DNA from: Gammaproteobacteria bacterium
Lineage (GTDB): Bacteria; Pseudomonadota; Gammaproteobacteria; Steroidobacterales; Woeseiaceae
Assembly (NCBI GenBank): GCA_029862045.1
Contig: JAOTYE010000003.1
Coordinates: forward strand, 1 to 64,000
Direction of reading: 5' to 3'
DNA length: 64,000 bases
Below are positions 1 through 64,000 of the stretch, one piece after another. How positions within the stretch are numbered: the stretch's first letter is position 1; each line of letters begins with the position of its first letter. The position numbers and the translations under genes were made by a program. A model generated the notes under the pieces. That model had not been told where the DNA came from, ran no database searches, and worked only from the letters and a program-made list of their open reading frames with translations.

Positions 1-420
1 CGTGACGGCCGGATGACCCACTGACACGCCGATTGGAACCGGTAAGGGCCAGCGTTCTGCGGTGGTACAGACATTGTCGCCCGACGATTCACACGTTGGG
101 CCGCGCAGGGCAACGATACGAGAGCTGAGCTCTTTGTGGACCGGTACACCCTCGACGTGCTTGGGCACCATGGTGTTTCGATTCGTGACGAAAACCTTGA
201 TGACGGGTTCACCTGTCGCATCGAGGCTGATGCCGCTGGCAACCACATTGGGATTTGCCATCAAGCCGGTGACGTGTCGCGCATGGACGGCAGCGCATTG
301 ATTGATGCGCTGCACCAACTGCGGTGTCATCTCCGCGTAGCTGGCCTGGGCGGCAAGCAAGAGCGCTACTGCGATGACGACAAAGGAGAATCTGTTTTGT
401 AACCGGAGAGTCTTATTCAT
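1..420 (-). CDS. Secreted trypsin-like protein, N-terminal part (cut by window edge)
   Basis: The minus strand is open from an ATG at 420 to base 1, giving 140 codons with no stop, so the gene continues to the left of the window. The protein begins with a positively charged start and a hydrophobic stretch ending near SYAEM, a clear Sec signal peptide, so it is probably exported. The mature part carries VKVFV..N at about residue 70 and ends in a P-I-G-V-S-V-G-H-P-A-V-T segment. That segment resembles the conserved entry to the trypsin-like fold in a family of uncharacterised bacterial serine-protease-like proteins, where the next residues usually lead to the catalytic His. The catalytic triad itself would lie outside the window, so activity cannot be judged. 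The family assignment is from memory of the motif and is tentative; the coding call is firm. Confidence 0.7.
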   Translation of the reverse strand, partial: MNKTLRLQNRFSFVVIAVALLLAAQASYAEMTPQLVQRINQCAAVHARHVTGLMANPNVVASGISLDATGEPVIKVFVTNRNTMVPKHVEGVPVHKELSSRIVALRGPTCESSGDNVCTTAERWPLPVPIGVSVGHPAVT

Positions 421-568
421 GTTCTTTTCCCTTAACCGGCTCAATATATGCCTTACTTTAGTATAGTTAACAATGAGTTTTCTGCATAATCCTATCCGTT
501 TTCCAGGTGGCCTAATTCCAATGTTATGTCAGCTTTCTACCATTAGCGGCGCCGTGGCGCGCTAATAG

Positions 569-1738
569 ATGGCCAGCAACCGCATCGTTCTGTCCGGTTC
601 TTATGGCACGCGCAACGTCGGAGACGAGGCGATACTGACGGTTCTCGTCAATGAGCTCGGCGCGCGCGGTTTTGGCGTCGATGTGCTGACGTTCACTCCC
701 GAAGCAACGTCTGCCCGGCAGCCGGCCGCGAACGCCGTTCGATCGGGCGTATTGCGCGGCTCGCTGGCCACGTTCAACGCGATCCGCAACGCCGACGCGA
801 TCGTGATCGGCGGTGGCGGCATCCTGCAGGACGCGACAAGTCTCCGTAACCTGCTATTCCATGTGAGCCGCCCGATCATGGCAGCGATGACCGGCACGCC
901 CGTCGTCATCAGCGGCGTCGGTGTCGGTCCGCTCAGGCACGCGCTGTCGCGTCGGCTGACGCGGTGGGTCTGCGACCGCGCCGCGAGCATCGACGTGCGC
1001 GACCAGAGGTCGGCCAATCTGCTCGAGACGCTCGGCGTACCAGCGGACAAACTGAAAAACGGTGCCGACTTCGCGCACCTGCTGCCGCGTAACAATCGCG
1101 ATGCGATGTGCTCGGGCGGCCGTACGGTCATCGAATCGCTTGCCGCGGCACGCGAGCAGGGCAGGCCGCTCATCGGTCTGTCGTTGCGCCCGCCGGTCGG
1201 TAATCGCTCACGTCGCGCCAGGCTGTCCGATACCGACCGCGCCGACATCGAAACGATGGCCCGGATCGCCGATCGCATCATCGACGAGCACGACGCGCAT
1301 ATCGTGTTCGTCTCGATGTACGCGGAGCAGGACGACCCGATTGCAGAGTTGTTGGCCGGTGCAATGCGGCATTACGACGGCGTGCTGCCGGTTTCGGGCG
1401 GGCTGCCTCCCGCGACGATCAAGGCAGCCATCGCCGAACTCGACCTGATGATCGGCACCCGCCTGCATACGCTGATTTTCGCCGCGTGCGAGAACGTGCC
1501 GTTCGTCGCGCTCGCCTATGACGACAAGGTCGCCGCCTATGCCGAAGTGCTTGGCCTCACCAGCCTGGTTCTCGACCGCCCCGAGTGGACTGTGGATGCG
1601 GTCTGCGAGCACGTGACCGCGACGCTCGTGGCGGCGGCGGAGATCCGGCAACAACTTGCTGAGGGCGTGCCACGCTGCACAGAGCGTGCGCGGCAAAGCA
1701 TCGACAGAATATGCACCGCTGCCCGGGGCGAGTGTTAA
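569..1738 (+). CDS. Polysaccharide pyruvyl transferase family protein (CsaB-like)
   Basis: This 389-residue protein starts with a hydrophobic strand followed by G-S-Y-G-T-R-N-V-G-D-E-A (residues 10-21), the hallmark of the polysaccharide pyruvyl transferase/CsaB family. Near residue 78 it has the IGGGGILQD stretch, and near 296 the G-T-R-L-H segment, both typical of the family. Members transfer pyruvate from phosphoenolpyruvate as a ketal onto a sugar of an exported polysaccharide, using a GT-B-like fold. No other polysaccharide genes are adjacent, so the acceptor is unknown. The ATG at 569 has no obvious Shine-Dalgarno sequence, but no better start exists upstream in the frame. The gene stands alone; the next gene begins 28 bases after its stop. 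Confidence 0.85.
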   Translation: MASNRIVLSGSYGTRNVGDEAILTVLVNELGARGFGVDVLTFTPEATSARQPAANAVRSGVLRGSLATFNAIRNADAIVIGGGGILQDATSLRNLLFHVSRPIMAAMTGTPVVISGVGVGPLRHALSRRLTRWVCDRAASIDVRDQRSANLLETLGVPADKLKNGADFAHLLPRNNRDAMCSGGRTVIESLAAAREQGRPLIGLSLRPPVGNRSRRARLSDTDRADIETMARIADRIIDEHDAHIVFVSMYAEQDDPIAELLAGAMRHYDGVLPVSGGLPPATIKAAIAELDLMIGTRLHTLIFAACENVPFVALAYDDKVAAYAEVLGLTSLVLDRPEWTVDAVCEHVTATLVAAAEIRQQLAEGVPRCTERARQSIDRICTAARGEC

Positions 1739-1766
1739 ATTAGGAATCCATTGCGGAGAAAGGTTC

Positions 1767-2870
1767 ATGAAGCTACGTTACAAAATCACTGGCGGTATCC
1801 TGATTTTCCTGGCGGTCGCGATATCGTCACTGGCCCTTGTTCTGGGATACACCTCTGCCTGCGAACCGGCGCCCGCAGTTTCTGATGGAACGCAACTGAT
1901 GAAAGCCATTGTGTATCGTTGTTATGGGTCACCCGATGTTCTTGAGTTTGTTGACGTCGCAAAGCCGACGCCTGCGGACGATGAGGTCCTGGTAAAGGTC
2001 CACGCAGCAGCCGTCAATCCATACGACTGGCACTATATGAGAGGCTCGCCGTACCTCATGCGCTTAGGGTCCGGTCTGGGCGCACCAAAAAACACTCGCC
2101 TGGGCGTGGACTTTGCCGGCACGGTCGAAGCCGTTGGCAGCGACGTCAAACGGTTCATGCCTGGAGATGAGGTGTTTGGCGGAAGCAACGGAGCCTTCGC
2201 CGAGTATGTAACCATGGGTGAGGACCGGGCACTCGTGATGAAGCCGGCTGACGTGACATTCGAGCAGGCGGCTGCCGCACCGATAGCGGCGATCACCGCA
2301 CTCCAGGCGCTTCGCGACAAGGGAAAACTGGAGCCGGGGCAGAAAGTCCTGATTAACGGTGCGTCGGGAGGTGTGGGTACGTTTGCGGTGCAAATCGCAA
2401 AGTCCTTCGGTGCGGAGGTCACTGGCGTATGCAGTACCCGAAACGTGGAAATGGTGCGGTCAATCGGGGCAGATCACGTTTTTGACTACACCAAAGAGGA
2501 CTACACCGAAAGCGGGAAACGATACGACCTGATCGTCGATATGGTTGGCAATCATTCGTTGTTGGCGAACCGGGGTGTCCTGACTCCCGATGGTAAGTTC
2601 GTCATGATTGGGGGAGCAAAAGGCAATTGGCTCGCGCCATTAATGGGTCCGATCAAGGCGCTCGTGTTGTCACCGTTCGTGGGACAGGAGTTCGGGCTGA
2701 TGATTGCGAAAATGAAACAGGAGGACCTGACCATACTGGGTGGCCTGATGCAGACCGGACAAGTGACGCCGGTCATCGACAGCCGCTATCGACTAAGTGA
2801 GGTAGCGGATGCAATCCGGCATTCCGAAGAAGGGCACGCGCGCGGAAAAATAATAATTGATTTGGAATAG
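1767..2870 (+). CDS. NAD(P)-dependent quinone oxidoreductase-like alcohol dehydrogenase with N-terminal membrane anchor
   Basis: I chose the ATG at 1767 because it follows GAGAAAGG at good spacing; an upstream in-frame start at 1656 would overlap the previous gene. The 367-residue protein has a single hydrophobic segment (about residues 9-27) and a short linker. A full zinc-free medium-chain reductase/quinone oxidoreductase domain then starts at M45 (MKAIVYRCYG). The NADPH-binding A-S-G-G-V-G motif is near residues 198-204, and the GVDFAGTVEAVG and RGKII segments are typical of the QOR/YhdH group. The soluble domain looks complete, so the N-terminal helix is an addition that would tether it to the inner membrane. 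If it acts as an uncleaved signal the enzyme would face the periplasm, but the NADPH requirement argues for the cytoplasmic side. The substrate is unknown. Confidence 0.85.
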   Translation: MKLRYKITGGILIFLAVAISSLALVLGYTSACEPAPAVSDGTQLMKAIVYRCYGSPDVLEFVDVAKPTPADDEVLVKVHAAAVNPYDWHYMRGSPYLMRLGSGLGAPKNTRLGVDFAGTVEAVGSDVKRFMPGDEVFGGSNGAFAEYVTMGEDRALVMKPADVTFEQAAAAPIAAITALQALRDKGKLEPGQKVLINGASGGVGTFAVQIAKSFGAEVTGVCSTRNVEMVRSIGADHVFDYTKEDYTESGKRYDLIVDMVGNHSLLANRGVLTPDGKFVMIGGAKGNWLAPLMGPIKALVLSPFVGQEFGLMIAKMKQEDLTILGGLMQTGQVTPVIDSRYRLSEVADAIRHSEEGHARGKIIIDLE

Positions 2871-2953
2871 ACCCGCGCCCATTGAAACGTGACAAAATTG
2901 ACCCGAAGCGATGCTAGCCTGGTCGTATCGAACGTCTGCCGCAGAGATAACGA

Positions 2954-3883
2954 TTGAACGATTCAACCGGTTCGCTAAAGATCGGCCTTGCCTTGGGCTC
3001 GGGCGCTTCGCGCGGCTGGTCTCATGTTGGCGTGCTCAAAGCATTACTGGAAGCCGGAATCGAGCCCGACGTCATCTGCGGCACGTCCGTAGGTGCCATG
3101 GTCGGTGGCTCATACATAGCCGGCAATCTCGATGAACTGGAACAATGGGTGCTTGGCTCGAGCCGCAGCGATGTGCTGGGTTTTTTCAATTTCAGGATGG
3201 CGCGCACGGCACTCGTCGATATTGAAAGACTGAACTGGTTTCTGCACAATTTCGTGGCGTCCACAGACATACGCATCGAAAACCTGCACAAGCCCTATGC
3301 CGCAGTCTGCAGCAACCTCGAGACCGGACGCGAAGTCTGGTTGACCGAGGGAGGGCTTGCAGATGCTGTCAGAGCGTCGATGGCAATGCCCGGCTTGTTC
3401 CCCGCCGTGCGCAACAACCAGCGATGGCTGGTCGATGGCGGATTGGTCAACCCGGTCCCCGTGACGGCTTGTCGTGCGCTGGGAGCCGACTTTGTGATTG
3501 GCGTTAATCTGAACACCGACATCCTCAGCAAACGCAGCAACAAGAAACAACTAACGGCAGTGCCGGAAGTCGACAGCGTCCTGGGGAACCTGAAAAAGCA
3601 AGCTAAAGAGTATTCAAGTTCGCTTTTTGCGAACAGCGGTGAACAGGACAAGGCGCCGGGGCTGTTCGCTACGATCTCGAAGTCAATCAACATCTTTCAG
3701 GACCGGATCACCCGAAGCCGGCTTGCAGGAGATCCGGCGGATGTGCTGATTTCACCCAGGGTCGGCGACATCGGCATGCTTGAGTTTCAGCGCGCCGCCG
3801 AAGCGATGGAAGAAGGTGCTGCGCGCGTGCGGAGCGCGATTCCCGAGATTCGCGGACTCGTGGGGATGCCAGCAAAAGAATAG
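2954..3883 (+). CDS. Patatin-like phospholipase (RssA/NTE type)
   Basis: The 309-residue protein opens directly with the oxyanion motif G-S-G-A-S-R-G (residues 15-21), followed by the nucleophile elbow G-T-S-V-G with Ser45, and an Asp-Gly-Gly with Asp161. This is the complete catalytic Ser-Asp dyad of bacterial patatins of the RssA/YlbK group. These enzymes hydrolyse acyl esters of phospholipids, usually at the cytoplasmic membrane face. The only start compatible with this frame is a TTG at 2954. No signal peptide is present. The gene is monocistronic in appearance, lying 83 bases after the reductase and 102 before metY. Confidence 0.88.
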   Translation: MNDSTGSLKIGLALGSGASRGWSHVGVLKALLEAGIEPDVICGTSVGAMVGGSYIAGNLDELEQWVLGSSRSDVLGFFNFRMARTALVDIERLNWFLHNFVASTDIRIENLHKPYAAVCSNLETGREVWLTEGGLADAVRASMAMPGLFPAVRNNQRWLVDGGLVNPVPVTACRALGADFVIGVNLNTDILSKRSNKKQLTAVPEVDSVLGNLKKQAKEYSSSLFANSGEQDKAPGLFATISKSINIFQDRITRSRLAGDPADVLISPRVGDIGMLEFQRAAEAMEEGAARVRSAIPEIRGLVGMPAKE

Positions 3884-3985
3884 GGTCACATGGCGCTCCC
3901 TTTTTCTTTGATCGCCGCCTGTTGTATTGTGCCCGCAAGCAACGAAAGAGCTCTCTCACCCTCGTTAATGAAGGGAAAATAAGAA

Positions 3986-5260
3986 ATGAAAATTGAAACA
4001 CTCGCAGTGCACGCCGGATACGAACCCGACCCGACAACCAAGGCGGTGGCCGTCCCCATTTATCAGACGACCGCCTACGCGTTTGACGATACGCAGCATG
4101 GCGCTGACTTGTTCGACCTCAAGGTCGAGGGGAACATCTATTCGCGCATCATGAACCCGACGACCGCGGTATTGGAACAGCGTGTTGCGGCAATGGAAGG
4201 TGGCCTGGCCGCACTCGGATTGTCGTCCGGGCAGGCGGCGACAACGTATTCACTGTTTACGATTGCCGAGGCGGGCGACAATTTCATCGCGACGTCGACG
4301 CTGTACGGTGGCACCTACAACCTCTTCGCACACACGTTTCCGCAGGTCGGTATCGAGGCGCGTTTCGCGGCTCCCGATGACATCGACGGCATGGCGGCGA
4401 TGATCGACGAGCGGACCAAAGCGATCTACTGCGAATCGCTCGGCAATCCGGCGGGTAACGTCGTCGACCTGGAGGCACTGGCCGACATGGCACATGCGCA
4501 CGGCGTACCGGTGATCGTCGACAACACGGTGCCCACCCCGTACCTGAACAATCCGTTCAAGTGGGGTTGCGACATCATCGTGCACTCGCTGACCAAGTAC
4601 TTGGGTGGGCATGGCACGATCATCGGCGGAGCGCTGGTCGACTCCGGCAAGTTTGACTGGGTCGCGAACAAGGAGCGCTTCAGGCGCCTGAACGAACCGG
4701 ATGTGTCCTACCATGGCGTTATCTTTACCGAAGCCCTGGAGGAGGCCGCGTATATCGGCCGCGCCCGAGTCGTTCCTTTGCGCAACATGGGTGCTGCGAT
4801 ATCACCAATGACCAGCTTCATGGCTTTACAGGGCATCGAGACGCTGCCGCTGCGCATGGACAGGATGTGCGACAACGCGCTCGCTGTCGCAGAGCATCTG
4901 CAACGGCAAGACCAGGTGGAGTGGGTGCGTTTTGCGGCGCTGCCGGACAGCCCGCACAAAGAGCTCGCGGATAAGTACATGGGTGGCCGTGCCTCGGCAA
5001 TTCTCAGTTTTGGTATCAAAGGCGGCATCGAGGCCGGTACCAAGTTCATTGATGCATTGGGATTGATCACACGCCTCGTTAACATCGGCGATGCGAAGTC
5101 GCTGGCGTGTCACCCGGCTTCGACGACACACCGTCAGTTATCGCCGGAGGAGCTGGAAGCATCAGGCGTTAGCGACGACCTGGTCAGGCTGTCAATCGGC
5201 ATCGAGCACATCGACGACATCCTCGAAGACATCGATCAGGCACTGGCTACCGCGAGGTAA
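3986..5260 (+). CDS. metY: O-acetylhomoserine sulfhydrylase / aminocarboxypropyltransferase
   Basis: This 424-residue protein belongs to the Cys/Met metabolism PLP-dependent family, fold type I. It shows ETLAVHAG at the N-terminus, YSRIMNPTT near residue 52, the cofactor-contacting SSGQAA near 73, and the S-L-T-K-Y motif in which Lys204 should carry pyridoxal phosphate. Length, the GGHGTIIGG stretch after the lysine and the C-terminal HPASTTHRQL block fit MetY better than MetB or MetC. It would convert O-acetylhomoserine plus sulfide into homocysteine, or take methanethiol to give methionine directly. The ATG follows GAAGGGAAAATAAGAA. No S-box-like or SAM-II-like leader could be recognised in the 102 bases upstream. 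A methanethiol-using role would fit a DMSP-degrading host, but that is speculation. Confidence 0.93.
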   Translation: MKIETLAVHAGYEPDPTTKAVAVPIYQTTAYAFDDTQHGADLFDLKVEGNIYSRIMNPTTAVLEQRVAAMEGGLAALGLSSGQAATTYSLFTIAEAGDNFIATSTLYGGTYNLFAHTFPQVGIEARFAAPDDIDGMAAMIDERTKAIYCESLGNPAGNVVDLEALADMAHAHGVPVIVDNTVPTPYLNNPFKWGCDIIVHSLTKYLGGHGTIIGGALVDSGKFDWVANKERFRRLNEPDVSYHGVIFTEALEEAAYIGRARVVPLRNMGAAISPMTSFMALQGIETLPLRMDRMCDNALAVAEHLQRQDQVEWVRFAALPDSPHKELADKYMGGRASAILSFGIKGGIEAGTKFIDALGLITRLVNIGDAKSLACHPASTTHRQLSPEELEASGVSDDLVRLSIGIEHIDDILEDIDQALATAR

Positions 5261-5297
5261 CTCCTTAAGTCAATATGACGGCCGCATCACTCCCAGA

Positions 5298-7259
5298 TCA
5301 GAATGGACCTTTCACGACCGACGGTGAATTCCAAAACGCGGCCCAGACTGATTCATCGCGAACATAGAAGACGGTGTCGTTGTGGATGAAGGCACGACTG
5401 CGACTGGCGATGAACGGTATCTCGAATCCGCCCACGTCAGGTACGATTGACCCGACGCTGTTTAGCGCTGCGACCGCCGGCATGTCTTTGTCGCGGATTT
5501 CGAACAAATACAGTCCCGACTCGAAAAACTGAAAACTGCCATCGGCGGCATACAGTTGCGCCGGGATCGTGAATCTGTCGATGCCATTCACATCACTCTG
5601 ATACGTAAACGCGTGTCGATCGTAGGTCGCCTCGCTCCAGGAACCGCGTCCGCCCAGCGTTGCGCTGCCGCGCGACAGCGGCTGTGCAATATTCGACACA
5701 TCGAATAACTCGAGTTTGATACCGCCGTTGCCACCTGTACCCAGACCAAGCAACAGGTCGTCGTTAACCGGGTGCAGGAAATCCGAGAAGCCGGTAACGA
5801 ATAATTCGCCGGCAATAAACGGATCGCCCGGATTCGTCAGGTCAATCGCGTACAACGGATCAATGCGTTCAAATGTCACTGCGTAAGCTCTGTCGGCGAG
5901 GAACCTCACGCCGTACAGTGCCTCGTTCGGCTTGCCGATTTCCTCCGGTCGTTGCTCGTTCGGCAGCTCCGAGACGACCGTGAGCTCCGGGCGCGCTGTC
6001 GTGTTTGACTCGCGCAGCACATACAACTTGTGGTCGACGAAGTCCTCGCTGTTCCAGTCAAACACTGAGGCCAGCACGCGCAGATCGCCTTTGTATTCGC
6101 TCATGCGGAAGTCGGCCTGGCCACCGCGCCAGACCTGGCCCTCGATATCGACCGAGCCACGGTAGCGCAGCTCCGTGCTTGCCAGAGCAAACTTGTGTAT
6201 GCGCGTGTCGTATCGGCTCAGCGTCGTGTGCGGTCGAAATTGCGTGAAGTACAATGCGTTTTCAGAGACGTAAACGCCGTAGGTCTCTTCGTTATAACAG
6301 GTGGTCGAAAACGACGTCGGATCACTGATGGACACGGCAGTAATGCTCGTGATCACAGGATAGCCGGCTTCGTCATCGGTATTCGTGATGTAACACGTGT
6401 CGGGGGCGACGAGCGGGGCGGTGACGTCATTGACCGTGATCTTCGGCAGCAGGTCGTCCAGCGTGACGCTGGCCAGAATCGCTTCGTTACTCGCCTGTTG
6501 TTCGGCCGTCGTGACGTAGTACTCGAGTCCGTCGATCCATGGCGTGTATCGGCTGATGATGTAGACCGTGTCGCCTATGCGTCGGCTTTCAACAAATATG
6601 CCGTCGATCTTTACATCGGCCTCGAGTACCGGGGCACCCGGGTCGCTGACGTCGTACACCTGATAGCCGAGCCGCTCCGGCGCCCAGATAGCAAAGTCCG
6701 CCCAGAAACCGCCATAGCTACCGTAGATAGACTCGCCGGTCAGCGCGAACATGCGCTTGTCCGACAAATACATGCCTTGTACCGACAGGTTGTCGGCAAG
6801 TGGAATCTCACCCGCCGGACTTGCCGAGCCATCGTCCGGGTCGGTTGCGAGAATGCGGATCGAACGTTGCGGATCATTGCCTGTGCCGATTGCACCATCG
6901 TCAGCTTCCGCAAGGATGTAGCAACAACCGAAGTAACGTCGCGGTGCGACGTAAAGATGCTCGCCGTCGTAACGCACTGCGTCGAATTCATCGACGTTTT
7001 GTTCCTGCGTATAGGTTCCCGTGAAATTGTCTCCGCTGGCGGCCGCGGTTGCGTCTGCGATCGCCAAATCGACTTCCTGGGTGTTGCGCAGGGCCGTGAG
7101 TCCGGCCTTTAATGATGTCTCGAGTTCCGCAGCGTTAGTGACCTTGCGCAACATGCCGGCGTCGGGATCGTCAGGCGATGAGTTATTCGACGACGAGCCG
7201 CAAGCGGCCAGCACAAGAAGACACGCGGCGTATACTGTTCCACGTATTAAGGATTTCAT
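5298..7259 (-). CDS. Secreted lipoprotein with C-terminal beta-propeller domain
   Basis: The 653-residue protein starts with a signal peptide ending in the lipobox L-A-A-C and continues with a Ser/Asn/Asp-rich linker, so it should be a lipid-anchored envelope protein. The block from residue 80 (TYTQEQNVDEFDAVRYDGEHLYV) matches the conserved entry of the beta-propeller family of secreted proteins (Pfam 'Beta_propel', PF09826), where a 'VDE-D-VKTDG' signature is typical. Repeated propeller-like blades with YVISRY, LYVLRES and AYAVTF strands fill the remainder. The function of this family is not known. The start at 7259 is supported by GGGGAGAA just upstream. The gene points away from the MipA operon, with which it shares a 226-base divergent intergenic region. 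Confidence 0.85.
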   Translation of the reverse strand: MKSLIRGTVYAACLLVLAACGSSSNNSSPDDPDAGMLRKVTNAAELETSLKAGLTALRNTQEVDLAIADATAAASGDNFTGTYTQEQNVDEFDAVRYDGEHLYVAPRRYFGCCYILAEADDGAIGTGNDPQRSIRILATDPDDGSASPAGEIPLADNLSVQGMYLSDKRMFALTGESIYGSYGGFWADFAIWAPERLGYQVYDVSDPGAPVLEADVKIDGIFVESRRIGDTVYIISRYTPWIDGLEYYVTTAEQQASNEAILASVTLDDLLPKITVNDVTAPLVAPDTCYITNTDDEAGYPVITSITAVSISDPTSFSTTCYNEETYGVYVSENALYFTQFRPHTTLSRYDTRIHKFALASTELRYRGSVDIEGQVWRGGQADFRMSEYKGDLRVLASVFDWNSEDFVDHKLYVLRESNTTARPELTVVSELPNEQRPEEIGKPNEALYGVRFLADRAYAVTFERIDPLYAIDLTNPGDPFIAGELFVTGFSDFLHPVNDDLLLGLGTGGNGGIKLELFDVSNIAQPLSRGSATLGGRGSWSEATYDRHAFTYQSDVNGIDRFTIPAQLYAADGSFQFFESGLYLFEIRDKDMPAVAALNSVGSIVPDVGGFEIPFIASRSRAFIHNDTVFYVRDESVWAAFWNSPSVVKGPF

Positions 7260-7335
7260 GCGACATTCTCCCCTTGTTCCATATTGGTAGCCTAGTTGTG
7301 CGGTGGCCCCAAGTCTGTTGAGATTGTTGCGCGAG

Positions 7336-7379
7336 ATTGTCGAAATTTGTAATTGGCCTCAATTACATTATTCGACAAT
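7336..7379. promoter_or_regulatory. Nested perfect palindrome in a divergent promoter region
   Basis: Outer arms ATTGTCGAA (7336-7344) and TTCGACAAT (7371-7379) are perfect reverse complements. Inner arms GTAATTG (7349-7355) and CAATTAC (7360-7366) are also perfect, and both pairs share one centre at 7357/7358 with a 4-base loop. No T-run follows, so a terminator is unlikely. The region lies between the divergent propeller lipoprotein and the mipA-like gene, 107 bases upstream of the latter. A protein operator, plausibly for the OmpR-type regulator encoded downstream, is my inference. Confidence 0.5.
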
Positions 7380-7485
7380 TTTCATACACGATTGTTACCG
7401 GCCTCGGCCGCTGCTTTTGTCACACTGGACGGGTACAGCTAGGCAACCCGGGTCACACCGAGCCCGGGACGGAGGCGGACTCGAC

Positions 7486-8334
7486 ATGAAATTACCAATC
7501 GCGGCTGCGCTCTGGCTGCTCGTCGCCTTCCAATCAGGCGCGGCCGAACAGTCCACTACGCCGGCGCCGAGTACCGTATCGGTTGCCGAGCAGGGCGAGG
7601 CGCGCGAGCCCCGCTGGCGGCTCGGATTCGCGCTCGGCTACGGTCTCCGCACCAATCCGCTCGTGCAATCCGACGACATCCCGATTGTCGTCGACGTCGA
7701 TATTGGCTGGTTCGGCGATCGGTTCTTCTTCGATAACGGCGACCTCGGCGTCACGTTTGCCGATAACGACCGTATCACGGCAAGCCTCGTTGCGCGCGTC
7801 AACAGCGACCGCGTTTTTTTCGGCCGAACGAACACGCGCTTTGTCACGGTTGACGCCGCCGGTATGCCGCTGTCCGAAGCGATAGTATTTGACGTACCGG
7901 ACAGAAGTTACGCGACCGAGCTCGGCATCGAAGTCCTCATGGATGGTTCATGGGGCCAACTGCAGATGACGGCGCATCACGACATCAGCGGCACGCACGA
8001 GGGCTACGAACTCTTTGTCGACTATGGTTACGGCTGGCGCAACCAGCGTTGGTATGTCGAACCGTCGATCGGCCTGAGTTACAAAAGTGACGAGCTGAAC
8101 GACTACTACTGGGGCGTGCGCGAAGACGAAGCCAGCCCGGCGCTGCTCGCCTACACCGCTGGCGACGGCATCAACGCACACGCGCGCCTCGCATTGAGTT
8201 ACCAGGTCAATCGACACTGGACGTTTTCACTCGTCGGTGAATTCGAACGCCTCAACGATGACGCCGCAGCGAGCCCTATCGTCAAGGACAAGAACGTTTT
8301 CGGCTATTTCGCCGGCTTTGGATTCCACTTCTGA
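7486..8334 (+). CDS. MipA/OmpV family outer-membrane protein
   Basis: I chose the ATG at 7486 because GGAGG lies 11 bases upstream and the protein then begins with a normal signal peptide (cleavage after SGAAE). The mature 260 residues alternate polar and aromatic positions as in an outer-membrane beta-barrel. They start with the MipA-like block W-R-L-G-F-A-L-G-Y-G, followed by VVDVDIGWFGDRFFFDNGD, and end in the typical terminal Phe (FAGFGFHF). MipA/OmpV proteins are envelope barrels that in some species contact peptidoglycan enzymes or respond to osmotic and antibiotic stress. The next gene starts two bases after the stop, so it heads a four-gene unit with a DUF3019 protein, a response regulator and a sensor kinase. 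Confidence 0.88.
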   Translation: MKLPIAAALWLLVAFQSGAAEQSTTPAPSTVSVAEQGEAREPRWRLGFALGYGLRTNPLVQSDDIPIVVDVDIGWFGDRFFFDNGDLGVTFADNDRITASLVARVNSDRVFFGRTNTRFVTVDAAGMPLSEAIVFDVPDRSYATELGIEVLMDGSWGQLQMTAHHDISGTHEGYELFVDYGYGWRNQRWYVEPSIGLSYKSDELNDYYWGVREDEASPALLAYTAGDGINAHARLALSYQVNRHWTFSLVGEFERLNDDAAASPIVKDKNVFGYFAGFGFHF

Positions 8335-8335
8335 C

Positions 8336-8743
8336 ATGATGCCTCGCGCGTTGCTCCTGTTGTTCACTCTGTTACCGCTTACAGCGACGTTGAATACGGC
8401 TGTCGCGGACGAATCGATGCGCCTGAGTGTCAAGCCCGTGCTTTGCATCACGGACAAGAGGACGCCGAGTTGCCAAATGTCGTTTCTGGTCTTATGGGAG
8501 AGTGCACAGACCGGTTATTATTGTCTCTTCAATGATTTCGGTGAGACGCCGATCCGCTGCTGGAGTGACGAGCGCAGCGGTCGCACAGAGGACGAGCGTA
8601 TTGTGGAAAACGACTTTCAATACTGGATGCAGGACGACAGCAGTGAGCTGCAGCTTGCCGTTGTCACCGTCGAAGTCCTTCGCCTGGACAGCGACGATCG
8701 CCGCCGAAAACGTCGCACACGCCACGTTTGGGACGTCAATTGA
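8336..8743 (+). CDS. DUF3019 family secreted small protein
   Basis: This 135-residue protein begins at the ATG-ATG two bases after the mipA-like stop and has a clear signal peptide (LLLLFTLLPLTATLNTAVA). The mature part has a short Ig-like beta pattern: L-S-V-K-P-V-L-C-I, then C-Q-M-S-F-L-V-L-W, YYCLFND, and a C-terminal R-R-x-R-R-T-R-H basic tail. This matches the DUF3019 family. Such genes are commonly found between a MipA-like gene and an RstAB-like two-component system in gammaproteobacteria, as here. Three cysteines could form disulfides in the periplasm. The function is unknown; context suggests a periplasmic partner of the adjacent sensor. Confidence 0.8.
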   Translation: MMPRALLLLFTLLPLTATLNTAVADESMRLSVKPVLCITDKRTPSCQMSFLVLWESAQTGYYCLFNDFGETPIRCWSDERSGRTEDERIVENDFQYWMQDDSSELQLAVVTVEVLRLDSDDRRRKRRTRHVWDVN

Positions 8744-9459
8744 GCGATGCAGCTGTTGACATCTTGCTCGTCGAGGACGATCGGCGACTGGCCGATCTGA
8801 CTGCCGAGTACTTTCGTCAGAATGGGCTGACCGTCTCGCTCGAGTCGCGCGGTGATCGCGCGATTGCGCGTTTTAACGCCGACCGACCGCGTATCGTTTT
8901 GCTGGATCTCATGCTGCCTGGCACCGATGGTCTGACCATTTGTCGGGAGCTACGGCACATATTCGATGGCCCGATTCTGATATTCACGGCGCGCGATTCC
9001 GATATTGATCAAGTCATTGGGCTCGAGGCCGGCGCCGACGATTACGTCGCGAAACCCGTCGATCCGATGGTGCTCCTGGCGCGCACGCGTGCATTATTGC
9101 GGCGTATCGATGGATCTTCAGGCATCACGCAACACGCAAGCGACATCGTGCTCGGTGGCCTGAGGGTCAGCGAGGCCGCTCAGGAAGTCTGGCTCGATGG
9201 TGACAGCGTGGAACTCACGACGCAGGAGTTCGAACTCTTGAGCCTGCTTGCAAGGAACGCCGGCACGGTCCTAAGTCGCAAGGCGATTTTTCGTAGTCTG
9301 CGCGGCATTGAATACGATGGCCTCGACCGATCGATCGACGGACGGATCTCGAAACTCCGACGCAAACTCAAAGACAGTGCAACTCATCCGACGCGCATCA
9401 AGACCGTGTGGGGCAAAGGGTACCTGCTTGCACCCGATGCCTGGGGCGACCCTGCGTGA
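8740..9459 (+). CDS. OmpR-family response regulator (RstA-like)
   Basis: The receiver domain (residues 5-118) has the acidic pair E-D-D, phospho-acceptor Asp56 in L-L-D-L-M-L-P-G, the T/S switch residue in FTARDS, and Lys in VAKPVDP. The winged-helix output domain follows (LTTQEFELLSLLARNAG... VWGKGYLL). I place the start at TTG 8740, which overlaps the DUF3019 stop as TTGA and implies translational coupling. A TTG at 8728 would add four residues and is possible. The length of 239 residues is normal for OmpR types. With the kinase next door it forms a canonical two-component pair resembling RstA/RstB. Its targets may include the mipA-like gene upstream. Confidence 0.9.
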   Translation: MSDAAVDILLVEDDRRLADLTAEYFRQNGLTVSLESRGDRAIARFNADRPRIVLLDLMLPGTDGLTICRELRHIFDGPILIFTARDSDIDQVIGLEAGADDYVAKPVDPMVLLARTRALLRRIDGSSGITQHASDIVLGGLRVSEAAQEVWLDGDSVELTTQEFELLSLLARNAGTVLSRKAIFRSLRGIEYDGLDRSIDGRISKLRRKLKDSATHPTRIKTVWGKGYLLAPDAWGDPA

Positions 9460-10745
9460 AACGGTTTCTGATCGGCCCGCACGGACTCCTGCTGTTCCGA
9501 TCGTATCTGTTTCTCGCGGCCGGGCTCGTTATTGTCGCAACGGTTCTCGATTTTGGATTCGACTATTTGCAGTCAACACAGACGTCAGAGGAGGAAGCGT
9601 GGCTCGCATCGACGTTTGATCTGATTGAGATGGAACTCGCCGCAGTAGCCGAGAGCGAACGCGACCTGCGGGCCCGCGAGCTGGGTGAGTCGATCGGCCT
9701 CGGTGTGCAGGTCCTGCGGGCAGACGATGTCCACGCGGCGGCCGATTCGCAATTCGCCATCCCAACGCTCGTCGATGCTGAGGGCAATATTTCACATCTT
9801 CGGGACGCGCCGACCCTGAATGCGACCATTCGGCTCGGCCCGGTCGCGCAGCAGCGCGACAGTCTGGTCGTTCGTCTGCTGCCACCGCTGTTCTATCTGT
9901 CCATTTTCCTTGTCGTTGGCCTCTGGTTGCGCCCGTTCTTCAAAGATATCAATCTTATCTCGAGCGGAGCGGATCGTTTCGCAGCCGATTATCGCGAGCC
10001 GCTATCGACGGCAAAGAGCACAACGAAACTCACCGGCCTTGCGAGCAATCTCGACGATATGTCCGCCCGATTAAGCGGTCTTATTCAAAGTCAAAAAGAA
10101 CTGATCGCGGCACTGTCCCACGAGATGCGTACGCCGCTTGCGCGTATTCGTTTCGCGCTTGCGGTGATGGACAATGATGGCGGTGACGACCTCGGTGAGC
10201 GAATACAGGCATTGAACGAGGACGTTCAGGAAATCGACGACCTGATTGCCACGATGCTCAACTACGCGCGCCTCGACCATCCTGATCTGCAAATGAACTG
10301 GCAACATGTTCCGATCACACCGTGGCTTACCGAAACGCATGACAAGGTGCAGGCATCGAACGAAGTGACGATCCGGACCAACGTCGCCTCGACTTCGGCC
10401 AGGATGGACCCGCGGCTCATGAGCCTCGCGCTCAGTAATCTACTCGTCAACGCGTGTCATTATGCGAATCGAGAAGTCCGCTGCACCGTAGGCGAGAAGA
10501 TTGGCAGTTATGAGATTTGTGTCGAGGATGACGGCGAGGGCATTCCGGAGTCGGAGCGCGAGACTATCTTCAAGGCGTTTACGAGAATTGACGACAGTCG
10601 CAATCGAGACACAGGAGGTTTTGGTCTCGGTCTGGCGATCGTTGCGCGAATTGCGGCGCTGCACGGTGGCGATGTCAGCGTGCGTGAATCCAGGGAACTC
10701 GGCGGCGCCTGTTTCATTCTGACCTGGCCGAGGCGCGTCGACTAA
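9456..10745 (+). CDS. Membrane sensor histidine kinase (RstB-like)
   Basis: Translation probably starts at GTG 9456, which overlaps the regulator stop in a GTGA junction. The 429-residue protein has a first membrane helix (about residues 10-34), a short periplasmic domain of roughly 100 residues and a second helix around 142-162 (FYLSIFLVVGLWL). A HAMP-like linker is followed by the dimerisation domain with phospho-acceptor His222 (LSHEMRTPLARIR). The ATPase domain shows the N box (N-L-L-V-N-A), G1 (E-D-D-G-E-G-I-P) and G2 (G-F-G-L-G-L-A-I). All catalytic boxes are intact. It should phosphorylate the adjacent regulator in response to an envelope signal, possibly sensed together with the DUF3019 or MipA-like proteins. 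Confidence 0.92.
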   Translation: MKRFLIGPHGLLLFRSYLFLAAGLVIVATVLDFGFDYLQSTQTSEEEAWLASTFDLIEMELAAVAESERDLRARELGESIGLGVQVLRADDVHAAADSQFAIPTLVDAEGNISHLRDAPTLNATIRLGPVAQQRDSLVVRLLPPLFYLSIFLVVGLWLRPFFKDINLISSGADRFAADYREPLSTAKSTTKLTGLASNLDDMSARLSGLIQSQKELIAALSHEMRTPLARIRFALAVMDNDGGDDLGERIQALNEDVQEIDDLIATMLNYARLDHPDLQMNWQHVPITPWLTETHDKVQASNEVTIRTNVASTSARMDPRLMSLALSNLLVNACHYANREVRCTVGEKIGSYEICVEDDGEGIPESERETIFKAFTRIDDSRNRDTGGFGLGLAIVARIAALHGGDVSVRESRELGGACFILTWPRRVD

Positions 10746-10763
10746 TTGCGCTATAGTTCCTGT

Positions 10764-11693
10764 ATGGGACGCGACTCCACTCAAGAGAGCCAATCAATAC
10801 CACTGTCCGGGCTGCACCTGTTGCTGACGTACGAGTGCAACTACGAGTGCGACCATTGCTTTGTATGGGGCGGACCGTCGCAAACCGGCACGATGACCAT
10901 AGAAACCATAGCGCACATTCTCGGTGAGGCCGAGGCGCTGGGCAGCATAGAGTGGATCTACTTTGAGGGCGGTGAGGCGTTTCTCTATTACGCCATACTG
11001 GGCGCCGGCATTCGCCTGGCCAAAGCGTCCGGTTTCAAGGTCGGCATCGTTAGCAACGCCTACTGGGCGACCGCCGATGCCGATGCCATGGAGTGGTTAA
11101 AGCCGTTCGCCGGCTTGGTCGACGATCTTTCCATCAGCAGCGATGCCTATCACGGCAGCGATCAAAGCCCCGAGCATTCCGAGACCGCCCGCCGCGTTGC
11201 AGAGCAGCTAGGCATCCCGGTTGACTTCATCACAGTCGCCGCACCTGAAGCCACTGGTATTTGCGGCGCGGCGGGTCAATTACCGGCCGGCGAATCCGCG
11301 GTCTTGTACCGGGGCCGCGCGGCCGAGGTGCTCGCTTCTCGCGTCGAAACAAAGCCATGGGAGCAATTCACCGAATGCCCGTGGGAAGATCTGCGGGAAC
11401 CGGAGCGCGTACATGTGGACCCGTTTGGCAACCTGCACATTTGCCAGGGTATTTCGATCGGCAATCTGCTGCAGCGCACGCTAACAGACATCATGGCCGA
11501 GTATGACGCCGACGATCATCCGATTGTTGGACCCTTGGTCGCAGGCGGCCCGGCCGAGATCGTTCGCCGCTATGACCTTGCCCACGAAGACGGCTATGCC
11601 GATCACTGTCACCTTTGCTACAAGTCGCGGTGCGCACTGAGGGAACGCTTACCGGACGTTTTGACGCCGGATCAGATGTACGGCACGAACTGA
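10764..11693 (+). CDS. Radical SAM protein with C-terminal SPASM-like cysteines
   Basis: The protein carries the radical SAM cluster motif C-N-Y-E-C-D-H-C at residues 25-32, which binds the [4Fe-4S] cluster that cleaves S-adenosylmethionine. The glycine-rich segment F-E-G-G-E-A-F follows near residue 80. The C-terminal third has further cysteines (TECPW, HICQGISIGN, HCHLCYKSRC) arranged like a SPASM-type auxiliary cluster region. That suggests a peptide- or protein-modifying maturase, but no precursor peptide is visible nearby. I use the ATG at 10764; a TTG at 10746 directly after the kinase stop is an alternative. It is the fifth consecutive plus-strand gene and may be co-transcribed with the two-component system. 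The substrate is unknown. Confidence 0.8.
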   Translation: MGRDSTQESQSIPLSGLHLLLTYECNYECDHCFVWGGPSQTGTMTIETIAHILGEAEALGSIEWIYFEGGEAFLYYAILGAGIRLAKASGFKVGIVSNAYWATADADAMEWLKPFAGLVDDLSISSDAYHGSDQSPEHSETARRVAEQLGIPVDFITVAAPEATGICGAAGQLPAGESAVLYRGRAAEVLASRVETKPWEQFTECPWEDLREPERVHVDPFGNLHICQGISIGNLLQRTLTDIMAEYDADDHPIVGPLVAGGPAEIVRRYDLAHEDGYADHCHLCYKSRCALRERLPDVLTPDQMYGTN

Positions 11694-11730
11694 CGGAACG
11701 CGGAGGAATGCCGCGATCCCAACGAGTTAG

Positions 11731-12399
11731 CTAACTGCCGCGCATGCGGGCAATGAACGCGTCGGCTTCTTCGATAGCGGCCTGCATGTCGCGAATCAGC
11801 GCATCGATCTGGCCTTCGAGCACGGCGGCCTGACCACGTAACGCGGCCAGTGCCTGCGCATTCAGGCTGTGCTTGAGAAACAGCACGTTATCGTTCAGGA
11901 CCGCCATTACAGGGTCGACGCGATTGCGCGCCTTTTGCATGCGACCGCGCATCGTCGAGAACTGTCTGCGGGCCACCGTGAGTTTTTGTTGTTGGTCCGC
12001 TCTAAGCGAAGCGCTGTTGTAGAGGTCGAGTTCTGCTTCCCATTCCTCAAACAGATCCTCGCTGATGCGATCGATGTCGGACAGCTGCTCGTCGAGTTCA
12101 TCCGTGGCGTCCTGAGAGCGTTCTACTTCTTTGCTGAGTCGTTCGTATTTCTCTTCCAGCTCGCCGCCCTCGAAACCGATCAGTGCTTTGAGTTCCTCAT
12201 AAGCCGTTACGAGTTGTTCACTGGTTTCAGTTTGTGCATCCCTTGCGTCTTCGACATTGTCCACGAGGAGATCGCGCTTGTGTATGCCGACCTTCTCGAG
12301 CGCCGAATACTGGACCGACGAACAGCCCGAAAGCGCAATCAGCAGAAGGCCGGAGATTCCGATCGAGGCAGCTCGCAGGGCTCCAATTCGCTGTGTCAT
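11731..12399 (-). CDS. DUF2959 family lipoprotein
   Basis: The 222-residue protein has a signal peptide ending in the lipobox L-S-G-C, so it should be lipid-anchored in the envelope. The rest is almost entirely helical and charged, with heptad-like stretches (residues 55-130 and 150-215) predicted as coiled coil. The KVGIHKRDLLVDNVEDARDAQ block matches the start of the DUF2959 family. Members are periplasmic lipoproteins of unknown function, widespread in gammaproteobacteria. I chose the ATG at 12399 because the signal peptide follows it directly; the open frame extends upstream to 12555 but overlaps the neighbouring gene. It lies 13 bases downstream of the YidB-like gene and is probably co-transcribed with it. 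Confidence 0.82.
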   Translation of the reverse strand: MTQRIGALRAASIGISGLLLIALSGCSSVQYSALEKVGIHKRDLLVDNVEDARDAQTETSEQLVTAYEELKALIGFEGGELEEKYERLSKEVERSQDATDELDEQLSDIDRISEDLFEEWEAELDLYNSASLRADQQQKLTVARRQFSTMRGRMQKARNRVDPVMAVLNDNVLFLKHSLNAQALAALRGQAAVLEGQIDALIRDMQAAIEEADAFIARMRGS

Positions 12400-12412
12400 C
12401 TTTGTGAGTGAC

Positions 12413-12832
12413 CTATCGCCTGAAGAATTTGGACGCCAGACCGGCCAGACCTGCGCGGCCGCCAATTGACCCCAACAGACTGCCGCCCTGGCTGCTCTTG
12501 TCGATGAGTTCAGGCAGAATTTGCGACAGGCTGTTGCTGGCTTCCTCACGGTCAATGCCTAGTTTAGATGCGAAGGCGTCGATCTTATCACCGCCAATCG
12601 CGTCCTGAAGCTGCGAGGGTGAAATCGCGTCATTTGAACCGTCGCCGAGCCACGATGCAGCTTTCTTTGCCAGATCACCGCCACCGCCTGTGAACTGACC
12701 AACAACACTGCCCAAATCGAACCCTTTGTTGCCTCCAACAAGCGCATCGAGTGCAGATTCGGCAGTACCTGAGTTTTTTGCGCTACCAATCTTTTCCATC
12801 AAGACCTTAGTCGCCAGACTTTTGAAATCCAT
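12413..12832 (-). CDS. YidB-like protein (DUF937)
   Basis: Start ATG at 12832 is preceded by AGGGGA at good spacing. The 139-residue protein has no signal peptide. It contains an ALDALVG block, a Gly-rich G-G-G-G-D-L segment, and the helix IGGDKIDAFASKLGIDREEASNSLSQILPELIDK, which is the conserved core of the YidB/DUF937 family. Members are small soluble proteins of unknown function; E. coli YidB is the namesake. The C-terminus is Gly/Arg-rich (GRAGLAGLASKFFRR). It is the first gene of a probable two-gene unit with the DUF2959 lipoprotein. Confidence 0.82.
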   Translation of the reverse strand: MDFKSLATKVLMEKIGSAKNSGTAESALDALVGGNKGFDLGSVVGQFTGGGGDLAKKAASWLGDGSNDAISPSQLQDAIGGDKIDAFASKLGIDREEASNSLSQILPELIDKSSQGGSLLGSIGGRAGLAGLASKFFRR

Positions 12833-13028
12833 CTTATTGTCCCCTGAATTTAACAGTGAATTGATGCACAAGTTTAGGAGAAATTCGGCGCGGTGATTGT
12901 GAACAATTGTGTCATCGCCTTGGGGCGCGCCGGCCGAAGTATAAACTTTGTGTCGCTACAAAAAATTCCAATCAAAAGTGATCGGCCATGTTGACCCACT
13001 AGGCCGCAGCATCTGGAGTCAGGGTAAA

Positions 13029-14153
13029 ATGTCAACAAAATCAGGAACATCGAGCGCGACGACTCGTCAGAAAAGCACGCGCCGCTACTGGCGGCGCAGT
13101 GAGAAACCGCGACCTTGGTGGCCGTGGGGACTATTGCCACTCTTGGGGCTGGTTGTGTTGTTTCTGTTTGGCGCCTTGGTCACGGCGCCGCAGATCCAGG
13201 CTGAAGTTCGCGCACAGGTTGCCGACCGATTTGACAGCGCTGGAGTAGTCGCGAGCGAAGTGGCGAGCGATGGTCAATTCGTCAGCCTCCAGGCTGCAGC
13301 ACAAAAACAAGATGAGATCTATTTGCGTGCGCTGGCCAAATCGACGCAATGCGACACGTGGGCAGGGCAGTTGACTTGCCCGACGTCGGTCAGCGTCGAC
13401 CTCAAAGAGCCAGAGGTAGCGGTGGCAGTGCTCACGCAACGGGCGCACCCATTCGCAATTGCGAGGGCGGGTGACGCGGTCACGTTAAGCGGCGAAGTTC
13501 CCAATCTTGTTGAACATGATCGGATCCTTGGAGTCGCCGGGCAGCATTTCGACATGGTTACGAACGAACTCATAATTTCCAATGAGTCGGCAACTGACAA
13601 CTATTCTCGCGCTGCCGACCGTGCAATTGCCGTCGTCAGTCACTTGAATGACGGCCGGGCAACCTGGTCAGGCAACACGCTCACTGTCAACGGTAGCGCC
13701 GATGCGAACGACGTTGCAGAAGCGCGTAAACAATTTACGGCTCTCGGGAGCGGCTCAATTCTCGGTGAATTCGATGTTCGATCAATAAGCGATCGTCAAA
13801 GCTGCAACACGAGTTTCAATGAAATTCTTTCAAACGCCACTGTCCGGTTCCGAAGTGGCAGCGCGACGATCGACAAGGGCAATGACGATCTGCTCGAACG
13901 GCTTGCTCAATTAGCACGCACTTGTCCAGGCAACCTGGTAGTCGAAGGCCACACCGACAGTCGAGGTGACGCCGACTCGAACAAGGCACTCAGTCTCGCG
14001 AGAGCGGCGGCTGTGCGTGACGCGCTGGCGCAGCTTGGTATCGAGCATGACCGAATGACGGCGAGAGGCATGGGCGAGGCGCATGCTATTGCGGACAACG
14101 ATACACCGGACGGTCGCGCCAGGAACCGTCGCATTGCGATAAAGATTGATTAA
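13029..14153 (+). CDS. Membrane-anchored BON/OmpA-family protein
   Basis: The ATG at 13029 follows AGGGTAA. A basic Ser/Thr/Arg-rich cytoplasmic tail (about 35 residues) precedes a single membrane helix (LLPLLGLVVLFLFGALV). A region of roughly 190 residues with two segments resembling BON repeats (ITLSGEVPN-like and LTVNGSADAND) comes next. The C-terminal 110 residues form an OmpA-type peptidoglycan-binding domain with VEGHTDSRGDADSNKALSLARA and RNRRI. This inner-membrane plus BON plus OmpA order resembles mycobacterial ArfA. It would bridge the inner membrane to peptidoglycan. Two cysteines flanking the linker may form a disulfide. It sits 51 bases before the helix-hairpin-helix gene, with which it likely shares a transcript ending at the terminator near 15077. 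Confidence 0.85.
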   Translation: MSTKSGTSSATTRQKSTRRYWRRSEKPRPWWPWGLLPLLGLVVLFLFGALVTAPQIQAEVRAQVADRFDSAGVVASEVASDGQFVSLQAAAQKQDEIYLRALAKSTQCDTWAGQLTCPTSVSVDLKEPEVAVAVLTQRAHPFAIARAGDAVTLSGEVPNLVEHDRILGVAGQHFDMVTNELIISNESATDNYSRAADRAIAVVSHLNDGRATWSGNTLTVNGSADANDVAEARKQFTALGSGSILGEFDVRSISDRQSCNTSFNEILSNATVRFRSGSATIDKGNDDLLERLAQLARTCPGNLVVEGHTDSRGDADSNKALSLARAAAVRDALAQLGIEHDRMTARGMGEAHAIADNDTPDGRARNRRIAIKID

Positions 14154-14204
14154 CAAAATTCATAAGACGCCAGATTGGTTTGGCGTCGTTCAGGAGATGA
14201 AGAA

Positions 14205-15026
14205 ATGATGTACCTGCTTGCAAAATACGCGCTATTGTTTTTGCTGACGGCCGTGTTGGGATTCGTGCTTGGCTACTGGTTCTCGCGTAGAAATATTGTA
14301 GACGTTAGCGAAAGCTTCGAGGACTTACGCAAGGCGAACGACCGGTCCGACATCTTGAACTGGGATCGCCTGTGGAAGCACCTGGACGCGATTCCCGAGC
14401 CGAAAGAAGTGGATCTTTCCGGTGTCTATCAGCGCCTTGATACTGTTTCAAACGCTGTTACCAGCCTGCCAAAGCCGGCGCCCGTCGATCTGGAGCCAGT
14501 GCAGAATGAAGTGGGTTCGCTGCGAAACGCAATTCGAGACATTCCGAAGGTGGAGACGCACGCGCCTGTAGATCTCGCCCCGGTTACGAGCACGCTTGGA
14601 ATGCTGGAACAACGGGTTAATTCGATGTCGCGGCCACAAACCGTGAATCTCGCGCCCATCGATCAGCGCTTGACGGCTATCGAAACTGAGATCGGGAATC
14701 TCGGGCGGCGAATCGTAGAGCCCAGGAACGTGGAAAGTGCGCTTCACGAAGCGACGCGCAAAGAGCCGCGAATTCTCAAAGCCGCGTTGTATGGCAGGCA
14801 AGACGACTTGAAACTGATTTCCGGTGTCGGCCCGAAACTCGAGAAACTGCTTAACCATAACGGCGTTTACTACTTCTGGCAGGTCGCATCCTGGACGCCT
14901 CAGGACGTCGATGTTATCGATGAACGGTTGGACGTATTTAAGGGCCGAATCACACGAGACGATTGGGTCAACCAGGCCAAGCACCTCGAGACTGAGCCGA
15001 CAGCGGCACGCATGCCGAGCGAATAA
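14205..15026 (+). CDS. Membrane-anchored protein with C-terminal helix-hairpin-helix domain
   Basis: The protein starts at ATG-ATG behind CAGGAGATGAAGAA. A single N-terminal membrane helix (residues 5-27) leads into a rod-like region of about 150 residues. That region has four spaced repeats of a P-x-P-x-x-V-D-L/V-N-L unit (PEPKEVDLSGV, PKPAPVDLEPV, HAPVDLAPV, RPQTVNLAPI). The C-terminal 70 residues (DDLKLISGVGPKLEKLL... FKGRITRDDWVNQAKHL) form a helix-hairpin-helix-like domain, found in proteins often labelled 'predicted 5-prime DNA nuclease'. No catalytic residues can be asserted. The same domain ends a second membrane-anchored protein at 29339-30571. Cytoplasmic orientation of the domain is likely. 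The function is unknown. Confidence 0.78.
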   Translation: MMYLLAKYALLFLLTAVLGFVLGYWFSRRNIVDVSESFEDLRKANDRSDILNWDRLWKHLDAIPEPKEVDLSGVYQRLDTVSNAVTSLPKPAPVDLEPVQNEVGSLRNAIRDIPKVETHAPVDLAPVTSTLGMLEQRVNSMSRPQTVNLAPIDQRLTAIETEIGNLGRRIVEPRNVESALHEATRKEPRILKAALYGRQDDLKLISGVGPKLEKLLNHNGVYYFWQVASWTPQDVDVIDERLDVFKGRITRDDWVNQAKHLETEPTAARMPSE

Positions 15027-15046
15027 TCGAGGTCGAGAGGATCTCC

Positions 15047-15077
15047 TAAAAAGGGCCCCTTAAAGGGGCCCTTTTTC
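15047..15077 (+). terminator. Rho-independent terminator
   Basis: The stem AAAAAGGGGCCC-type arms read AAGGGCCCCTT (15051-15061) followed by AAAGGGGCCCTTTTT, giving a GC-rich perfect hairpin flanked by A-run and T-run. It is symmetric, so it could also terminate from the other strand. It closes the OmpA/helix-hairpin-helix transcript. Confidence 0.88.
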
Positions 15078-15196
15078 GTTGCTCGAAATTCGGCGGACCC
15101 TTCGCGTGTACGGCCCTTCAGCGCCATTGCGAATGGATTTTGTAGTTTGCAGGTGTACATTGCATCAGGTCAGTGCCGTTTGAGAGGAGAAGACAG

Positions 15197-16360
15197 ATGC
15201 CGATGACGTCCCGGGAGCGCGTCCTCACCGCCATCCACCACGAAGAACCCGACCGCGTGCCGCTGGTTATCGGTGTCAGCAATGCCACCGGGATCAAGAT
15301 GAAGCCGTATCGGGGCATCAAGGACATCATCGGTGTGCAGGCTCCTGACGAGTATATCTACGACTGGCCGGAACTGGGGACTGCGCAGATCGACGAACAG
15401 ACTATGCGCCGGCTGCACAGCGATGTCCGCGGTGTGCTGGACCTGGAACCCGAAGCGGTACGACAGCGCAACAGTCAACGTAAGCCGCACAGCGACTGCA
15501 TTGATTCCTGGGGAAGTGGACAGACCGAAATCGCTCCCGGAGACTGGTTTCCGAACGTTCATCCGCTTGCCGATGCCACATCACCGGGCGACCTGGATTC
15601 GTATCAGGGCTGGCCCGACATGAGTGACCCGACGCGTATTGCCCATGTGCGGGAGGCGGCCCGACGAATAGCTGAGGAAAACGAGTACGCGATCCTGGCA
15701 ACGCCCTGGCTTCTGTTCCCGTTTGAGCGCGCGCATGCGATGCAGGGCTTGGACGTCTTTTTGCTGAACATGATCGAGCATCCGGATTTTGCACGCGCAA
15801 TGCTCGAGAGAATCGCGGACTACTGCAAACAGTTAATGGGCTGTTTTCTGCAGGAACTGGGCGACAATGTGGACATCATCAAGATCGGGGACGATTTGGG
15901 AACGCAGCAAAGTCTCCTGATTTCACCGAAAATGTATCGCGAGTTCCTCAAGCCGATTCACGCAGATTTGATCAGCTTCATCAAAGAGCGCACAAAGGCC
16001 AAGGTCTTCTTTCACTCTGACGGTGATGTTGCACCCTTGATCGATGACTTCATCGAGATTGGCGTCGATATCCTGAATCCTATTCAAACCTCGGCCGGGA
16101 CCATGTCCGACCTGCCTGCTCTAAAGCAGCGCTTCGGCGACAACATTGTTTTCTGTGGCGGCATCGATACAGACCGTGTATTGCCGCTGGGCAGCGTTGA
16201 CGACGTGCGTCAGGAAGTCCGGCGCGTGATGCAAACTCTCGGCCCGGGTGGCGGCTGCATGATCGGTGCCGTGCACACGGTCATGAATGATGTTCCCGCT
16301 GAGAACGTGCTCGCCATGGTTGATGCTGTCGAGGAGTTTGGCCGCTACCCGCTAAAGTAG
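15197..16360 (+). CDS. Uroporphyrinogen decarboxylase-family protein (methyltransferase-like)
   Basis: The ATG at 15197 follows GAGGAGAAG. The 387-residue protein has the UroD/MtaA-type TIM-barrel signature: SRERVLTAIHHEEPDRVP at the N-terminus, DIIKIGDDLGTQQSLLISPKMYREFLKP in the centre and a barrel-closing GGCMIGAVHTV near the end. In corrinoid methyltransferases of this superfamily (MtaA, CmuA, MtbA) an H-x-C-G pair plus a C-terminal Cys bind zinc. Here the corresponding site reads F-H-S-D-G-D, so one Cys is replaced by Asp while the C-terminal Cys is kept. True haem-pathway UroD looks different, so this is not hemE. It could act in methyl transfer or another decarboxylation; no corrinoid protein is adjacent. 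Confidence 0.8.
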   Translation: MPMTSRERVLTAIHHEEPDRVPLVIGVSNATGIKMKPYRGIKDIIGVQAPDEYIYDWPELGTAQIDEQTMRRLHSDVRGVLDLEPEAVRQRNSQRKPHSDCIDSWGSGQTEIAPGDWFPNVHPLADATSPGDLDSYQGWPDMSDPTRIAHVREAARRIAEENEYAILATPWLLFPFERAHAMQGLDVFLLNMIEHPDFARAMLERIADYCKQLMGCFLQELGDNVDIIKIGDDLGTQQSLLISPKMYREFLKPIHADLISFIKERTKAKVFFHSDGDVAPLIDDFIEIGVDILNPIQTSAGTMSDLPALKQRFGDNIVFCGGIDTDRVLPLGSVDDVRQEVRRVMQTLGPGGGCMIGAVHTVMNDVPAENVLAMVDAVEEFGRYPLK

Positions 16361-16392
16361 TGAGCTACCGGCACCGGCTATGTTTGCCGTGG

Positions 16393-17100
16393 TCATGCCG
16401 CGCAATGCGAGACCGAAAACGCGCGTAGCGCCTCGACGACCTCGGGGCGAATGACCAGTGGTGACCTTGCCGTACGCATCCGGGACATTGCGTCGTCGGC
16501 GCCCGTGGCATGGCCGGCGGCCATCAGGTAAGCTCCCACAACCGCCGCAGTGCGGGAATAACCGATTTTGCAGTGCACGTAAACGACACCGGCGGCGTTG
16601 TCGCGGATGAACTCGACCGCGCTCAGCAATTGCGCGGGGGTCGGCGCGGTCAGGTCGAGAATCGGTAAATTGCAATAGATAGTGCGCTGCAGGGGCTCCA
16701 CCTCGGAGAATTCGGCGGTGAGGTCCAGAACGGCTGTCACGCCCCCGGCAAGGAGTTCCTGGGCCTCGATGTCGTCCAGTTTCCTGCCCATCAACAGCCC
16801 CGGCACAGCCTCATCCCATGGCCGGCCGTGTCGGCGATAGTGCCGCAAAGAGAGGTCTTGCCCCAGTAGTACGGGCGCCATGATCACGCGCGTACTCAAC
16901 GGCAAGCGGCCATCCTTTTTGTGGTAGATACGCGGCCCCGCAGCGGCATACCCGACGGCTACGATGGCACAGGCAACGGCGGGCCAGAGGAGCAGCGCAC
17001 CCCAGGGCCAACCCAGCGTGGCCCCTGCAGCCAGAAGAGCCGCTCCGACCGCGTAGTAGCCGCCAACACGCCAGTTCGGTGTCACGTCCCGATTTGCCAT
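16393..17100 (-). CDS. Membrane-bound dual-specificity phosphatase-like protein
   Basis: Two membrane helices (about residues 13-31 and 34-55) precede a dual-specificity phosphatase domain. The catalytic loop is V-H-C-K-I-G-Y-S-R-T, with nucleophile Cys177 and Arg183, and the probable general acid is Asp149 in LPILDLTAP. The fold and the short size resemble PTPMT1-like lipid phosphatases more than protein phosphatases, because the substrate pocket region is compact and the protein is in the membrane. It is the last gene of a four-gene minus-strand operon, starting two bases after the sulfotransferase stop. A role in dephosphorylating a lipid phosphate (for example phosphatidylglycerophosphate or a related intermediate) is inferred from context and architecture, not shown. 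Confidence 0.8.
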   Translation of the reverse strand: MANRDVTPNWRVGGYYAVGAALLAAGATLGWPWGALLLWPAVACAIVAVGYAAAGPRIYHKKDGRLPLSTRVIMAPVLLGQDLSLRHYRRHGRPWDEAVPGLLMGRKLDDIEAQELLAGGVTAVLDLTAEFSEVEPLQRTIYCNLPILDLTAPTPAQLLSAVEFIRDNAAGVVYVHCKIGYSRTAAVVGAYLMAAGHATGADDAMSRMRTARSPLVIRPEVVEALRAFSVSHCAA

Positions 17101-17102
17101 GG

Positions 17103-18191
17103 CTAGACCGGATATCCCAGCTGCTCGAATACGTCCCCCCAGCGTCGCCCGACTTCGTCGTGCTCCTCTGGAGTTAGTGGCAACACGTTTTTCTGGTAGT
17201 TGCGCTGGCTGTCGAGATACGCCTGGAAGCGCGGCGCGGCGGCATCGAAGTTCGGCAAGTCGAGTTGCCGGTAAATCGTCGCCATCGTCCCCATGGCATC
17301 GTCCTCCAGGTCCCGGAAACTGACGTCTACCAACTCCTTTTCGCTGAGGGCGCCACGCTCGGCAAAGAAGGCGTTCATCAATTGCGGGTAGCTGTCCAGC
17401 ACGTGCCGGACTAACCGTTCGCGATTTGGCCGATGCAAGCCCCAGGCTTCTTGCGCTTTCAGGTACAGATGAATAGTGGAGACAAAGACCTTGTATGGGT
17501 TGCGGTGGATGTGAATGAATCGTGCGCCGGGAAACATCTCTCTGAGCAGGCTGATGCGAGCTGTGTTGGCGGGGTTTTTAAGAAGCAGTGGCATCCCGGG
17601 TTGCGCGAACTGGATTTTGCGGAGAAAGTTCAAGTACTGGTGTTTCCAATTCTCGATTAGTACCGGGTTGCCGCCGTCGAACATGACCGCTTCATTGAAT
17701 ATCCGTTGCATGCATCGCGGGAAAAACGAAACGTGGTAAAAGGACATCCGCCCGGTACTGGTGAGGGCCATCTCTTCCTCCCATGGGGCTTCTGCCGACA
17801 CGGGCACATTGTCCATGAGACGTTTCTCTGGCAGCTGGCGTGCAAAACGGCGCTGCGCTATGCCCGATAAAGTCAGGAAATCATTAGGCATGCCCGCCTG
17901 GAGTAGCGTGACCCGGCCGAATCGCGGGTCCTGACTCATCACGTTATGCAGGTGCGTCGTGCCGCTGCGCCAGTGCCCGACGATGAACACGGGTGGTTCA
18001 AACTGTTGGCCGCGGATGCGGCGCCCGTACTTCGCGGCTTCCCACCAGATGACCGGCTGGCGAAGGAACGTCATGACGCCGAGATAAAGTAATCGCGGTA
18101 GAAATCTCGTCTCACACCGGTAGGCGGCAACGAGCCGAACCAGATTATAGAAGCTGCTGGAGATCAGCGGGTGGAGCAGTACATCGCGCAT
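17103..18191 (-). CDS. Sulfotransferase family protein
   Basis: The 362-residue protein has the PAPS 5-prime-phosphosulfate loop in V-G-H-W-R-S-G-T-T-H-L-H (around residues 71-82) and the 3-prime-phosphate motif I-H-R-N-P-Y-K-V-F-V-S-T near residue 230. Together these define PAPS-dependent sulfotransferases (Sulfotransfer_3 type). The first 50 residues are rich in hydrophobic and basic positions and may associate with the membrane. It would transfer sulfate to a hydroxyl or amine of a small molecule or lipid. It lies 21 bases after the small transporter-like gene and two bases before the phosphatase gene, so it is in the same transcript. The acceptor is unknown; the surrounding lipase/methyltransferase/phosphatase suggests a lipid. 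Confidence 0.88.
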   Translation of the reverse strand: MRDVLLHPLISSSFYNLVRLVAAYRCETRFLPRLLYLGVMTFLRQPVIWWEAAKYGRRIRGQQFEPPVFIVGHWRSGTTHLHNVMSQDPRFGRVTLLQAGMPNDFLTLSGIAQRRFARQLPEKRLMDNVPVSAEAPWEEEMALTSTGRMSFYHVSFFPRCMQRIFNEAVMFDGGNPVLIENWKHQYLNFLRKIQFAQPGMPLLLKNPANTARISLLREMFPGARFIHIHRNPYKVFVSTIHLYLKAQEAWGLHRPNRERLVRHVLDSYPQLMNAFFAERGALSEKELVDVSFRDLEDDAMGTMATIYRQLDLPNFDAAAPRFQAYLDSQRNYQKNVLPLTPEEHDEVGRRWGDVFEQLGYPV

Positions 18192-18212
18192 GGCGCCTCG
18201 TCAGGCCTTTTG

Positions 18213-18566
18213 TTACCAGCTCATACAGATGATCCCGGTCATGAGAAGCGCCATGCCGGCCAGGTGGATTGGCTGGATCGCGTCTCCGTGCAGAAACCAG
18301 GCGCCCACGGCAGCCCAAATGAACATGGACGCGTAGATCGGATACAGGACCCGAACCGTGCCGCCGAGCCTGAATGCAAACGTAAAGAACACCATCACAG
18401 TGAGGTAGGTTGCCATGCCGGCAATGATGTACGGGTTCGTAACAAAATCGATGACTCGACCCTGCATCTGTTTGGCGCCGTATTCAAACAAGAACGGCGC
18501 TAACCCTGCGAGAACGGATGCAATCAACACACAGCCGATCGCAAGTAACGGTGTCTTCATGAGCAT
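18213..18566 (-). CDS. Small four-helix membrane protein of the drug/metabolite transporter (EamA/SMR) type
   Basis: The 117-residue protein has four hydrophobic segments (about residues 5-27, 41-63, 69-90 and 96-116), the size and layout of half of a DMT transporter or an SMR protein. The segment Y-P-I-Y-A-S-M-F-I-W resembles the conserved middle part of ArnE/ArnF-like and EamA-like proteins, which flip lipid-linked sugars or export small molecules. It would work as a dimer in the inner membrane. The gene starts two bases after the stop of the hydrolase-methyltransferase fusion. A flippase for the lipid product of this operon is a reasonable but unproven idea. Confidence 0.75.
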   Translation of the reverse strand: MLMKTPLLAIGCVLIASVLAGLAPFLFEYGAKQMQGRVIDFVTNPYIIAGMATYLTVMVFFTFAFRLGGTVRVLYPIYASMFIWAAVGAWFLHGDAIQPIHLAGMALLMTGIICMSW

Positions 18567-18568
18567 GG

Positions 18569-20311
18569 CTATGACTCCGTCTTGCGCGCGATCGATACCG
18601 TGGCTATGCCGTGGGAATCGATCCCCATCGTCGTCTTTTCAAATCCCGCCGATCGCACGAGCTCGTCCATCTCAGCCTGGGTGCGGCGCCGCATTACCCA
18701 GGGTTTACCGTCCCAATCGACACACGTCCGTGCGATCTCCTCGAGCTGCGGGTGCCATGGCTGGCACGTGTAGATAAGGTAGCCACCGGGCTGAATCAAC
18801 CCCGCAAGGCCCTCGAGAGACGCCAGGATGGGTCCGTTGTCCGGGAATAGTTCAAACAGTCCGGAGACGATCGCGATATTCGGTACCGGCTCGATCGCCA
18901 ACAGCCCTGCGGTATCGAACGCATCCCCTTCTTCGTACGTGACGTTGCCGAGCTCCAGCGTTGCTGCGAGCTTCCTGCCTTTGTCCAGTGAATGGGCACT
19001 CCGGTCCCGCAGGAGGGCACTGACTTCGGCATCCGGGAATTCCCGCAGTATGTCGAGAACGTACCGGCCGCGACCCGTTGCGATATCCACGATTCGCACG
19101 GGCTGGCCCGCGTCGATGAGCGATTGCACCGTCGTCCTGAGGCTCTCCTCCAGGACGCCCTGACGTTCCCGCATGGCTTTCCAGCCGACGGCATTGAGGT
19201 ACGTGCGGTCGATCATCCTGCCCAGCGGCGTCTTCCCTCGAACCTCGTTTTCGTAGACGTAATCCAGCGAGTCGCCGGAATTGAAACCCGTCGTCCAGCC
19301 CAGACGAACGCCCTCGCTCAAGCGGCCGAGCGTCCACATGCCTGCTTTCTGCAGCCCGTAGTACACGGCTTTGAGAAGCGATGCCGGTTCACGAAGCTCG
19401 AGATACTCTTCCCTCGTGTAACCTGCTCGATCCGCCTTGAGCAAAGACGACCTATCGACGTCATGCTCGAATGCGTTCTCCAGAAACTCACGCGATTTGG
19501 CGATGGGTTTGTGCCGGTCCTTTTCGAAAAGGATCGCGTGAAAAAACCCCGGGTAGATCTCCATTTCCTTCACAGGCGAAGACAATCCCTTGTAGAACCG
19601 AAGCTGGGCCGAGTTCTTGACTACCCAATCGCTGCCCGCCGACAAAACAAGGGTCGGCGTTATGATCGCCCCCGCGTCCGCCATAATCCGTGTCGAAAGA
19701 TCATGCAGCCCGAGCAGAATGTTGACCGAAATGTTCTTGGTGATGAGCTCGTCTTCGTCATATTTTTTCATCTGCTCCGGGTCGTGGGTCAACATCTTCG
19801 ATTTGACGTAGCTGCTGATAAAGGACCTGTCCTTGAATCGCTCCAGCAACCGCAACATCGGAATGGCGAAGGGGACATACAACCTGATTCTTAATCCTGG
19901 TGCGGCCAGGACCATGGCCCGAATGCGGGGAGCAAAATCATGCACCCAGGCCGCTGCGGTCACTGCGCCGATGCTGTTGGCAACGAGCGCCATGTTCTCC
20001 ACCTCGATGCCGTACTCGCGAGAGATGTACTGCACGAAAGAATCGAGATCTCTGACGTGGTCGTAGTAGTTGTCCGCGTATCCTCTCGGTCCGGGCGAGA
20101 GCCCGTGTCCGCGGCAGTCCCAGGAGAATGCCCAGAACCCATGCAATCCGAATTCGCTGACCTGTTGCGCGATCCTGCCCGAGTGCTCATGCCCCCGATG
20201 TAGGAATATCAGGGCCTTATCACTCGAGACCTGCGGTTTCCACGCTCGATAGAAGAGCTCCGTCCCATCCCAGCTATCGAAGTGGCCTTCGGCGATTTCC
20301 CATTCACTCAT
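18569..20311 (-). CDS. Alpha/beta hydrolase - SAM methyltransferase fusion protein
   Basis: The N-terminal half (residues 1-290) is an alpha/beta hydrolase of the monoglyceride lipase/lysophospholipase type. It has LIFLHRGHEHSGR for the oxyanion region, nucleophile Ser113 in V-A-N-S-I-G-A, and a likely catalytic His in P-G-F-F-H-A near residue 255. The first Gly of the usual GxSxG is replaced by Ala. The C-terminal half (about 340-580) is a class I methyltransferase of the Methyltransf_20 type, with VRIVDIATGRGRYVLDIL as SAM motif I near residue 398. The fusion is known in annotation as a bifunctional hydrolase/methyltransferase, but its substrate is undefined. The ATG at 20311 is preceded by GGAGCGAG. 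It heads the operon with the transporter, sulfotransferase and phosphatase. Confidence 0.88.
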   Translation of the reverse strand: MSEWEIAEGHFDSWDGTELFYRAWKPQVSSDKALIFLHRGHEHSGRIAQQVSEFGLHGFWAFSWDCRGHGLSPGPRGYADNYYDHVRDLDSFVQYISREYGIEVENMALVANSIGAVTAAAWVHDFAPRIRAMVLAAPGLRIRLYVPFAIPMLRLLERFKDRSFISSYVKSKMLTHDPEQMKKYDEDELITKNISVNILLGLHDLSTRIMADAGAIITPTLVLSAGSDWVVKNSAQLRFYKGLSSPVKEMEIYPGFFHAILFEKDRHKPIAKSREFLENAFEHDVDRSSLLKADRAGYTREEYLELREPASLLKAVYYGLQKAGMWTLGRLSEGVRLGWTTGFNSGDSLDYVYENEVRGKTPLGRMIDRTYLNAVGWKAMRERQGVLEESLRTTVQSLIDAGQPVRIVDIATGRGRYVLDILREFPDAEVSALLRDRSAHSLDKGRKLAATLELGNVTYEEGDAFDTAGLLAIEPVPNIAIVSGLFELFPDNGPILASLEGLAGLIQPGGYLIYTCQPWHPQLEEIARTCVDWDGKPWVMRRRTQAEMDELVRSAGFEKTTMGIDSHGIATVSIARKTES

Positions 20312-20444
20312 GATCTCGCTCCACAGTCACGATGCCAAAAGGCAGGGTGCCTAAAATCCATCTGCCGGTCTATGCTTATGTGTTTCTTGATCGATTACAA
20401 CTTGGTATTTTCCGCAAATCAGCGGAGCCAGTCATAGCGACAGA

Positions 20445-20466
20445 ACGCTACGCCAGCGTCTTTTTT
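20445..20466 (+). terminator. Possible short terminator/attenuator hairpin
   Basis: ACGCT and AGCGT form a 5-bp stem with a 5-base loop (20445-20459), followed by C and six T residues. It lies 36 bases upstream of the small secreted DUF6491-like gene in a divergent intergenic region, so it would act as an attenuator of a longer leader. The stem is short, so confidence is low. Confidence 0.3.
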
Positions 20467-20501
20467 CAAACCAGCTACAATAATTAAGACGTGTATCCAG
20501 C

Positions 20502-20981
20502 ATGACCAGCCGATATAAAAGATTTCTGCCTGTACTCTGCGTGCTTTGTGTACCTGTGGTGTCACCGGCATCGGACGAAGCGGTCGACGATGGAGAAACA
20601 ATACGCTGCATTAACTCGCGTGCAATTAGAAGCACCGACGTTATAAACGACAGCAACATTGTCTTCCATATGCAGGGGCGCAAGATCTATCTCAATACCT
20701 TGCCCAGGTCGTGTCGCGGGCTGTCCCGCGAGAGGCGGTTTTCGTTTGTCACGCATACCCGGAGTTTGTGCGAGTCCGACCGCATTAACGTCTTGAAGGA
20801 TAGCGGCCTCGGTGCGTACGAGGGCAGATCCTGCAAACTCGGCCGCTTCCAACTGGCGACGGAACAAGATATCGCAGACTTCCAAAAGCCACTGCATGGA
20901 AAACCCGAATCCAAACCGGTAGAACTGCCACCCGTGCAAGACGTAATGAGTGATGGGGCTGATGACGATGATCCCGGGTGA
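20502..20981 (+). CDS. DUF6491-like secreted protein
   Basis: The 159-residue protein has a signal peptide (KRFLPVLCVLCVPVVSPAS). The mature part reads R-C-I-N-S-R-A-I-R-S-T-D-V-I-N, then IVFHMQGRKIYLNTLP, C-R-G-L and L-C-E-S-D-R-I-N-V-L. This spacing of cysteines and the 'M-x-G-x-x-Y-x-N-x-L-P' core is what I remember of the DUF6491 family of gammaproteobacterial periplasmic proteins. The four mature cysteines probably pair. The tail is acidic (DGADDDDPG). No Shine-Dalgarno sequence is obvious. The function is unknown, and the neighbours give no hint. Confidence 0.72.
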   Translation: MTSRYKRFLPVLCVLCVPVVSPASDEAVDDGETIRCINSRAIRSTDVINDSNIVFHMQGRKIYLNTLPRSCRGLSRERRFSFVTHTRSLCESDRINVLKDSGLGAYEGRSCKLGRFQLATEQDIADFQKPLHGKPESKPVELPPVQDVMSDGADDDDPG

Positions 20982-21030
20982 GGCAATCTAGTGCAGTGCG
21001 CGCGCCGATAGACTTGCCGATGTCGCGTGT

Positions 21031-23196
21031 CTATTCCTCTGCAGCGGGTGTCGTCGTTGGTATCTGTGTCGGAGCTTGCGGCCACCCGGAGCGCAGGTGC
21101 AGGTCGCGCTGCGGAAATGGAATCTCGATGCCGTATTCGCCCAATTTGCTTTCCAGCGCCCAGAGATAGGCGGATCGGGTTCGGGTGGGGCGTCGGGCGC
21201 CCTGGCGATTAACCCAAACCAACATCAGGAAATTCAGGCTGTTGTCGCCGAACTCGACGAGCCAGACGTCGGGTTCGCGGCCCTTCATGTTTTTCAATGT
21301 ATAGGGTACTTCGGCTGCCGCTTCCAATGCTGCCTGGCGCACCAATTCCTTGTCGCTGCCATAGGCCACGCCGAACGGAATGCGCACGCGCAGTATCCGT
21401 TCGCCAAGCGTCCAGTTCGTGAGACGTGTGGTCACGAATTCGGAGTTAGGCACTACGATATCAATGTTGTCGTTCGTATTGATGAGCGTGCTGCGCACGT
21501 TTATGGATTTGACCGTACCAGTGAGTCCCGTATCGAGCTCGATGTAATCACCGACGCGCAGCGAGTGCTCGAACAGGATAATCAATCCGGAAACGAAATT
21601 ATTGACGATGGACTGCAGACCAAAACCGATACCAACACTAAGTGCACCTGCGACCAGCGCGAGATTACCGAAGTCGAGTCCGATCGAGGACAGCGCGATA
21701 AATACCGCGAGAATGATGATGAAGTAGTGAGTCAGTCGACTGACTGTATACAATGATGCTTGCGTGCCACTTGAGTCGCTGTCGCCGACGCGCCGGATAG
21801 CATGCCGAATGCCACGCGACAGGAGCATCGCAAAGGTCAAAATAAGCACGACGCGGAGAATGTCACCACCCGTGACTGGCGTTTCTCCAACGGAGAACAA
21901 AGTGACATCACCCAGACCTGCGATCCGCATGTAAGCTGTTTTCAGATTGCGGCTTATGCTCGCCAGCCAGGACTTGAACGCGCCTGCGTATTCTGCGGCG
22001 GCGTTGTCTACCACGAGCATCAATAACTCCAGATCGGCAACCCCCGTCTCGAGTTCTCCAACCTGGGCGAGTGATTCCTGTGCTGCTTCCAATCGCTGAT
22101 CCAGCAGTCGTCGCGATGCCCGGTCAAGGCCATCCCGATTCGTGCTCTGCACCGCAAGCAGCTCGTCTTCCGTATCGTGTTTCCATTCCGGCGCACGCCG
22201 ATCAATGCTGCGGACGAACTCCGACCATGCCAGTACCTTGTTGCCGAGCGCGCCAATGTCAGGACCCGTGTCGAGCTTCAGCTCGGTCCACCAGCGCTGC
22301 GCCTCGACTTCGGCAAGCGCCGCTTCGGCCAGAGCCAGGTTGATTTCCGTGTTCAACAGCCTTTGCTGCTGCAGGCGCTGCTGTGATCGGCCTTGTGCGG
22401 TGTCGAGATCCAGGCCGCTCGCCGCTATTTGCGCGGCCTGCAGCAACTCCTGGGCACGCTCAACTGCGGTTTGCCTGGCGTCGACGCGCTCGATCAGTGC
22501 CTCCAGCTGTGCGTCATCGGCTGTGGTAGCCAGGCGATCCCTGGCGAGGTCCGCGCGCGCAGCGGTTGCTTCGGCAAAGGCAGTGGCACGCTCGAGGCTC
22601 AATGTCAGGAGTTCCAGGCGACGCACCGAAATCGCCTGGGCGGAGCGCGCCTGCAGCAATCGAAGTCCGGCCAGCCAACGTTCGTCTCCAACGGCAGCAT
22701 CCACGTAGGCTTTGAACGCGGCGTCACGGCGCCTGCCCGTGCCATCGAGAATGCGTTTTTCGCGATCTACCTCAAGCTGCTCCTCCGCCGCGCCGGAACG
22801 GGCGTCGCGGGCTATGGCCGCGAGCTTCAGCAATTCCTCGATCGAGTAGCTTGCCGCCGCGGCCGGAAGCTCCTGCAGCGTCAGTTCGGTGTCGTCCAAT
22901 AGGGCAAGCAAGGCGGTGAAGTTGCCGCGCACGGTATTCAGCACCGACTGGGCTGTTTCCTGATTCTGCGGTGCCAGGTTAGCGATCTGTACGCCGACAT
23001 CGTCGAGATAGGTGTCAACCCGTGGCTGAATCTCCGCCCTCGAACCCTCGAAGTAAGCCCACCAGTTGGTTTGCAGGGAATTCAGATCCGGCGGCGTCGT
23101 TGCGGCACCGTCTTCAGCCTCCTGAGCAGGGCTATTTACAGCGACGAGCAAGCCCAGCAGCAATGCAAGGAAGGGAGTCGATTGCGCGATCTTCAT
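21031..23196 (-). CDS. Large MscS-family mechanosensitive channel
   Basis: The 721-residue protein begins with a signal peptide (ending near VNSPAQ), followed by about 400 residues of periplasmic coiled-coil-like Ala/Glu/Arg-rich sequence. Membrane helices then lead into the MscS core. The pore helix region shows LALVAGALSVGIGFGLQSIVNNFVSGLIIL, and the beta domain follows with GDYIELDTGLTGTVKSINVRST and VVPNSEF. It is therefore an MscK/YjeP-type large channel rather than the 286-residue MscS. I chose the ATG at 23196 because the signal peptide starts there; the frame is open to 23265. It should release solutes on hypo-osmotic shock. Confidence 0.9.
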   Translation of the reverse strand: MKIAQSTPFLALLLGLLVAVNSPAQEAEDGAATTPPDLNSLQTNWWAYFEGSRAEIQPRVDTYLDDVGVQIANLAPQNQETAQSVLNTVRGNFTALLALLDDTELTLQELPAAAASYSIEELLKLAAIARDARSGAAEEQLEVDREKRILDGTGRRRDAAFKAYVDAAVGDERWLAGLRLLQARSAQAISVRRLELLTLSLERATAFAEATAARADLARDRLATTADDAQLEALIERVDARQTAVERAQELLQAAQIAASGLDLDTAQGRSQQRLQQQRLLNTEINLALAEAALAEVEAQRWWTELKLDTGPDIGALGNKVLAWSEFVRSIDRRAPEWKHDTEDELLAVQSTNRDGLDRASRRLLDQRLEAAQESLAQVGELETGVADLELLMLVVDNAAAEYAGAFKSWLASISRNLKTAYMRIAGLGDVTLFSVGETPVTGGDILRVVLILTFAMLLSRGIRHAIRRVGDSDSSGTQASLYTVSRLTHYFIIILAVFIALSSIGLDFGNLALVAGALSVGIGFGLQSIVNNFVSGLIILFEHSLRVGDYIELDTGLTGTVKSINVRSTLINTNDNIDIVVPNSEFVTTRLTNWTLGERILRVRIPFGVAYGSDKELVRQAALEAAAEVPYTLKNMKGREPDVWLVEFGDNSLNFLMLVWVNRQGARRPTRTRSAYLWALESKLGEYGIEIPFPQRDLHLRSGWPQAPTQIPTTTPAAEE

Positions 23197-23401
23197 AGGG
23201 TCAACGATTAGCTGGGTTGCCGCGGGAATCCAGGTGGCACATGCTACGAGAATTCGGCAACACATGCATGCCGGAGTTTTGGCACATCATTACGCGCAGG
23301 ATTGGACAAGCTGACGGCGCGACCGACGACAACATGCTTTATCAGATGCGTAGGGAAGGACTATCGATGCCGCCGAGGAGGATGGTCCTCAGTACACGCA
23401 T

Positions 23402-24607
23402 CTAGCGCAGCGCACCGTCCGTGATCCACTGGCGGATGTGGCCGACGTCGGTTGCCGAGAGTGGCGTGCCACCGAACGGCATCTGCTGCCCCGAGATTCC
23501 TGCTGCGTTTTCGAGCTTTTTGATCAGATAGCTGTTGTCCGGGTCAAAGGCAATGACGCGTATTTCGCCAGCCTGTGCCGGGTTCGAGCTGGGGACACCC
23601 ACGAGTTGCGCCAGGCTCGTATCGGCGTCAGACAGATTCAGCCCACCCGCCATGGTTCCGGCGCTGTGACAGCCAGCGGTCGCGCAGGTCGGTGAGAATA
23701 CAACCGCCTGAATCTGATCAAGCGTCGGTCCGATCACAACAGGCGTGGTGATCGTGAATTGGGCTACCAAGTCGCCGCCCGCGGTACCGTCACCGGACGG
23801 AAGATTGGCAATGAGTTCGCCGTCCAGCGCATTCGCATCCAGATCCATAATCACGGATGCTCCGGTACCCAACAGACGGACTGTGTAGGTATCGTCGGCC
23901 AGAGCAACACCTGTCAGGTCGAATATCGCGGAACGCAGAGTCCCACCGATCGCAGGTGGCACCGCGGCCGCAACCGGCACACCGCTGCTATTTTCGAGGA
24001 TGAACGTAGTCGCGTTCACAGTTGACGCGTCGAGGTCACGATCGAAGCCGGCGACGATCTGCACTGGTGCGGCATTGAGATTTGCGCCGGGCATCGGGGA
24101 TAACGAGATAACTCGAATCGGATTACTTGCCTGAACCCGGTCGTCAATCGCGCCGTCCATAATCCATTGCCGGATGACGTCAATGTCCGCTTGCGGGAGC
24201 GGCCCGGTAGGGGGCATTTGTCCGCCAGCTGCGCCGGGCCCCTCCAGCTTCTGAATAAGGTAACTGGCATTCGGGTTGCCTGGATCGACCCGCTGGGTTC
24301 CCGCGTCCTGCGTACTCGCAATCCCGACCAGCATTGTGTAGCTGTTCGCTGCATCCAGATTCAGTCCCGCGGATGGCGCCGCCCCAGAGTGGCAGCCAGT
24401 GCATGATGGCGTAAAAACACTTGCCTGAATTTCGGAGAAGTTCGGCCCGAATCCCGCTGGCGGTGGCGGTGGCGGTGGTGGCGGCAAGTTACTGTTATAG
24501 CGGTCGACGGCGTCATCGTAGGAGCCAATATTACAAGCAACCAGGGAACTCGCCATTAGCAAGAATGCTAATGTCGTTCGAACTGAGAAAGCAGGTGATA
24601 TTTTCAT
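23402..24607 (-). CDS. Lipoprotein with two cytochrome c-like CxnCH modules and an Ig-like domain
   Basis: The signal peptide ends in lipobox V-A-C (Cys25), followed by a run of nine prolines. The first module has C-T-G-C-H (Cys69, Cys72, His73) and closes with G-G-Q-M-P-P, the usual distal Met region. A middle SbsA-type Ig-like domain (residues about 165-275) follows. The second module has C-A-T-A-G-C-H (Cys308, Cys313, His314), a CX4CH spacing, and G-Q-Q-M-P. Both modules match the planctomycete-type/PSCyt1-like cytochrome domains seen in many lipoproteins. Covalent haem at the first site is likely; at the second, atypical site it is less certain. It may carry electrons at the cell surface. 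No redox partner is adjacent. Confidence 0.82.
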   Translation of the reverse strand: MKISPAFSVRTTLAFLLMASSLVACNIGSYDDAVDRYNSNLPPPPPPPPPAGFGPNFSEIQASVFTPSCTGCHSGAAPSAGLNLDAANSYTMLVGIASTQDAGTQRVDPGNPNASYLIQKLEGPGAAGGQMPPTGPLPQADIDVIRQWIMDGAIDDRVQASNPIRVISLSPMPGANLNAAPVQIVAGFDRDLDASTVNATTFILENSSGVPVAAAVPPAIGGTLRSAIFDLTGVALADDTYTVRLLGTGASVIMDLDANALDGELIANLPSGDGTAGGDLVAQFTITTPVVIGPTLDQIQAVVFSPTCATAGCHSAGTMAGGLNLSDADTSLAQLVGVPSSNPAQAGEIRVIAFDPDNSYLIKKLENAAGISGQQMPFGGTPLSATDVGHIRQWITDGALR

Positions 24608-24865
24608 GATGCGTTTCGCTGACAGGACTGCTGCAATGTTTCGCGCTCAAACCGACTTTCGATATTAGCGTCTGAGGCCGGTCAAATCGTGACGACCATC
24701 ACAGTACTGTATTCCGCATCGACTTCGTAGTGTCGCATATTGGCTACAGGGTTCATCGCGAGTGGGACTAACACATTCTGCGATGCATGCTTCGACAACG
24801 CGGGGAACGTAGAGAAGCCGGCGCGGTCTTTCGCCCGCGACAGCATCAACTTCTGAACTTACGTG
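24608..24865. other. Intergenic region, no gene recognised
   Basis: These 258 bases separate the cytochrome-like lipoprotein from the EF-G-like gene, both on the minus strand. They should hold the lipoprotein promoter. I see no conserved ORF with a ribosome-binding site, no tRNA-like fold and no strong terminator hairpin. Confidence 0.5.
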
Positions 24866-26905
24866 TCAGCCTGACATCGTCGATTTCGTTGCGACCTGGT
24901 CGAGTGCATCCGGCGACACCCTTGCATAGTGACTGAAGTCCATTGTGAAACTGCCGTCGCCACCGGTCAGCGACTTCAGTCGCGAGTGGTAATCCTGCAA
25001 CTCCTTGAGCGGGGCCTGGCCGGAGACGATCATGCGGTTGTCTGGAAGCGCTTCGGTACCACTCACCATCCCGCGCATTGACGAGAGGTCTCCCGTTACA
25101 CCACCGGCACACCTGCTCGGTACAGTAAATGTGACGTCGACGATCGGCTCCATGATGATCGGCGCGGCATTTGAGACGGCTTCAAGAAACGCTTTCTTGC
25201 CCGCCTGAACAAACGCAATTTCTTTGGAGTCGACAGGATGATGCTTACCGTCATAAACCGTGACTTTAATGTCCTGCATCGGGTACCCAAAGAGGGCACC
25301 AGACTGCATTACCTGACGTACACCCGTTTCCACTGCAGGAATATATTGATAAGGAATCGATCCGCCGACGACGGCGCTTGCAAACTCGAAGCCGGTGCCA
25401 GATGGAAGCGGCTCAATGCGCAGGTACACTTCGCCGAACTGACCCGCACCTCCGGTTTGTTTCTTGTGTCGGTAGTGGCCTTCGGCGGGTGCGGTGATTG
25501 TCTCGCGATACGCGATCGAGGGCAGGGAGGTCAGCACTTCCAAATTGTATCGATCCGATATCTGCTCAAGCACGGTGCGCAGATGCAGTTCACCATGTCC
25601 ACGGAGCACGATCTCGTTCAACGCAGCATTATGTTCCAGGTCGAGCGAGGGGTCCTCCGCCTCAACTGCATGCAACGCATCCGATGCTTTTTGCGCTTCC
25701 GAGTCTTTCGAGGGTTTGACCGCAAGCCCATACATCGGCCGTGGCAGTTGTATGGATTTCAAGTGGAAATTATCCTCGTCGTGCGAATCATGCAGCACGG
25801 CATCGTAGTGCACTTCATCCACGCGCGGGATCGCGCAAATGTCTCCGGCCACTCCCACCTGTGCCTTGATGTGCTGGTCGCCATTGAGTTTTAGCAGCTG
25901 ATTGACCTTAATCGGCTTCCGAGCGTCGCCGACAAAAAGCTGGTTGCCGACCCGGATCGTACCCTGATGTATCCGAAAGATGCCCAACCGGCCTTTGAAG
26001 GGATCGATATTCACCATGAACACATGGGCAATAGCGTGTTGCTCCGGATCGGGCGTGATGATGACTTCCTCCACGTTCTCTCCCTCGCCTTTGAGGAACA
26101 TGGGTGGGTTTCCTTCCATTGGATTTGGCATCAGGCGTTCGAACACTTCGAGAAGCTCTGGTATCCCGGCGCCGGTTCTGGCTGACACGAAACAGATGGG
26201 TATCAGGTGGCCTTCGCGCAGCGCTTTCTCAAATGGATCGTGCAATTGCTCCGGCTCGAGTTCCTCTCCTTGCTCAAGGTAAATCTCCATCAGTTCCTCA
26301 TCGACTTCGACCACCTGGTCAACGATCTCTGTATGTGCGGTCTTGATGTCAGCGAACGCGGTGTCATCGCCCTCGGGTTGGAAAAAGCAGTCGACGACGC
26401 CTTCACCGTCGGCGCTCGGCAGATTCATTGGCAAACATTCCGGCCCGAATGTGGAGCGAATATCATTCACCAGGGCCCTGAGGTCTATGTCCTCCGCATC
26501 AATCTTGTTCACAATAATCATGCGGCACAGTCGCTGCGACCGGGCAGCATTCATCATGCGACGGGCGACCATTTCGATTCCGGCCTGGGCGTTTATCACG
26601 ACGGCAGCCGTTTCCGCGGCAGGCAATACGGACAAGGCGCGACCGTAAAAATCCCGATACCCCGGAGTGTCAATCAGGTTGACGTGGATTCCTGCATGGT
26701 CGAAATGGCATACCGACGAGAATTGCGAATGACCCAATTCCCGCTCGCGCTTTGTGAAATCCGATACTGTGTCGCCCTGGTCAACAGAACCACATTCGCT
26801 GATAGCACCGCCAGCGCAAAGGAGTGCCTCGGTAAGCTGCGTTTTTCCGGCATTACTGGGCCCGACCAGACATACGTTGCGAATGTCACCAGAGCTATAG
26901 GCCAT
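24866..26905 (-). CDS. EF-G-like translational GTPase, diverged (FusA2-like)
   Basis: The 679-residue protein has the EF-G domain order. The GTPase domain has G-P-S-N-A-G-K-T (residues 15-22), D-T-P-G-Y (79-83) and N-K-I-D. Domain II (HVFMVNIDPFKGRLGIFRI), domain III (L-H-L-R-T-V-L-E), domain IV (YRHKKQTGGAGQFGEV) and domain V (GDLSSMRGMVSG) follow. Compared with housekeeping EF-G, the P-loop AHVDAGKT is replaced. The His after DTPG, which positions the hydrolytic water in EF-Tu and EF-G, is Tyr83 here. This fits the EF-G2/FusA2-like group rather than the essential factor. No str operon genes are nearby, which agrees. The start has GAGGAA upstream. Its cellular role is uncertain; ribosome rescue or reduced-hydrolysis functions are possible. 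Confidence 0.87.
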   Translation of the reverse strand: MAYSSGDIRNVCLVGPSNAGKTQLTEALLCAGGAISECGSVDQGDTVSDFTKRERELGHSQFSSVCHFDHAGIHVNLIDTPGYRDFYGRALSVLPAAETAAVVINAQAGIEMVARRMMNAARSQRLCRMIIVNKIDAEDIDLRALVNDIRSTFGPECLPMNLPSADGEGVVDCFFQPEGDDTAFADIKTAHTEIVDQVVEVDEELMEIYLEQGEELEPEQLHDPFEKALREGHLIPICFVSARTGAGIPELLEVFERLMPNPMEGNPPMFLKGEGENVEEVIITPDPEQHAIAHVFMVNIDPFKGRLGIFRIHQGTIRVGNQLFVGDARKPIKVNQLLKLNGDQHIKAQVGVAGDICAIPRVDEVHYDAVLHDSHDEDNFHLKSIQLPRPMYGLAVKPSKDSEAQKASDALHAVEAEDPSLDLEHNAALNEIVLRGHGELHLRTVLEQISDRYNLEVLTSLPSIAYRETITAPAEGHYRHKKQTGGAGQFGEVYLRIEPLPSGTGFEFASAVVGGSIPYQYIPAVETGVRQVMQSGALFGYPMQDIKVTVYDGKHHPVDSKEIAFVQAGKKAFLEAVSNAAPIIMEPIVDVTFTVPSRCAGGVTGDLSSMRGMVSGTEALPDNRMIVSGQAPLKELQDYHSRLKSLTGGDGSFTMDFSHYARVSPDALDQVATKSTMSG

Positions 26906-27008
26906 CTGCTTGTTCCTCGAGATTATTGTTTTCCAAAAGCATAGCGCAACTGGGGCGATCGGTCATTTTTCGTTGCCGGCGGCCACAGGCGGCGAGGCCC
27001 GGTATGAA

Positions 27009-28652
27009 CTACGCATAGTGCGGATACACCGGGTGGTACATGTACTCATGAATATCGGCCATTATGTCCGCAGGTTCCTCTTTGTTCGTGAGGCCCCTGG
27101 CATACGCGATCCTGGCAACCTCTCGAGCGATCAGCGCCGAAACCTTGCGGATTTGACCCAATGGCGGATAGACGCGGCCGCGTTCGAGATCCGCTTCGGT
27201 AACCTGGTTGGCCAGCGAGTGCGCGGCGGCCAGGAACATCTCGGCCGTTACGGTGCGGGCACCGCTGACGATTACGCCCAGGCCAACGCCTGGGAAGATA
27301 TACGCGTTATTGCCCTGTCCCGGCACAAAAACCCGATTGCCGAGCTTCACCGGGTCGAACGGGCTACCGCTAGCGAAGATCGCCCGGCCGTCGCTCCAGG
27401 TATAGGCTTGCGCCGCGGTGCATTCGGCCTTCGAGGTCGGGTTCGACAACGCGAATACAATTGGGCGATCGTTAATTGTCGCCATCGCTGCAACTGCGTC
27501 TTTGGTGAAATGCCCTGGCTGGCCGGAGAGCCCGAGAATGGCGGTCGGCCGGAGGGTGTTAACCGCATCGAGAAAGTTGGCAATGTAAGGATGCTCGTGT
27601 GCATAAGGCCTCTTGTGCTCGGGTATATCTCCCCGATCCGCCACCAGAAGCCCCTTGGTGTCGACGAACCAGCACTGTTTACGGGCCTGCTCCGGAGGGA
27701 TGCCATTTTCTACCAGGGCCGCAACAAAAGTATCGGCAATGCCGATACCGGCCTCGCCGGCCCCCAGGAAGAGTATTTTCTGCTCGGACAACTTGCCGCC
27801 TGTGATGCGTAGCGCGCCGATGATTCCGGCTACAGCGACGGCCCCGGTTCCCTGGATATCGTCGTTGAAAAGGCACACCCGGTCGCGATACTTCTCGAGC
27901 AATCTAAACGCGTTAGTGTTGCCGAAGTCTTCGAGCTGAATCAGGACACCGGGGAATGCGTCGTTCACGGCAGTAATGAATTCCTCCACGAGCTCGTCGT
28001 ACTCTTCACCGCGCACGCGCCGGCGCTCGAGGCCGTTGTAGAGCGGATCGTTCAGCAACGTCTCGTTATTGGTGCCGACATCGAGCATCACCGGCATGCA
28101 GTGGGTCGGATGAATACCGGAACAGGCGGTGTAGAGGGCCAGTTTGCCGATCGGAATGCCCATACCGTCGGCGCCGAGGTCGCCGAGCCCGAGAATCCGC
28201 TCACCGTCGGTAACGACGATAATCCGCGTCTCTTTGTGTGGCCAGTTCTGCAGGTACTCCTTGATCTGACCACGGTCCTGCAATGACACATGAAATCCGC
28301 GCGGGGTTCTGAAGATATGTTGAAATTCCTGACACGCCTTGCCCACGGTCGGGGTGTAGATCAACGGCATCATTTCTTCGATGTTGTGCATCACCACGCG
28401 GTAAAACAGAGTCTCATTGCGGTCCTGCAAGGCGACCAGGTAGAGATAGCGCTCCAGGTCGGTCGGTTTCGCGCGGATATTGCCGAGTACACGTAATTCC
28501 TGTTCAGCCGGTGAGTGAACACGAGGGGGCAGCAAGCCCCGCAATTTCAGGTAATCGCGCTCGGCGTCGGTATACGCGGTGCCCTTGTTTCGCAACGGGT
28601 CATGGAGGATTTTCACGCCTCGATATAGCTCGGATGGTGAATGGCTGTTCAC
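27009..28652 (-). CDS. maeA: NAD-dependent malic enzyme (oxaloacetate-decarboxylating)
   Basis: The protein aligns by eye with E. coli MaeA over its whole length. It shows LNKG/LRNKG, ETLFYRVVMHNIEEMMPLIYTPTVG, VVTDGERILGLGDLGADGMGIPIGKLALYTACSGI, the metal-binding Q-L-E-D-F region, FNDDIQGT, and the NAD fold FLGAGEAGIGIA. It decarboxylates malate to pyruvate with NAD+, so it can feed the pyruvate:ferredoxin oxidoreductase encoded further along. I choose GTG at 28652 (GAAGG upstream) because MaeA homologues start just before this block; a TTG at 28688 in the same frame would add 12 unlikely residues. Length is 547 residues, close to the 565 of the E. coli enzyme. Confidence 0.93.
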   Translation of the reverse strand: MNSHSPSELYRGVKILHDPLRNKGTAYTDAERDYLKLRGLLPPRVHSPAEQELRVLGNIRAKPTDLERYLYLVALQDRNETLFYRVVMHNIEEMMPLIYTPTVGKACQEFQHIFRTPRGFHVSLQDRGQIKEYLQNWPHKETRIIVVTDGERILGLGDLGADGMGIPIGKLALYTACSGIHPTHCMPVMLDVGTNNETLLNDPLYNGLERRRVRGEEYDELVEEFITAVNDAFPGVLIQLEDFGNTNAFRLLEKYRDRVCLFNDDIQGTGAVAVAGIIGALRITGGKLSEQKILFLGAGEAGIGIADTFVAALVENGIPPEQARKQCWFVDTKGLLVADRGDIPEHKRPYAHEHPYIANFLDAVNTLRPTAILGLSGQPGHFTKDAVAAMATINDRPIVFALSNPTSKAECTAAQAYTWSDGRAIFASGSPFDPVKLGNRVFVPGQGNNAYIFPGVGLGVIVSGARTVTAEMFLAAAHSLANQVTEADLERGRVYPPLGQIRKVSALIAREVARIAYARGLTNKEEPADIMADIHEYMYHPVYPHYA

Positions 28653-28822
28653 GGGTTTGTGCCTTCGAATCTGGAGCCTTACTGACAAAAATACGACTCT
28701 TTCATTCGTGTTTAAATGCCGGAATTCACCTAGTTAGTATCAGGTATGGCGGGCCAGCGTCGTGCGCGATAGTATGCTCAACGCACATGCAATTCAGCAG
28801 CCGGGTAACGAGGGGCAGCAAC

Positions 28823-29302
28823 ATGGACAATGCAGCGCATCTGGTTCTCCAGTCGAGTCTGGGCGCAGAACTCTCGCAAGAGGAAGCCGCCGCGCTCGGC
28901 GACATCATGAGTCCGCAAGACCTGGCGGACGGCGATTATCTGATCAGCGAGGGCGCGGCGGACGATTCGCTGCACGTGCTGCTGGGCGGCAAACTCGAGG
29001 TGATTAAACACGCAGGCGCCGATGAGACGGTAAGCCTTGCCGTCTTGAGAGAAGGTGATCTCGCGGGCGAGCTGAGCTTTATTGATGGCGCGATACATAC
29101 GGTCGGGCTACGGGCGCTTTGCGACAGCCGCATACTGACTTTGAAGCGTGAGGAATTCGAGAGCATCGTCGATGGGAATCCGCAGCTCGTCTACAAAGTG
29201 ATGCGTGCCGTCGCACGCTCGGCACATCGAATTGTGCATCGGATGAACTACGAGTTCGTTGAACTCAACAACTACATCTTCAAGCAGCACGGTCGCTACT
29301 GA
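28823..29302 (+). CDS. Stand-alone cyclic-nucleotide-binding domain protein
   Basis: The ATG at 28823 follows GAGGGGCA. The 159 residues form one CRP-type sensor domain: LADGDYLISEGAADDSLHVLLGGKLEVIKHAG, the phosphate-binding-cassette-like G-E-L-S-F-I-D-G-A-I-H-T, and a C-terminal long helix (VYKVMRAVARSAHRIVHRMNYEFVELNNYIF). The cassette lacks the Arg that binds the cyclic phosphate in classical sites (R-x-A replaced by H-T-V), so ligand binding is doubtful. There is no DNA-binding domain, kinase or GGDEF partner in the same chain. It is divergent from the malic enzyme gene. It may act as a protein-protein adaptor. Confidence 0.8.
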   Translation: MDNAAHLVLQSSLGAELSQEEAAALGDIMSPQDLADGDYLISEGAADDSLHVLLGGKLEVIKHAGADETVSLAVLREGDLAGELSFIDGAIHTVGLRALCDSRILTLKREEFESIVDGNPQLVYKVMRAVARSAHRIVHRMNYEFVELNNYIFKQHGRY

Positions 29303-29338
29303 GCCGGGACCTGCGCTCAAGCGAGACGATAGGGCTTG

Positions 29339-30571
29339 CTAACGCTCGTCAATATCGCCGTATTTCTTGAAGTGCAAATCCTTCGCCTGGCCGATCCAGT
29401 CGTCTTGTTCCATGCGGCCTTTGAATTCTTTTAATTCCATGTTAACGCGTGCGACATCCGCCGCGCCAAACGCGGCGATTTGCCGGTAGCTGAATATGCC
29501 GAGATCATTCAGTGTCTGCTGGAATACCTTGCCGATGCCAACGATCTCAGTCAGGTCGTCGACCACCTGTGCAGCGGGTTCTTGCCCGTTCGTCGTTTTT
29601 GCGACTTCTTTTCTTTGCGAGATCTTTAACGCTTCTTCATGCTGCCTGGCCATGTCTGCGAAGCTCAGCTCGACGTCGTCCAATTTCATGCGCAGCGTTT
29701 CGGACTGCTTTTCGGACTGACCCGCCTGTTCGCGATATCGTTTGGCATCGCTTTCGTACTGCCTGCGGCTGTTCTCCATTGACTTGAGACAATGCGCCAG
29801 CTCTTTATTTTGCACCTTGAGTTCATCGAGTTCCGCAACGTCCCGACGTAGTGCTTCGATTTCCTGTTGCGTTCCGGCCGCCGCATGCCTGAGTTCTGCG
29901 TTCTCCGCCTCGAGTTCGATTGCTTTTTGTTCAAGCGAATCGAGATTATCCAGTCGCGTCTGTGCTGCAGCCAGCATTTTGTTTACCGATTCGTGTTCTG
30001 ACCGTGAGGCGTCGAGCAGGTTGCTCAGCGACTCGTGCTCGAGCTTCGCATCCGCCATTTTTGCCTCTAGCATCTTGCGCTTGTCGAAAGCTTTCTCGAG
30101 CTCGCCCTTGTAGAATCCGCCTGCTTTGACAAATTCCGCTTCAAGCTCGGCGAGCTGTTGATTTGCGGTGTTTAACGCCTGATGACTGTTGGCGAACTTA
30201 CTCTTGAGCTCGTCGCGCTCTGCGCCGAGCGCGAACACATCCTTCGACAGCGATTTAATTTTCTCGGCCGCCGACTCAAGAGCGGTGCGCATTTTGGAGG
30301 TGGCGAGCTCATGTTTGTGCACCATCGCCTGCTGGGCCTCGATCGAAGACCGCAGCTTGGTATTCTCAGCGTTGAACGTGTCCCTTTGACGGGCCGCGTC
30401 GTCAAATTTGATGTGCCACTTGTCGTTGAGTTTCTCGAGTGCGCGTTTACCGCCAGCTCCCCGGATCAGCCAGCCGACGAGCGCGCCAACGACCGCCGCC
30501 GCGGTCATATACAGGCCAAGTTGAAGGACGGAGTCGGTCATCATCCGGCCGAGTATGGCCGACTGAGGCAT
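29339..30571 (-). CDS. Membrane-anchored coiled-coil protein with C-terminal helix-hairpin-helix domain
   Basis: An N-terminal membrane helix (about residues 15-36) is followed by roughly 280 residues of nearly uninterrupted coiled coil (Glu/Lys/Ala/Leu-rich, SMC-like). The last 65 residues, V-D-D-L-T-E-I-V-G-I-G-K-V-F to D-D-W-I-G-Q-A-K-D-L, form a helix-hairpin-helix-like domain. This closely resembles the C-terminus of the protein at 14205-15026: both read D-D-L-x-x-I-x-G-[IV]-G at the start and D-D-W-[IV]-x-Q-A-K near the end. The ATG at 30571 is used; ATG-ATG at 30544 is an alternative start. A cytoplasmic rod holding a DNA- or protein-binding tip is suggested. No enzyme motif is visible. 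Confidence 0.78.
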   Translation of the reverse strand: MPQSAILGRMMTDSVLQLGLYMTAAAVVGALVGWLIRGAGGKRALEKLNDKWHIKFDDAARQRDTFNAENTKLRSSIEAQQAMVHKHELATSKMRTALESAAEKIKSLSKDVFALGAERDELKSKFANSHQALNTANQQLAELEAEFVKAGGFYKGELEKAFDKRKMLEAKMADAKLEHESLSNLLDASRSEHESVNKMLAAAQTRLDNLDSLEQKAIELEAENAELRHAAAGTQQEIEALRRDVAELDELKVQNKELAHCLKSMENSRRQYESDAKRYREQAGQSEKQSETLRMKLDDVELSFADMARQHEEALKISQRKEVAKTTNGQEPAAQVVDDLTEIVGIGKVFQQTLNDLGIFSYRQIAAFGAADVARVNMELKEFKGRMEQDDWIGQAKDLHFKKYGDIDER

Positions 30572-30672
30572 TATGGAATATGACAGATCGCACGAAATCG
30601 GCAGTTACTTGTTGCAAAATGCGGCATGCGTCACGTTTTAATGGCGCGTGAGGGCCATGTTATTCCCGGGTC

Positions 30673-31356
30673 TTAGTCTGACGTTCTGGCTGGCTTGCTG
30701 GGTTTCTTGATCTTGATCCAGGTCTTCTTGATCGTGCGGGCCATTCGCTCGATGCGCAATGGTCGATGGTATTGGGCATCTTCCGGGGGTATATCCTGAA
30801 ATTTGCGATCATATTTGTGCTTCACCCAGGCATTAAAATCGTGCTGGTGAGAAAAGCTATGCCGGAAATGGTTGAGGGGGTGAAAACCGGGTTTGCGAAA
30901 AACGGATACACCAAAGTCAATTAGGCAGGGCCGCGAGTCGTGCGTAACGAGAATATTTTCTTTTCGCTTCAAGTCACCGTGTGCGACGCCACGTTCATGA
31001 ATTGACTTGATAATCGTTAGCATCTCTGCAAAGAATGCACTGCGATCCCTGATAGTGGCGTGACGCAACGTTTGAGAGTCGACATTCTCAAGTACCAGGT
31101 AGCGCCCCATGAAAAATCCGTAACAATGGGGAATTCCGTCTACTCCCGTCAATCGGCGATAGATACGGTATTCGCGCCCCAGCATCCAACGATTCAACCA
31201 GGCCGTGAGGCCTCTGCCGGCGGCGGATTTGATCAGTACATTCTTGTCGCCGACCCGGCCTATGTGGATATTGCCCTGATATCCGCGGTGCTCAAATCGT
31301 TCACCATCTCTGACGCAAGCAAGAACGTCAGACTCGGTGATACTGACGTCGTTCAC
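30673..31356 (-). CDS. WaaP/RIO-like small-molecule or LPS kinase
   Basis: The 227-residue protein has kinase motifs: an ATP-contacting Lys in NVLIKSA, the catalytic loop H-G-D-L-K-R-K-E-N-I-L, and the metal-binding D-F-G in CLIDFGVSVF. It is shorter than a protein kinase and resembles the lipopolysaccharide kinase (WaaP/KdkA) and aminoglycoside-kinase-like superfamily. The tail is highly basic (RTIKKTWIKIKKPSKPARTSD) and may dock to the inner leaflet. I place the start at GTG 31356, in a GTGA overlap with the preceding methyltransferase stop; a TTG at 31383 is also open. The substrate is probably a lipid-linked sugar or another envelope component, but this is inference. Confidence 0.78.
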   Translation of the reverse strand: MNDVSITESDVLACVRDGERFEHRGYQGNIHIGRVGDKNVLIKSAAGRGLTAWLNRWMLGREYRIYRRLTGVDGIPHCYGFFMGRYLVLENVDSQTLRHATIRDRSAFFAEMLTIIKSIHERGVAHGDLKRKENILVTHDSRPCLIDFGVSVFRKPGFHPLNHFRHSFSHQHDFNAWVKHKYDRKFQDIPPEDAQYHRPLRIERMARTIKKTWIKIKKPSKPARTSD

Positions 31357-31940
31357 AACCTGGTGTAGATAAAGAGCAAGCAAGCAAGCAGGAACACAGC
31401 GATGATCGGCTCCAGGTTTGCGGTCATACTTGTCTTGAATGACCAGTGGCCGCCCAGGTCTCGCTGTCGGCCGCCCAATGTTGGCAGTAGCGCCGGGGTG
31501 TGTTTCGCGAACTCCTGCCAGGCGTCACCAAATATCGCGGCTAACTTGCGATCTTCATATTCGATCGCAGGCGGGTAGTAAAAGACAAAAAACGCTGTTG
31601 CGATAACAAACGTCCACCAAATCCCGGAGGCCCCGGCGAAGGCATAGACAATCAGAATGTTGCCAACGTAAAGCGGATGCCTGACCAGAGCGTTAGGCAC
31701 GTTCGTCGCGAGCTCTTTGTTCTTCATTATAAATCCGGAAGCCCACAGCCGAACAACGACACCGAGTACAACAAAAACAGTCGCCGAATACAGAGCCCAT
31801 GGTATGGGCTGTGCGATCGCGGCGAAGAAAACTGATAACAGCAGTCCTATTATCTGCCGAGACGCTTCGTGGTAACGCATCTCCCTGATTATGTGGGGCA
31901 GACCGGAAAGAGGTGGTAGTGGTTGGGTGCGATGGGACAT
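31353..31940 (-). CDS. Isoprenylcysteine/phospholipid methyltransferase-like membrane protein
   Basis: This 195-residue integral membrane protein has about five hydrophobic segments. The C-terminal signature is N-A-L-V-R-H-P-L-Y-V-G-N near residue 87, followed by E-x-E-D-x-K-L-A-x-I-F-G-D-x-W-x-x-F, which is the ICMT/PEMT-family SAM-binding region (RHPxYxGN and Y-x-x-Y/F motifs). Bacterial members methylate small lipids, phosphatidylethanolamine or unknown hydrophobic substrates. The gene overlaps the kinase by four bases, so the two products probably act together. True prenylated-protein methylation is not expected in bacteria. Confidence 0.82.
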   Translation of the reverse strand: MSHRTQPLPPLSGLPHIIREMRYHEASRQIIGLLLSVFFAAIAQPIPWALYSATVFVVLGVVVRLWASGFIMKNKELATNVPNALVRHPLYVGNILIVYAFAGASGIWWTFVIATAFFVFYYPPAIEYEDRKLAAIFGDAWQEFAKHTPALLPTLGGRQRDLGGHWSFKTSMTANLEPIIAVFLLACLLFIYTRL

Positions 31941-32192
31941 TCTGATACCAATGTTGTCAAGAAATACGATGTAGCTAATTGAATTAGGCGGTCAGCTCAA
32001 GCTACGACAGGTCATTTTGTGCCGGTTCTCTTGCAGCCAGTCTCCTATTCTATCGCTTTGCAGGCGCAACTGGCACGAAATACCTTCCAGCCAAAGCGAG
32101 CGCTCAACCAAAGTACATCGACTGGCAGGTCGGAACCGAATCGTTGCTACAATCGCAGGATAGCAGTTCAGAACTTACGGAAGGAGACAGCG

Positions 32193-33503
32193 ATGAGTCG
32201 AAAGCTCGTCCTCATGGGTGCTGCAGGTCGTGATTTTCATGTTTTCAACTGCTGTTATCGGGACAACCCGGAATTTGAAGTTGTTGCCTTCACAGCGGCG
32301 CAGATACCGCACATTGAAGATCGCCGCTATCCGGCCGCTCTTGCCGGCTCGTTGTACCCGGACGGCATACCGATTCGCCCGGAAGACGATCTCGACGAAG
32401 TACTGGAGGGCAACGACATCGATGAAGTCGTCTTCGCTTATTCCGATATTAGCCTCGACTACCTGGAGGAACGGCGTAAGAAAGTTGCGGCGAAGGGCAT
32501 CCGGTTTTCCGTATTCGACATCGATGCGACGATGCTGCCGTCGTCAAAGCCGGTTATTGCGATTACCGCGGTCAGGACAGGCTGTGGCAAGAGCCAGGTC
32601 TCGCGTCGAATCACACACATACTGAGGGGCCTGGGTAAGAAGATGGTGGCCATCCGGCATCCGATGCCCTATGGCGACCTCGCGCTGCAGGCGGTACAGC
32701 GCTTTGAAAACTACGAGGACCTTGAGCGGCACAATTGCACGATCGAAGAAAGAGAAGAATACGAACCGCACATAAAGAACGGTGTGGTCGTCTACGCCGG
32801 CGCCGACTATGCCGCAATACTCGAGCAAGCTGAGCAGGAGGCGGACGTCATTATCTGGGACGGTGGTAATAATGACACGCCATTTTACCAACCGGATCTG
32901 TGGATCGTGGTCGCTGATCCCCATCGAGCGGGGCATGAACTCAAGTACTTCCCCGGCACCGAGAATTTTGCACGTGCCGAACTGATCCTGATCAACAAGG
33001 TGGGTTCCGCACGGGAACAAGACATTCGGGTCGTCGAGGCGAATGCGAAGATGGTTAACCCAAGCGCCATAATCGTGCGTCGCGAGTCAACGCTGGACGT
33101 TCCGCAGCCGGAATTGATCAAGGGCAAGCGCGTGCTGGCAATCGAAGATGGTCCCACTACAACACACGGCGGTATGCCGTTCGGTGCCGGCGTGCTGGCC
33201 GCGAGAGACAACGGCGCTGCCGAAATCGTTGATCCGAGATCCTGCGCGGTCGGCGAAATTGCGGATACTTTCGAAAACTACCCTGACATCGGTGCACTTT
33301 TGCCGGCGATGGGCTATGGCGAAGCGCAGATTCGTGACCTGGAGGCGACGGTCAACGCTGTGGATTGCGACCTGGTCCTGGTGGCGACACCGATCGATCT
33401 CACACGACTTATTAAGATCGAAAAGCCGCACATGCACATTGGCTACCGTCTGTCCGCCCAAGACGGGCAGTTGGCCGAGGCCGTGAGTCGAGTGGTTTCC
33501 TGA
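32193..33503 (+). CDS. Cyclic 2,3-diphosphoglycerate synthetase-like NTPase
   Basis: The ATG at 32193 follows AAGGAGACAG. The 436-residue protein begins with a Rossmann-like domain (RKLVLMGAAGRDFHVFNCCYRDNPEFEVVAFTAAQIP). A P-loop NTPase domain comes next, with A-V-R-T-G-C-G-K-S-Q (about residues 127-136), WDGGNND, and a nucleotide-base motif INKVG. This two-domain arrangement is that of cyclic 2,3-diphosphoglycerate synthetase, known from thermophilic methanogens; bacterial homologues are annotated likewise or as 'GTPase' without proven function. The gene has its own promoter region and no pathway partners nearby. I keep the family name but not the methanogen function. Confidence 0.82.
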   Translation: MSRKLVLMGAAGRDFHVFNCCYRDNPEFEVVAFTAAQIPHIEDRRYPAALAGSLYPDGIPIRPEDDLDEVLEGNDIDEVVFAYSDISLDYLEERRKKVAAKGIRFSVFDIDATMLPSSKPVIAITAVRTGCGKSQVSRRITHILRGLGKKMVAIRHPMPYGDLALQAVQRFENYEDLERHNCTIEEREEYEPHIKNGVVVYAGADYAAILEQAEQEADVIIWDGGNNDTPFYQPDLWIVVADPHRAGHELKYFPGTENFARAELILINKVGSAREQDIRVVEANAKMVNPSAIIVRRESTLDVPQPELIKGKRVLAIEDGPTTTHGGMPFGAGVLAARDNGAAEIVDPRSCAVGEIADTFENYPDIGALLPAMGYGEAQIRDLEATVNAVDCDLVLVATPIDLTRLIKIEKPHMHIGYRLSAQDGQLAEAVSRVVS

Positions 33504-33530
33504 TAATACCGTAACCACAGCCACACAGAA

Positions 33531-35096
33531 TTAGTTCGCCAGATCTGTTTGGCGACCTGAACGCGGTATGGCTACGACGCCAGTTTCACGGAAATAAGCG
33601 ATCATCAGATCCGACAACGGCATTAGCTCGCGCAGCCGTGTTGTCTCAACGAACATCTCGTAGTGATCGCCGCCGCGGGCGATGATGCCGGATACGGCGA
33701 CATCAAACGTGTCCGAGTCCGCAATATCCCTGCCATCGCGCCTGACCGAAACCAGCCGTTGCCCGATTGGTCTGGATGTGTCGTAGACAATGTCGATGCC
33801 CGACACCTGCATGAGGCCGCGCAGATGGGAAAATGATTGCTCGAGCACACGCTTGAGCTGTTCGCCATTGACCCGCATGACAAGAACGTTGTCGACGAAC
33901 GGGCTGGTGTCGAGAATATCCATTACGCGGACGTCGCCTTTTGGCAAGTCTTTGCGAATGCCACCTGGGTGCATTAGTCCGATTTCGGCGCCCGTGGCAT
34001 GAACCATAATATCGGCTATCAGATTGCCGATATCCGATTCATCAAAATACTTACGATTGAAGCGTGCTGTCGTTTCACCGACCACCTGCATGATCTCTGG
34101 AAACGCTTCCTGGTAGCGCTCGTTCTTGGCGACAATCTCCGGGTCCGGTGTCAGATTCATGGTATCGACCGGAATCAGCCTGCCATCATAGGCCTTGATA
34201 TCTCCTGTAACGGCGTCGAGGGTCACCTGCAAGTAACCGAGGTATGTTGCCTGACCGAAGGTCTGCATAATCAACGTACCCGTCTCAGGTTGCACGACGG
34301 GTTCCCGGGTGCCCGCGTCGGCATGACCGCCGAACAACACGTCGATGCCTTCTACGGCGCCGGCCAGCGCAATGTCGGCGTCAATATCACGAGCCAGGCG
34401 CGGATCGGCTTCGGCATCCGTTTGCATTGGCGCCGTGTGTCCCATGTGCGTCAGCAACACGATGAGATCGACTTCTTTGCGCAATTCGGCGACCGAACGG
34501 GCGACCGCTGCGGCAGGATCGGTCACGTCTAATTCATCAATGTGGTCCCGCGCAACCGCTGTACTGGCCGCGTCCTGGCCAAGTATGCCGATGATGCCTA
34601 TGCGGATGCCGCCGCGTTCGATGATCGTATGTGGCTGCGAGTACGGAAAATCAGTGTCCTTGAAAAAGAGGTTTGCTCCCAACACGGGAAATGGAGCCCG
34701 ATTCTTTTGCCACAGAAGTTTTGCCTCGCCGTAGTCGAATTCATGATTGCCGATACTCATGGCGTCGTAACCCATCGTAATCATGAATTCGAACATCAAG
34801 GCACCATCGGTGAGACGAGATAATGCGCCGGTAAATATATCGCCGGCGTCGAACAGGAATACGTTTGGTTCACTTTGTCGAATCTCCCTGATCAGTGTTG
34901 TTAGCTCGGCTATACCACCAATACGCTCGATGTCATCGAGCCACCAGGCCGGTACTGACTCGTAGGCGCTCTCCATATCATTGGTAAAGAGGAGGGTGAC
35001 GATCTTGTCTTCCGTTGAGTCGGCATGCGACGGGATCGCAGCCGAACAAGCGATAAGGAGGATGGTCGCCACGGATCGGGTTATTGTCTTCATCAT
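33531..35096 (-). CDS. Periplasmic 5-prime-nucleotidase/UshA-like metallophosphoesterase
   Basis: After a signal peptide (IACSAAIPSHA) comes the calcineurin-like phosphoesterase domain, with L-F-T-N-D-M-E (residues 36-42), F-D-A-G-D (82-86) and G-N-H-E (116-119). The later H-x-G-H and G-G-H-A-D motifs follow. The C-terminal 5-nucleotidase domain runs from about residue 330 (SDIGNLIADIMVHATGAEIGLMHPGGIR). In classical UshA the first motif is D-x-H; here it is D-M-E, so a metal ligand differs. The protein should hydrolyse nucleotides or other phosphate esters in the periplasm. It is convergent with the cDPG synthetase-like gene. Confidence 0.88.
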   Translation of the reverse strand: MMKTITRSVATILLIACSAAIPSHADSTEDKIVTLLFTNDMESAYESVPAWWLDDIERIGGIAELTTLIREIRQSEPNVFLFDAGDIFTGALSRLTDGALMFEFMITMGYDAMSIGNHEFDYGEAKLLWQKNRAPFPVLGANLFFKDTDFPYSQPHTIIERGGIRIGIIGILGQDAASTAVARDHIDELDVTDPAAAVARSVAELRKEVDLIVLLTHMGHTAPMQTDAEADPRLARDIDADIALAGAVEGIDVLFGGHADAGTREPVVQPETGTLIMQTFGQATYLGYLQVTLDAVTGDIKAYDGRLIPVDTMNLTPDPEIVAKNERYQEAFPEIMQVVGETTARFNRKYFDESDIGNLIADIMVHATGAEIGLMHPGGIRKDLPKGDVRVMDILDTSPFVDNVLVMRVNGEQLKRVLEQSFSHLRGLMQVSGIDIVYDTSRPIGQRLVSVRRDGRDIADSDTFDVAVSGIIARGGDHYEMFVETTRLRELMPLSDLMIAYFRETGVVAIPRSGRQTDLAN

Positions 35097-35249
35097 ATTC
35101 CGTTATCCGTAGATGGTGGCTCTGTCAAGATCGTACGCTAACGTTCCGCCGCAACCCAGCAAACCGGGAATCTGAGACCTTGTGCTATGTTTCTGCTGTA
35201 CCGAATGCGTAAGTTGCGAGAATGACAAAGGAAATCGATCAATCTGGCA

Positions 35250-35648
35250 GTGGGCCCGGGCCGAGTCACGCGACCGTATTCATCTGGATATTCGCCGTAT
35301 CAGCGATTTGGCATTTCGAATCACTACATCATCAGAAGACCGATCAGGCTTTTTCCCTATCAAGACAAGATTCTCTACGCCGATGACGCAATCAATGCGT
35401 CTTTGCGCGTAATGTCTGATAATGGTCAGGGCATTCTCATGTTTGACTTCCAGCGTCACTTTGCCAATCGGGAAAATCTGTTGTTGCCGCTGAGTCGGCG
35501 TGTCGATGGAACCAGCTACGCACCGACTGATCTCGAGTCACTCCAGGCATTTGCCAATGAACATCTTACGGCGCAGTCCTGGTTGGCGCGCAAGTACATG
35601 TCGTTCCGGCTCGTGGATGATCCACAGCCCAAGATGTGCCGTCATTAG
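35250..35648 (+). CDS. Hypothetical protein of 132 residues
   Basis: The frame from GTG 35250 to the stop at 35648 encodes a protein with Y-S-P-Y-Q-R-F-G-I-S-N-H-Y, then LFPYQDKILYADDAINASLRV and a Leu/Ala-rich C-terminus. I recognise no family. An AAAGGA sequence lies 17-20 bases upstream of the GTG, too far for a good start. An ATG at 35222, in a different frame with that ribosome-binding site, gives only 55 codons before a stop. The true start is therefore unclear, and a frameshift near 35330 is possible. Its stop is 18 bases before the DCC-family gene, so the two may be co-transcribed. Confidence 0.45.
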   Translation: MGPGRVTRPYSSGYSPYQRFGISNHYIIRRPIRLFPYQDKILYADDAINASLRVMSDNGQGILMFDFQRHFANRENLLLPLSRRVDGTSYAPTDLESLQAFANEHLTAQSWLARKYMSFRLVDDPQPKMCRH

Positions 35649-35666
35649 AGGAAGTGGGATTTTCGT

Positions 35667-36080
35667 ATGGCTGACACCGCAAAAGACCTGATTCTGTTTG
35701 ACGGTGTCTGTAATCTGTGTGAAAGCACGGTGCTGTTCATCATCAAGCGTGATCGTGATGCGCGCTTTCAATTCTGTTCGCTGCAGTCGGGCACAGCAAG
35801 ACAGATCCTCGACGAACATCAGCACGCAAGCGATCCGCTGGCGTCCGTGTTGTTGTTGTCGGATGGCGAGCTTTACGCCAAGTCACGTGCGGCATTGCGC
35901 ATAGCGAAAAATCTCGATGGTGCCTGGCCAGTGCTCTACTACCTGTTCTTTTGGGTGCCAGCCCTTATTGGCGACCGCATCTACGATTTCATCGGCAACC
36001 GCCGCTACAAATGGTTTGGGATGAAAGACGCCTGCTGGATTCCCGGAAATGAAACGCAACAGCGGTTCATTGACAACTGA
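35667..36080 (+). CDS. DCC-family thiol-disulfide oxidoreductase-like protein (DUF393)
   Basis: The 137-residue protein begins with LILFDGVCNLCESTV, the D-x-x-C-x-x-C motif that names the DCC family (DUF393), then continues with FCSLQS and DPLASVLLL, all diagnostic. Family members adopt a thioredoxin-like fold and are presumed redox proteins, but no substrate is known. The C-terminal half includes a hydrophobic helix (LYYLFFWVPALIGDRIYDFI) that could sit at the membrane. The ATG is 22 bases after GAGGAAG. It ends 24 bases before the convergent aldo/keto reductase gene; a CGCGAC/GTCGCG hairpin (36085-36100) lies in the gap. Confidence 0.88.
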   Translation: MADTAKDLILFDGVCNLCESTVLFIIKRDRDARFQFCSLQSGTARQILDEHQHASDPLASVLLLSDGELYAKSRAALRIAKNLDGAWPVLYYLFFWVPALIGDRIYDFIGNRRYKWFGMKDACWIPGNETQQRFIDN

Positions 36081-36104
36081 TCACCGCGACGTGTGTCGCG
36101 ACCG

Positions 36105-37055
36105 TCAGGCAGACGGCAACGCGTCGACGAATTGCTCCATTTTCCTTTGTGTCGCCGCGTCGGGCAGTTCGCCGTACGCCGCGCCAATATTGTCGAGCAT
36201 GTGCCTGGCCTTGCTCGTCGCCGGCGTTACGCAGGTGACCGCCGGGTGAGCGGCAGCAAATTTGATGAAAAATCTGCCCCAGGAGTCCGCGCCGAATTCC
36301 CTGGCCCAGTCCGGCACCTCCATTCCATTGACACGCTTCCAGAGACGTGTGCGTCCGAACGGCACGTAGACAAGAACCGCAATACCCAATTCCTGGGCGA
36401 GCGGTAGTATCCTCTCGGCTGACAGCCGATTGTCCACGGCGTAGTCGACACCGATGAAGTCGAGCGGGTAATTGCGCATGGCCTTCTCAAGATCCGCGTA
36501 ACGGCTGTGTCTCGTAGATGTCGCGCCGATGTATCGGATGCGGCCATCTTCCCTGAGTTCCTTGATGACGCCTATCTGTGTTGGCAGGTCGGCCAGATTG
36601 TGTACCTGAATCAGGTCGATCGGGTCTTTGCCGATACGATCAAATGATCTTTCTACTTGCGCCCTGGCAGCATCCGAATTCGCGCTGCCGCCGCCGCGCG
36701 GGACGACATTGACCTTGGTTGCCCAGAATATCTTGTCGGTCATTCCGCCGTCGCGCGCGAGCTGCCCGCAAACCTCCTCGGATGCGCCGTACGCAGGGGC
36801 CGTGTCAAGCACGGTGCCGCCATTGTGAACCAGCGTCTCGATTACACGCATAAGTGCCGTCTTGTCATCGCTCTGTGCTACAGAACGAAACGTTGCCGAA
36901 CTGCCGAGACCCACGATCGGCAATTCTTCGCCAGTCTTGGGAATGGCCCGGGTGATAAGGTCGCCACTTTCGAAGGCTCGCAACAGGCCGGCCGGTAATG
37001 CGCAGGCCGCCCCGAGCAAAGCGGAATTCCAGAGATACTCGCGTCTTGTCAGCAT
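36105..37055 (-). CDS. Secreted aldo/keto reductase with Tat-like signal
   Basis: The ATG at 37055 begins M-L-T-R-R-E-Y-L followed by a hydrophobic helix (WNSALLGAACALPAGLL), a plausible twin-arginine signal. The mature part is an aldo/keto reductase barrel: VLDTAPAYGASEE, ATKVN, the segment LIQVHNL and R-Y-I-G-A-T. The usual catalytic Asp (D of VLDTAPAYG) and Tyr (Y of PAYG) are present, as is Lys (ATKVN). The His of the tetrad appears in QVHNL. Tat export would deliver a folded, cofactor-loaded NADPH enzyme to the periplasm, a known feature of some AKRs. The upstream open frame (to 37154) lacks a signal at its start, so I use 37055. Confidence 0.85.
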   Translation of the reverse strand: MLTRREYLWNSALLGAACALPAGLLRAFESGDLITRAIPKTGEELPIVGLGSSATFRSVAQSDDKTALMRVIETLVHNGGTVLDTAPAYGASEEVCGQLARDGGMTDKIFWATKVNVVPRGGGSANSDAARAQVERSFDRIGKDPIDLIQVHNLADLPTQIGVIKELREDGRIRYIGATSTRHSRYADLEKAMRNYPLDFIGVDYAVDNRLSAERILPLAQELGIAVLVYVPFGRTRLWKRVNGMEVPDWAREFGADSWGRFFIKFAAAHPAVTCVTPATSKARHMLDNIGAAYGELPDAATQRKMEQFVDALPSA

Positions 37056-37306
37056 GTTGAAGTCCCAGTCAGGTTGATCAGTCTGCCCGACGATAAGATA
37101 GCAAACCGGGAGCGAACAGAGCCATACTTCGTGCAACTGAAAACGACTCGCCAATTAATGGCCAGGTATGGGCAGCCACTGACTGCACAAACCATGGCCG
37201 AGACGATACACTCGTTGCCTGACGTTGCCTCGGTATTCACTTATGGATCACCCGGGTGAATCCTGTAGCGTCAATTTCAGGTACGAAATACTGTAGGGCG
37301 AAATAG

Positions 37307-38170
37307 ATGCTCGTGATAACCGCTGTCGCCGCCCTCGGTGGCCTGACGTTGCTACTTGCCACTGGCCTGGTCGTGGCAAATCGTACGTTATACGTCGAAG
37401 AAGACCCGCGGTTCGATGAGGTGGAAGACATGCTACCGCACACAAACTGCGGTGCGTGCGGTTATCCGGGCTGTCGGTCGTTCGCCGAAGCGCTTGTGAA
37501 CGGTGATGTTCTGCCCGGCAAGTGCACGGTGTCGAGCGGCGATGATCGCGCTGACATAGCCGCGTATCTTGGCGTCGATGTCGGTGCGGAGGAGCGCAGG
37601 GTAGCGAGGCTGGCCTGCGCTGGCGGCAAGAATGTGGCACGAAACCACGCGCGTTATACGGGTTATCAGTCGTGTCGTTCGGCCGCACTGGTTGCCGGCG
37701 GCGGCAAAGGCTGTTTCTGGGGTTGCCTGGGCTTAGGTGATTGCGAGCGCATTTGCGATTTTGATGCGATCATAATGGACGCACAAAACCTGCCTGTCGT
37801 CATCGAGGAGCTGTGCACGGCCTGCAACGATTGCGTCGAAGTTTGTCCGAAGGATCTGTTCAGCATTCATCCGGCGAGTCACCGGCTCTGGGTTGCCTGC
37901 AAGAATCTCGAGTTTGGGGACGACATTCTCGAGGACTGTGAAGTTGGCTGCACGGCTTGTGGGCGCTGCGCAAAGGACGCGCCCGGGCTGATCAGCATGC
38001 AGGACAACCTGGCTGTAGTCGATTATGACCGAGCTCACGGGACAAGGCTGCCGATCGAGCGTTGCCCCACGGGAGCGATCGTCTGGATCGAAGAGGACGG
38101 TCATGTGATTAAAGGCGATGAGGCCAGGCCAACGTTGCGCCATTCCTCGTTGCCCGAAGCACCAACCTGA
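37307..38170 (+). CDS. rnfB: Rnf electron-transport complex subunit B
   Basis: The 287-residue protein has one N-terminal membrane helix (residues 3-24) and a [4Fe-4S] domain T-N-C-G-A-C-G-Y-P-G-C. A C-x3-C-x5-C-x3-C motif (W-G-C-L-G-L-G-D-C-E-R-I-C) and ferredoxin-like motifs C-T-A-C-N-D-C-V-E-V-C-P and C-T-A-C-G-R-C follow. This is the long RnfB type seen in Clostridia and Bacteroidetes, not the roughly 190-residue RsxB of E. coli. In the last motif the fourth Cys position is Ala (CAKDAP), so one cluster may have altered ligation. RnfB is the ferredoxin-accepting subunit. The ATG at 37307 follows TAGGGCG. It is first in a cluster and precedes the giant oxidoreductase. Confidence 0.92.
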   Translation: MLVITAVAALGGLTLLLATGLVVANRTLYVEEDPRFDEVEDMLPHTNCGACGYPGCRSFAEALVNGDVLPGKCTVSSGDDRADIAAYLGVDVGAEERRVARLACAGGKNVARNHARYTGYQSCRSAALVAGGGKGCFWGCLGLGDCERICDFDAIIMDAQNLPVVIEELCTACNDCVEVCPKDLFSIHPASHRLWVACKNLEFGDDILEDCEVGCTACGRCAKDAPGLISMQDNLAVVDYDRAHGTRLPIERCPTGAIVWIEEDGHVIKGDEARPTLRHSSLPEAPT

Positions 38171-38203
38171 TAATTGTAGACTTGCCACAAAAGAGAAGTG
38201 TTG

Positions 38204-41200
38204 ATGAAAAAGTCGAATAAGACGTTCAAGTACCCGGGAACTCCAGCCGCGATGGATGGCAATACTGCAGTCATCATGTGCGAACGCGAGTCGAGCGACG
38301 CGGCCGGCGCCTATCCCATCACGCCATCGACGCAGATGGGCGAGTACTGGGCAGAAGCCGCTGCAGCCGGGCACGTTAACGTATCGGGACGTCCGCTGAT
38401 TTTCGTCGAGCCCGAGGGTGAACATGCTGCTGCCGCAGTCACTGCGGGCATGTCGATGACGGGTCTCAGGGCCTCGAACTTCTCGTCGGGGCAGGGCATC
38501 GCCTATATGCATGAGTCATTGTATGCGGCCGTCGGCAAGCGCCTGCCATACGTGCTCAACATTGGCGCGCGCGCGATGACCAAGTCGACGCTCAACGTAC
38601 ATGCCGGCCACGACGATTATCACTGTATTGACGACACGGGTTTCTTCCAACTCTTCGCGGCCGATGCGCAGGGTGCGGCCGATCTGAATATCGTCGCGCA
38701 TCGCATCGCGGAGCTTTCCCTCACGCCAGGGGCGATCGCGCAGGACGGCTTTCTTACGACGCACCTGATTGAGTCAATCAAGGTGCCCGAGCGCGAACTC
38801 ATCGCAGAGTATCTTGGCCGTCCCGATGACATCATCGCGACGCCGACACCGGCACAACGCATCATCTACGGCGATACCCGGCGCCGCATTCCGGAACTCT
38901 GGGACGTCGACAACCCGGTCATGGCGGGTCTCGTCGAAAACCAGGATGCCTACATGCAAAGCGTGGCGGCGCAACGACCGTTCTTTTTTGATCATGTACA
39001 GGCACTCACGGATCAGGCGCTCGCGGAATTCGCCGAGCTGACCGGCCGCGACTATGCGCGAGTCATGACCTATCGGGTCGACGATGCTGATTATTTGATT
39101 GTCGGTCAGGGCAGTGTGATTCCGAGTGCCGAAGTCGTCGTCGATTATTTGCGCAAGACACGCAAGCTCAAGGTCGGCGTCGTCAATGTGACGATGTTCA
39201 GGCCGTTCCCATCCGACCTGTTGTCGCGGCTGTTGAAGGGTAGAAAAGGTGTGGTTGTCCTCGAACGGCTCGACCAGCCGCTTGCAGTTGATCTGCCACT
39301 GATACGTGAGATTCGCGCGACAATGAGCAAGTGTATGGAAAACGGTCTTGACAAAACGGACACGCCGTACCCGGAACTCGACACCTACGCAAAACTCAGC
39401 GATGCGGCGCCGCTTTATTCCGGCTCCTTCGGCATGGGCAGTCGTGACCTGCAGCCCGAGGGTCTGATTGGTGCGGTCGAGAACATGCTGCCGAAAGGTG
39501 ATCGCAAGAAGCTCTTTTACCTGTCCATCGACTTTCTTCGAAAAACGCCCTTTACGCCGAAGCAGGAGATCTACCAGCAGACGATTGAGGAGTCGTATCC
39601 GCAGGTACGCGAGCTTGCCGTACACGGCAGCGAGAATCCGAACCTGATGCCCGACGGCAGTATTACGGTACGCTTGCATTCGATCGGGGGCTGGGGCGCG
39701 ATCACGACTGGCAAGAACCTGGCGATGACGCTGTACGACCTGCTCGGTTTCAATATCAAAGCAAATCCGAAGTACGGCTCGGAAAAGAAAGGCCAGCCAA
39801 CGACGTTTTATCTCTCGGCGGCACCCGAACCGATCAAGGTCAATTGCGAGTACTTTTACGTCGATGTGGTGTTGTCACCGGATCCGAATGTTTTCAATCA
39901 CACGAACGCACTCGCCGGGCTCAAGGAAGGCGGTATCTTCATCATTCAGAGTGATCTCGGTGAGGCAGACAAAGTCTGGGAGTCCATCCCGATCGCGTTC
40001 CAGCAGATTATCGTCGAGAAGAATGTTCGCATGTTTTTCCTCGACGCTTTTCGCATTGCCCGTGACGAAGCGACTGACGCCGATCTGCAATTGCGCATGC
40101 AGGGCGTCGCCTTCCAGGGTGCATTTTTCGCCTGTTCGCCGGTGCTCGAACAAAAAGGTCTCGATGACGCCACGCTGCTCGAAGCGATCCGCGATCAATT
40201 GCAATACAAGTTCGGCGACAAGGGTGCGCGCGTGGTCGAAGACAACATGCGCGTCGTCAAGCGCGGTTTCGATGAGGTACACGAGATTACCGAGAAACCG
40301 TTCACGCTCAAGAACGGCGGCACGTCAGCAATACCACCGGAGCCGGCCGTACCGATCATGGGCAAACGCTTGCCACAGAGTGAGGCACCAGCAACGGATG
40401 TGCACCGCTTCTGGGAGCAGACCGGTAACTTCTATGCTCGCGGCATGGGTTCGGACAACCTGACCGACCCGTTCATCGGTCTCGGCGTCATGCCAGCCGT
40501 GACATCACTGTTCCGTGACATGACCGGCATTCGCTTCGAGCATCCCGAGTTTATTGCGGAAAACTGCACCGCGTGCGGCGACTGCTATACGGTTTGTCCC
40601 GATACGGCAATCCCCGGGCTCGTCAATGAGGTGGGCCAGGTACTCGACACTGTCGTCAAGCGTGTCAAGAAAAAGGGCAACACGGTTGAGTTCCTGCCGC
40701 GCGCCGTGCGGCAGATGGAACGCCATTTGCGTAGCGAGTTGAATGCGGCCAGCGAGGACGATGCGGTTGCTGGCCTGATCGACCATGCGATCAGGAAAAC
40801 CGTTGCGGAGAGCGACGAGCAAAATCGCAGTGCGCTCGAGGAAGAGTTCGGACTCTTTGCCGAGGAACTCGATGGTTTTCAGTTCGCTCTGTCGCGTCCT
40901 TATTACACACTACCGGAGAAGAAAAAGGCCGGTGATGGCGGATTGTTTTCGATCACTATCGACCCGTATACGTGTAAAGGCTGCATGGAGTGTGTGAAGG
41001 TCTGCGAAGACGACGCACTCAAGCCCGTTACGCAGACACCCGATTCGATCAAGAAGCTGCGTGAACACTGGGAATTCTGGCTGGATCTGCCCAACACGCC
41101 GAAAAAATACATTCGTGTTGACGATCTCGAGGAACGCATCGGTGCACTCGAGACCATCCTGCTCGACAAGGACAACTATATGGCCTTTGCGAGTGGCGAC

Positions 41201-43150
41201 GGTGCTTGCCTGGGCTGCGCCGAGAAAACCGTGATGCATCTTTTCGTTGCAACGGTTGAAGCATTGATGCAGCCGCGTATCGCGAATCACGTTGCACACA
41301 TCGAGGATCTGATTGGACAACTAAAGCAGTCGGTGCAGGCACAGCTGGTCGGCGAAATAGACCTCAGCGACACGACCGAGATCGCGAAAGCTGTCGAGGG
41401 CATCGGGGACAAGGACGTAACGCTTGCCGGTATTGCCGATCGCATCGAACACGACAAGGGCTCGCAGCCGATCGACCCCGAATGGCTCAAGCGCATGACC
41501 GGACTCATCGGCCAGCTTGAGACGCTCAAGTGGCGCTACCTGGAGGGTACGACCGGGCAGGGCAGGGCGCGTATGGGTATGACGAATGCGACCGGCTGTA
41601 CCTCTGTCTGGGGCAGCACCTATCCATTCAACCCGTACCCCTTCCCCTGGGCCAATCATCTGTTCCAGGATGCGCCGTCACTCGCGATAGGCATTTTCGA
41701 GGGCCACATGGTCAAAATGGCGGAGGGCTTTAAGGCGATTCGCATTGCCGAACTCGAACTCGCCGGCGAGTACAAGCCGTCAGAGCATGACGAGTTCTTT
41801 ACCTACTTTGACTGGCAAGCGTTCAACGACGACGAGTTCAAACTTTGTCCGCCCGTCGTTGCGGTCGGTGGCGACGGCGCGATGTACGACATCGGCTTTC
41901 AAAACCTGTCACGCCTGATGATGACAGGAATGCCTATCAAAGTGCTGGTCGTCGACACGCAGGTCTACTCCAACACGGGTGGTCAGGCGTGCACATCGGG
42001 TTTCATTGGCCAGGTCTCGGATATGGCCCAGTACGGCAAGGTCACCAAGGGTAAAGAGGAAGTGCGCAAGGAAATCGGGCTCATCGGCATGGCGCATCGC
42101 ACAACCTACGTCCTGCAAAGCACGATCTCGAACGCGAGCCACATGATCGAGGGATTCATCGAGGGATTGCTCACGCGACGTCCGGCGCTATTCAACCTGT
42201 ATACCTCGTGCCAGCCCGAACACGGAATAGGTGACGACATGAGTGAACAGCAGGCACGGCTTGCCGTTGAGTCACGCGCCTATCCGCTGTTCAAGTACGA
42301 CCCGGACAAAGGCGTGACTCCCGCCGAGTGCTTCGACCTGTCGGGTAATCCGGGGATGGATGTCGAGTGGCCCAGCTATACGCTGACCTATCGGGATGGC
42401 GCTCGCGAAGCAACGATGGAACTGCCGATGACATTCGCGGACTTCGCGATGACTGAGGTGCGCTTCCGCAAGCACTTCCGCATGGCGCCGCCGGACACCT
42501 GGAACGACAAGATGGTGCCGCTGCATGAGTTTCTCGAGATGGATCCGGACGATCGCGACGGGCGTTTTCCGTACATCTGGGCCGTCGATCGCAAGAACCA
42601 TCTGAGCCGGCTGCTTGTCGATGAGGCAATGGTGCTCTCTTGCGAGGATCGTCGGGATTTCTGGACGATGCTTCGCGCGCTGGCAGGCCTCGACAAGAAA
42701 GAGCAGCCGATTCAGGAAATCGAGGGCCGCGTACGCAAGGAGATCGTGACGAAGATCGCACAGGGTCTCGCACAGTTTGCAAGCGGTGAGGGTGCTGCAC
42801 TGCCGTCGATCGGCGAGGTATTGACGAGCGCTGCGGAGCCTGCGCAGCAGACGGCACCGGCAGCGCCAGCGCAGCAGGCGCAACCTGCCGCGGACGGCGA
42901 GTACATGGCACCGTGGCTCGATATCGACGAGTGCACCGCATGTGATGAATGTATCAAGATCAACTCGGCCGTTTTCGAATACAACGACAGCAAGAAGGCG
43001 TTCATCAAGAATGCCGACGCCGGACCTTACAGTGATCTCGTCAAAGCGGCCGAGAAATGTACGGCCGAGGTCATTCATCCGGGGCTGCCTCGCGACCGCT
43101 CGGCGAGCGATATCAAGAAGTGGATCGCGCGCGGCGAACGGTTCAACTAG
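38204..43150 (+). CDS. nifJ: Pyruvate:ferredoxin (2-oxoacid) oxidoreductase with C-terminal fused ferredoxin
   Basis: This 1648-residue protein is a NifJ-type homodimeric PFOR. The PYR domain with Y-P-I-T-P-S at residue 37 comes first, then the gamma domain. Two [4Fe-4S] motifs follow (C-T-A-C-G-D-C-Y-T-V-C-P at 788, C-K-G-C-M-E-C-V-K-V-C from 924). Then come G-D-G-A-C-L-G-C-A-E (Cys at 1002 and 1005), N-A-T-G-C and the TPP site G-D-G-A at 1223. Ordinary NifJ is about 1170-1200 residues. The extra length is partly a roughly 120-residue insertion after Cys1005 and partly a C-terminal ferredoxin (C-x2-C-x2-C from 1577, last Cys 1619) behind an Ala/Pro/Gln linker. It oxidises a 2-oxoacid to acyl-CoA, reducing ferredoxin. 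ATG 38204 follows AGAGAAG. No nif genes are present, so it is not about nitrogen fixation. Confidence 0.92.
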   Translation: MKKSNKTFKYPGTPAAMDGNTAVIMCERESSDAAGAYPITPSTQMGEYWAEAAAAGHVNVSGRPLIFVEPEGEHAAAAVTAGMSMTGLRASNFSSGQGIAYMHESLYAAVGKRLPYVLNIGARAMTKSTLNVHAGHDDYHCIDDTGFFQLFAADAQGAADLNIVAHRIAELSLTPGAIAQDGFLTTHLIESIKVPERELIAEYLGRPDDIIATPTPAQRIIYGDTRRRIPELWDVDNPVMAGLVENQDAYMQSVAAQRPFFFDHVQALTDQALAEFAELTGRDYARVMTYRVDDADYLIVGQGSVIPSAEVVVDYLRKTRKLKVGVVNVTMFRPFPSDLLSRLLKGRKGVVVLERLDQPLAVDLPLIREIRATMSKCMENGLDKTDTPYPELDTYAKLSDAAPLYSGSFGMGSRDLQPEGLIGAVENMLPKGDRKKLFYLSIDFLRKTPFTPKQEIYQQTIEESYPQVRELAVHGSENPNLMPDGSITVRLHSIGGWGAITTGKNLAMTLYDLLGFNIKANPKYGSEKKGQPTTFYLSAAPEPIKVNCEYFYVDVVLSPDPNVFNHTNALAGLKEGGIFIIQSDLGEADKVWESIPIAFQQIIVEKNVRMFFLDAFRIARDEATDADLQLRMQGVAFQGAFFACSPVLEQKGLDDATLLEAIRDQLQYKFGDKGARVVEDNMRVVKRGFDEVHEITEKPFTLKNGGTSAIPPEPAVPIMGKRLPQSEAPATDVHRFWEQTGNFYARGMGSDNLTDPFIGLGVMPAVTSLFRDMTGIRFEHPEFIAENCTACGDCYTVCPDTAIPGLVNEVGQVLDTVVKRVKKKGNTVEFLPRAVRQMERHLRSELNAASEDDAVAGLIDHAIRKTVAESDEQNRSALEEEFGLFAEELDGFQFALSRPYYTLPEKKKAGDGGLFSITIDPYTCKGCMECVKVCEDDALKPVTQTPDSIKKLREHWEFWLDLPNTPKKYIRVDDLEERIGALETILLDKDNYMAFASGDGACLGCAEKTVMHLFVATVEALMQPRIANHVAHIEDLIGQLKQSVQAQLVGEIDLSDTTEIAKAVEGIGDKDVTLAGIADRIEHDKGSQPIDPEWLKRMTGLIGQLETLKWRYLEGTTGQGRARMGMTNATGCTSVWGSTYPFNPYPFPWANHLFQDAPSLAIGIFEGHMVKMAEGFKAIRIAELELAGEYKPSEHDEFFTYFDWQAFNDDEFKLCPPVVAVGGDGAMYDIGFQNLSRLMMTGMPIKVLVVDTQVYSNTGGQACTSGFIGQVSDMAQYGKVTKGKEEVRKEIGLIGMAHRTTYVLQSTISNASHMIEGFIEGLLTRRPALFNLYTSCQPEHGIGDDMSEQQARLAVESRAYPLFKYDPDKGVTPAECFDLSGNPGMDVEWPSYTLTYRDGAREATMELPMTFADFAMTEVRFRKHFRMAPPDTWNDKMVPLHEFLEMDPDDRDGRFPYIWAVDRKNHLSRLLVDEAMVLSCEDRRDFWTMLRALAGLDKKEQPIQEIEGRVRKEIVTKIAQGLAQFASGEGAALPSIGEVLTSAAEPAQQTAPAAPAQQAQPAADGEYMAPWLDIDECTACDECIKINSAVFEYNDSKKAFIKNADAGPYSDLVKAAEKCTAEVIHPGLPRDRSASDIKKWIARGERFN

Positions 43151-43156
43151 GCGGGC

Positions 43157-44494
43157 ATGTCGAACTTACTGCATCGTTATCCGAGTTTTCGTAACGGCGT
43201 GCACCCGCCGGAATCGAAAGCGGATACGCACGCACTGAAGATCAGGCAGTTCCCGTTTTCGCCCGTGCTTGTCATTCCATTGTCCCAGCACATCGGTGCG
43301 CCCGCCGTCGCGGTTGTGCGTGAAGGTGAAGAAGTAGCACGCGGACAATTGCTTGCAAGGTCCGACGGGTTCATGTCGGTTCCGCAGCATGCACCGGCGT
43401 CCGGCATCGTGCAGCGCATCGACTTTGTGCCCAGTATTACGGGAAAGATGGTGCCGGGCATCTACCTGAAGCCACATCCCGGCTCTTCACAGGAGGTCGC
43501 CGAAGGGGAACCGTGTGATCTGGGCACAGCGAGCCCGGATGACATCATTGCGGCGGTGCAGTCGGCCGGCATCGTAGGCCTGGGCGGTGCGGCATTTCCG
43601 ACGCATGTAAAACTCAAGCCACCTGAAGGCAAGACAGTCGAGACGCTGATTATTAACGGTATTGAGTGTGAGCCATACCTGACAACCGACCATCGTGTGA
43701 TGCTTGAGCACACGGCCGATATCTATATGGGAATACGTTACCTGTTGAAGGCCACCACGGCACAGCGCGCGATAATCGGCGTTGAAGCGAACAAGCTTGA
43801 TGCGGCGGACGCCCTGCGCGCGGCTGCACCTGACGACATGCCTGTCACGACCGGCGTCGTCGAAGTGAAATATCCGCAGGGCGCGGAGAAGATGCTGATC
43901 ACCGCGTTGCTGGGCAAGGAAGTCCCTTCAGGTGGACTGCCCGTGGATGTCGGCACCGTAGTTGTCAATGTCGCGACGGCAGCCGAGATCGGCAGGCTGT
44001 TGCCGCATGGGCGCGGCATTCAGGAACGCGTTGTTACAATCACCGGTCCCGCCGTTGGCCGCAAAGGCAACTACCGCATTCCGATCGGAACGCCATTGCG
44101 ATTCGCGCTCGAGCAGGTGGATGTGAGCGACAATGTCAGTCGTGTCTTCCTGGGTGGGCCGATGATGGGACAGGCTCTTTCGAGCCTCGACATACCGATT
44201 ACCAAGGGAACCTCCGGTTTCGTGGCGTTCACGAGCGCCGAGACTGCGGCTGAGGAGCCGGAGTATCCCTGCATTCGTTGCGCCTATTGCGTTGATGCCT
44301 GCCCGATCTACCTCAACCCGTCGCAACTTGGAATTCTCGCAAAGAACGAAGAGTTCGATCGCATGGCGGACGATCACAGCCTCATGGACTGTTTCGAGTG
44401 TGGTGCATGCTCCTATGTTTGCCCGTCTCACATTCCCCTTGTGCAACGTTTCCGCGACGCCAAGGCCATCGTCCGCGAGAGGCAGGCAGCCTGA
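43157..44494 (+). CDS. rnfC: Rnf electron-transport complex subunit C
   Basis: The 445-residue protein has the RnfC order: an N-terminal barrel-sandwich region (VREGEEVARGQLLARSDGFMSVPQHAPASG), the Rossmann-like NADH/FMN-binding segment G-L-G-G-A-A-F-P-T-H, then the SLBB region. At the C-terminus are two [4Fe-4S] motifs, C-I-R-C-A-Y-C-V-D-A-C-P and C-F-E-C-G-A-C-S-Y-V-C-P. It is the NADH-interacting peripheral subunit of the complex, without the long Lys-rich tail of enteric RsxC. It starts 6 bases after the PFOR stop and its stop overlaps the rnfD start (TGATG). Confidence 0.95.
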   Translation: MSNLLHRYPSFRNGVHPPESKADTHALKIRQFPFSPVLVIPLSQHIGAPAVAVVREGEEVARGQLLARSDGFMSVPQHAPASGIVQRIDFVPSITGKMVPGIYLKPHPGSSQEVAEGEPCDLGTASPDDIIAAVQSAGIVGLGGAAFPTHVKLKPPEGKTVETLIINGIECEPYLTTDHRVMLEHTADIYMGIRYLLKATTAQRAIIGVEANKLDAADALRAAAPDDMPVTTGVVEVKYPQGAEKMLITALLGKEVPSGGLPVDVGTVVVNVATAAEIGRLLPHGRGIQERVVTITGPAVGRKGNYRIPIGTPLRFALEQVDVSDNVSRVFLGGPMMGQALSSLDIPITKGTSGFVAFTSAETAAEEPEYPCIRCAYCVDACPIYLNPSQLGILAKNEEFDRMADDHSLMDCFECGACSYVCPSHIPLVQRFRDAKAIVRERQAA

Positions 44495-45516
44495 TGTCTG
44501 CGAAAAACAAAACGCTCGAGATCGATACTTCACCGCATATTGTGAGCGGTGCCAGCGTCGAAGTCATCATGCGCAACGTTGTTTTCGCGCTGGTACCCGT
44601 CTGTATTTTTTCGGTTTACGTCTTTGGACTTACGGCGCTCATTACACTGACGGCCGCGACGCTAAGTTGTCTCTTAACTGAACACGTCCTGTGTCGTTGG
44701 CGTGGCGACCGGTCGACTCTCGGCGACTGGTCGGTTGCAATAACCGGAATTCTCTATGGCCTGACATTGCCTCCGGCGCTCCCGGTGTGGATGGTTGTCC
44801 TGGGTGGCGTCGTTGCCGTCGGTGTCGGCAAATTCCTGTTTGGTGGCCTGGGCCATAACGCCTTCAATCCGGCCCTGATAGGTCGCGCTTTCCTGCAGGC
44901 GGCCTTCCCGGTCTCAATGACCACATGGTATCCGGCGTTAGGTGCCGAGCGATTTGCCGTCCTGCCGCCGTCGACATTCACATTGCCGTTCGCATCACCG
45001 GTTTACGACTCGATCAGTGGCGCGACGCCGCTTGCCGTAATCAAATTCGATGGCGATATAACGGCTGCTACGGATCTGCTTATGGGCCTGACGAGTGGAT
45101 CGACAGGAGAAACGAGTGGATTGTTGATTCTTGCAGGTGGCTTATATCTGATTGCTCGCAAGATGATGAACTGGCGCATACCCGTTGCGATCTTTGCGAC
45201 AGTATTTGCCCTTAGCGGCGTTTTCTACCTGATCGATCCGGCTGCCTATCCAGGTCCGTTGTTCATGTTGTTTTCTGGCGGGCTGATGCTTGGCGCCGTT
45301 TTCATGGCTACCGATATGGTCGCCTCACCGATGACGAGCTTTGGCTGTGTGCTCTATGGTGTGTTGATTGGTGCGCTCGTCGTTGTAATTCGCCTGTGGG
45401 GCGGGCTGCCCGAAGGGGTCATGTACGCGATCCTGTTTGCGAATGCTGTATCGCCGCATATCGATAACCTGATCCAACCGCGTGTCTATGGTACGACCGA
45501 GCGGGGCGCATCGTGA
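44494..45516 (+). CDS. rnfD: Rnf electron-transport complex subunit D
   Basis: The 340-residue integral membrane protein has about 8-10 hydrophobic helices, the G-L-G-H-N-A-F-N-P-A-L-I-G-R-A-F motif typical of RnfD/NqrB, and S-G-A-T-P-L near residue 172. In that motif the Thr carries covalently bound FMN. Its ATG overlaps the rnfC stop, and its stop overlaps the rnfG start (GTGA). RnfD forms the membrane core with the ion pathway. An upstream in-frame start at 44398 would lie inside rnfC and is rejected. Confidence 0.95.
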   Translation: MSAKNKTLEIDTSPHIVSGASVEVIMRNVVFALVPVCIFSVYVFGLTALITLTAATLSCLLTEHVLCRWRGDRSTLGDWSVAITGILYGLTLPPALPVWMVVLGGVVAVGVGKFLFGGLGHNAFNPALIGRAFLQAAFPVSMTTWYPALGAERFAVLPPSTFTLPFASPVYDSISGATPLAVIKFDGDITAATDLLMGLTSGSTGETSGLLILAGGLYLIARKMMNWRIPVAIFATVFALSGVFYLIDPAAYPGPLFMLFSGGLMLGAVFMATDMVASPMTSFGCVLYGVLIGALVVVIRLWGGLPEGVMYAILFANAVSPHIDNLIQPRVYGTTERGAS

Positions 45517-46190
45517 ACGTGCCACATGTAACACCCACCTGGCCGATGTACCGGACACTCGTCGGCGTCGGCATGTTCTGCGGCCTGTTGATCGCGATCG
45601 TCTTCCAGGGCACGCTGCCGGTCATCGAACGCAACCGTGCCGAAGCGCTCGAGCGTGCCGTGTTCGCCGTGCTACCGGCGGCAAGTCAGCGCACGACCTA
45701 TGCACTGACCCCAGAGGGCGAGTTTGTATCGGATACCGACGCGGTTGGCCAACGTGTCCATGCGGGTTTCGATAGCGATGGGCGGCTCATCGGTGTTGCG
45801 ATCGAGGCCAGCGGCATGGGTTACGCGGATACGATCACGGTGCTTTACGGCTACGCGCCAGAACAGGAAGCGATTGTCGGCATCCGCGTGCTGACGAGTA
45901 AGGAAACCCCCGGACTTGGCGACAAGATCGAGAAAGACGCGGTGTTCCTCGAGAATTTCGTGGCACTGGATGTGCGCCTCGATCCGTCTGGCGAGACGTT
46001 GCAACATCGAATCGTGACGGTCAAGCGAGGACAGAAGACCCAGCCGTGGCAAATTGACGGCATCACCGGAGCGACAATCTCGGCCAAAGCTATCGGCGAG
46101 ATCCTCGCCACGAGTTCCGAACGCTGGGTACCGATCATTAACGAGCAGCTCGAGCAGCTGGTTGCCGGAGAATCTGATGACGAGTCGTAA
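45513..46190 (+). CDS. rnfG: Rnf electron-transport complex subunit G (covalent FMN)
   Basis: Translation starts at GTG 45513, overlapping the rnfD stop. The 225-residue protein has a single N-terminal membrane helix (MFCGLLIAIVFQGTLPVI) and a periplasmic FMN-binding domain. It shows V-L-T-S-K-E-T-P-G-L-G-D-K-I, the usual RnfG/NqrC signature, and D-G-I-T-G-A-T-I-S. The Thr of G-A-T-I-S is the flavin attachment site, normally modified by ApbE. No apbE is seen in this window, so the flavin transferase must be elsewhere. It overlaps rnfE by 14 bases. Confidence 0.95.
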   Translation: MNVPHVTPTWPMYRTLVGVGMFCGLLIAIVFQGTLPVIERNRAEALERAVFAVLPAASQRTTYALTPEGEFVSDTDAVGQRVHAGFDSDGRLIGVAIEASGMGYADTITVLYGYAPEQEAIVGIRVLTSKETPGLGDKIEKDAVFLENFVALDVRLDPSGETLQHRIVTVKRGQKTQPWQIDGITGATISAKAIGEILATSSERWVPIINEQLEQLVAGESDDES

Positions 46191-46827
46191 TCGGAAGGCC
46201 GTGATTGGAACCGATGAGTTCATCAAAGGAATCTGGCGCGAGAATCCGGTGTTTGTGCAGGTGCTCGGCATGTGTCCGGTACTGGCCGTGAGTAATACGG
46301 CGATCAATGCGCTCGCGATGGGGCTCGCGACCGCATTCGTGATGCTGATGTCGAACACGCTCGTGTCCACACTGCGCAACTTCATTCCCAAGCAGGTGCG
46401 CATCGCGACCTACATTCTGATCATCGCGACGTTCGTCACGATCGTCGACTACGCGATCGAGGCGATCAGCCTGGACCTGCACAAGTCGCTCGGAGCGTTT
46501 ATTTCCCTGATCGTCGTCAATTGCCTGATACTGGGCCGCGCCGAGGCATTCGCGTCCAAGCATCGTGTCAGGCACGCGGTACTTGACGCTCTCGGCATGG
46601 GCATCGGGTTTACGCTGGCACTGCTTTGTCTAGGCGGCGTTCGTGAGCTGCTCGGCGATGGCGCATTGTTTGGCGTGGCGGTGTTCCCGGATGGCTTCGA
46701 ACCGTGGATCGTCATGATCCTGCCGAGTGGGGGCTTCTTTACGCTGGCGGCCTGGTTGTTGCTGATCAATCATATGCAGCAACGCAAAGAGGCGAAAACC
46801 GGGCGTGTACAAGAGGTGCCGAGATGA
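46177..46827 (+). CDS. rnfE: Rnf electron-transport complex subunit E
   Basis: The 216-residue polytopic protein has six helices. It shows FIKGIWRENPVFVQVLGMCPVLAVSN, V-N-C-L-I-L-G-R-A-E-A-F-A and GMGIGFTLALLCLGGVREL. The half-channel inverted-repeat signature with Cys in M-C-P and N-C-L is typical of RnfE/NqrD, where cysteines of RnfA and RnfE coordinate an iron centre across the membrane. The ATG at 46177 follows GGAG and lies inside the rnfG end, implying translational coupling. Its stop overlaps rnfA (ATGA). Confidence 0.95.
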   Translation: MTSRNRKAVIGTDEFIKGIWRENPVFVQVLGMCPVLAVSNTAINALAMGLATAFVMLMSNTLVSTLRNFIPKQVRIATYILIIATFVTIVDYAIEAISLDLHKSLGAFISLIVVNCLILGRAEAFASKHRVRHAVLDALGMGIGFTLALLCLGGVRELLGDGALFGVAVFPDGFEPWIVMILPSGGFFTLAAWLLLINHMQQRKEAKTGRVQEVPR

Positions 46828-47405
46828 ACGAACAGACTCTCTGGTCGGTTTTTGTCAACGCTGCGCTCGTCAATAATTTCGTATTGGCGTACTTTCTCGG
46901 GATTTGTCCTTTTCTGGGCGTGTCGGCGAAAATCGGTACAGCGACTAGAATGGGTGGCGCTGTGATGTTCGTCATGCTCGTAAGCTCGGTGTGCGCGTAT
47001 GCCATCCATCACCTTTTGATCTTGATAGGCGTACCATTCCTCGAGTTGATCGCGTTTATTGCGGTTATCGCATCGACAGTACAACTCGTGGAGATGTTCA
47101 TTAAGAAGATGAGTCCAACGCTGTTTCGTGCACTGGGCATCTTTCTGCCGCTCATTACAACGAACTGCGCGATTCTGGGCCTCGCGCTTTTTCAGACGAA
47201 CCGCGGCTATGGTCTCTTGCAGGCGATTGTCTATGCGCTCGGCGCAGGCGCCGGTTTTACATTGGCGCTCGTGTTGATGGCTGGCATCCGCGAGAAGCTG
47301 GAACTCGCGACGATGCCAGACGTCGTCACGGGCACGGCCAGCGCACTGATCGTTGCCGGCATTTTGTCGCTGACGTTCATGGGCTTCGCGGGCCTGGGAG
47401 CGTAA
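46824..47405 (+). CDS. rnfA: Rnf electron-transport complex subunit A
   Basis: The 193-residue membrane protein has six helices and the RnfA/NqrE signatures N-F-V-L-A-Y-F-L-G-I-C-P-F-L-G-V-S and T-T-N-C-A-I-L-G-L-A. The cysteines in I-C-P and N-C-A pair with those of RnfE for the transmembrane iron site. The gene completes an rnfC-D-G-E-A order, the arrangement found in Clostridia, in contrast to the enteric A-B-C-D-G-E order. It ends two bases before the small NqrM-like gene. Confidence 0.95.
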   Translation: MNEQTLWSVFVNAALVNNFVLAYFLGICPFLGVSAKIGTATRMGGAVMFVMLVSSVCAYAIHHLLILIGVPFLELIAFIAVIASTVQLVEMFIKKMSPTLFRALGIFLPLITTNCAILGLALFQTNRGYGLLQAIVYALGAGAGFTLALVLMAGIREKLELATMPDVVTGTASALIVAGILSLTFMGFAGLGA

Positions 47406-47407
47406 CG

Positions 47408-47617
47408 ATGTTAGCCGACTTCCTGCTCGCACTACTCCTGCCGCCAATCCTGTTACTCGGCTGGGTTGCAGTGCAGAACGCATGGCGAAAGCAGTTTCGT
47501 ACGCCTGGCGACGAGGCAGACGTCCTCGCTGTGCGGGGCGATTGTGGTCGCTGCGGATGCGCGAGCCCCTGCGAACGAAGCGATGACCAAACCGAAATCC
47601 GAACGAGGAGTCCCTGA
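47408..47617 (+). CDS. Small NqrM-like membrane Cys protein (Rnf maturation candidate)
   Basis: This 69-residue protein has one N-terminal membrane helix (FLLALLLPPILLLGWVAV), a basic flank and the cluster D-C-G-R-C-G-C-A-S-P-C. This architecture (single helix followed by four closely spaced cysteines with C-x-C-x-x-P-C) is that of NqrM/DUF539, the factor needed to insert the membrane iron centre of Na+-NQR. Since NqrD/NqrE and RnfA/RnfE share that iron site, a protein with the same architecture placed 2 bases after rnfA and 2 bases before the FNR gene is a good candidate for Rnf iron delivery. The assignment rests on architecture and context; sequence identity to NqrM itself was not measured. 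Confidence 0.72.
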   Translation: MLADFLLALLLPPILLLGWVAVQNAWRKQFRTPGDEADVLAVRGDCGRCGCASPCERSDDQTEIRTRSP

Positions 47618-47619
47618 CG

Positions 47620-48480
47620 ATGAAGCTCGACGATTACAACAAGGAAAACCAATTCGAGGCGGCAGTGCTTTCGAGCGAGCGCATCACCCCTGAGGATGCC
47701 GATGTCGAGATTCGTGAGCTCGTACTCGAGGTCGACCGGGCGGATTTCGACTACTCGGCCGGCCAGAGCATCGGCGTACTAACGCCTGGTCCGCACGATC
47801 TTAGTCATGATTATCACTTCCGCCTGTACACGGTGGCTGACACGCTGTCACGCTCTGATAAGGGCAGGCCACGGATCACGATCGCGGTGCGGCGTTGCAC
47901 TTACATCGACGACTACAGCGGTGAGCGCTTCAAGGGCGTCAGCTCCAATTATCTTTGTGATCTCAAGCAAGGTGACAAGTTGCTGATAACCGGGCCGTAT
48001 GGCTTCGCGTTCGAGGTACCGGAGGACAAGGATGCAAACCTGGTTCTGATCGGTGCAGGCACAGGCATTGCGCCGTTTCGCGCGTTCGTGAAGCACATCT
48101 ACAACGATATTCGTGACTGGAAGGGCAAGGTGCGTCTCTTCTATGGCGCGCATACCGGGCTCGAGCTCATTTACATGAACGAGTATCGCGATGACTTCGC
48201 GCAATACTACGACCAGGAAACGTTTGAGGCATTCAGTGCGCTGTCACCGCGGCCGAACTGGGCCGATCCGATTGCCTGGGACTACTGCCTCGAGGGCCGC
48301 TCGGAAGAGATTCTGGAAATGCTCGACGACCCGAAGACCCACATCTACGTCGCCGGGCTGGAGGAGGTTCGCGATGAACTGGACGATGTGTTCTCGCGAT
48401 TGACGGGCTCGGAAAAACGTTGGCAACGGCGCCGCGCGGAGCTGGTTGCCGGCGGCCGATGGACCGAGCTGTTGTATTGA
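47620..48480 (+). CDS. Ferredoxin-NADP+ reductase, plant type
   Basis: The 286-residue protein has the FAD-binding motif R-L-Y-T-V-A, the G-A-G-T-G-I-A-P-F-R nucleotide-binding loop and a C-terminal aromatic Tyr that would stack on the flavin. It also has YGAHTGLELIYMNEYR and a long YIDDYSGERFKGVSSNYLCDL insertion. It exchanges electrons between ferredoxin (or flavodoxin) and NADP(H) in the cytoplasm. The gene ends the Rnf/PFOR cluster, two bases after the NqrM-like gene, with a GAGGAG ribosome-binding site inside that gene's end. With PFOR and Rnf it makes a local set of all three ferredoxin-coupling enzymes. Confidence 0.88.
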   Translation: MKLDDYNKENQFEAAVLSSERITPEDADVEIRELVLEVDRADFDYSAGQSIGVLTPGPHDLSHDYHFRLYTVADTLSRSDKGRPRITIAVRRCTYIDDYSGERFKGVSSNYLCDLKQGDKLLITGPYGFAFEVPEDKDANLVLIGAGTGIAPFRAFVKHIYNDIRDWKGKVRLFYGAHTGLELIYMNEYRDDFAQYYDQETFEAFSALSPRPNWADPIAWDYCLEGRSEEILEMLDDPKTHIYVAGLEEVRDELDDVFSRLTGSEKRWQRRRAELVAGGRWTELLY

Positions 48481-48610
48481 GGCACTCGTTTGCGCATGTT
48501 TTGCAGCACATCTCAGAGACCTAGTTAGCAAGTTACTTCAAGAAGAAGGTTCAAGTTCTCGGTTTACCGAAAGGTCGTCTTTAGCCGATTTTCGGTTACA
48601 GTCGAAAACG
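48481..48610. other. Intergenic leader region before the structured RNA
   Basis: About 130 bases after the FNR stop contain no credible ORF. I see no strong terminator directly after the FNR gene, so read-through from the Rnf cluster into the RNA region is possible. Confidence 0.4.
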
Positions 48611-48638
48611 TTGACTTCGCTGGCGACTTGATTAGATT
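48611..48638 (+). promoter_or_regulatory. Candidate promoter of the structured RNA
   Basis: TTGACT at 48611-48616 is followed, after 16 bases, by TAGATT at 48633-48638. A start point near 48645 would coincide with the first hairpin (48646-48659) of the RNA candidate. The -10 element matches only 4 of 6, so this is a moderate call. Confidence 0.45.
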
Positions 48639-48644
48639 TGATAA

Positions 48645-48998
48645 TGAGGCGAAAGCCTCACGCGCCAACAAGTTCGCTTGTTGACAACCGCCCTGCTGAA
48701 AGAGGTCCGAGCCTCAACAAGTGTCGGGGGCGGTGGACGCGAAAGGCGGAACCTGGGGACGGCAAGAAGCGCAAGCGGACTGCGGGAACCAAAGGAATGC
48801 CCGGTGGATCTCGGAAAGAAACCTGGGCGTTACGCCAAAGGTAGCCCGATACAAAGAGTGCAATCGGGTCTGGACATGAAAGCTGGCCGCAAGGCGGGCG
48901 GACGAGGAAAGAGCCGAAAACGCGACAAAAGCAGTTCTACCAACGCGTCCTCTAAAAAGAAGTCGGCCCTGGGGTCAAACCCAGGGTCGTTTTTTTTT
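48645..48998 (+). ncRNA. Unassigned structured RNA, about 350 nt, with its own terminator
   Basis: Several strong hairpins follow in order. GAGGC-GAAA-GCCTC (48646-48659) is a perfect stem with a GNRA tetraloop. CAACAAG-TTCG-CTTGTTG comes next, a perfect 7-bp stem with a UUCG loop. ACCGCCC pairs with GGGCGGT and encloses a second GAGG/CCTC hairpin. GGCG-TTA-CGCC and CCCGAT/ATCGGG are further stems. The end is a Rho-independent terminator of about 10 bp (48964-48989) followed by nine T. Reading frames here are short, overlapping and without ribosome-binding sites. It does not show the conserved cores of RNase P, tmRNA, SRP or 6S RNA as I know them. It also contains about 11 GGA triplets, as in CsrA-binding sRNAs, but the purine-rich composition makes that weak. 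Confidence 0.55.
48964..48998 (+). terminator. Rho-independent terminator of the structured RNA
   Basis: CCCTGGG (48967-48973) pairs with CCCAGGG (48980-48986), loop GTCAAA, extended by three further pairs (48964-48966 with 48987-48989, one of them G-T). A run of nine T (48990-48998) follows. This is among the best terminators in the window. Confidence 0.88.
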
Positions 48999-49039
48999 GC
49001 TAATCTGGGGCACGGAATTGAAAACTCAGGAGCGATATC

Positions 49040-49492
49040 ATGGATATCGGATGGATACAGGTCTTCGTGCTCACTCTCGCCGAGTGCGTTGCACCGGCCG
49101 GAAAAAGTGTCTGTCAGGAACGCGAGTTCGAGCTGCAATTCCTGACCCGGGCCGATTGCGAATACGCATTGGAACAGCTTGTTTCGCTGAAGGATGAGTC
49201 GGCAAGCGTCATTGTCGACAGGAGCAAGTCGAATTGTGCGCCATCGGCGCGAGAAAGCGACGTTTTTGAAAGTCTCGACGCGGTTAATGCAGCGACAAAG
49301 GACAAGCAGGGTTGGCGAGACCCGGCTATCGTCGAATCGTCACCGTCTGCCACACGAGTGTCGCATCAGGAACGGCTCGATAAACTTCCCGATTGCGAAG
49401 ATGCTGATGGCGAAGCGCCATGCAAAATGGGCGGGATCATTATCGAGGAATCGAAACAGAGCGAATCCGGCGACGTCTGGCGGCGCGATTAG
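49040..49492 (+). CDS. Hypothetical protein of 150 residues, Cys-containing
   Basis: The ATG at 49040 follows AGGAGC. The protein has no convincing signal peptide (MDIGWIQVFVLTLAECVAPAG is only weakly hydrophobic). It contains Cys residues at CVAP, VCQE, DCEY, NCAP, DCED and PCKM. The N-terminal half (CQEREFELQFLTRADCEYALEQLVSL) looks like a small folded domain, and the C-terminal half is charged and probably disordered. I recognise no family. It lies just downstream of the structured RNA and ends 19 bases before the convergent membrane protein gene. Confidence 0.6.
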   Translation: MDIGWIQVFVLTLAECVAPAGKSVCQEREFELQFLTRADCEYALEQLVSLKDESASVIVDRSKSNCAPSARESDVFESLDAVNAATKDKQGWRDPAIVESSPSATRVSHQERLDKLPDCEDADGEAPCKMGGIIIEESKQSESGDVWRRD

Positions 49493-49510
49493 CAGGTCTT
49501 CGCTGTCGCG

Positions 49511-50269
49511 CTACAACAAGTATGGAATTACAGCGCGACGCGACGACGGATAGCCGGCAAATTCCTGCTGGTACCAGCGGTGATTCGCGAGTGCGCGCGG
49601 CAGTAGATTAGCTACCGTAAACGCGGCAAACGCTGTGCCCGCGAGCGACCAGGTGGCGATCGCCCAGCCGACCCACTCAAGCATCTCACCGAAATAGTTC
49701 GGACAGGAAATCCACCGGTACAAGCCGCCGCGAGGTATTTGATAGTCCGTTTCGTTGCGCTGCCTCAATCGCAACAGGGTCGTGTCGGCGTGCTGATTGA
49801 TAGCCCATCCGACTGAAAAACACAGGGCGCCGAGCACGAATGCGTTGCTCGCCAGCCACGAGGTGGGGTACTCGGCAAAGTGAGAAATCCAGCGCGCGTT
49901 AATGTAGGCGTTCAGGCAGTTGAAAAGGAACGCCATGCCTGCGACAGAAATCGGCATCCGCTTGTTCGACTCACGAATGCGTAACGGATAGATGAACGTC
50001 CGATTGATGTAATGCAACTGCCACATGGCGAGTAAGACCAGCGGCACAGTCGCGAGAGCACGATCGCCGGCAAAGTATACGGCCACAAACAATAGCGTCG
50101 CCGGGCTCTCCATAACAATCCATGCAACGCGTGCCGGGATCGTCGGTCCCCAACCTGCACGAACGTGTCGACCATATGGAGCCGTCACTCGCAGCAATAG
50201 TGCGAACGTCACGGCGGCCGACGCAATAATTGTCAGGACGAGAAAGCCGTGTAGCCGCAATTCGATCAT
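49511..50269 (-). CDS. Steroid 5-alpha-reductase-like membrane protein
   Basis: The 252-residue protein has six to seven hydrophobic segments. It ends with the signature P-R-G-G-L-Y-R-W-I-S-C-P-N-Y-F-G-E-M-L-E-W and R-A-x-x-x-H-R-W-Y, which matches the C-terminal NADPH-binding region of the 3-oxo-5-alpha-steroid 4-dehydrogenase/DUF1295 family. Bacterial members reduce conjugated double bonds of steroids or other hydrophobic enones, but most are uncharacterised. It lies 21 bases downstream of the POT transporter gene on the same strand and may be co-transcribed with it. Confidence 0.85.
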   Translation of the reverse strand: MIELRLHGFLVLTIIASAAVTFALLLRVTAPYGRHVRAGWGPTIPARVAWIVMESPATLLFVAVYFAGDRALATVPLVLLAMWQLHYINRTFIYPLRIRESNKRMPISVAGMAFLFNCLNAYINARWISHFAEYPTSWLASNAFVLGALCFSVGWAINQHADTTLLRLRQRNETDYQIPRGGLYRWISCPNYFGEMLEWVGWAIATWSLAGTAFAAFTVANLLPRALANHRWYQQEFAGYPSSRRAVIPYLL

Positions 50270-50290
50270 CGGCCGTGTCCTTTTCGCCGG

Positions 50291-51820
50291 CTAGTCTTTG
50301 AGCTGGTAGGTCCAGCGTCCGTAGACATACATGCCCGCGGCTGCGACGAGACCGACAGATCCCATGATGTACCAGGCGGCGCCGACGTTATTGGCCGCAT
50401 ACAGCTGGGCGGTCAGGTACTCCGCGGTTTGGCCACTGACCTCGACCAGTTTCTGAAATGCCTCACCAATCGGCACGGCGTCAACGTCAGACTGCGTCAT
50501 GCCGGAGTCAAGCAACGCGTCTCGCGAAATTGTGTCCTTGGCGCCAAACCTGCCATACAGGTACTGGCCGAAAAAGCCTTCGAGCGACCAGCCGATGCCC
50601 AGCGGCAATTGGCTGAAGCCGAGATACATGGCTTTTTTCTGCTCCGGTGCAATATTGCCCAAATATTCCGAACTCTTCGGACTGGACAGCATCTCGCCCA
50701 TGGAAAAGCAGACTATAGCCAGTACCATAATCCAGACGTAGTTGAATCCGCCGACCAAGAGCAGGGCGGCCGCGGCGAGAAACGTTCCCAGGGCCATGGA
50801 GTTGGTTGCCCGCATCAGCGCGCTCCAGCCCGCAACGATGAAGCAGAAAAACATGATCATCATGGCGTTGAGGTTCACCAGGCCTTCAGGCTGAATGCGT
50901 TGTCCGTCCTGCGTCATGCCGAGCAGGAAAATCCACACCTGGTTGGTGGTGCCATCCTCGCCAAACAGGTGTCGGATCATGACCGACGTGTCGACCCAGT
51001 CCCTGAAGTACAGCGGTGCGACGTCCCAAAATGCCATCAGCATGAACCAAAACCCGGAGAACAAGATCATGTACCAGATCATGACGGGACGCAGGAGTTC
51101 CTTAAGACTGTCGCGCCAGAGGCTTGTCTCCTGAATCTCGCCGGACGCTACCTTCGCGCGGTGCACCAACCGCTCGTCTTTGTCGACTTCCTTGTACGTG
51201 AGCAAGAGCAGGAAGTTGAGCGAGATAATGGCTGCACAGGCATAAAAAACGTGCGACCACTCGAGCTGACGAAGCTGAGCCGCCAGCAATGGACCTATAA
51301 AGCCACCGATATTGACAGTCTGGTAGAACACGCCCCAGGCCATCGAGCTGTTTTGGCGATTCGTAGACTTTACGATTGTGGCCTGAATACCGGGCTTGAA
51401 GATGCCGGTGCCAAACGCGAGCACCATCGCGCCCGCCATGAATCCCCAAAAGCTCGGGAACCACGCCATGAGCAAATAGCCGAGAATCTTGATGACGGTT
51501 GAGGCAAAGATCGTCTCTTTGTAACCCACACGATCGGAAATGCCGCCTGTCAATACAGGCACGAAGGATTGCATCAACGCCCAGAAGAGAAAAATGATGC
51601 CGACATCCGTTCCAGCGAGTCCGAGACCGCCGTTGGAAGCTGCATCGGTGGCATAAAGGCTAGCCACCTGCCGTACACCGTAATAAGCGAGGCGCTCGAC
51701 CATCTCCATCGCGCCGCAAACCCAGAATACGTAGGACAGACTGACCAAAGCGGCCCAGATGCCGAGCTGCTTGACGTCTTTGACGGTGGTCGTATGCGTA
51801 GTGAGATCGGAGTTTGCCAT
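50291..51820 (-). CDS. MFS transporter of the POT/PTR-like type
   Basis: The 509-residue protein has twelve or more membrane helices. Helix 1 carries C-G-A-M-E-M-V-E-R-L-A-Y-Y-G-V-R, an E-x-x-E-R-x-x-Y-Y-G motif that is characteristic of proton-dependent oligopeptide transporters (POT family, ExxERxxYY). The G-T-G-I-F-K-P-G-I loop is the POT signature 'GxGxxKP'. It should import di-/tripeptides or related compounds with protons. Three perfect TTCTTG copies lie 14-31 bases upstream of its start (51834-51851), beyond AAAGGA. The large charged loop between helices 6 and 7 is normal for the family. Confidence 0.85.
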   Translation of the reverse strand: MANSDLTTHTTTVKDVKQLGIWAALVSLSYVFWVCGAMEMVERLAYYGVRQVASLYATDAASNGGLGLAGTDVGIIFLFWALMQSFVPVLTGGISDRVGYKETIFASTVIKILGYLLMAWFPSFWGFMAGAMVLAFGTGIFKPGIQATIVKSTNRQNSSMAWGVFYQTVNIGGFIGPLLAAQLRQLEWSHVFYACAAIISLNFLLLLTYKEVDKDERLVHRAKVASGEIQETSLWRDSLKELLRPVMIWYMILFSGFWFMLMAFWDVAPLYFRDWVDTSVMIRHLFGEDGTTNQVWIFLLGMTQDGQRIQPEGLVNLNAMMIMFFCFIVAGWSALMRATNSMALGTFLAAAALLLVGGFNYVWIMVLAIVCFSMGEMLSSPKSSEYLGNIAPEQKKAMYLGFSQLPLGIGWSLEGFFGQYLYGRFGAKDTISRDALLDSGMTQSDVDAVPIGEAFQKLVEVSGQTAEYLTAQLYAANNVGAAWYIMGSVGLVAAAGMYVYGRWTYQLKD

Positions 51821-51833
51821 CGTTGGTCCTTTA

Positions 51834-51851
51834 TTCTTGTTCTTGTTCTTG
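51834..51851 (-). repeat. Three-copy 6-bp tandem repeat in the 5-prime leader of the POT gene
   Basis: CAAGAA is repeated three times perfectly on the minus strand between the transporter start and its promoter region. Such short repeats can slip, but three copies is few. It lies just upstream of the Shine-Dalgarno sequence AAAGGA. Confidence 0.55.
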
Positions 51852-51940
51852 TCCGCGGAAGTCTAACAGGGTCAGGCACAGAACTAATCGTGCCGAATTC
51901 GGACTAAACTGGGGACGAATCAATATCCTGGGGAAGGCGA

Positions 51941-53758
51941 ATGAAAAAGCCGCTATTTGCCCTGCTGCTCCTCGTGCTGGTAAGCGCGTGCGGTAGCGGG
52001 GGCGGCGGCAACAACAACACGCCGCCGGTCGGTGGACCGACACCTGCCGAGCAACTCGCCGCCGATCTGCAGGGCCTGTCGCTTGATGCCTTGTATGCCG
52101 ATTCTTTCGCGGCACTAATAACGCGATCGCCTGAGGCTATCGTCTGGCAGTCACTCGAAAGCGTCTATCCACTCGCTTCGGTCACCCTCGACGACTTGTC
52201 GGACAGCTACCAGCGTGATACGTACGCGATGTACCAGGTCGTGCTTGATGCACTGCACAGCTATGATCGCTCGGCGCTGGATGCCGAGGGTCAGCTGAAT
52301 TACGACATTTATGAATGGTACTTGCAGGACGTTGTCGATCAGCTCGAATTCATCTATTACGATTTTGTCGCAACGTATTCGATTTTTGGTGTCCAGGAAG
52401 ACACGCGGCAACTGTTCACAGAAGTGCACCCACTTGCGACCCTGCAGGACGCGGAAAACTACATTACGCGTTTGAACCTCGTCGAACAAAAATTCGACCA
52501 GTTAATTGATCACCTGGAACTGCAGCGCCAGAACGGCGTCGTCGAACCCGCGCTGTCGATGCAGATCGCAATCAATCAGGTTTCCGCCTTGGCGCAGGGC
52601 GGTACCCTGTCGAATCCCTACTACACAAACTTCGTTGCCGGGATCGCGAGTATTCCGGGCCTTAGCAATGCGCAACGCTCGGATCTCGAGAGTCGGGCGT
52701 TCTCAGCAGTAGACGGTGGCGTGAAGCGTGCGTATCAGCAGCTGCGTTCGTCACTGCAAAACTTGTTGAGTAACGCGCCGCCGTCGATCGGTGTTGGTCA
52801 GTACGCTCGTGGCGGCGACTACTATACATACAAGTTACGGCATCATACGACGACCGACCTGACCGCGGCGGAGATCCATCAACTCGGCCTCGACGAGCTG
52901 ATACGAATACAGGCCGAAATGCGGCTGATCTTCGACCAGCTCGGCTATCCGCAGAACGAGACGGTGACGCAGCTCTTTGCGCGTGTGGCTGCGGACGGCG
53001 GGATCATCCCAGCGGCAAACGTATTGTCGACTTACGAAGACATCATCGATCTCGCGGAGCAGAGGGTTGACGAGGCGTTCGATATTTTTCCGTCGGCCAA
53101 TGTCATCGTCATTCCGGACGAATTTGGCGGCTATTACATCGGACCGTCCTTTGACGGCACTCGGCCCGGCGCTTTCTACGCTGGCACGAGCACCGATCAG
53201 CCATGGTTTCAGATGCGTTCGCTGGCGTATCACGAGGCAGTGCCGGGCCATCACACACAGGTCGCAATTGCGATGGAGCAAGATGTGCCCGCATTTCGCA
53301 AAGGCGGCAGGTTTACGGCATTCGTCGAAGGCTGGGCGCTGTATGCAGAGCGGCTCGCCTGGGAACTCGGCTGGCATGAAGATGACCCGTACTCGAACCT
53401 CGGCCGTTTGCAATATGAGGCGCTGCGAGCAGCGCGGCTTGTTATGGATACCGGTATTCACAACCTGGGCTGGTCGTTTGATGAGGCCGTGCAGTTCAAC
53501 AGGGACGCTATCGGCTGGTCACTTGGGGAGTCGCAAGGCGCTGCGGCGCGTTACAGCGTCTGGCCTGGTCAGGCAACCGCGTACATGATTGGTATGCTGC
53601 AAATCCTCGACGCGCGGCAGCGCGCGATGGACGAGCTCGGGGGCCAGTTCGATATCAAAGCGTTCCATCGTGCCGTGTTGTCGAACGGTGCGGTGCCGTT
53701 GGCATTACTCGATACGGTCGTTGATCGCTATATCGCTGAAACGCTGGGAATGCCATAG
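51941..53758 (+). CDS. DUF885 family metallopeptidase-like lipoprotein
   Basis: The 605-residue protein starts with a signal peptide and lipobox (V-S-A-C), then a Gly/Asn-rich linker. The DUF885 signature [10 protein letters not shown] is at residues 431-440, in the spacing HExxxGHH that should bind zinc. It is followed by [17 protein letters not shown], the third-ligand helix, then [10 protein letters not shown] and [13 protein letters not shown], all typical. The whole resembles M3/M32-like dicarboxypeptidase folds. It is presumably an envelope-anchored peptidase. It lies 7 bases upstream of a second DUF885 protein, which would be its partner or paralogue. Confidence 0.9.
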
Positions 53759-53765
53759 TAGAAGG

Positions 53766-55415
53766 ATGATCGAAACAAATCGCAGTACATGGCTCAGCCG
53801 CATAATACTGGGCCTGGCGGTATCGACAGCGAACTTGTGCATGGCTGAAACAGACTCATTCGATGCTTACGATGACCTGATCGACCTGTACACGGATTGG
53901 CGCGAGTTTGAGCGACCGCCGATGTTGGATAATGCGCCCGACTATACGGCCGCGATGTTCACGGCCAGACAGCCGGGTTTCGAGCAACTTTACGCACGTC
54001 TGCAAGCAATTGACGTCTCGAAATGGCCGGTCGAAAAGCAGGTCGACTGGCATGTCGTCCGGGCCGAAATGAACGGCTACGACTTCAACCGGCGCGTCCT
54101 GAAACCCTGGGCAAGAGATCCTGCGTTCTACCAGTCGATTTGGCTTTACAAGAGCGATGTGCCGGCGCACGAAGGGCCGACACATCATGCTATTACCGAG
54201 CTATGGACCTACGAGTTCCCGTTGTCCGATTCCGGGGAGCAACGACTGATTGCGGAGCTGACGGTCATCCCGCCTTTGATGAAACAGGCTCGGCAGAACC
54301 TGACCGGCAATGCGCGCGAGTTGTGGGTTGCCGGAATCCGCAATTTCAGAGACCAGAGTCGTGATCTCGCCGAACTTCTGACCAAGGTGGAGGACGCCGC
54401 GAGTACTCATCTGGTTGCCGCAATCACGGACGCGCGAGCCGCAACTGACGAACTCGTCACCTGGCTCGAGCGCGAGGCGCCAGCCAAAACGGGCCCATCC
54501 GGTATCGGCAAGGAGAACTACACCTGGTACGCACAGAATGTGCACCTCGTACCGTTGACGTGGGATGACGAGGTGCGCCTTCTCAAGCGAGAGCTCGATC
54601 GCGCCTGGTCTTCTCTAAAACTCGAGGAACACCGGAATCGTAATTTGCCACCACTGATTGCCGCATCGACTCCCGAAGAGTACGCGACGCTGGCGGATAG
54701 GTCGGCCAGACAGTTTATCGAATTTTTGCGCGACGAAGAAATCGTCACGGTCGAGGATTACTTTGATCCGGCACTGCGTGAACAGCTGGGTGAGTTTGTG
54801 CCCGAAGAAACACGAAATTTCTTCTGGATCGTCGCTCATTACGACCCGACGCCGTTGTACACGCACTTTTATCACTGGTTCGAACTTGCCCGTATGGAGC
54901 GTGAGCCACATCCAAGCCCGATTCGACAGGGCGCTGTTCTTTACAACATCTTTGACAGCCGTAACGAAGGGACGGCGACCGGCGTTGAGGAGATGTTCAT
55001 GCACGCCGGCCTGTATGACGACAAGCCGCGCGTCCGTGAACTGGTGTGGATCATGCTTGCACAGCGCGCCGCACGGGGCCTCGGCTCCCTATATGCGCAT
55101 GCCAATGAAATGACGATGGAAGAGGCAGGCTCGGTGCACATGGAGTGGACGCCGCGTGGTTGGATGAAGACCGAAAAGGATTTGCTGAAGTTCGAGCAAC
55201 ATCTGTATTTGCGCCAACCGGGTTATGGCACGAGCTACATTACGGGAAAATATCTGCTCGAGAGAACGCTTGCTGATTACAGCAAGCAACTCGAAGAACG
55301 CGGTGAGGAATTCCGCCTTAAAGATTTTTTCGACCAGCTGAACGCGATTGACAGTATTCCGATTGCGCTCGGTCGCTGGCAAATGACCGGTCTCGACGAC
55401 GAGATCGACAACTAG
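53766..55415 (+). CDS. Secreted DUF885-like protein lacking the zinc motif
   Basis: The ATG at 53766 begins 7 bases after the first DUF885 stop; a signal peptide ends near NLCMA. The 549-residue protein has the overall DUF885 layout, with [11 protein letters not shown], then the C-terminal [18 protein letters not shown] and [18 protein letters not shown]. Where the HExxxGHH site would be, I see [16 protein letters not shown], without the two adjacent His. Either it uses a different metal site or it is an inactive pseudoenzyme paired with the first protein. Alternative upstream starts from 53589 overlap the first gene and are rejected. Confidence 0.8.
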
Positions 55416-55431
55416 GATCGGCAGACAATAA

Positions 55432-55453
55432 AGAGGGCCCGGAAGGGCCCTCT
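55432..55453. terminator. Bidirectional Rho-independent terminator between convergent genes
   Basis: AGAGGGCCC and GGGCCCTCT form a perfect 9-bp stem around GGAA. On the plus strand the stem is followed by T-C-G-T, on the minus strand by T-T-T-A-T-T. It serves the plus-strand DUF885 gene and the minus-strand repeat protein, which converge here. Confidence 0.85.
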
Positions 55454-55461
55454 TCGTATCG

Positions 55462-55947
55462 CTATACGCTATCGTCGCCGGGGCCGCCTGGCGGTTTACC
55501 GTGTTTTCCCTGACCCCTGTGCCCGGGGTGCCGGGCTCTTCGTTCGGCGCGCCGTTCCCGCATCGCCTGACGTTCTTCTTCCGACATGTTTTCGTACCGT
55601 TCACGCATCGCAGCCCGGTGCTCTTCCCGTTTCGCTCTGTGCTGCTCACGAGCCGCCGTGCGCTCTTCCTCAGACATGTTCTCGTAGCGTTCGCGCTGCG
55701 CTGCTCTGCGTTCATCCGCTTTCGCTCTGCGCTGCTCACGAGCCGCTGCACGTTCGTCCTCGCTCATGTTCTCCCACTGCTCGCGCCGAGCCTGCCTGGC
55801 TGCGTCGCGTTCCTCAGCACTCATCTGGCGTGGATCCTGCGCCGGCGTATCCTGGGCGGCGGCCGTCCCCGAGGCCAGAAGGGCTGCGGCGCCCACAGAC
55901 AGAAGGGCTGCGGCAGCTAGTGTCAGGAAATGTCTCGATTGGGGCAT
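55462..55947 (-). CDS. Secreted, charged repeat protein (30-residue repeats)
   Basis: The 161-residue protein has a signal peptide (cleavage near GTAAAQD). The mature protein is extremely rich in Arg, Glu and Ala. It holds three near-perfect 30-residue repeats of the form R-E-R-Y-E-N-M-S-E-E-E-R-x-A-A-R-E-Q-x-R-A-K (starting near residues 55, 85 and 115), with a half repeat before them. The C-terminus is basic and Gly/Pro-rich (HPGHRGQGKHGKPPGG). Helical repeats of this kind resemble DUF3106-type periplasmic proteins. The start has GGAGT upstream. The function is unknown; metal or membrane interaction is a guess. Confidence 0.78.
   Translation of the reverse strand: MPQSRHFLTLAAAALLSVGAAALLASGTAAAQDTPAQDPRQMSAEERDAARQARREQWENMSEDERAAAREQRRAKADERRAAQRERYENMSEEERTAAREQHRAKREEHRAAMRERYENMSEEERQAMRERRAERRARHPGHRGQGKHGKPPGGPGDDSV
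55472..55785 (-). repeat. 90-bp tandem coding repeats in the secreted repeat protein
   Basis: The protein repeats correspond to 90-bp DNA units on the minus strand, with stretches identical at the nucleotide level around the M-S-E-E-E-R segment. The repeat copy number could vary between strains by recombination or slippage. Confidence 0.6.
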
Positions 55948-56005
55948 GATTGGGACTCCTTCAATCGTCTTGGAATACTAGTACAACGTCGTTCACGGGA
56001 AAAGG

Positions 56006-56034
56006 TTGACAAACTAAAACAGAATGAGTATTCT
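56006..56034 (+). promoter_or_regulatory. Strong promoter of the TetR gene, overlapped by an operator
   Basis: A perfect TTGACA (56006-56011) is 17 bases from TATTCT (56029-56034). The predicted start is about 56041, two bases before the ATG at 56043, so the mRNA would be leaderless or nearly so. The CAGAAT-N4-ATTCTG dyad (56020-56035) covers the -10 element, which implies autorepression. Confidence 0.7.
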
Positions 56035-56035
56035 G
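56020..56035. promoter_or_regulatory. TetR operator copy 1
   Basis: CAGAAT-GAGT-ATTCTG is a perfect 6-bp-arm dyad just upstream of the TetR start. Two close relatives lie downstream at 56645-56660 and 56704-56721, so this is very likely the regulator's binding site. Confidence 0.72.
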
Positions 56036-56042
56036 CTTTCCC

Positions 56043-56627
56043 ATGGTTAGAACACGCGCATTTGATCCGTCGACCGCCCTGTCCAGGGCCGTGGATCTGT
56101 TTTCGTCCAAGGGGTACTCGGAAACCTCGATGGAGGATATTGTGCGCGCGACCGGTGTCAGCCGATATGGAATTTACGGCACATTCGGCAATAAGCGTGA
56201 GCTGTTCGAGCAGGCGCTGGAGCGTTACGCAGAGGGCATGGGCAAACAGTCGTTCTTGCGCCTGCTGGAGCCGGACGCCGCGTTAGCGCATATCCGGGCG
56301 ATATTTGACGAGCGCGTCGAGGACATGTGCAACCGGGACGAAAACAGGGGCTGTCTGTTCATCCACACGGCGATGCAGCTGGCTCCCGATGATCTTGAGA
56401 CGCGGGGCGTGCTGCAGAAATTCATGAAGCGCATATCCAAAGCATTTGCTGTCGGGCTGGAATCAGCCAGGGAAAGGGGCGAGGTCAAGGCTGATCTCGA
56501 CGTGAAAGCAGCGGGAGAGCTTCTGACCAGCACGATGTTCGGACTCGTTGTGCTGGGGCGGACCGGCTTTGATCGGGCCACGCTCGACGGCATCGTCGAG
56601 AGCACACTGGCATCGCTGACCGGCTGA
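56043..56627 (+). CDS. TetR-family transcriptional regulator
   Basis: The 194-residue protein has an N-terminal helix-turn-helix (T-S-M-E-D-I-V-R-A-T-G-V-S-R-Y-G-I-Y-G-T-F-G-N-K-R-E-L-F, about residues 28-55) with the exact TetR/AcrR pattern. The C-terminal ligand domain contains N-R-G-C-L-F, resembling regulators of the YcdC/NemR type in which a Cys can be modified. It has an almost leaderless start with a promoter covered by its own operator. Targets likely include itself and the small secreted protein at 56775, because both promoter regions carry the palindrome. Confidence 0.9.
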   Translation: MVRTRAFDPSTALSRAVDLFSSKGYSETSMEDIVRATGVSRYGIYGTFGNKRELFEQALERYAEGMGKQSFLRLLEPDAALAHIRAIFDERVEDMCNRDENRGCLFIHTAMQLAPDDLETRGVLQKFMKRISKAFAVGLESARERGEVKADLDVKAAGELLTSTMFGLVVLGRTGFDRATLDGIVESTLASLTG

Positions 56628-56644
56628 CATTTTTTTGGGACAAA

Positions 56645-56660
56645 CAGAATGAACATTCTG
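56645..56660. promoter_or_regulatory. TetR operator copy 2
   Basis: CAGAAT-GAAC-ATTCTG, identical in arms to copy 1, lies 17 bases after the TetR stop and 114 bases before the next start codon. Confidence 0.68.
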
Positions 56661-56703
56661 ATACAGATCAAGACACGCAGAGATATCGTTTTTTTTGACT
56701 AAA

Positions 56704-56721
56704 GCAGAACGAATGTTCTGC
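56704..56721. promoter_or_regulatory. TetR operator copy 3
   Basis: GCAGAAC-GAAT-GTTCTGC has perfect 7-bp arms and differs from copies 1 and 2 only by the inner base pair. TTGACT (56695-56700) lies just upstream and may be the -35 of the 56775 gene, so the operator would cover that promoter too. Confidence 0.65.
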
Positions 56722-56774
56722 TAAACAGCGGGGCGAATTGTCGCCGGCTGTTAGACCACTGAGGAGCAAGTACC

Positions 56775-57113
56775 ATGAACAATCATAGTAATGTTGTAGC
56801 AAGCAGCCTCGCCGTTATCGGCCTGTTCGTCTTCGCAAACCCGGCGAGTGCCACTGACCTGGCGGACATCGGGCTCGAGAACGAAGTTAACGCATGCGTT
56901 GCGGAAGTGCGGGAGCATGCGGATTTCGCAGATGCGGTGCGTGTACGGCACGATATTGTCGCAATAGAGCGCAGGACGGTCGGCTACACGTTGAACATCA
57001 GTACATCCGTTTACGGAAAAGCTGACCGCGAGGCCATTCGCGCTTATGCTACAACCTGCGTCGTCAACGGCGACAATAAGCCGTTGAGATTCACCATTAA
57101 TGCAAAGAGCTAG
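56775..57113 (+). CDS. Small secreted protein controlled by the TetR operators
   Basis: The 112-residue protein starts behind GAGGAG and has a signal peptide (VVASSLAVIGLFVFANPASA). The mature part has two cysteines (N-A-C-V-A-E and T-T-C-V-V-N) that probably form a disulfide. It has an alternating pattern R-R-T-V-G-Y-T-L-N-I-S-T-S-V-Y-G suggesting a small beta sheet. I recognise no family name. Two operator palindromes and a candidate -35 lie upstream, and a strong terminator follows, so it is a monocistronic TetR target. It may take part in whatever stress or ligand response the regulator senses. Confidence 0.75.
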   Translation: MNNHSNVVASSLAVIGLFVFANPASATDLADIGLENEVNACVAEVREHADFADAVRVRHDIVAIERRTVGYTLNISTSVYGKADREAIRAYATTCVVNGDNKPLRFTINAKS

Positions 57114-57127
57114 TGCGCGGTTTGATA

Positions 57128-57157
57128 AGAAAAGGCCCACGTTTCGTGGGCCTTTTC
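57128..57157 (+). terminator. Rho-independent terminator
   Basis: AGAAAAGGCCCACG pairs with CGTGGGCCTTTTCT around a TTT loop, giving a perfect 14-bp stem with an A-run and T-run. It ends the small secreted protein gene. Confidence 0.88.
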
Positions 57158-57249
57158 TGCTATTGCTGCCCCTGGCGAGCATCTTGGCGACGTAACAGAA
57201 TTTGCTTTTTCGACTATAGTGCTCAGCAGTCGCCTGAGAGACTTCCACA

Positions 57250-57987
57250 GTGATCGAGAAAATGACGCAATGCAAGAACTGCGACTCCCGCTTCACAGGG
57301 TCATTTTGTTCTGCCTGCGGGCAAAAGGACATTGATCTCGAGCGACCATTCAGCGAACTGGTCCGTAATATACTTAATGAGACCTTCGATCTCGACGGTC
57401 GCTCCTGGCGTACAGCCAAGACCCTGTTTCGTCATCCTGGATTGTTAACCAGCGAGTTTCTCGCCGGCAAGAGAAGATCGTATACGCCGCCGTTGCGGCT
57501 ATACCTGTTTATCAGCGTTACGTTCTTCATTTTGATGGCGTGGGTCGCCAGCCAGGGAATATTGCTGGAGCAAGGTCAGGTCTCGGGAGCCGACGCGGCG
57601 GTGCAGGCGCGCTTCATGTCGGACGATCTGCCCAGGCTGATGTTCGTACTGTTACCTGTGTTTGCTTTACTTCTGAAGGCTCTCTTTTTTCGCCGACTGT
57701 ACTTCGATCACCTCATCTTCTCGGTGCACGTGCACTGCGCTGCTTACGTAGTCCTTGCTTTCATGGTGCCCATGGAAAACGTAGCAGGTACTTATTGGGC
57801 TGCGTTGGCAGCACAACTCATCCTTCTCTCTTACCTTGCCGTTTACATGGCTGTCGCGCTGCGACGCGTCTACACGACAAGCTGGATCGGCGCGGGAGTC
57901 AGAACGCTGGCGGTATTGTTTGGGTACATGGTCCTCGTTTCCGGGCTGATAGAGGCCACGAGCAGTTTCCAGATCATCTCCGACTGA
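57250..57987 (+). CDS. DUF3667 membrane protein with N-terminal zinc-ribbon
   Basis: The 245-residue protein begins with two C-x-x-C knuckles (C-K-N-C and C-S-A-C-G-Q, residues 8-24), a short zinc ribbon. A conserved segment R-x-A-K-T-L-F-R-H-P-G-L-L-T-S-E-F-L-A-G-K-R-R-S-Y-T-P-P-L-R-L-Y comes next, then four to five membrane helices. This is the DUF3667 family, whose function is unknown. Start is GTG at 57250; ATG at 57262 is an alternative that still includes the knuckles. It converges with the MTHFR gene, 13 bases away. Confidence 0.85.
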   Translation: MIEKMTQCKNCDSRFTGSFCSACGQKDIDLERPFSELVRNILNETFDLDGRSWRTAKTLFRHPGLLTSEFLAGKRRSYTPPLRLYLFISVTFFILMAWVASQGILLEQGQVSGADAAVQARFMSDDLPRLMFVLLPVFALLLKALFFRRLYFDHLIFSVHVHCAAYVVLAFMVPMENVAGTYWAALAAQLILLSYLAVYMAVALRRVYTTSWIGAGVRTLAVLFGYMVLVSGLIEATSSFQIISD

Positions 57988-58000
57988 TTTTTGCGGCCCA

Positions 58001-58867
58001 TTAGCCTGTCTGGTTCGACCTGATTCTCTCGATGAAATCGTGACGCCACCGCTCCGCGCGGTCCACCTGGTTGAAGCAATAAACATGGTGACCGGAAATA
58101 TTGAATGCGGGATCGGCGATATAGGGCGCAAGTCCGTACAGCAGGTCGTCCGGCCAATATTCCCTGGAGCTTAGCAAGCGCGCAGCCTTTTTCCCGTTTT
58201 TCTTAAGGAATCGTAACGAGTCGCCGACGCCGATACGCAATGACGTCTTGATTAATGCGCTTCGTTCCGACGCGCCAGGTATACCGATCCACGCCGGCAG
58301 CGTGACGCCACGGTCACGAAGTTCATGCAACCAGTTGCCCATAATCTCGGCGTCGAAGCACATTTGCGTCACGAAGTAGTTCGCGAGCTCTTGTTTCATC
58401 AACAAGTGCTCCATGAGTACTTCATTACTGACCGTCGGATGCCCTTCCGGATGTGCAGCAACACCGATCTCGATGAACTTGTGTTCGATGTCGGCTATAT
58501 CGCGAAGTAGTTCCAGTGCGCAGGAATAGTCACCCTTGGGTTCTTCCGCATCGCCGCCCGGCACAAAAAGACTCACGATCGGCGTGTCATCAAGGCGCTT
58601 GACGATTTCGCGAAGGTGCGCTTTGTTCCTGACCATCCGCGCAGCGACATGCGGTACGACTTTAAAGCCGCGGTCCGCGAGTCGATGTGCCATATCCAGT
58701 GTTTCCCGAACGCCTTTCGTTGGTGAACACGTTATGGCGATGTAGGACGACGGTTCGAGCACATCGAGCTTGGATTCGATCGTCGCGGTCGGAAAAATCT
58801 CCATGTAGGATTCGCCGACCGACTCGATGAGTGCCTTGCGTTGCGTTTCGGATTTGATCCTTGTCAC
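58001..58867 (-). CDS. Methylenetetrahydrofolate reductase family protein
   Basis: I place the start at GTG 58867 (GGGAAT just upstream), giving 288 residues; the open frame to 59131 upstream is out of family. The protein has the MetF barrel layout: M-E-I-F-P-T near the start, Y-I-A-I-T-C-S-P-T-K-G, P-H-V-A-A-R, F-V-P-G-G-D, G-V-A-A-H-P-E-G-H-P and Q-M-C-F-D-A. It uses FAD to interconvert 5,10-methylene- and 5-methyltetrahydrofolate. Sitting head to head with a tetrahydrofolate-dependent demethylase, it probably runs in the oxidative direction, taking methyl groups from that enzyme into one-carbon metabolism. This is not the canonical metF locus. Confidence 0.85.
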   Translation of the reverse strand: MTRIKSETQRKALIESVGESYMEIFPTATIESKLDVLEPSSYIAITCSPTKGVRETLDMAHRLADRGFKVVPHVAARMVRNKAHLREIVKRLDDTPIVSLFVPGGDAEEPKGDYSCALELLRDIADIEHKFIEIGVAAHPEGHPTVSNEVLMEHLLMKQELANYFVTQMCFDAEIMGNWLHELRDRGVTLPAWIGIPGASERSALIKTSLRIGVGDSLRFLKKNGKKAARLLSSREYWPDDLLYGLAPYIADPAFNISGHHVYCFNQVDRAERWRHDFIERIRSNQTG

Positions 58868-58928
58868 CGGATATTCCCGTGTTACGTGATCGCGATTCTC
58901 GCACACCCAAAACCGCCGTGCGCAGCTC

Positions 58929-58971
58929 TTTGCAATGGGAAATCCGGGAGGGGGCGGAAGCCCATTGCAAA
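58929..58971. promoter_or_regulatory. Inverted repeat in the divergent MTHFR/demethylase promoter region
   Basis: TTTGCAATGGG (58929-58939) and CCCATTGCAAA (58961-58971) are perfect 11-base reverse complements separated by 21 bases. It lies between the two divergent gene starts, so it is a plausible shared operator. It could also be an RNA hairpin in either leader. Confidence 0.6.
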
Positions 58972-59055
58972 ATTGGATTGCCGAGCAGATCGAGGTCACG
59001 TACCATCGCTGCGCTGACTTGGCGACCGGTCGATACAAGACGCAGGAACCCTCTA

Positions 59056-60219
59056 ATGAGCCAGATTGCAACAACACCACCGTTGATCTCATTGGGACCG
59101 CGTGTTCGCAAGTCGCCCTTTTTTGATGCAACGCTTCGATGCGGGGCCAAAGTTTTTACTGTCTATAACCACACGTTTTTGCCCACATCGTATGGTAACG
59201 ATGCTGCGGACTACTGGAGCCTGGTTAACGACGTGACGCTCTGGGACGTGACGTGTCAGCGTCAGGTTGAAATTTCCGGTCCGGACGCGTTCGAGTTCAT
59301 CCAATTCCTTACACCTCGCGACATGTCCAGGTGCGAAGTCGGGCAGTGTCAATACATTGTGTTGACTAACCAGGATGGCGGTATCGTCAATGATGCAATA
59401 TTGCTTCGCGTCGAAGAGCATCTGTTCTGGTTGTCCCCGGGCGACGGCGACGTACTCTGGTGGGCCATGGGCGTGGCGGTCAACTCTGGCATGGACGTCA
59501 ACGTGTCCGAGCCCGACGTTTCTCCGCTGCAGCTGCAAGGTCCTAAATCACCGCTGGTCGCTCGGGATCTGTTTGGTGACTGGGCCATCGAGCTAAAGTA
59601 CTTCCGGCTAAGGGAAACAGAGCTCGACGGCATACCGCTGATCGTCTCGAGAACCGGCTGGAGCGGCGAACTCGGATATGAGTTGTACCTGCGCGATAGT
59701 CAATACGGCGATCAGCTGTGGGAGCGTGTCATGGCAGCCGGCAAGCCGCACAATATAGCGGCAACTGCACCGTCGATGATTCGCAGCATCGAAGGTGGCC
59801 TGCTTTCCTATGCGTCTGACATATCACTTCAGGACAATCCGTACGTCATCGGCATGGACCGATTCGTTGACTTCGAGCATTCTGACGACTTCATTGGTAA
59901 AGAGGCGCTCAAGAAAATCAGTGCGGAGGGCCCGAAGCGGCGACTGGTTGGTGTCGAGATTCACGGCGACGCATTGGCAGCATCCAATGAAGAGCATTGG
60001 GACATCGTCGATAGCAAAAAGATAATTGGCCACGTCACACGCTGCGCGCGCTCGCCGCGGCTGAAAAAGAACATTGGCTGGGCCAACGTGCCGGTCGAAT
60101 TTGCCGGCGTGGGCACCGAACTGGTCGTTATCTCGCCGCAGGGTAAATTGTCGGCAACGGTGTGCGAGGCTCCATGGTTCAAGCCACAGATCAAGATTCC
60201 TGACGAGATGAAGCGCTAA
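59056..60219 (+). CDS. GcvT-family tetrahydrofolate-dependent demethylase (DmdA-like)
   Basis: The ATG at 59056 follows AGGAA. The 387-residue protein belongs to the aminomethyltransferase/DmdA family. It shows F-T-V-Y-N-H, W-D-V-T-C-Q-R-Q-V-E-I-S-G-P-D-A, P-R-D-M, G-Q-C-Q-Y-I, E-P-D-V-S-P-L-Q-L-Q-G-P-K and R-S-I-E-G-G-L-L-S-Y. These are shared with marine DMSP demethylase DmdA more than with glycine cleavage GcvT. DmdA transfers a methyl from dimethylsulfoniopropionate to tetrahydrofolate; related enzymes use betaine or other compounds. The Tyr, Trp and folate-contacting motifs appear intact. The divergent MTHFR gene would accept the methyl product. Substrate specificity cannot be decided from sequence alone. 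Confidence 0.85.
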   Translation: MSQIATTPPLISLGPRVRKSPFFDATLRCGAKVFTVYNHTFLPTSYGNDAADYWSLVNDVTLWDVTCQRQVEISGPDAFEFIQFLTPRDMSRCEVGQCQYIVLTNQDGGIVNDAILLRVEEHLFWLSPGDGDVLWWAMGVAVNSGMDVNVSEPDVSPLQLQGPKSPLVARDLFGDWAIELKYFRLRETELDGIPLIVSRTGWSGELGYELYLRDSQYGDQLWERVMAAGKPHNIAATAPSMIRSIEGGLLSYASDISLQDNPYVIGMDRFVDFEHSDDFIGKEALKKISAEGPKRRLVGVEIHGDALAASNEEHWDIVDSKKIIGHVTRCARSPRLKKNIGWANVPVEFAGVGTELVVISPQGKLSATVCEAPWFKPQIKIPDEMKR

Positions 60220-60227
60220 CGGCCGTG

Positions 60228-62006
60228 TTACTGCCCGACCAGATCGCTGACCTCGAAATCGGCAAGCGCGTCGGCCCCCTGTATAATCGTTGCGGCTAAC
60301 GCAGACGTCTCCGGCAATACCTGTTGCATATAGAATCTTGCGAGCTTCCGCTTGATGTCGTAGAAGGACCCTTCTTTGTCACGAATGCTGACGATGATCT
60401 GTGACCACATGCAAGCGATGATCGTCAATGCGAACAGACGCAAGTATTGCGACGCGGCTCCTCGTGCTGTGGCGTCATCCGACTGCACTTTTTCGCGTAG
60501 CCAACGAGTCGTGTCGATGAGGCACTCCAGCGCTACTGCGGCTGGACCAACGATCGCGGCGACTTTTTCGTCATCTTCGTGCTCACGCAGGAACTCTTGC
60601 CAGCTGGCGAGAAAGCGGTCAGCGAATTCGCCGGTCTTGCCTGTGATCTTGCGTGCGACCAGGTCTATTGCCTGCACCTCATTGGTGCCTTCATAGATCG
60701 GAGCAATGCGACAGTCGCGCACCAGTTGCTCCATACCGTGTTCGCGGACGTAACCATGACCGCCGTATATTTGCTGCGCGGAGAGCGTGCTGCTCATGCC
60801 GAGATCGCTGAAATGCGCTTTGATCACAGGTGTCAGCAACGCGACCGTGTTTTCTGCATCAGCAGCTGCAGCCTCGTCCGCGGACCTCTCCATGATGTCC
60901 ACATGAAGACCGGTAAACACGGACAATGCGCGCGCGCCTTCCACCTGTGATCGGATCGTGAGCAACTGCCGCTGCATTTCCGGCTGGTAAATGATCGGAT
61001 CCGCCGGCTTGCTGTCATCCGGGCGCGGCGCCGGTGCCTTGCTCTGGGTCCGTTCCTGCGCATAATCGCGAGCATTCTGGTACGCGATTTCTGATAAACC
61101 CAATCCCTGCAGGCCGACGGTCATTCGTTCGATGTTCATCATCTTGAACATCGCCGCGAGGCCACGGTTTTCTTCACCGATCAAATAGCCGGTCGCGTCG
61201 TCGAAATTCAACGTACAAGTCGCTGATGCGCGAATTCCCATCTTGTGTTCGATCGATGCCGTGTTGACCGCATTGCGTTCGCCAAGGGAACCATCCTCGT
61301 TTACCAGTATCTTGGGAACGAGAAACAGGCTGATACCTCGAGTTCCGGCTGGCGCCCCTTCGATGCGGGCAATGACGAGATGCAGAATATTCTCGGTGAG
61401 GTCGTGATCGCCTGACGTTATGAAGATCTTGGTGCCGCTGAGCTTGTAAGTGCCATCGCCGGCCGGTACGGCCTTTGTATTCAGGAGACCGAGATCCGTG
61501 CCACAGTGCGCTTCTGTAAGACACATCGTGCCGGACCAGACGCCTTCCACCATCTTCGGCAGGTACTTCTCACGTATCTCGTCCGATGCGGCGTGATTCA
61601 TCAGGTGATAAGCGCCGCGGCTGAGTTCCGTATAAAGCTTGAAGGAAACGTTGACCGCGCCGACCATTTCGTCGATGAGGTTTTGCAGTACTTTTGGCAG
61701 GCCTTGCCCGCCATGTTCGGGATCTGCATCGATACCGGCCCAGCCATTTTCGATGAATTGCGTATAGGCTTCCTTGAAACCGGGCGGCGTCGTAACTGTG
61801 CCGTTTTCGAATTTGGCGCCGTGCTCATCGCCGTCGCGATTAATGCTGAGCAACTCGGTGCCTGAGAACCTGTCGGCTTCCTCGAGTATGGCTTCAAACA
61901 GCTCGGCGTCGACTTCCTCATAGCCAGGCAGTGCTATGACTTTATCCAGGCCGATCCATTCGTTAACAAGGAACAGCATGTCTTTGATAGGAGCGTTGTA
62001 AATCAT
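60228..62006 (-). CDS. Acyl-CoA dehydrogenase (FadE20/DmdC-like)
   Basis: The 592-residue protein begins with Y-N-A-P-I-K-D-M-L-F-L-V-N-E, the extended N-terminal segment typical of the 590-600 residue FadE/DmdC-type group. It has the acyl-CoA dehydrogenase blocks: G-W-A-G-I-D-A-D-P-E-H-G-G-Q-G-L-P, M-C-L-T-E-A-H-C-G-T-D, S-G-T-K-I-F-I-T-S-G-D-H-D-L and Q-Q-I-Y-G-G-H-G-Y-V-R-E-H-G. The base Glu is in the I-Y-E-G-T-N-E-V-Q segment. It oxidises an acyl-CoA to an enoyl-CoA with FAD. Ending 8 bases from the DmdA-like gene, it could be methylmercaptopropionyl-CoA dehydrogenase (DmdC). It is downstream of a beta-oxidation gene, so a fatty-acid role is equally open. Confidence 0.9.
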   Translation of the reverse strand: MIYNAPIKDMLFLVNEWIGLDKVIALPGYEEVDAELFEAILEEADRFSGTELLSINRDGDEHGAKFENGTVTTPPGFKEAYTQFIENGWAGIDADPEHGGQGLPKVLQNLIDEMVGAVNVSFKLYTELSRGAYHLMNHAASDEIREKYLPKMVEGVWSGTMCLTEAHCGTDLGLLNTKAVPAGDGTYKLSGTKIFITSGDHDLTENILHLVIARIEGAPAGTRGISLFLVPKILVNEDGSLGERNAVNTASIEHKMGIRASATCTLNFDDATGYLIGEENRGLAAMFKMMNIERMTVGLQGLGLSEIAYQNARDYAQERTQSKAPAPRPDDSKPADPIIYQPEMQRQLLTIRSQVEGARALSVFTGLHVDIMERSADEAAAADAENTVALLTPVIKAHFSDLGMSSTLSAQQIYGGHGYVREHGMEQLVRDCRIAPIYEGTNEVQAIDLVARKITGKTGEFADRFLASWQEFLREHEDDEKVAAIVGPAAVALECLIDTTRWLREKVQSDDATARGAASQYLRLFALTIIACMWSQIIVSIRDKEGSFYDIKRKLARFYMQQVLPETSALAATIIQGADALADFEVSDLVGQ

Positions 62007-62015
62007 GTTGATCTC

Positions 62016-64000
62016 TCAGTTTCGCAGCGGGCTACCATGCTTCAGCATGAATTCGATTCGGGCCCTGGTCTCGGCGGTCTTGCCGAGGGTCACAAAAGCT
62101 TTGCGCTCGAGCTCGCATAAGTCGTTTTCCGACAGCTCAACGCCGGCCTGTATGTCTCCGCCGGTAACAATCATGGCAATTTGAGTGCCTGTCGTTACGT
62201 CATGCGGCATCAGGCTGCCTTTTTCAAGGGCCTTTTGTAGCCATTCGACCATCTCAGCGAATACGTCACGGCCAGGCATCGCGAGCGACGTCCGTTTCAC
62301 GACACGGTAGTTGTCCGCCATGTCCCGCACGGTGGACATCGCCGTATCCAACAGGCGATCGCGATTCATGACGTACTCATCAATGCCATCGCGGAACATC
62401 GCCAGTGGCTCGGCTTCGAGCGGGGATCGTGCTGTTTTGCCGTAGCCGATATTCATGAACCCGTTCCAGGCGGCTTTGTTAATGTCTCCGGTACGCTCAT
62501 ACCAGCGATATAGCATCTCCTTGACGCCACCACCACCGGGGACAACACCTACAAGTGATTCCACGAGGCCAGTGACCGAATTGGCGTGGAAAATGACCTT
62601 GTCCGTGTGCAGCAAGACCTCGAAACCGCCACCCATGGACAGCCCGGACGGCGCCGCGACGACCGGGATTGGTGCGTACTTCATTGCTAACAAGGTCTGC
62701 TGGTAGTGATCCAGAAACCGGTCGAGCCCGGCCATATCCTTGTTCACGATAAAACCGAGAATGCTCCCGAGGTCCGCGCCACAAGAAAAATGTTGAGCAT
62801 CGTTGTGAATGATCAGTCCCGTCATGTTCTCGCAAGCATATTTGACGGCGAACTCGAGCAGCTGCATGGATTCGGGACCAAGCGCGTTCGCTTTGCTGTG
62901 AAACTCGACGAGACCGACCTTGTTCTCAAGCTCGAAGAAACTCGCTGCCGCATTTTCCTCCAGTGGCGTAAGCGTGCGCCGTTCTTCACTGAATCGTCGG
63001 ATACCCTTGGCGCGCTGCAATGACTGATAGCTGCCATCGGCCAGGAGGTATTGCAGCGCGCCATCACTAACGCGGTAAAAGGACTTCCCGGACGCCGTGC
63101 GGACAAAATCAGGAATGTCCCTGTTTTCTTTTTCGAGTCGCGTAATGAAGCGGTCGACACCGATTGCATCAATCATTTCGAATGGGCCCTGTATCCAGTT
63201 GTACCCGAGCTTCATCGCATCATCGACGGCGACCAGCGAGTCGTTCACATCCGGAACCAGGGCGGCGGCGTAGCAAAGCGTGCCGGCGAGAATCTCCCAG
63301 GCGTACCTGCCGTACTTGTCGTCGTGCTGCAGCAGCAGGGTGAAGTTCCCGGCGAGTTCTGCGTCAACCGCCAGCTGCGGCTTGGCCGGCTCGTGGTCGC
63401 GATACGTAAAGCTCTCGAAGTCCAGCGTCTTGCGGCTGATGCCTTTCGCCAGGTCGGCCGGTTGGTAGAAACCACCTTTTTTTGCTTTGTTCCCGATATA
63501 GCCCTCGTCGATCATGCGGATCATCACCGGAATCTCCGCGGCTACGTTGTGAAAGACGTCGTCGTCGGGGAGTATCGAGACCAGACTCCTGGCGACGTCG
63601 CTCATCAGGTCGATGCCGATCAGGTCATAGAGACCAAAGACACCGGTCTTTGGAATTCCCATCGGGCGGCCAAAGATGGCATCGGCTTCTTCCGGCGTGA
63701 GGCCCATACGGAAAGCCGTTTGCAAGGCCATTTGAATGGCATAAACACCGACCCGGTTGCCGAGAAATCCCGGTGTGTCATTGCAAACGACGATGCCTTT
63801 GCCCAAGCGGAATTCTGCGAAGTGTTCGAGATATTCAATTACCTCGATTCGTGTCGCCTCTCCACGCACGATTTCAAGCAGGCGCATGAAGCGCACCGGG
63901 TTAAAAAAGTGTGTGATCGCGAATTCTTCGCGAAACGACGTTGGCATGTCTGCGACGAGCAGTGAGATTGGAATCGTCGACGTATTTGAAGAGACGATAG
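62016..64000 (-). CDS. 3-hydroxyacyl-CoA dehydrogenase / enoyl-CoA hydratase, C-terminal part (cut by window edge)
   Basis: The frame stays open past base 64000 without a start inside the family region, so the gene begins to the right of the window. The readable part starts in the NAD domain (I-V-S-S-N-T-S-T-I-P-I-S), followed by F-A-I-T-H-F-F-N-P-V-R-F-M, typical of 3-hydroxyacyl-CoA dehydrogenases. The GGFYQ block and a second crotonase-type domain (F-S-C-G-A-D-L-G-S, then P-S-G-L-S-M-G-G-G-F-E) come next. This order, dehydrogenase then hydratase, is that of the FadN/FadJ-like fusion, not FadB. It precedes the acyl-CoA dehydrogenase by 9 bases in the same direction, so the two form an operon. 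It would hydrate enoyl-CoA and oxidise the hydroxyacyl-CoA. Confidence 0.92.
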   Translation of the reverse strand, partial: IVSSNTSTIPISLLVADMPTSFREEFAITHFFNPVRFMRLLEIVRGEATRIEVIEYLEHFAEFRLGKGIVVCNDTPGFLGNRVGVYAIQMALQTAFRMGLTPEEADAIFGRPMGIPKTGVFGLYDLIGIDLMSDVARSLVSILPDDDVFHNVAAEIPVMIRMIDEGYIGNKAKKGGFYQPADLAKGISRKTLDFESFTYRDHEPAKPQLAVDAELAGNFTLLLQHDDKYGRYAWEILAGTLCYAAALVPDVNDSLVAVDDAMKLGYNWIQGPFEMIDAIGVDRFITRLEKENRDIPDFVRTASGKSFYRVSDGALQYLLADGSYQSLQRAKGIRRFSEERRTLTPLEENAAASFFELENKVGLVEFHSKANALGPESMQLLEFAVKYACENMTGLIIHNDAQHFSCGADLGSILGFIVNKDMAGLDRFLDHYQQTLLAMKYAPIPVVAAPSGLSMGGGFEVLLHTDKVIFHANSVTGLVESLVGVVPGGGGVKEMLYRWYERTGDINKAAWNGFMNIGYGKTARSPLEAEPLAMFRDGIDEYVMNRDRLLDTAMSTVRDMADNYRVVKRTSLAMPGRDVFAEMVEWLQKALEKGSLMPHDVTTGTQIAMIVTGGDIQAGVELSENDLCELERKAFVTLGKTAETRARIEFMLKHGSPLRN

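What the first reader, a model, noticed from the sequence alone, without database searches (positions are those of the whole stretch)
37307..48480. A complete ferredoxin hub: Rnf with a giant PFOR inside the gene order, plus FNR
Seen in the sequence: rnfB, a 1648-residue 2-oxoacid:ferredoxin oxidoreductase, rnfC-D-G-E-A, an NqrM-like protein and plant-type FNR run in one direction with overlaps or gaps of a few bases. Known: Rnf couples ferredoxin to NAD(H) with ion transport, PFOR reduces ferredoxin from pyruvate, FNR links ferredoxin to NADP(H). Inference: the locus encodes one electron-routing module able to conserve energy from 2-oxoacids, or in reverse to drive ferredoxin reduction for reductive carboxylation. 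Insertion of PFOR between rnfB and rnfC, plus the clostridial CDGEA order and a long RnfB, is unlike enteric rsxABCDGE. This is the strongest candidate for an undescribed coupled system in the window.
Basis: partly seen in the sequence, partly recalled or inferred. Interest (0 to 1): 0.8.

Follow-up and report, generated by a model that had tools for sequence, protein, structure and literature searches.

The report
Pyruvate enzyme wired into ion pump
A row of genes, kept together in bacteria of several phyla, appears to attach an outsized pyruvate-processing enzyme with its own built-in electron wire to an ion-pumping membrane complex, which would let the cell trade energy between pyruvate and its membrane.

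Summary
In detail: rnfB, a 1648-aa PFOR, rnfC-D-G-E-A, a 69-aa Cys protein and FNR run on one strand (37307-48480) with gaps of at most 33 nt and several overlaps. The linkage is not chance: of 72 scanned loci with at least 500 nt after the giant PFOR, rnfC follows in 70, in bacteria of several phyla. RnfC of 32 giant-PFOR loci is one clade (99/98), apart from the host's second Rnf.

The giant PFOR keeps every catalytic and cluster residue tested, adds about 430 residues and ends in a tethered [4Fe-4S] ferredoxin; all 16 cluster Cys are invariant in 100 sequences. Best reading: a dedicated pyruvate-Rnf module with its own ferredoxin, not an open hub. Sister operons hold KorAB plus two PFOR-derived proteins that lost catalysis but kept Fe-S clusters, as expected if the scaffold is a relay onto Rnf.

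Weak points: direction is open (the host has PDH and isocitrate lyase), docking is inferred, FNR is dispensable, "NqrM" fails profile tests, no structure could be predicted. Ten searches of open-licence papers showed no description.

The parts
37307..38170 (+). rnfB, long polyferredoxin type, 287 aa
   Evidence: TIGR01944 110.2 bits over cut-off 68.7; 20 Cys, each kept in at least 99% of 82 homologues; nearest solved chain A. woodii 9eri_B
38204..43150 (+). giant PFOR, 1648 aa: POR_N, PFOR_II, POR gamma, two Fer4 motifs, proximal-cluster Cys, TPP domain, C-terminal tethered ferredoxin
   Evidence: Pfam domains; catalytic, TPP and 12 cluster residues as in three NifJ enzymes, about 434 aa of extra segments; all 16 cluster Cys invariant in the 100 of 107 sequences that were full enough to align
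42932..43060 (+). C-terminal ferredoxin cluster ligands of the giant PFOR (Cys 1579, 1582, 1585, 1621, counted from the GTG at 38198)
   Evidence: PF13370 Fer4_13 at residues 1575-1627; ferredoxin I 1dax match; absent in three NifJ
43157..44494 (+). rnfC, 445 aa, with GLGGAAFPTH (NADH/FMN site, meaning recalled) and two Fer4 clusters
   Evidence: TIGR01945 496.9 bits over 245.95; one clade with the other giant-PFOR RnfC, 99/98; motif kept
44494..45516 (+). rnfD, 340 aa
   Evidence: TIGR01946 326.2 bits over 207.05; SGAT motif, in 46 of 79 homologues
45513..46190 (+). rnfG, 225 aa, GTG start
   Evidence: TIGR01947 94.4 bits, just under cut-off 102; FMN_bind; TGAT motif, TGAT or SGAT in 76 of 77
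46177..46827 (+). rnfE, 216 aa
   Evidence: TIGR01948 246.3 bits over 213.4; membrane GxCP motif in 76 of 76
46824..47405 (+). rnfA, 193 aa
   Evidence: TIGR01943 234.3 bits over 229.3; TNC motif in 74 of 74
47408..47617 (+). small protein, 69 aa: N-terminal hydrophobic segment, then W..VQ..W...F and C..C.C...C
   Evidence: A small Cys ORF lies between rnfA and FNR in 46 of 61 loci, by a mechanical pick in which at least L012 and L021 do not show the motif; invariant W, Q, W, D, L, R and four Cys in 10 chosen and aligned; hydropathy; no PF04400 match
47620..48480 (+). FNR, 286 aa, plant/cyanobacterial-type ferredoxin-NADP reductase relative
   Evidence: nearest solved chains are FNRs, 8hfq_m E 2.8e-39; present in 54 of 56 scan loci with 7.5 kb of room, missing in several class-sample loci

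Best explanation
The operon encodes a dedicated pyruvate:NAD+ ion pump. Shown: the enzyme keeps the PFOR active-site, TPP and three internal [4Fe-4S] cluster residues and carries a fourth cluster site on a C-terminal ferredoxin; it is inherited with its own Rnf lineage. Inferred: pyruvate is oxidised to acetyl-CoA and CO2; electrons run through the internal clusters to the tethered ferredoxin, which hands them directly to RnfB rather than to a free ferredoxin pool; Rnf then passes them to NAD+ while moving Na+ or H+ out. The small Cys protein probably serves assembly of the intramembrane Fe-S site, as NqrM does for NQR. FNR, where present, taps the same electrons for NADP(H). The system is reversible in principle. 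I commit to the oxidative, ion-pumping direction under oxygen limitation, at about 60:40 over the reductive one, because the cell keeps PDH for full aeration and because low-potential electrons on a tether should leak less to oxygen (both reasons are inference).
For: Operon spacing. rnfC next to the giant PFOR in 70 of 72 loci; rnfB up- or downstream in 55 of 56 and FNR in 54 of 56 with at least 7.5 kb of room. RnfC of 32 giant-PFOR loci is one clade, 99/98, separate from 16 other RnfC, including the host's second copy, and from 5 sister-operon RnfC. The methanotroph copy (L028) sits with Bacteroidota in both the RnfC tree and the PFOR tree, so the two genes seem to have travelled together. 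All 16 cluster Cys invariant in 100 giant PFORs. T42, E75, R125, GGDG and SNTGG as in NifJ. In 13 of 14 named giant-PFOR genomes the operon's RnfC is the only one over the cut-off. Sister operons: in 16 of 16 A-proteins (4 of them read only in part) the eight Fer4 Cys stay while the four proximal Cys and the TPP motif are gone; 14 of 15 B-type proteins keep the tethered-ferredoxin Cys and none keeps the TPP motif. rnfC follows the A gene in all 16 loci, after about 2.2 kb in three, and KorB is present in 14 of them (the other two loci are too short to tell). A PFOR scaffold kept beside Rnf after losing its catalysis is what a docking and relay role predicts.
Against: No structure could be predicted, so docking is inferred from genes alone. 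The host has aceE PDH, so the enzyme is not needed for ordinary pyruvate oxidation; 11 of 14 named genomes have PDH E1-alpha over the cut-off. The giant PFOR scores 395.9 bits on the NifJ equivalog against a cut-off of 911.35, so pyruvate as substrate is inference. Two scan loci (L023, L043) and one class-sample locus (L131) have no rnfC next. The correlation of distances (Mantel r 0.86-0.93 with RnfB, RnfC and FNR, 59 loci) would also follow from shared ancestry. The two trees disagree on the sister proteins: outside the giant group by RnfC, but beside the gammaproteobacterial giants by PFOR, on long branches and by the quick method. A B-type protein also occurs without Rnf genes in the 19 kb read (L183). 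RnfD's SGAT motif is not universal (46 of 79).
Confidence: 0.5

Rival explanations
1. Same complex, opposite direction: NADH and the membrane gradient drive Rnf backwards, the tethered ferredoxin is reduced, and the enzyme works as pyruvate synthase (acetyl-CoA + CO2 to pyruvate), an anaplerotic carboxylase.
For: PDH already covers oxidation. Isocitrate lyase is over the cut-off in only 2 of 14 named genomes. Rnf is described as running backwards in Azotobacter (PMC12174285, passages). In the sulfur-oxidising symbiont Kentron, which has PDH, PFOR, Rnf and Nqr, PFOR is read as a highly expressed pyruvate synthase (PMC6593406, passages). Two Bacteroidota operons put PFOR and KorAB, the two ferredoxin-dependent carboxylases of the reductive TCA cycle, beside one Rnf.
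Against: The host has isocitrate lyase, over the cut-off in 41 of 60 genomes, host included; Polaribacter (G428) has a weaker, longer lyase-like hit that may be another subtype. ATP citrate lyase was not searched. The reverse reaction needs a high membrane potential, which is least available when oxygen is low (inference).
Confidence: 0.3
2. Co-regulation only: PFOR, Rnf and FNR share a promoter and a soluble ferredoxin pool; there is no physical complex, and the C-terminal ferredoxin domain is an internal relay or stabiliser.
For: Rnf is described as taking electrons from ferredoxin at RnfB (PMC4014512, passages). FNR is in the operon and would need a ferredoxin. Gene neighbourhood alone cannot show contact.
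Against: All four tethered Cys are invariant in 100 sequences. The sister operons keep dead PFOR scaffolds and the tethered ferredoxin beside Rnf. RnfC has its own clade.
Confidence: 0.3
3. The substrate is not pyruvate but another small 2-oxoacid.
For: Only 27-29% identity to three NifJ enzymes; NifJ equivalog cut-off not reached; the segment after R125 differs (HAGHDDYHxxDD in place of GDHxDVMAxRQ in the sequences shown).
Against: T42, E75, R125 and the TPP loop are as in NifJ; the best solved relatives are three pyruvate enzymes.
Confidence: 0.15
4. Chance neighbourhood or assembly artefact.
For: Most records are metagenome bins.
Against: Same gene order in named records not marked as metagenome bins in Pseudomonadota, Bacteroidota and Planctomycetota and on two megaplasmid records; 70 of 72 loci.
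Confidence: 0.01

Closest known systems
Rnf complex of Acetobacterium woodii and Clostridium tetanomorphum (9eri, 7zc6)
   Same: Homologous subunits (A, B and G compared with these chains) and long RnfB
   Different: No PFOR gene inside the operon in the passages seen (PMC4014512, PMC12174285); ferredoxin is free
NifJ-type PFOR (Moorella 6cin, Desulfovibrio africanus 1b0p; species recalled)
   Same: Domains, catalytic residues, TPP site and three cluster sites (sequence match to these chains; residues against three other NifJ)
   Different: About 434 extra residues and a C-terminal ferredoxin; 27-29% identity to the three NifJ; below the NifJ equivalog cut-off
KorAB + split dead-PFOR + Rnf operons (described here)
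   Same: Rnf with PFOR-derived proteins, rnfB between them, rnfC after
   Different: Catalysis left to KorAB; the PFOR-derived pair lost the TPP and proximal-cluster residues
rnf genes clustered with reductive TCA genes in tubeworm symbionts (PMC6315080, passages)
   Same: Rnf beside ferredoxin-dependent 2-oxoacid chemistry
   Different: korABCD with Hdr-Flx and pntAB; the words PFOR and pyruvate were not found in its main text
E. coli rsxABCDGE
   Same: Homologous six subunits (NCBIfam Rsx models hit)
   Different: Short RnfB and no PFOR or FNR (recalled); A-first order, as PMC4014512 states for most proteobacteria

Membership tests
Rnf complex | all six subunits A, B, C, D, E, G encoded together | tested here: met
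   RnfG just under its curated cut-off
Rnf complex | covalent-FMN motifs (S/T)GAT in RnfD and RnfG | tested here: met
   window RnfD SGAT, RnfG TGAT; across loci 46 of 79 RnfD have SGAT and 9 TGAT, 76 of 77 RnfG have TGAT or SGAT; motif meaning recalled
Rnf complex | paired membrane Cys in RnfA and RnfE | tested here: met
   RnfE GxCP 76 of 76 and xNC 75 of 76; RnfA GxCPF 72 of 74 and TNC 74 of 74; meaning recalled
Rnf complex | ferredoxin:NAD+ activity with ion transport | not testable with these tools
   needs membranes
NifJ-type pyruvate:ferredoxin oxidoreductase (TIGR02176 equivalog) | curated score of 911.35 bits | tested here: not met
   395.9 bits
NifJ-type pyruvate:ferredoxin oxidoreductase (TIGR02176 equivalog) | catalytic Thr, Glu, Arg, TPP motifs and 12 cluster Cys | tested here: met
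   same residues as three NifJ enzymes at every site tested; roles of the residues recalled
NifJ-type pyruvate:ferredoxin oxidoreductase (TIGR02176 equivalog) | pyruvate as substrate | not testable with these tools
   inferred from residues
NqrM (PF04400) | profile match | tested here: not met
   no hit for the window protein; the 8 NqrM loci found all show GSCGG, this one does not; profile comparison aligned 12 columns only
plant-type ferredoxin-NADP reductase | FAD and NAD(P) domains of the FNR type | tested here: met
   PF00175 over its cut-off, PF00970 at 20.8 against 21.1; solved FNR relatives
plant-type ferredoxin-NADP reductase | preference for NADP(H) | tested here: inconclusive
   best NCBIfam hits are PetH and BoxA, all below cut-off

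The most novel reading that the evidence does not exclude
Rnf is a platform on which 2-oxoacid oxidoreductases are permanently mounted. The giant PFOR and, in sister operons, KorAB through a catalytically dead PFOR scaffold, form a membrane-bound 2-oxoacid:NAD+ ion pump with no free ferredoxin. In Marivirga and Algoriphagus one Rnf may serve both enzymes, so the two ferredoxin-level steps of the TCA cycle would be coupled to one ion pump, reversibly, in bacteria that also carry PDH.
Probability: 0.4. Interest if true: 0.88.

Novelty: new variant of a known kind. Interest (0 to 1): 0.72.

Why it matters
PFOR and Rnf are textbook parts of anaerobic metabolism, usually joined by a free ferredoxin. 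Here they are inherited as one unit across several phyla, including cultured Bacteroidota (aerobes, from recall) that also have PDH. If they form one machine, pyruvate oxidation could pump ions directly, or a membrane gradient could drive carboxylation, without a leaky ferredoxin pool. The dead-PFOR sister operons add a testable case of an enzyme turned into an electron adapter. Cultured hosts exist, so deletion and membrane assays are within reach.

Tried and rejected
Chance neighbourhood: rejected by the census and class sample. Of the 20 class loci, L136 has only 184 nt downstream and was set aside; L142 and L146 hold only part of the PFOR, so the script did not score them, but one search shows rnfC next in both; L131 is the exception.

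NqrM identity: tried with Pfam, NCBIfam, the whole genome, NqrM loci of other genomes and a profile comparison; not supported. PDH or isocitrate lyase as arguments for direction: tested, mixed result; in the three named genomes without PDH E1-alpha over the cut-off the AceE type was not searched. Promoters and terminators: 2 promoter-like sites against 5.7 expected and 14 terminator-like sites against 10.8 expected, nothing to build on. PFORs of relatives L111-L115 were truncated and gave no comparison; replaced by three annotated NifJ genes. Mantel correlations were judged weak because relatedness alone could give them. Random sampling of Bacteroidia found the giant form in only 2 of 295 genomes, both already known and one of them the centre of the sample, so it is patchy there.

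Literature: ten searches in open-licence papers only; the listings and the passages seen held no description of PFOR inside rnf. The Biegel 2011 review on Rnf was not held. In PMC11636981 (passages) a 'PFOR-like' gene and korAB(3) of the Riftia symbiont fall together in expression; whether these belong to a sister operon was not checked.

After the filing check I recounted: RnfC single-copy genomes are 13 of 14 (not 12), the 60 'relatives' include the host, and rnfC was looked for again behind L182 and L188.


Full report
WHAT IS THERE. Gaps from rnfB to FNR are 33, 6, -1, -4, -14, -4, 2 and 2 nt. RnfB, C, D, E and A pass the NCBIfam subfamily cut-offs; RnfG is just below (94.4 against 102). 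RnfB is of the long clostridial kind. RnfA and RnfE carry their membrane Cys motifs, and RnfG and RnfD in the window carry TGAT and SGAT.

IS THE LINK REAL? Of these, 72 have at least 500 nt after the PFOR; rnfC is next in 70. The exceptions are L023, where FNR follows directly, and L043. Of 56 loci with at least 7.5 kb downstream, 55 have rnfB (before the PFOR in 25, after it in 30) and 54 have FNR. Two orders exist: B-PFOR-C-D-G-E-A-(small)-FNR, for example in Gammaproteobacteria, Myxococcota, Planctomycetota, Calditrichota and Acidobacteriota, and PFOR-C-D-G-E-A-(small)-FNR-B in the Bacteroidota loci long enough to show it, in L028 and L034 (Gammaproteobacteria) and in L062 (labelled Rickettsiales). 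Phylum labels of metagenome bins may be wrong, but named records not marked as bins cover Pseudomonadota, Bacteroidota and Planctomycetota, and megaplasmid records of Persicobacter and Gemmatirosa carry it too, the latter without an FNR hit in the stretch read.

A second, less selective sample: 369 Gammaproteobacteria drawn evenly, searched with the last 251 residues, most of which NifJ enzymes lack: 29 match, the host included. I fetched 20 loci, all the matches above 190 bits apart from the window's own. One (L136) has no room downstream; of the other 19, rnfC is next in 18 (two of these hold only part of the PFOR and were not scored), and L131 is the exception. FNR is missing from several of these with about 7 kb of room (for example L135, L139, L140, L143, L144), so FNR is accessory. 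In Bacteroidia the system is rare: 2 of 295 sampled genomes have the giant form, both already known.

ONE LINEAGE. In a tree of 53 RnfC, 32 chosen from giant-PFOR loci form one side of a branch (99/98; one change in 99% of bootstrap trees), apart from 16 others, among them the host's second RnfC on contig C3, and from 5 of sister operons. In both the RnfC tree and the PFOR tree (quick method) the methanotroph copy lies with Bacteroidota, which suggests that the genes moved together. In 13 of 14 named giant-PFOR genomes the operon's RnfC is the only one over the family cut-off; the exception is the methanotroph, with three. Distances of PFOR correlate with those of RnfC, RnfB and FNR (r 0.93, 0.86, 0.89; 59 loci that have all eight genes), but shared ancestry would do this too.

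THE ENZYME. Against three annotated NifJ enzymes the giant PFOR keeps the catalytic Thr, Glu and Arg (roles recalled), the TPP motifs GGDG and SNTGG, and 12 cluster Cys, at 27-29% identity, with about 434 extra residues in eight segments of at least 15; the last holds a ferredoxin. Sixteen cluster Cys are invariant in 100 giant PFORs, out of 107 found, the others being partial. It falls well below the NifJ equivalog cut-off, so it is a separate branch of the PFOR superfamily, and pyruvate is the likely but unproven substrate.

THE SISTER OPERONS. Some genomes of the host's genus and class carry KorA-KorB-B-rnfB-A-rnfC-D-G-E-A, where B (about 820 aa) and A (about 1500 aa) are PFOR-derived. In 16 of 16 A-proteins examined (four read only in part) the eight Fer4 Cys remain, while all four proximal-cluster Cys and the TPP motif are lost; in 14 of 15 B-type proteins the four tethered-ferredoxin Cys remain and in none the TPP motif (a 17th row, L183, was left out of the A count as a B-type match). 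The exception, L177, has its ferredoxin piece in another frame. rnfC follows A in all 16 loci, after about 2.2 kb in L177, L182 and L188; KorB was found in 14 of the 16, the other two loci being too short. The KorB printed has an intact GDG...N motif. So the PFOR fold was kept beside Rnf after catalysis passed, it seems, to KorAB. Marivirga and Algoriphagus have PFOR-rnfCDGEA-small-FNR-rnfB-KorA-KorB-B in a row, one RnfC over the cut-off, and no A-protein in the stretches read (the Marivirga B is shorter and its match stops before the ferredoxin). None of the 6 matches in the host is of this kind. The RnfC tree puts the sister operons outside the giant group, the PFOR tree puts A-proteins beside the gammaproteobacterial giants on long branches; their origin is open.

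HOW IT PROBABLY WORKS. Pyruvate is oxidised at the TPP site; electrons pass the three internal clusters to the tethered ferredoxin and from there to RnfB; Rnf reduces NAD+ and pumps ions. Shown: genes, residues, linkage, lineage. Inferred: docking, direct transfer, direction, ion. The sister operons are the strongest indirect support for docking, since a dead enzyme seems to be kept as scaffold and wire.

DIRECTION. All 60 genomes searched, host included, have an aceE match, 56 over the cut-off, and the host's is over it; 11 of 14 named genomes have PDH E1-alpha over the cut-off. The host has isocitrate lyase, which is over the cut-off in only 2 of 14 named genomes. Published work on a sulfur-oxidising symbiont reads PFOR as pyruvate synthase beside PDH (PMC6593406, passages). 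I put oxidative use under low oxygen at about 60:40.

THE SMALL PROTEIN. It has an N-terminal hydrophobic stretch and W..VQ..W...F, D.LA.R and C..C.C...C. A small Cys ORF sits in this place in 46 of 61 loci; at least two of those picks (L012, L021) do not show the motif. It does not match NqrM, though its place and build suggest a similar task.

NOVELTY. Ten searches of an open-licence library and passages of eleven papers showed no description of a PFOR gene inside rnf. A 2014 analysis of rnf and nqr gene orders has no occurrence of the word pyruvate in its main text (PMC4014512). Subscription papers were not searched. I rate it a new variant of a known kind: known parts, joined in an arrangement not found described, with a sister system that uses dead copies.

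Noticed in passing
L121, L122, L123, L177-L182, L184-L188 (also L198, L199): Operons KorA-KorB-B-rnfB-A-rnfCDGEA; in L121-L123, L177-L182 and L184-L188 the A and B proteins were checked: PFOR-derived, TPP and proximal-cluster residues lost, Fe-S clusters kept (L177, L182 and L188 have genes in pieces). L198 and L199 were seen by gene order only.
   Followed up: yes
L194 7355-18692; L196 696-11696: Algoriphagus and Marivirga place KorAB and a B-type protein directly after the giant-PFOR rnf operon, with one RnfC over the cut-off in the genome.
   Followed up: partly
window 47408-47617: Small 69-aa Cys protein with its own conserved motif, no Pfam or NCBIfam match and not NqrM by profile.
   Followed up: yes
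window 32019-33503; L030, L040, L045: A gene of about 440 aa with no Pfam match over cut-off and no NCBIfam match (cyclic 2,3-diphosphoglycerate synthetase-like, from recall) lies near the operon in the window and in three related loci.
   Followed up: partly
L036 431-802 and 20 other loci: A protein of about 123 aa, weakly HEPN-like (below cut-off), clusters in 21 loci; in L036 and L194 it ends shortly before the giant PFOR.
   Followed up: partly
L131, L043: Giant PFOR without rnfC next to it; L131 begins inside the PFOR at a contig start, L043 stands alone with 4.9 kb downstream.
   Followed up: partly
G000 contig C3 (aceE 224515, rnfC 239315): The host's second, canonical rnfC lies about 12 kb from aceE on the same contig.
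   Followed up: no
L183: A B-type protein with several ferredoxin repeats beside KorB, with no Rnf genes in the 19 kb read.
   Followed up: no
L168: A second RnfC-like gene of Planctomycetes bacterium CA13 has an in-frame stop.
   Followed up: no
window 60228-63947 and 27009-28688: Fatty-acid oxidation genes (acyl-CoA dehydrogenase, 3-hydroxyacyl-CoA dehydrogenase/enoyl-CoA hydratase) and a malic enzyme lie in the same window.
   Followed up: no
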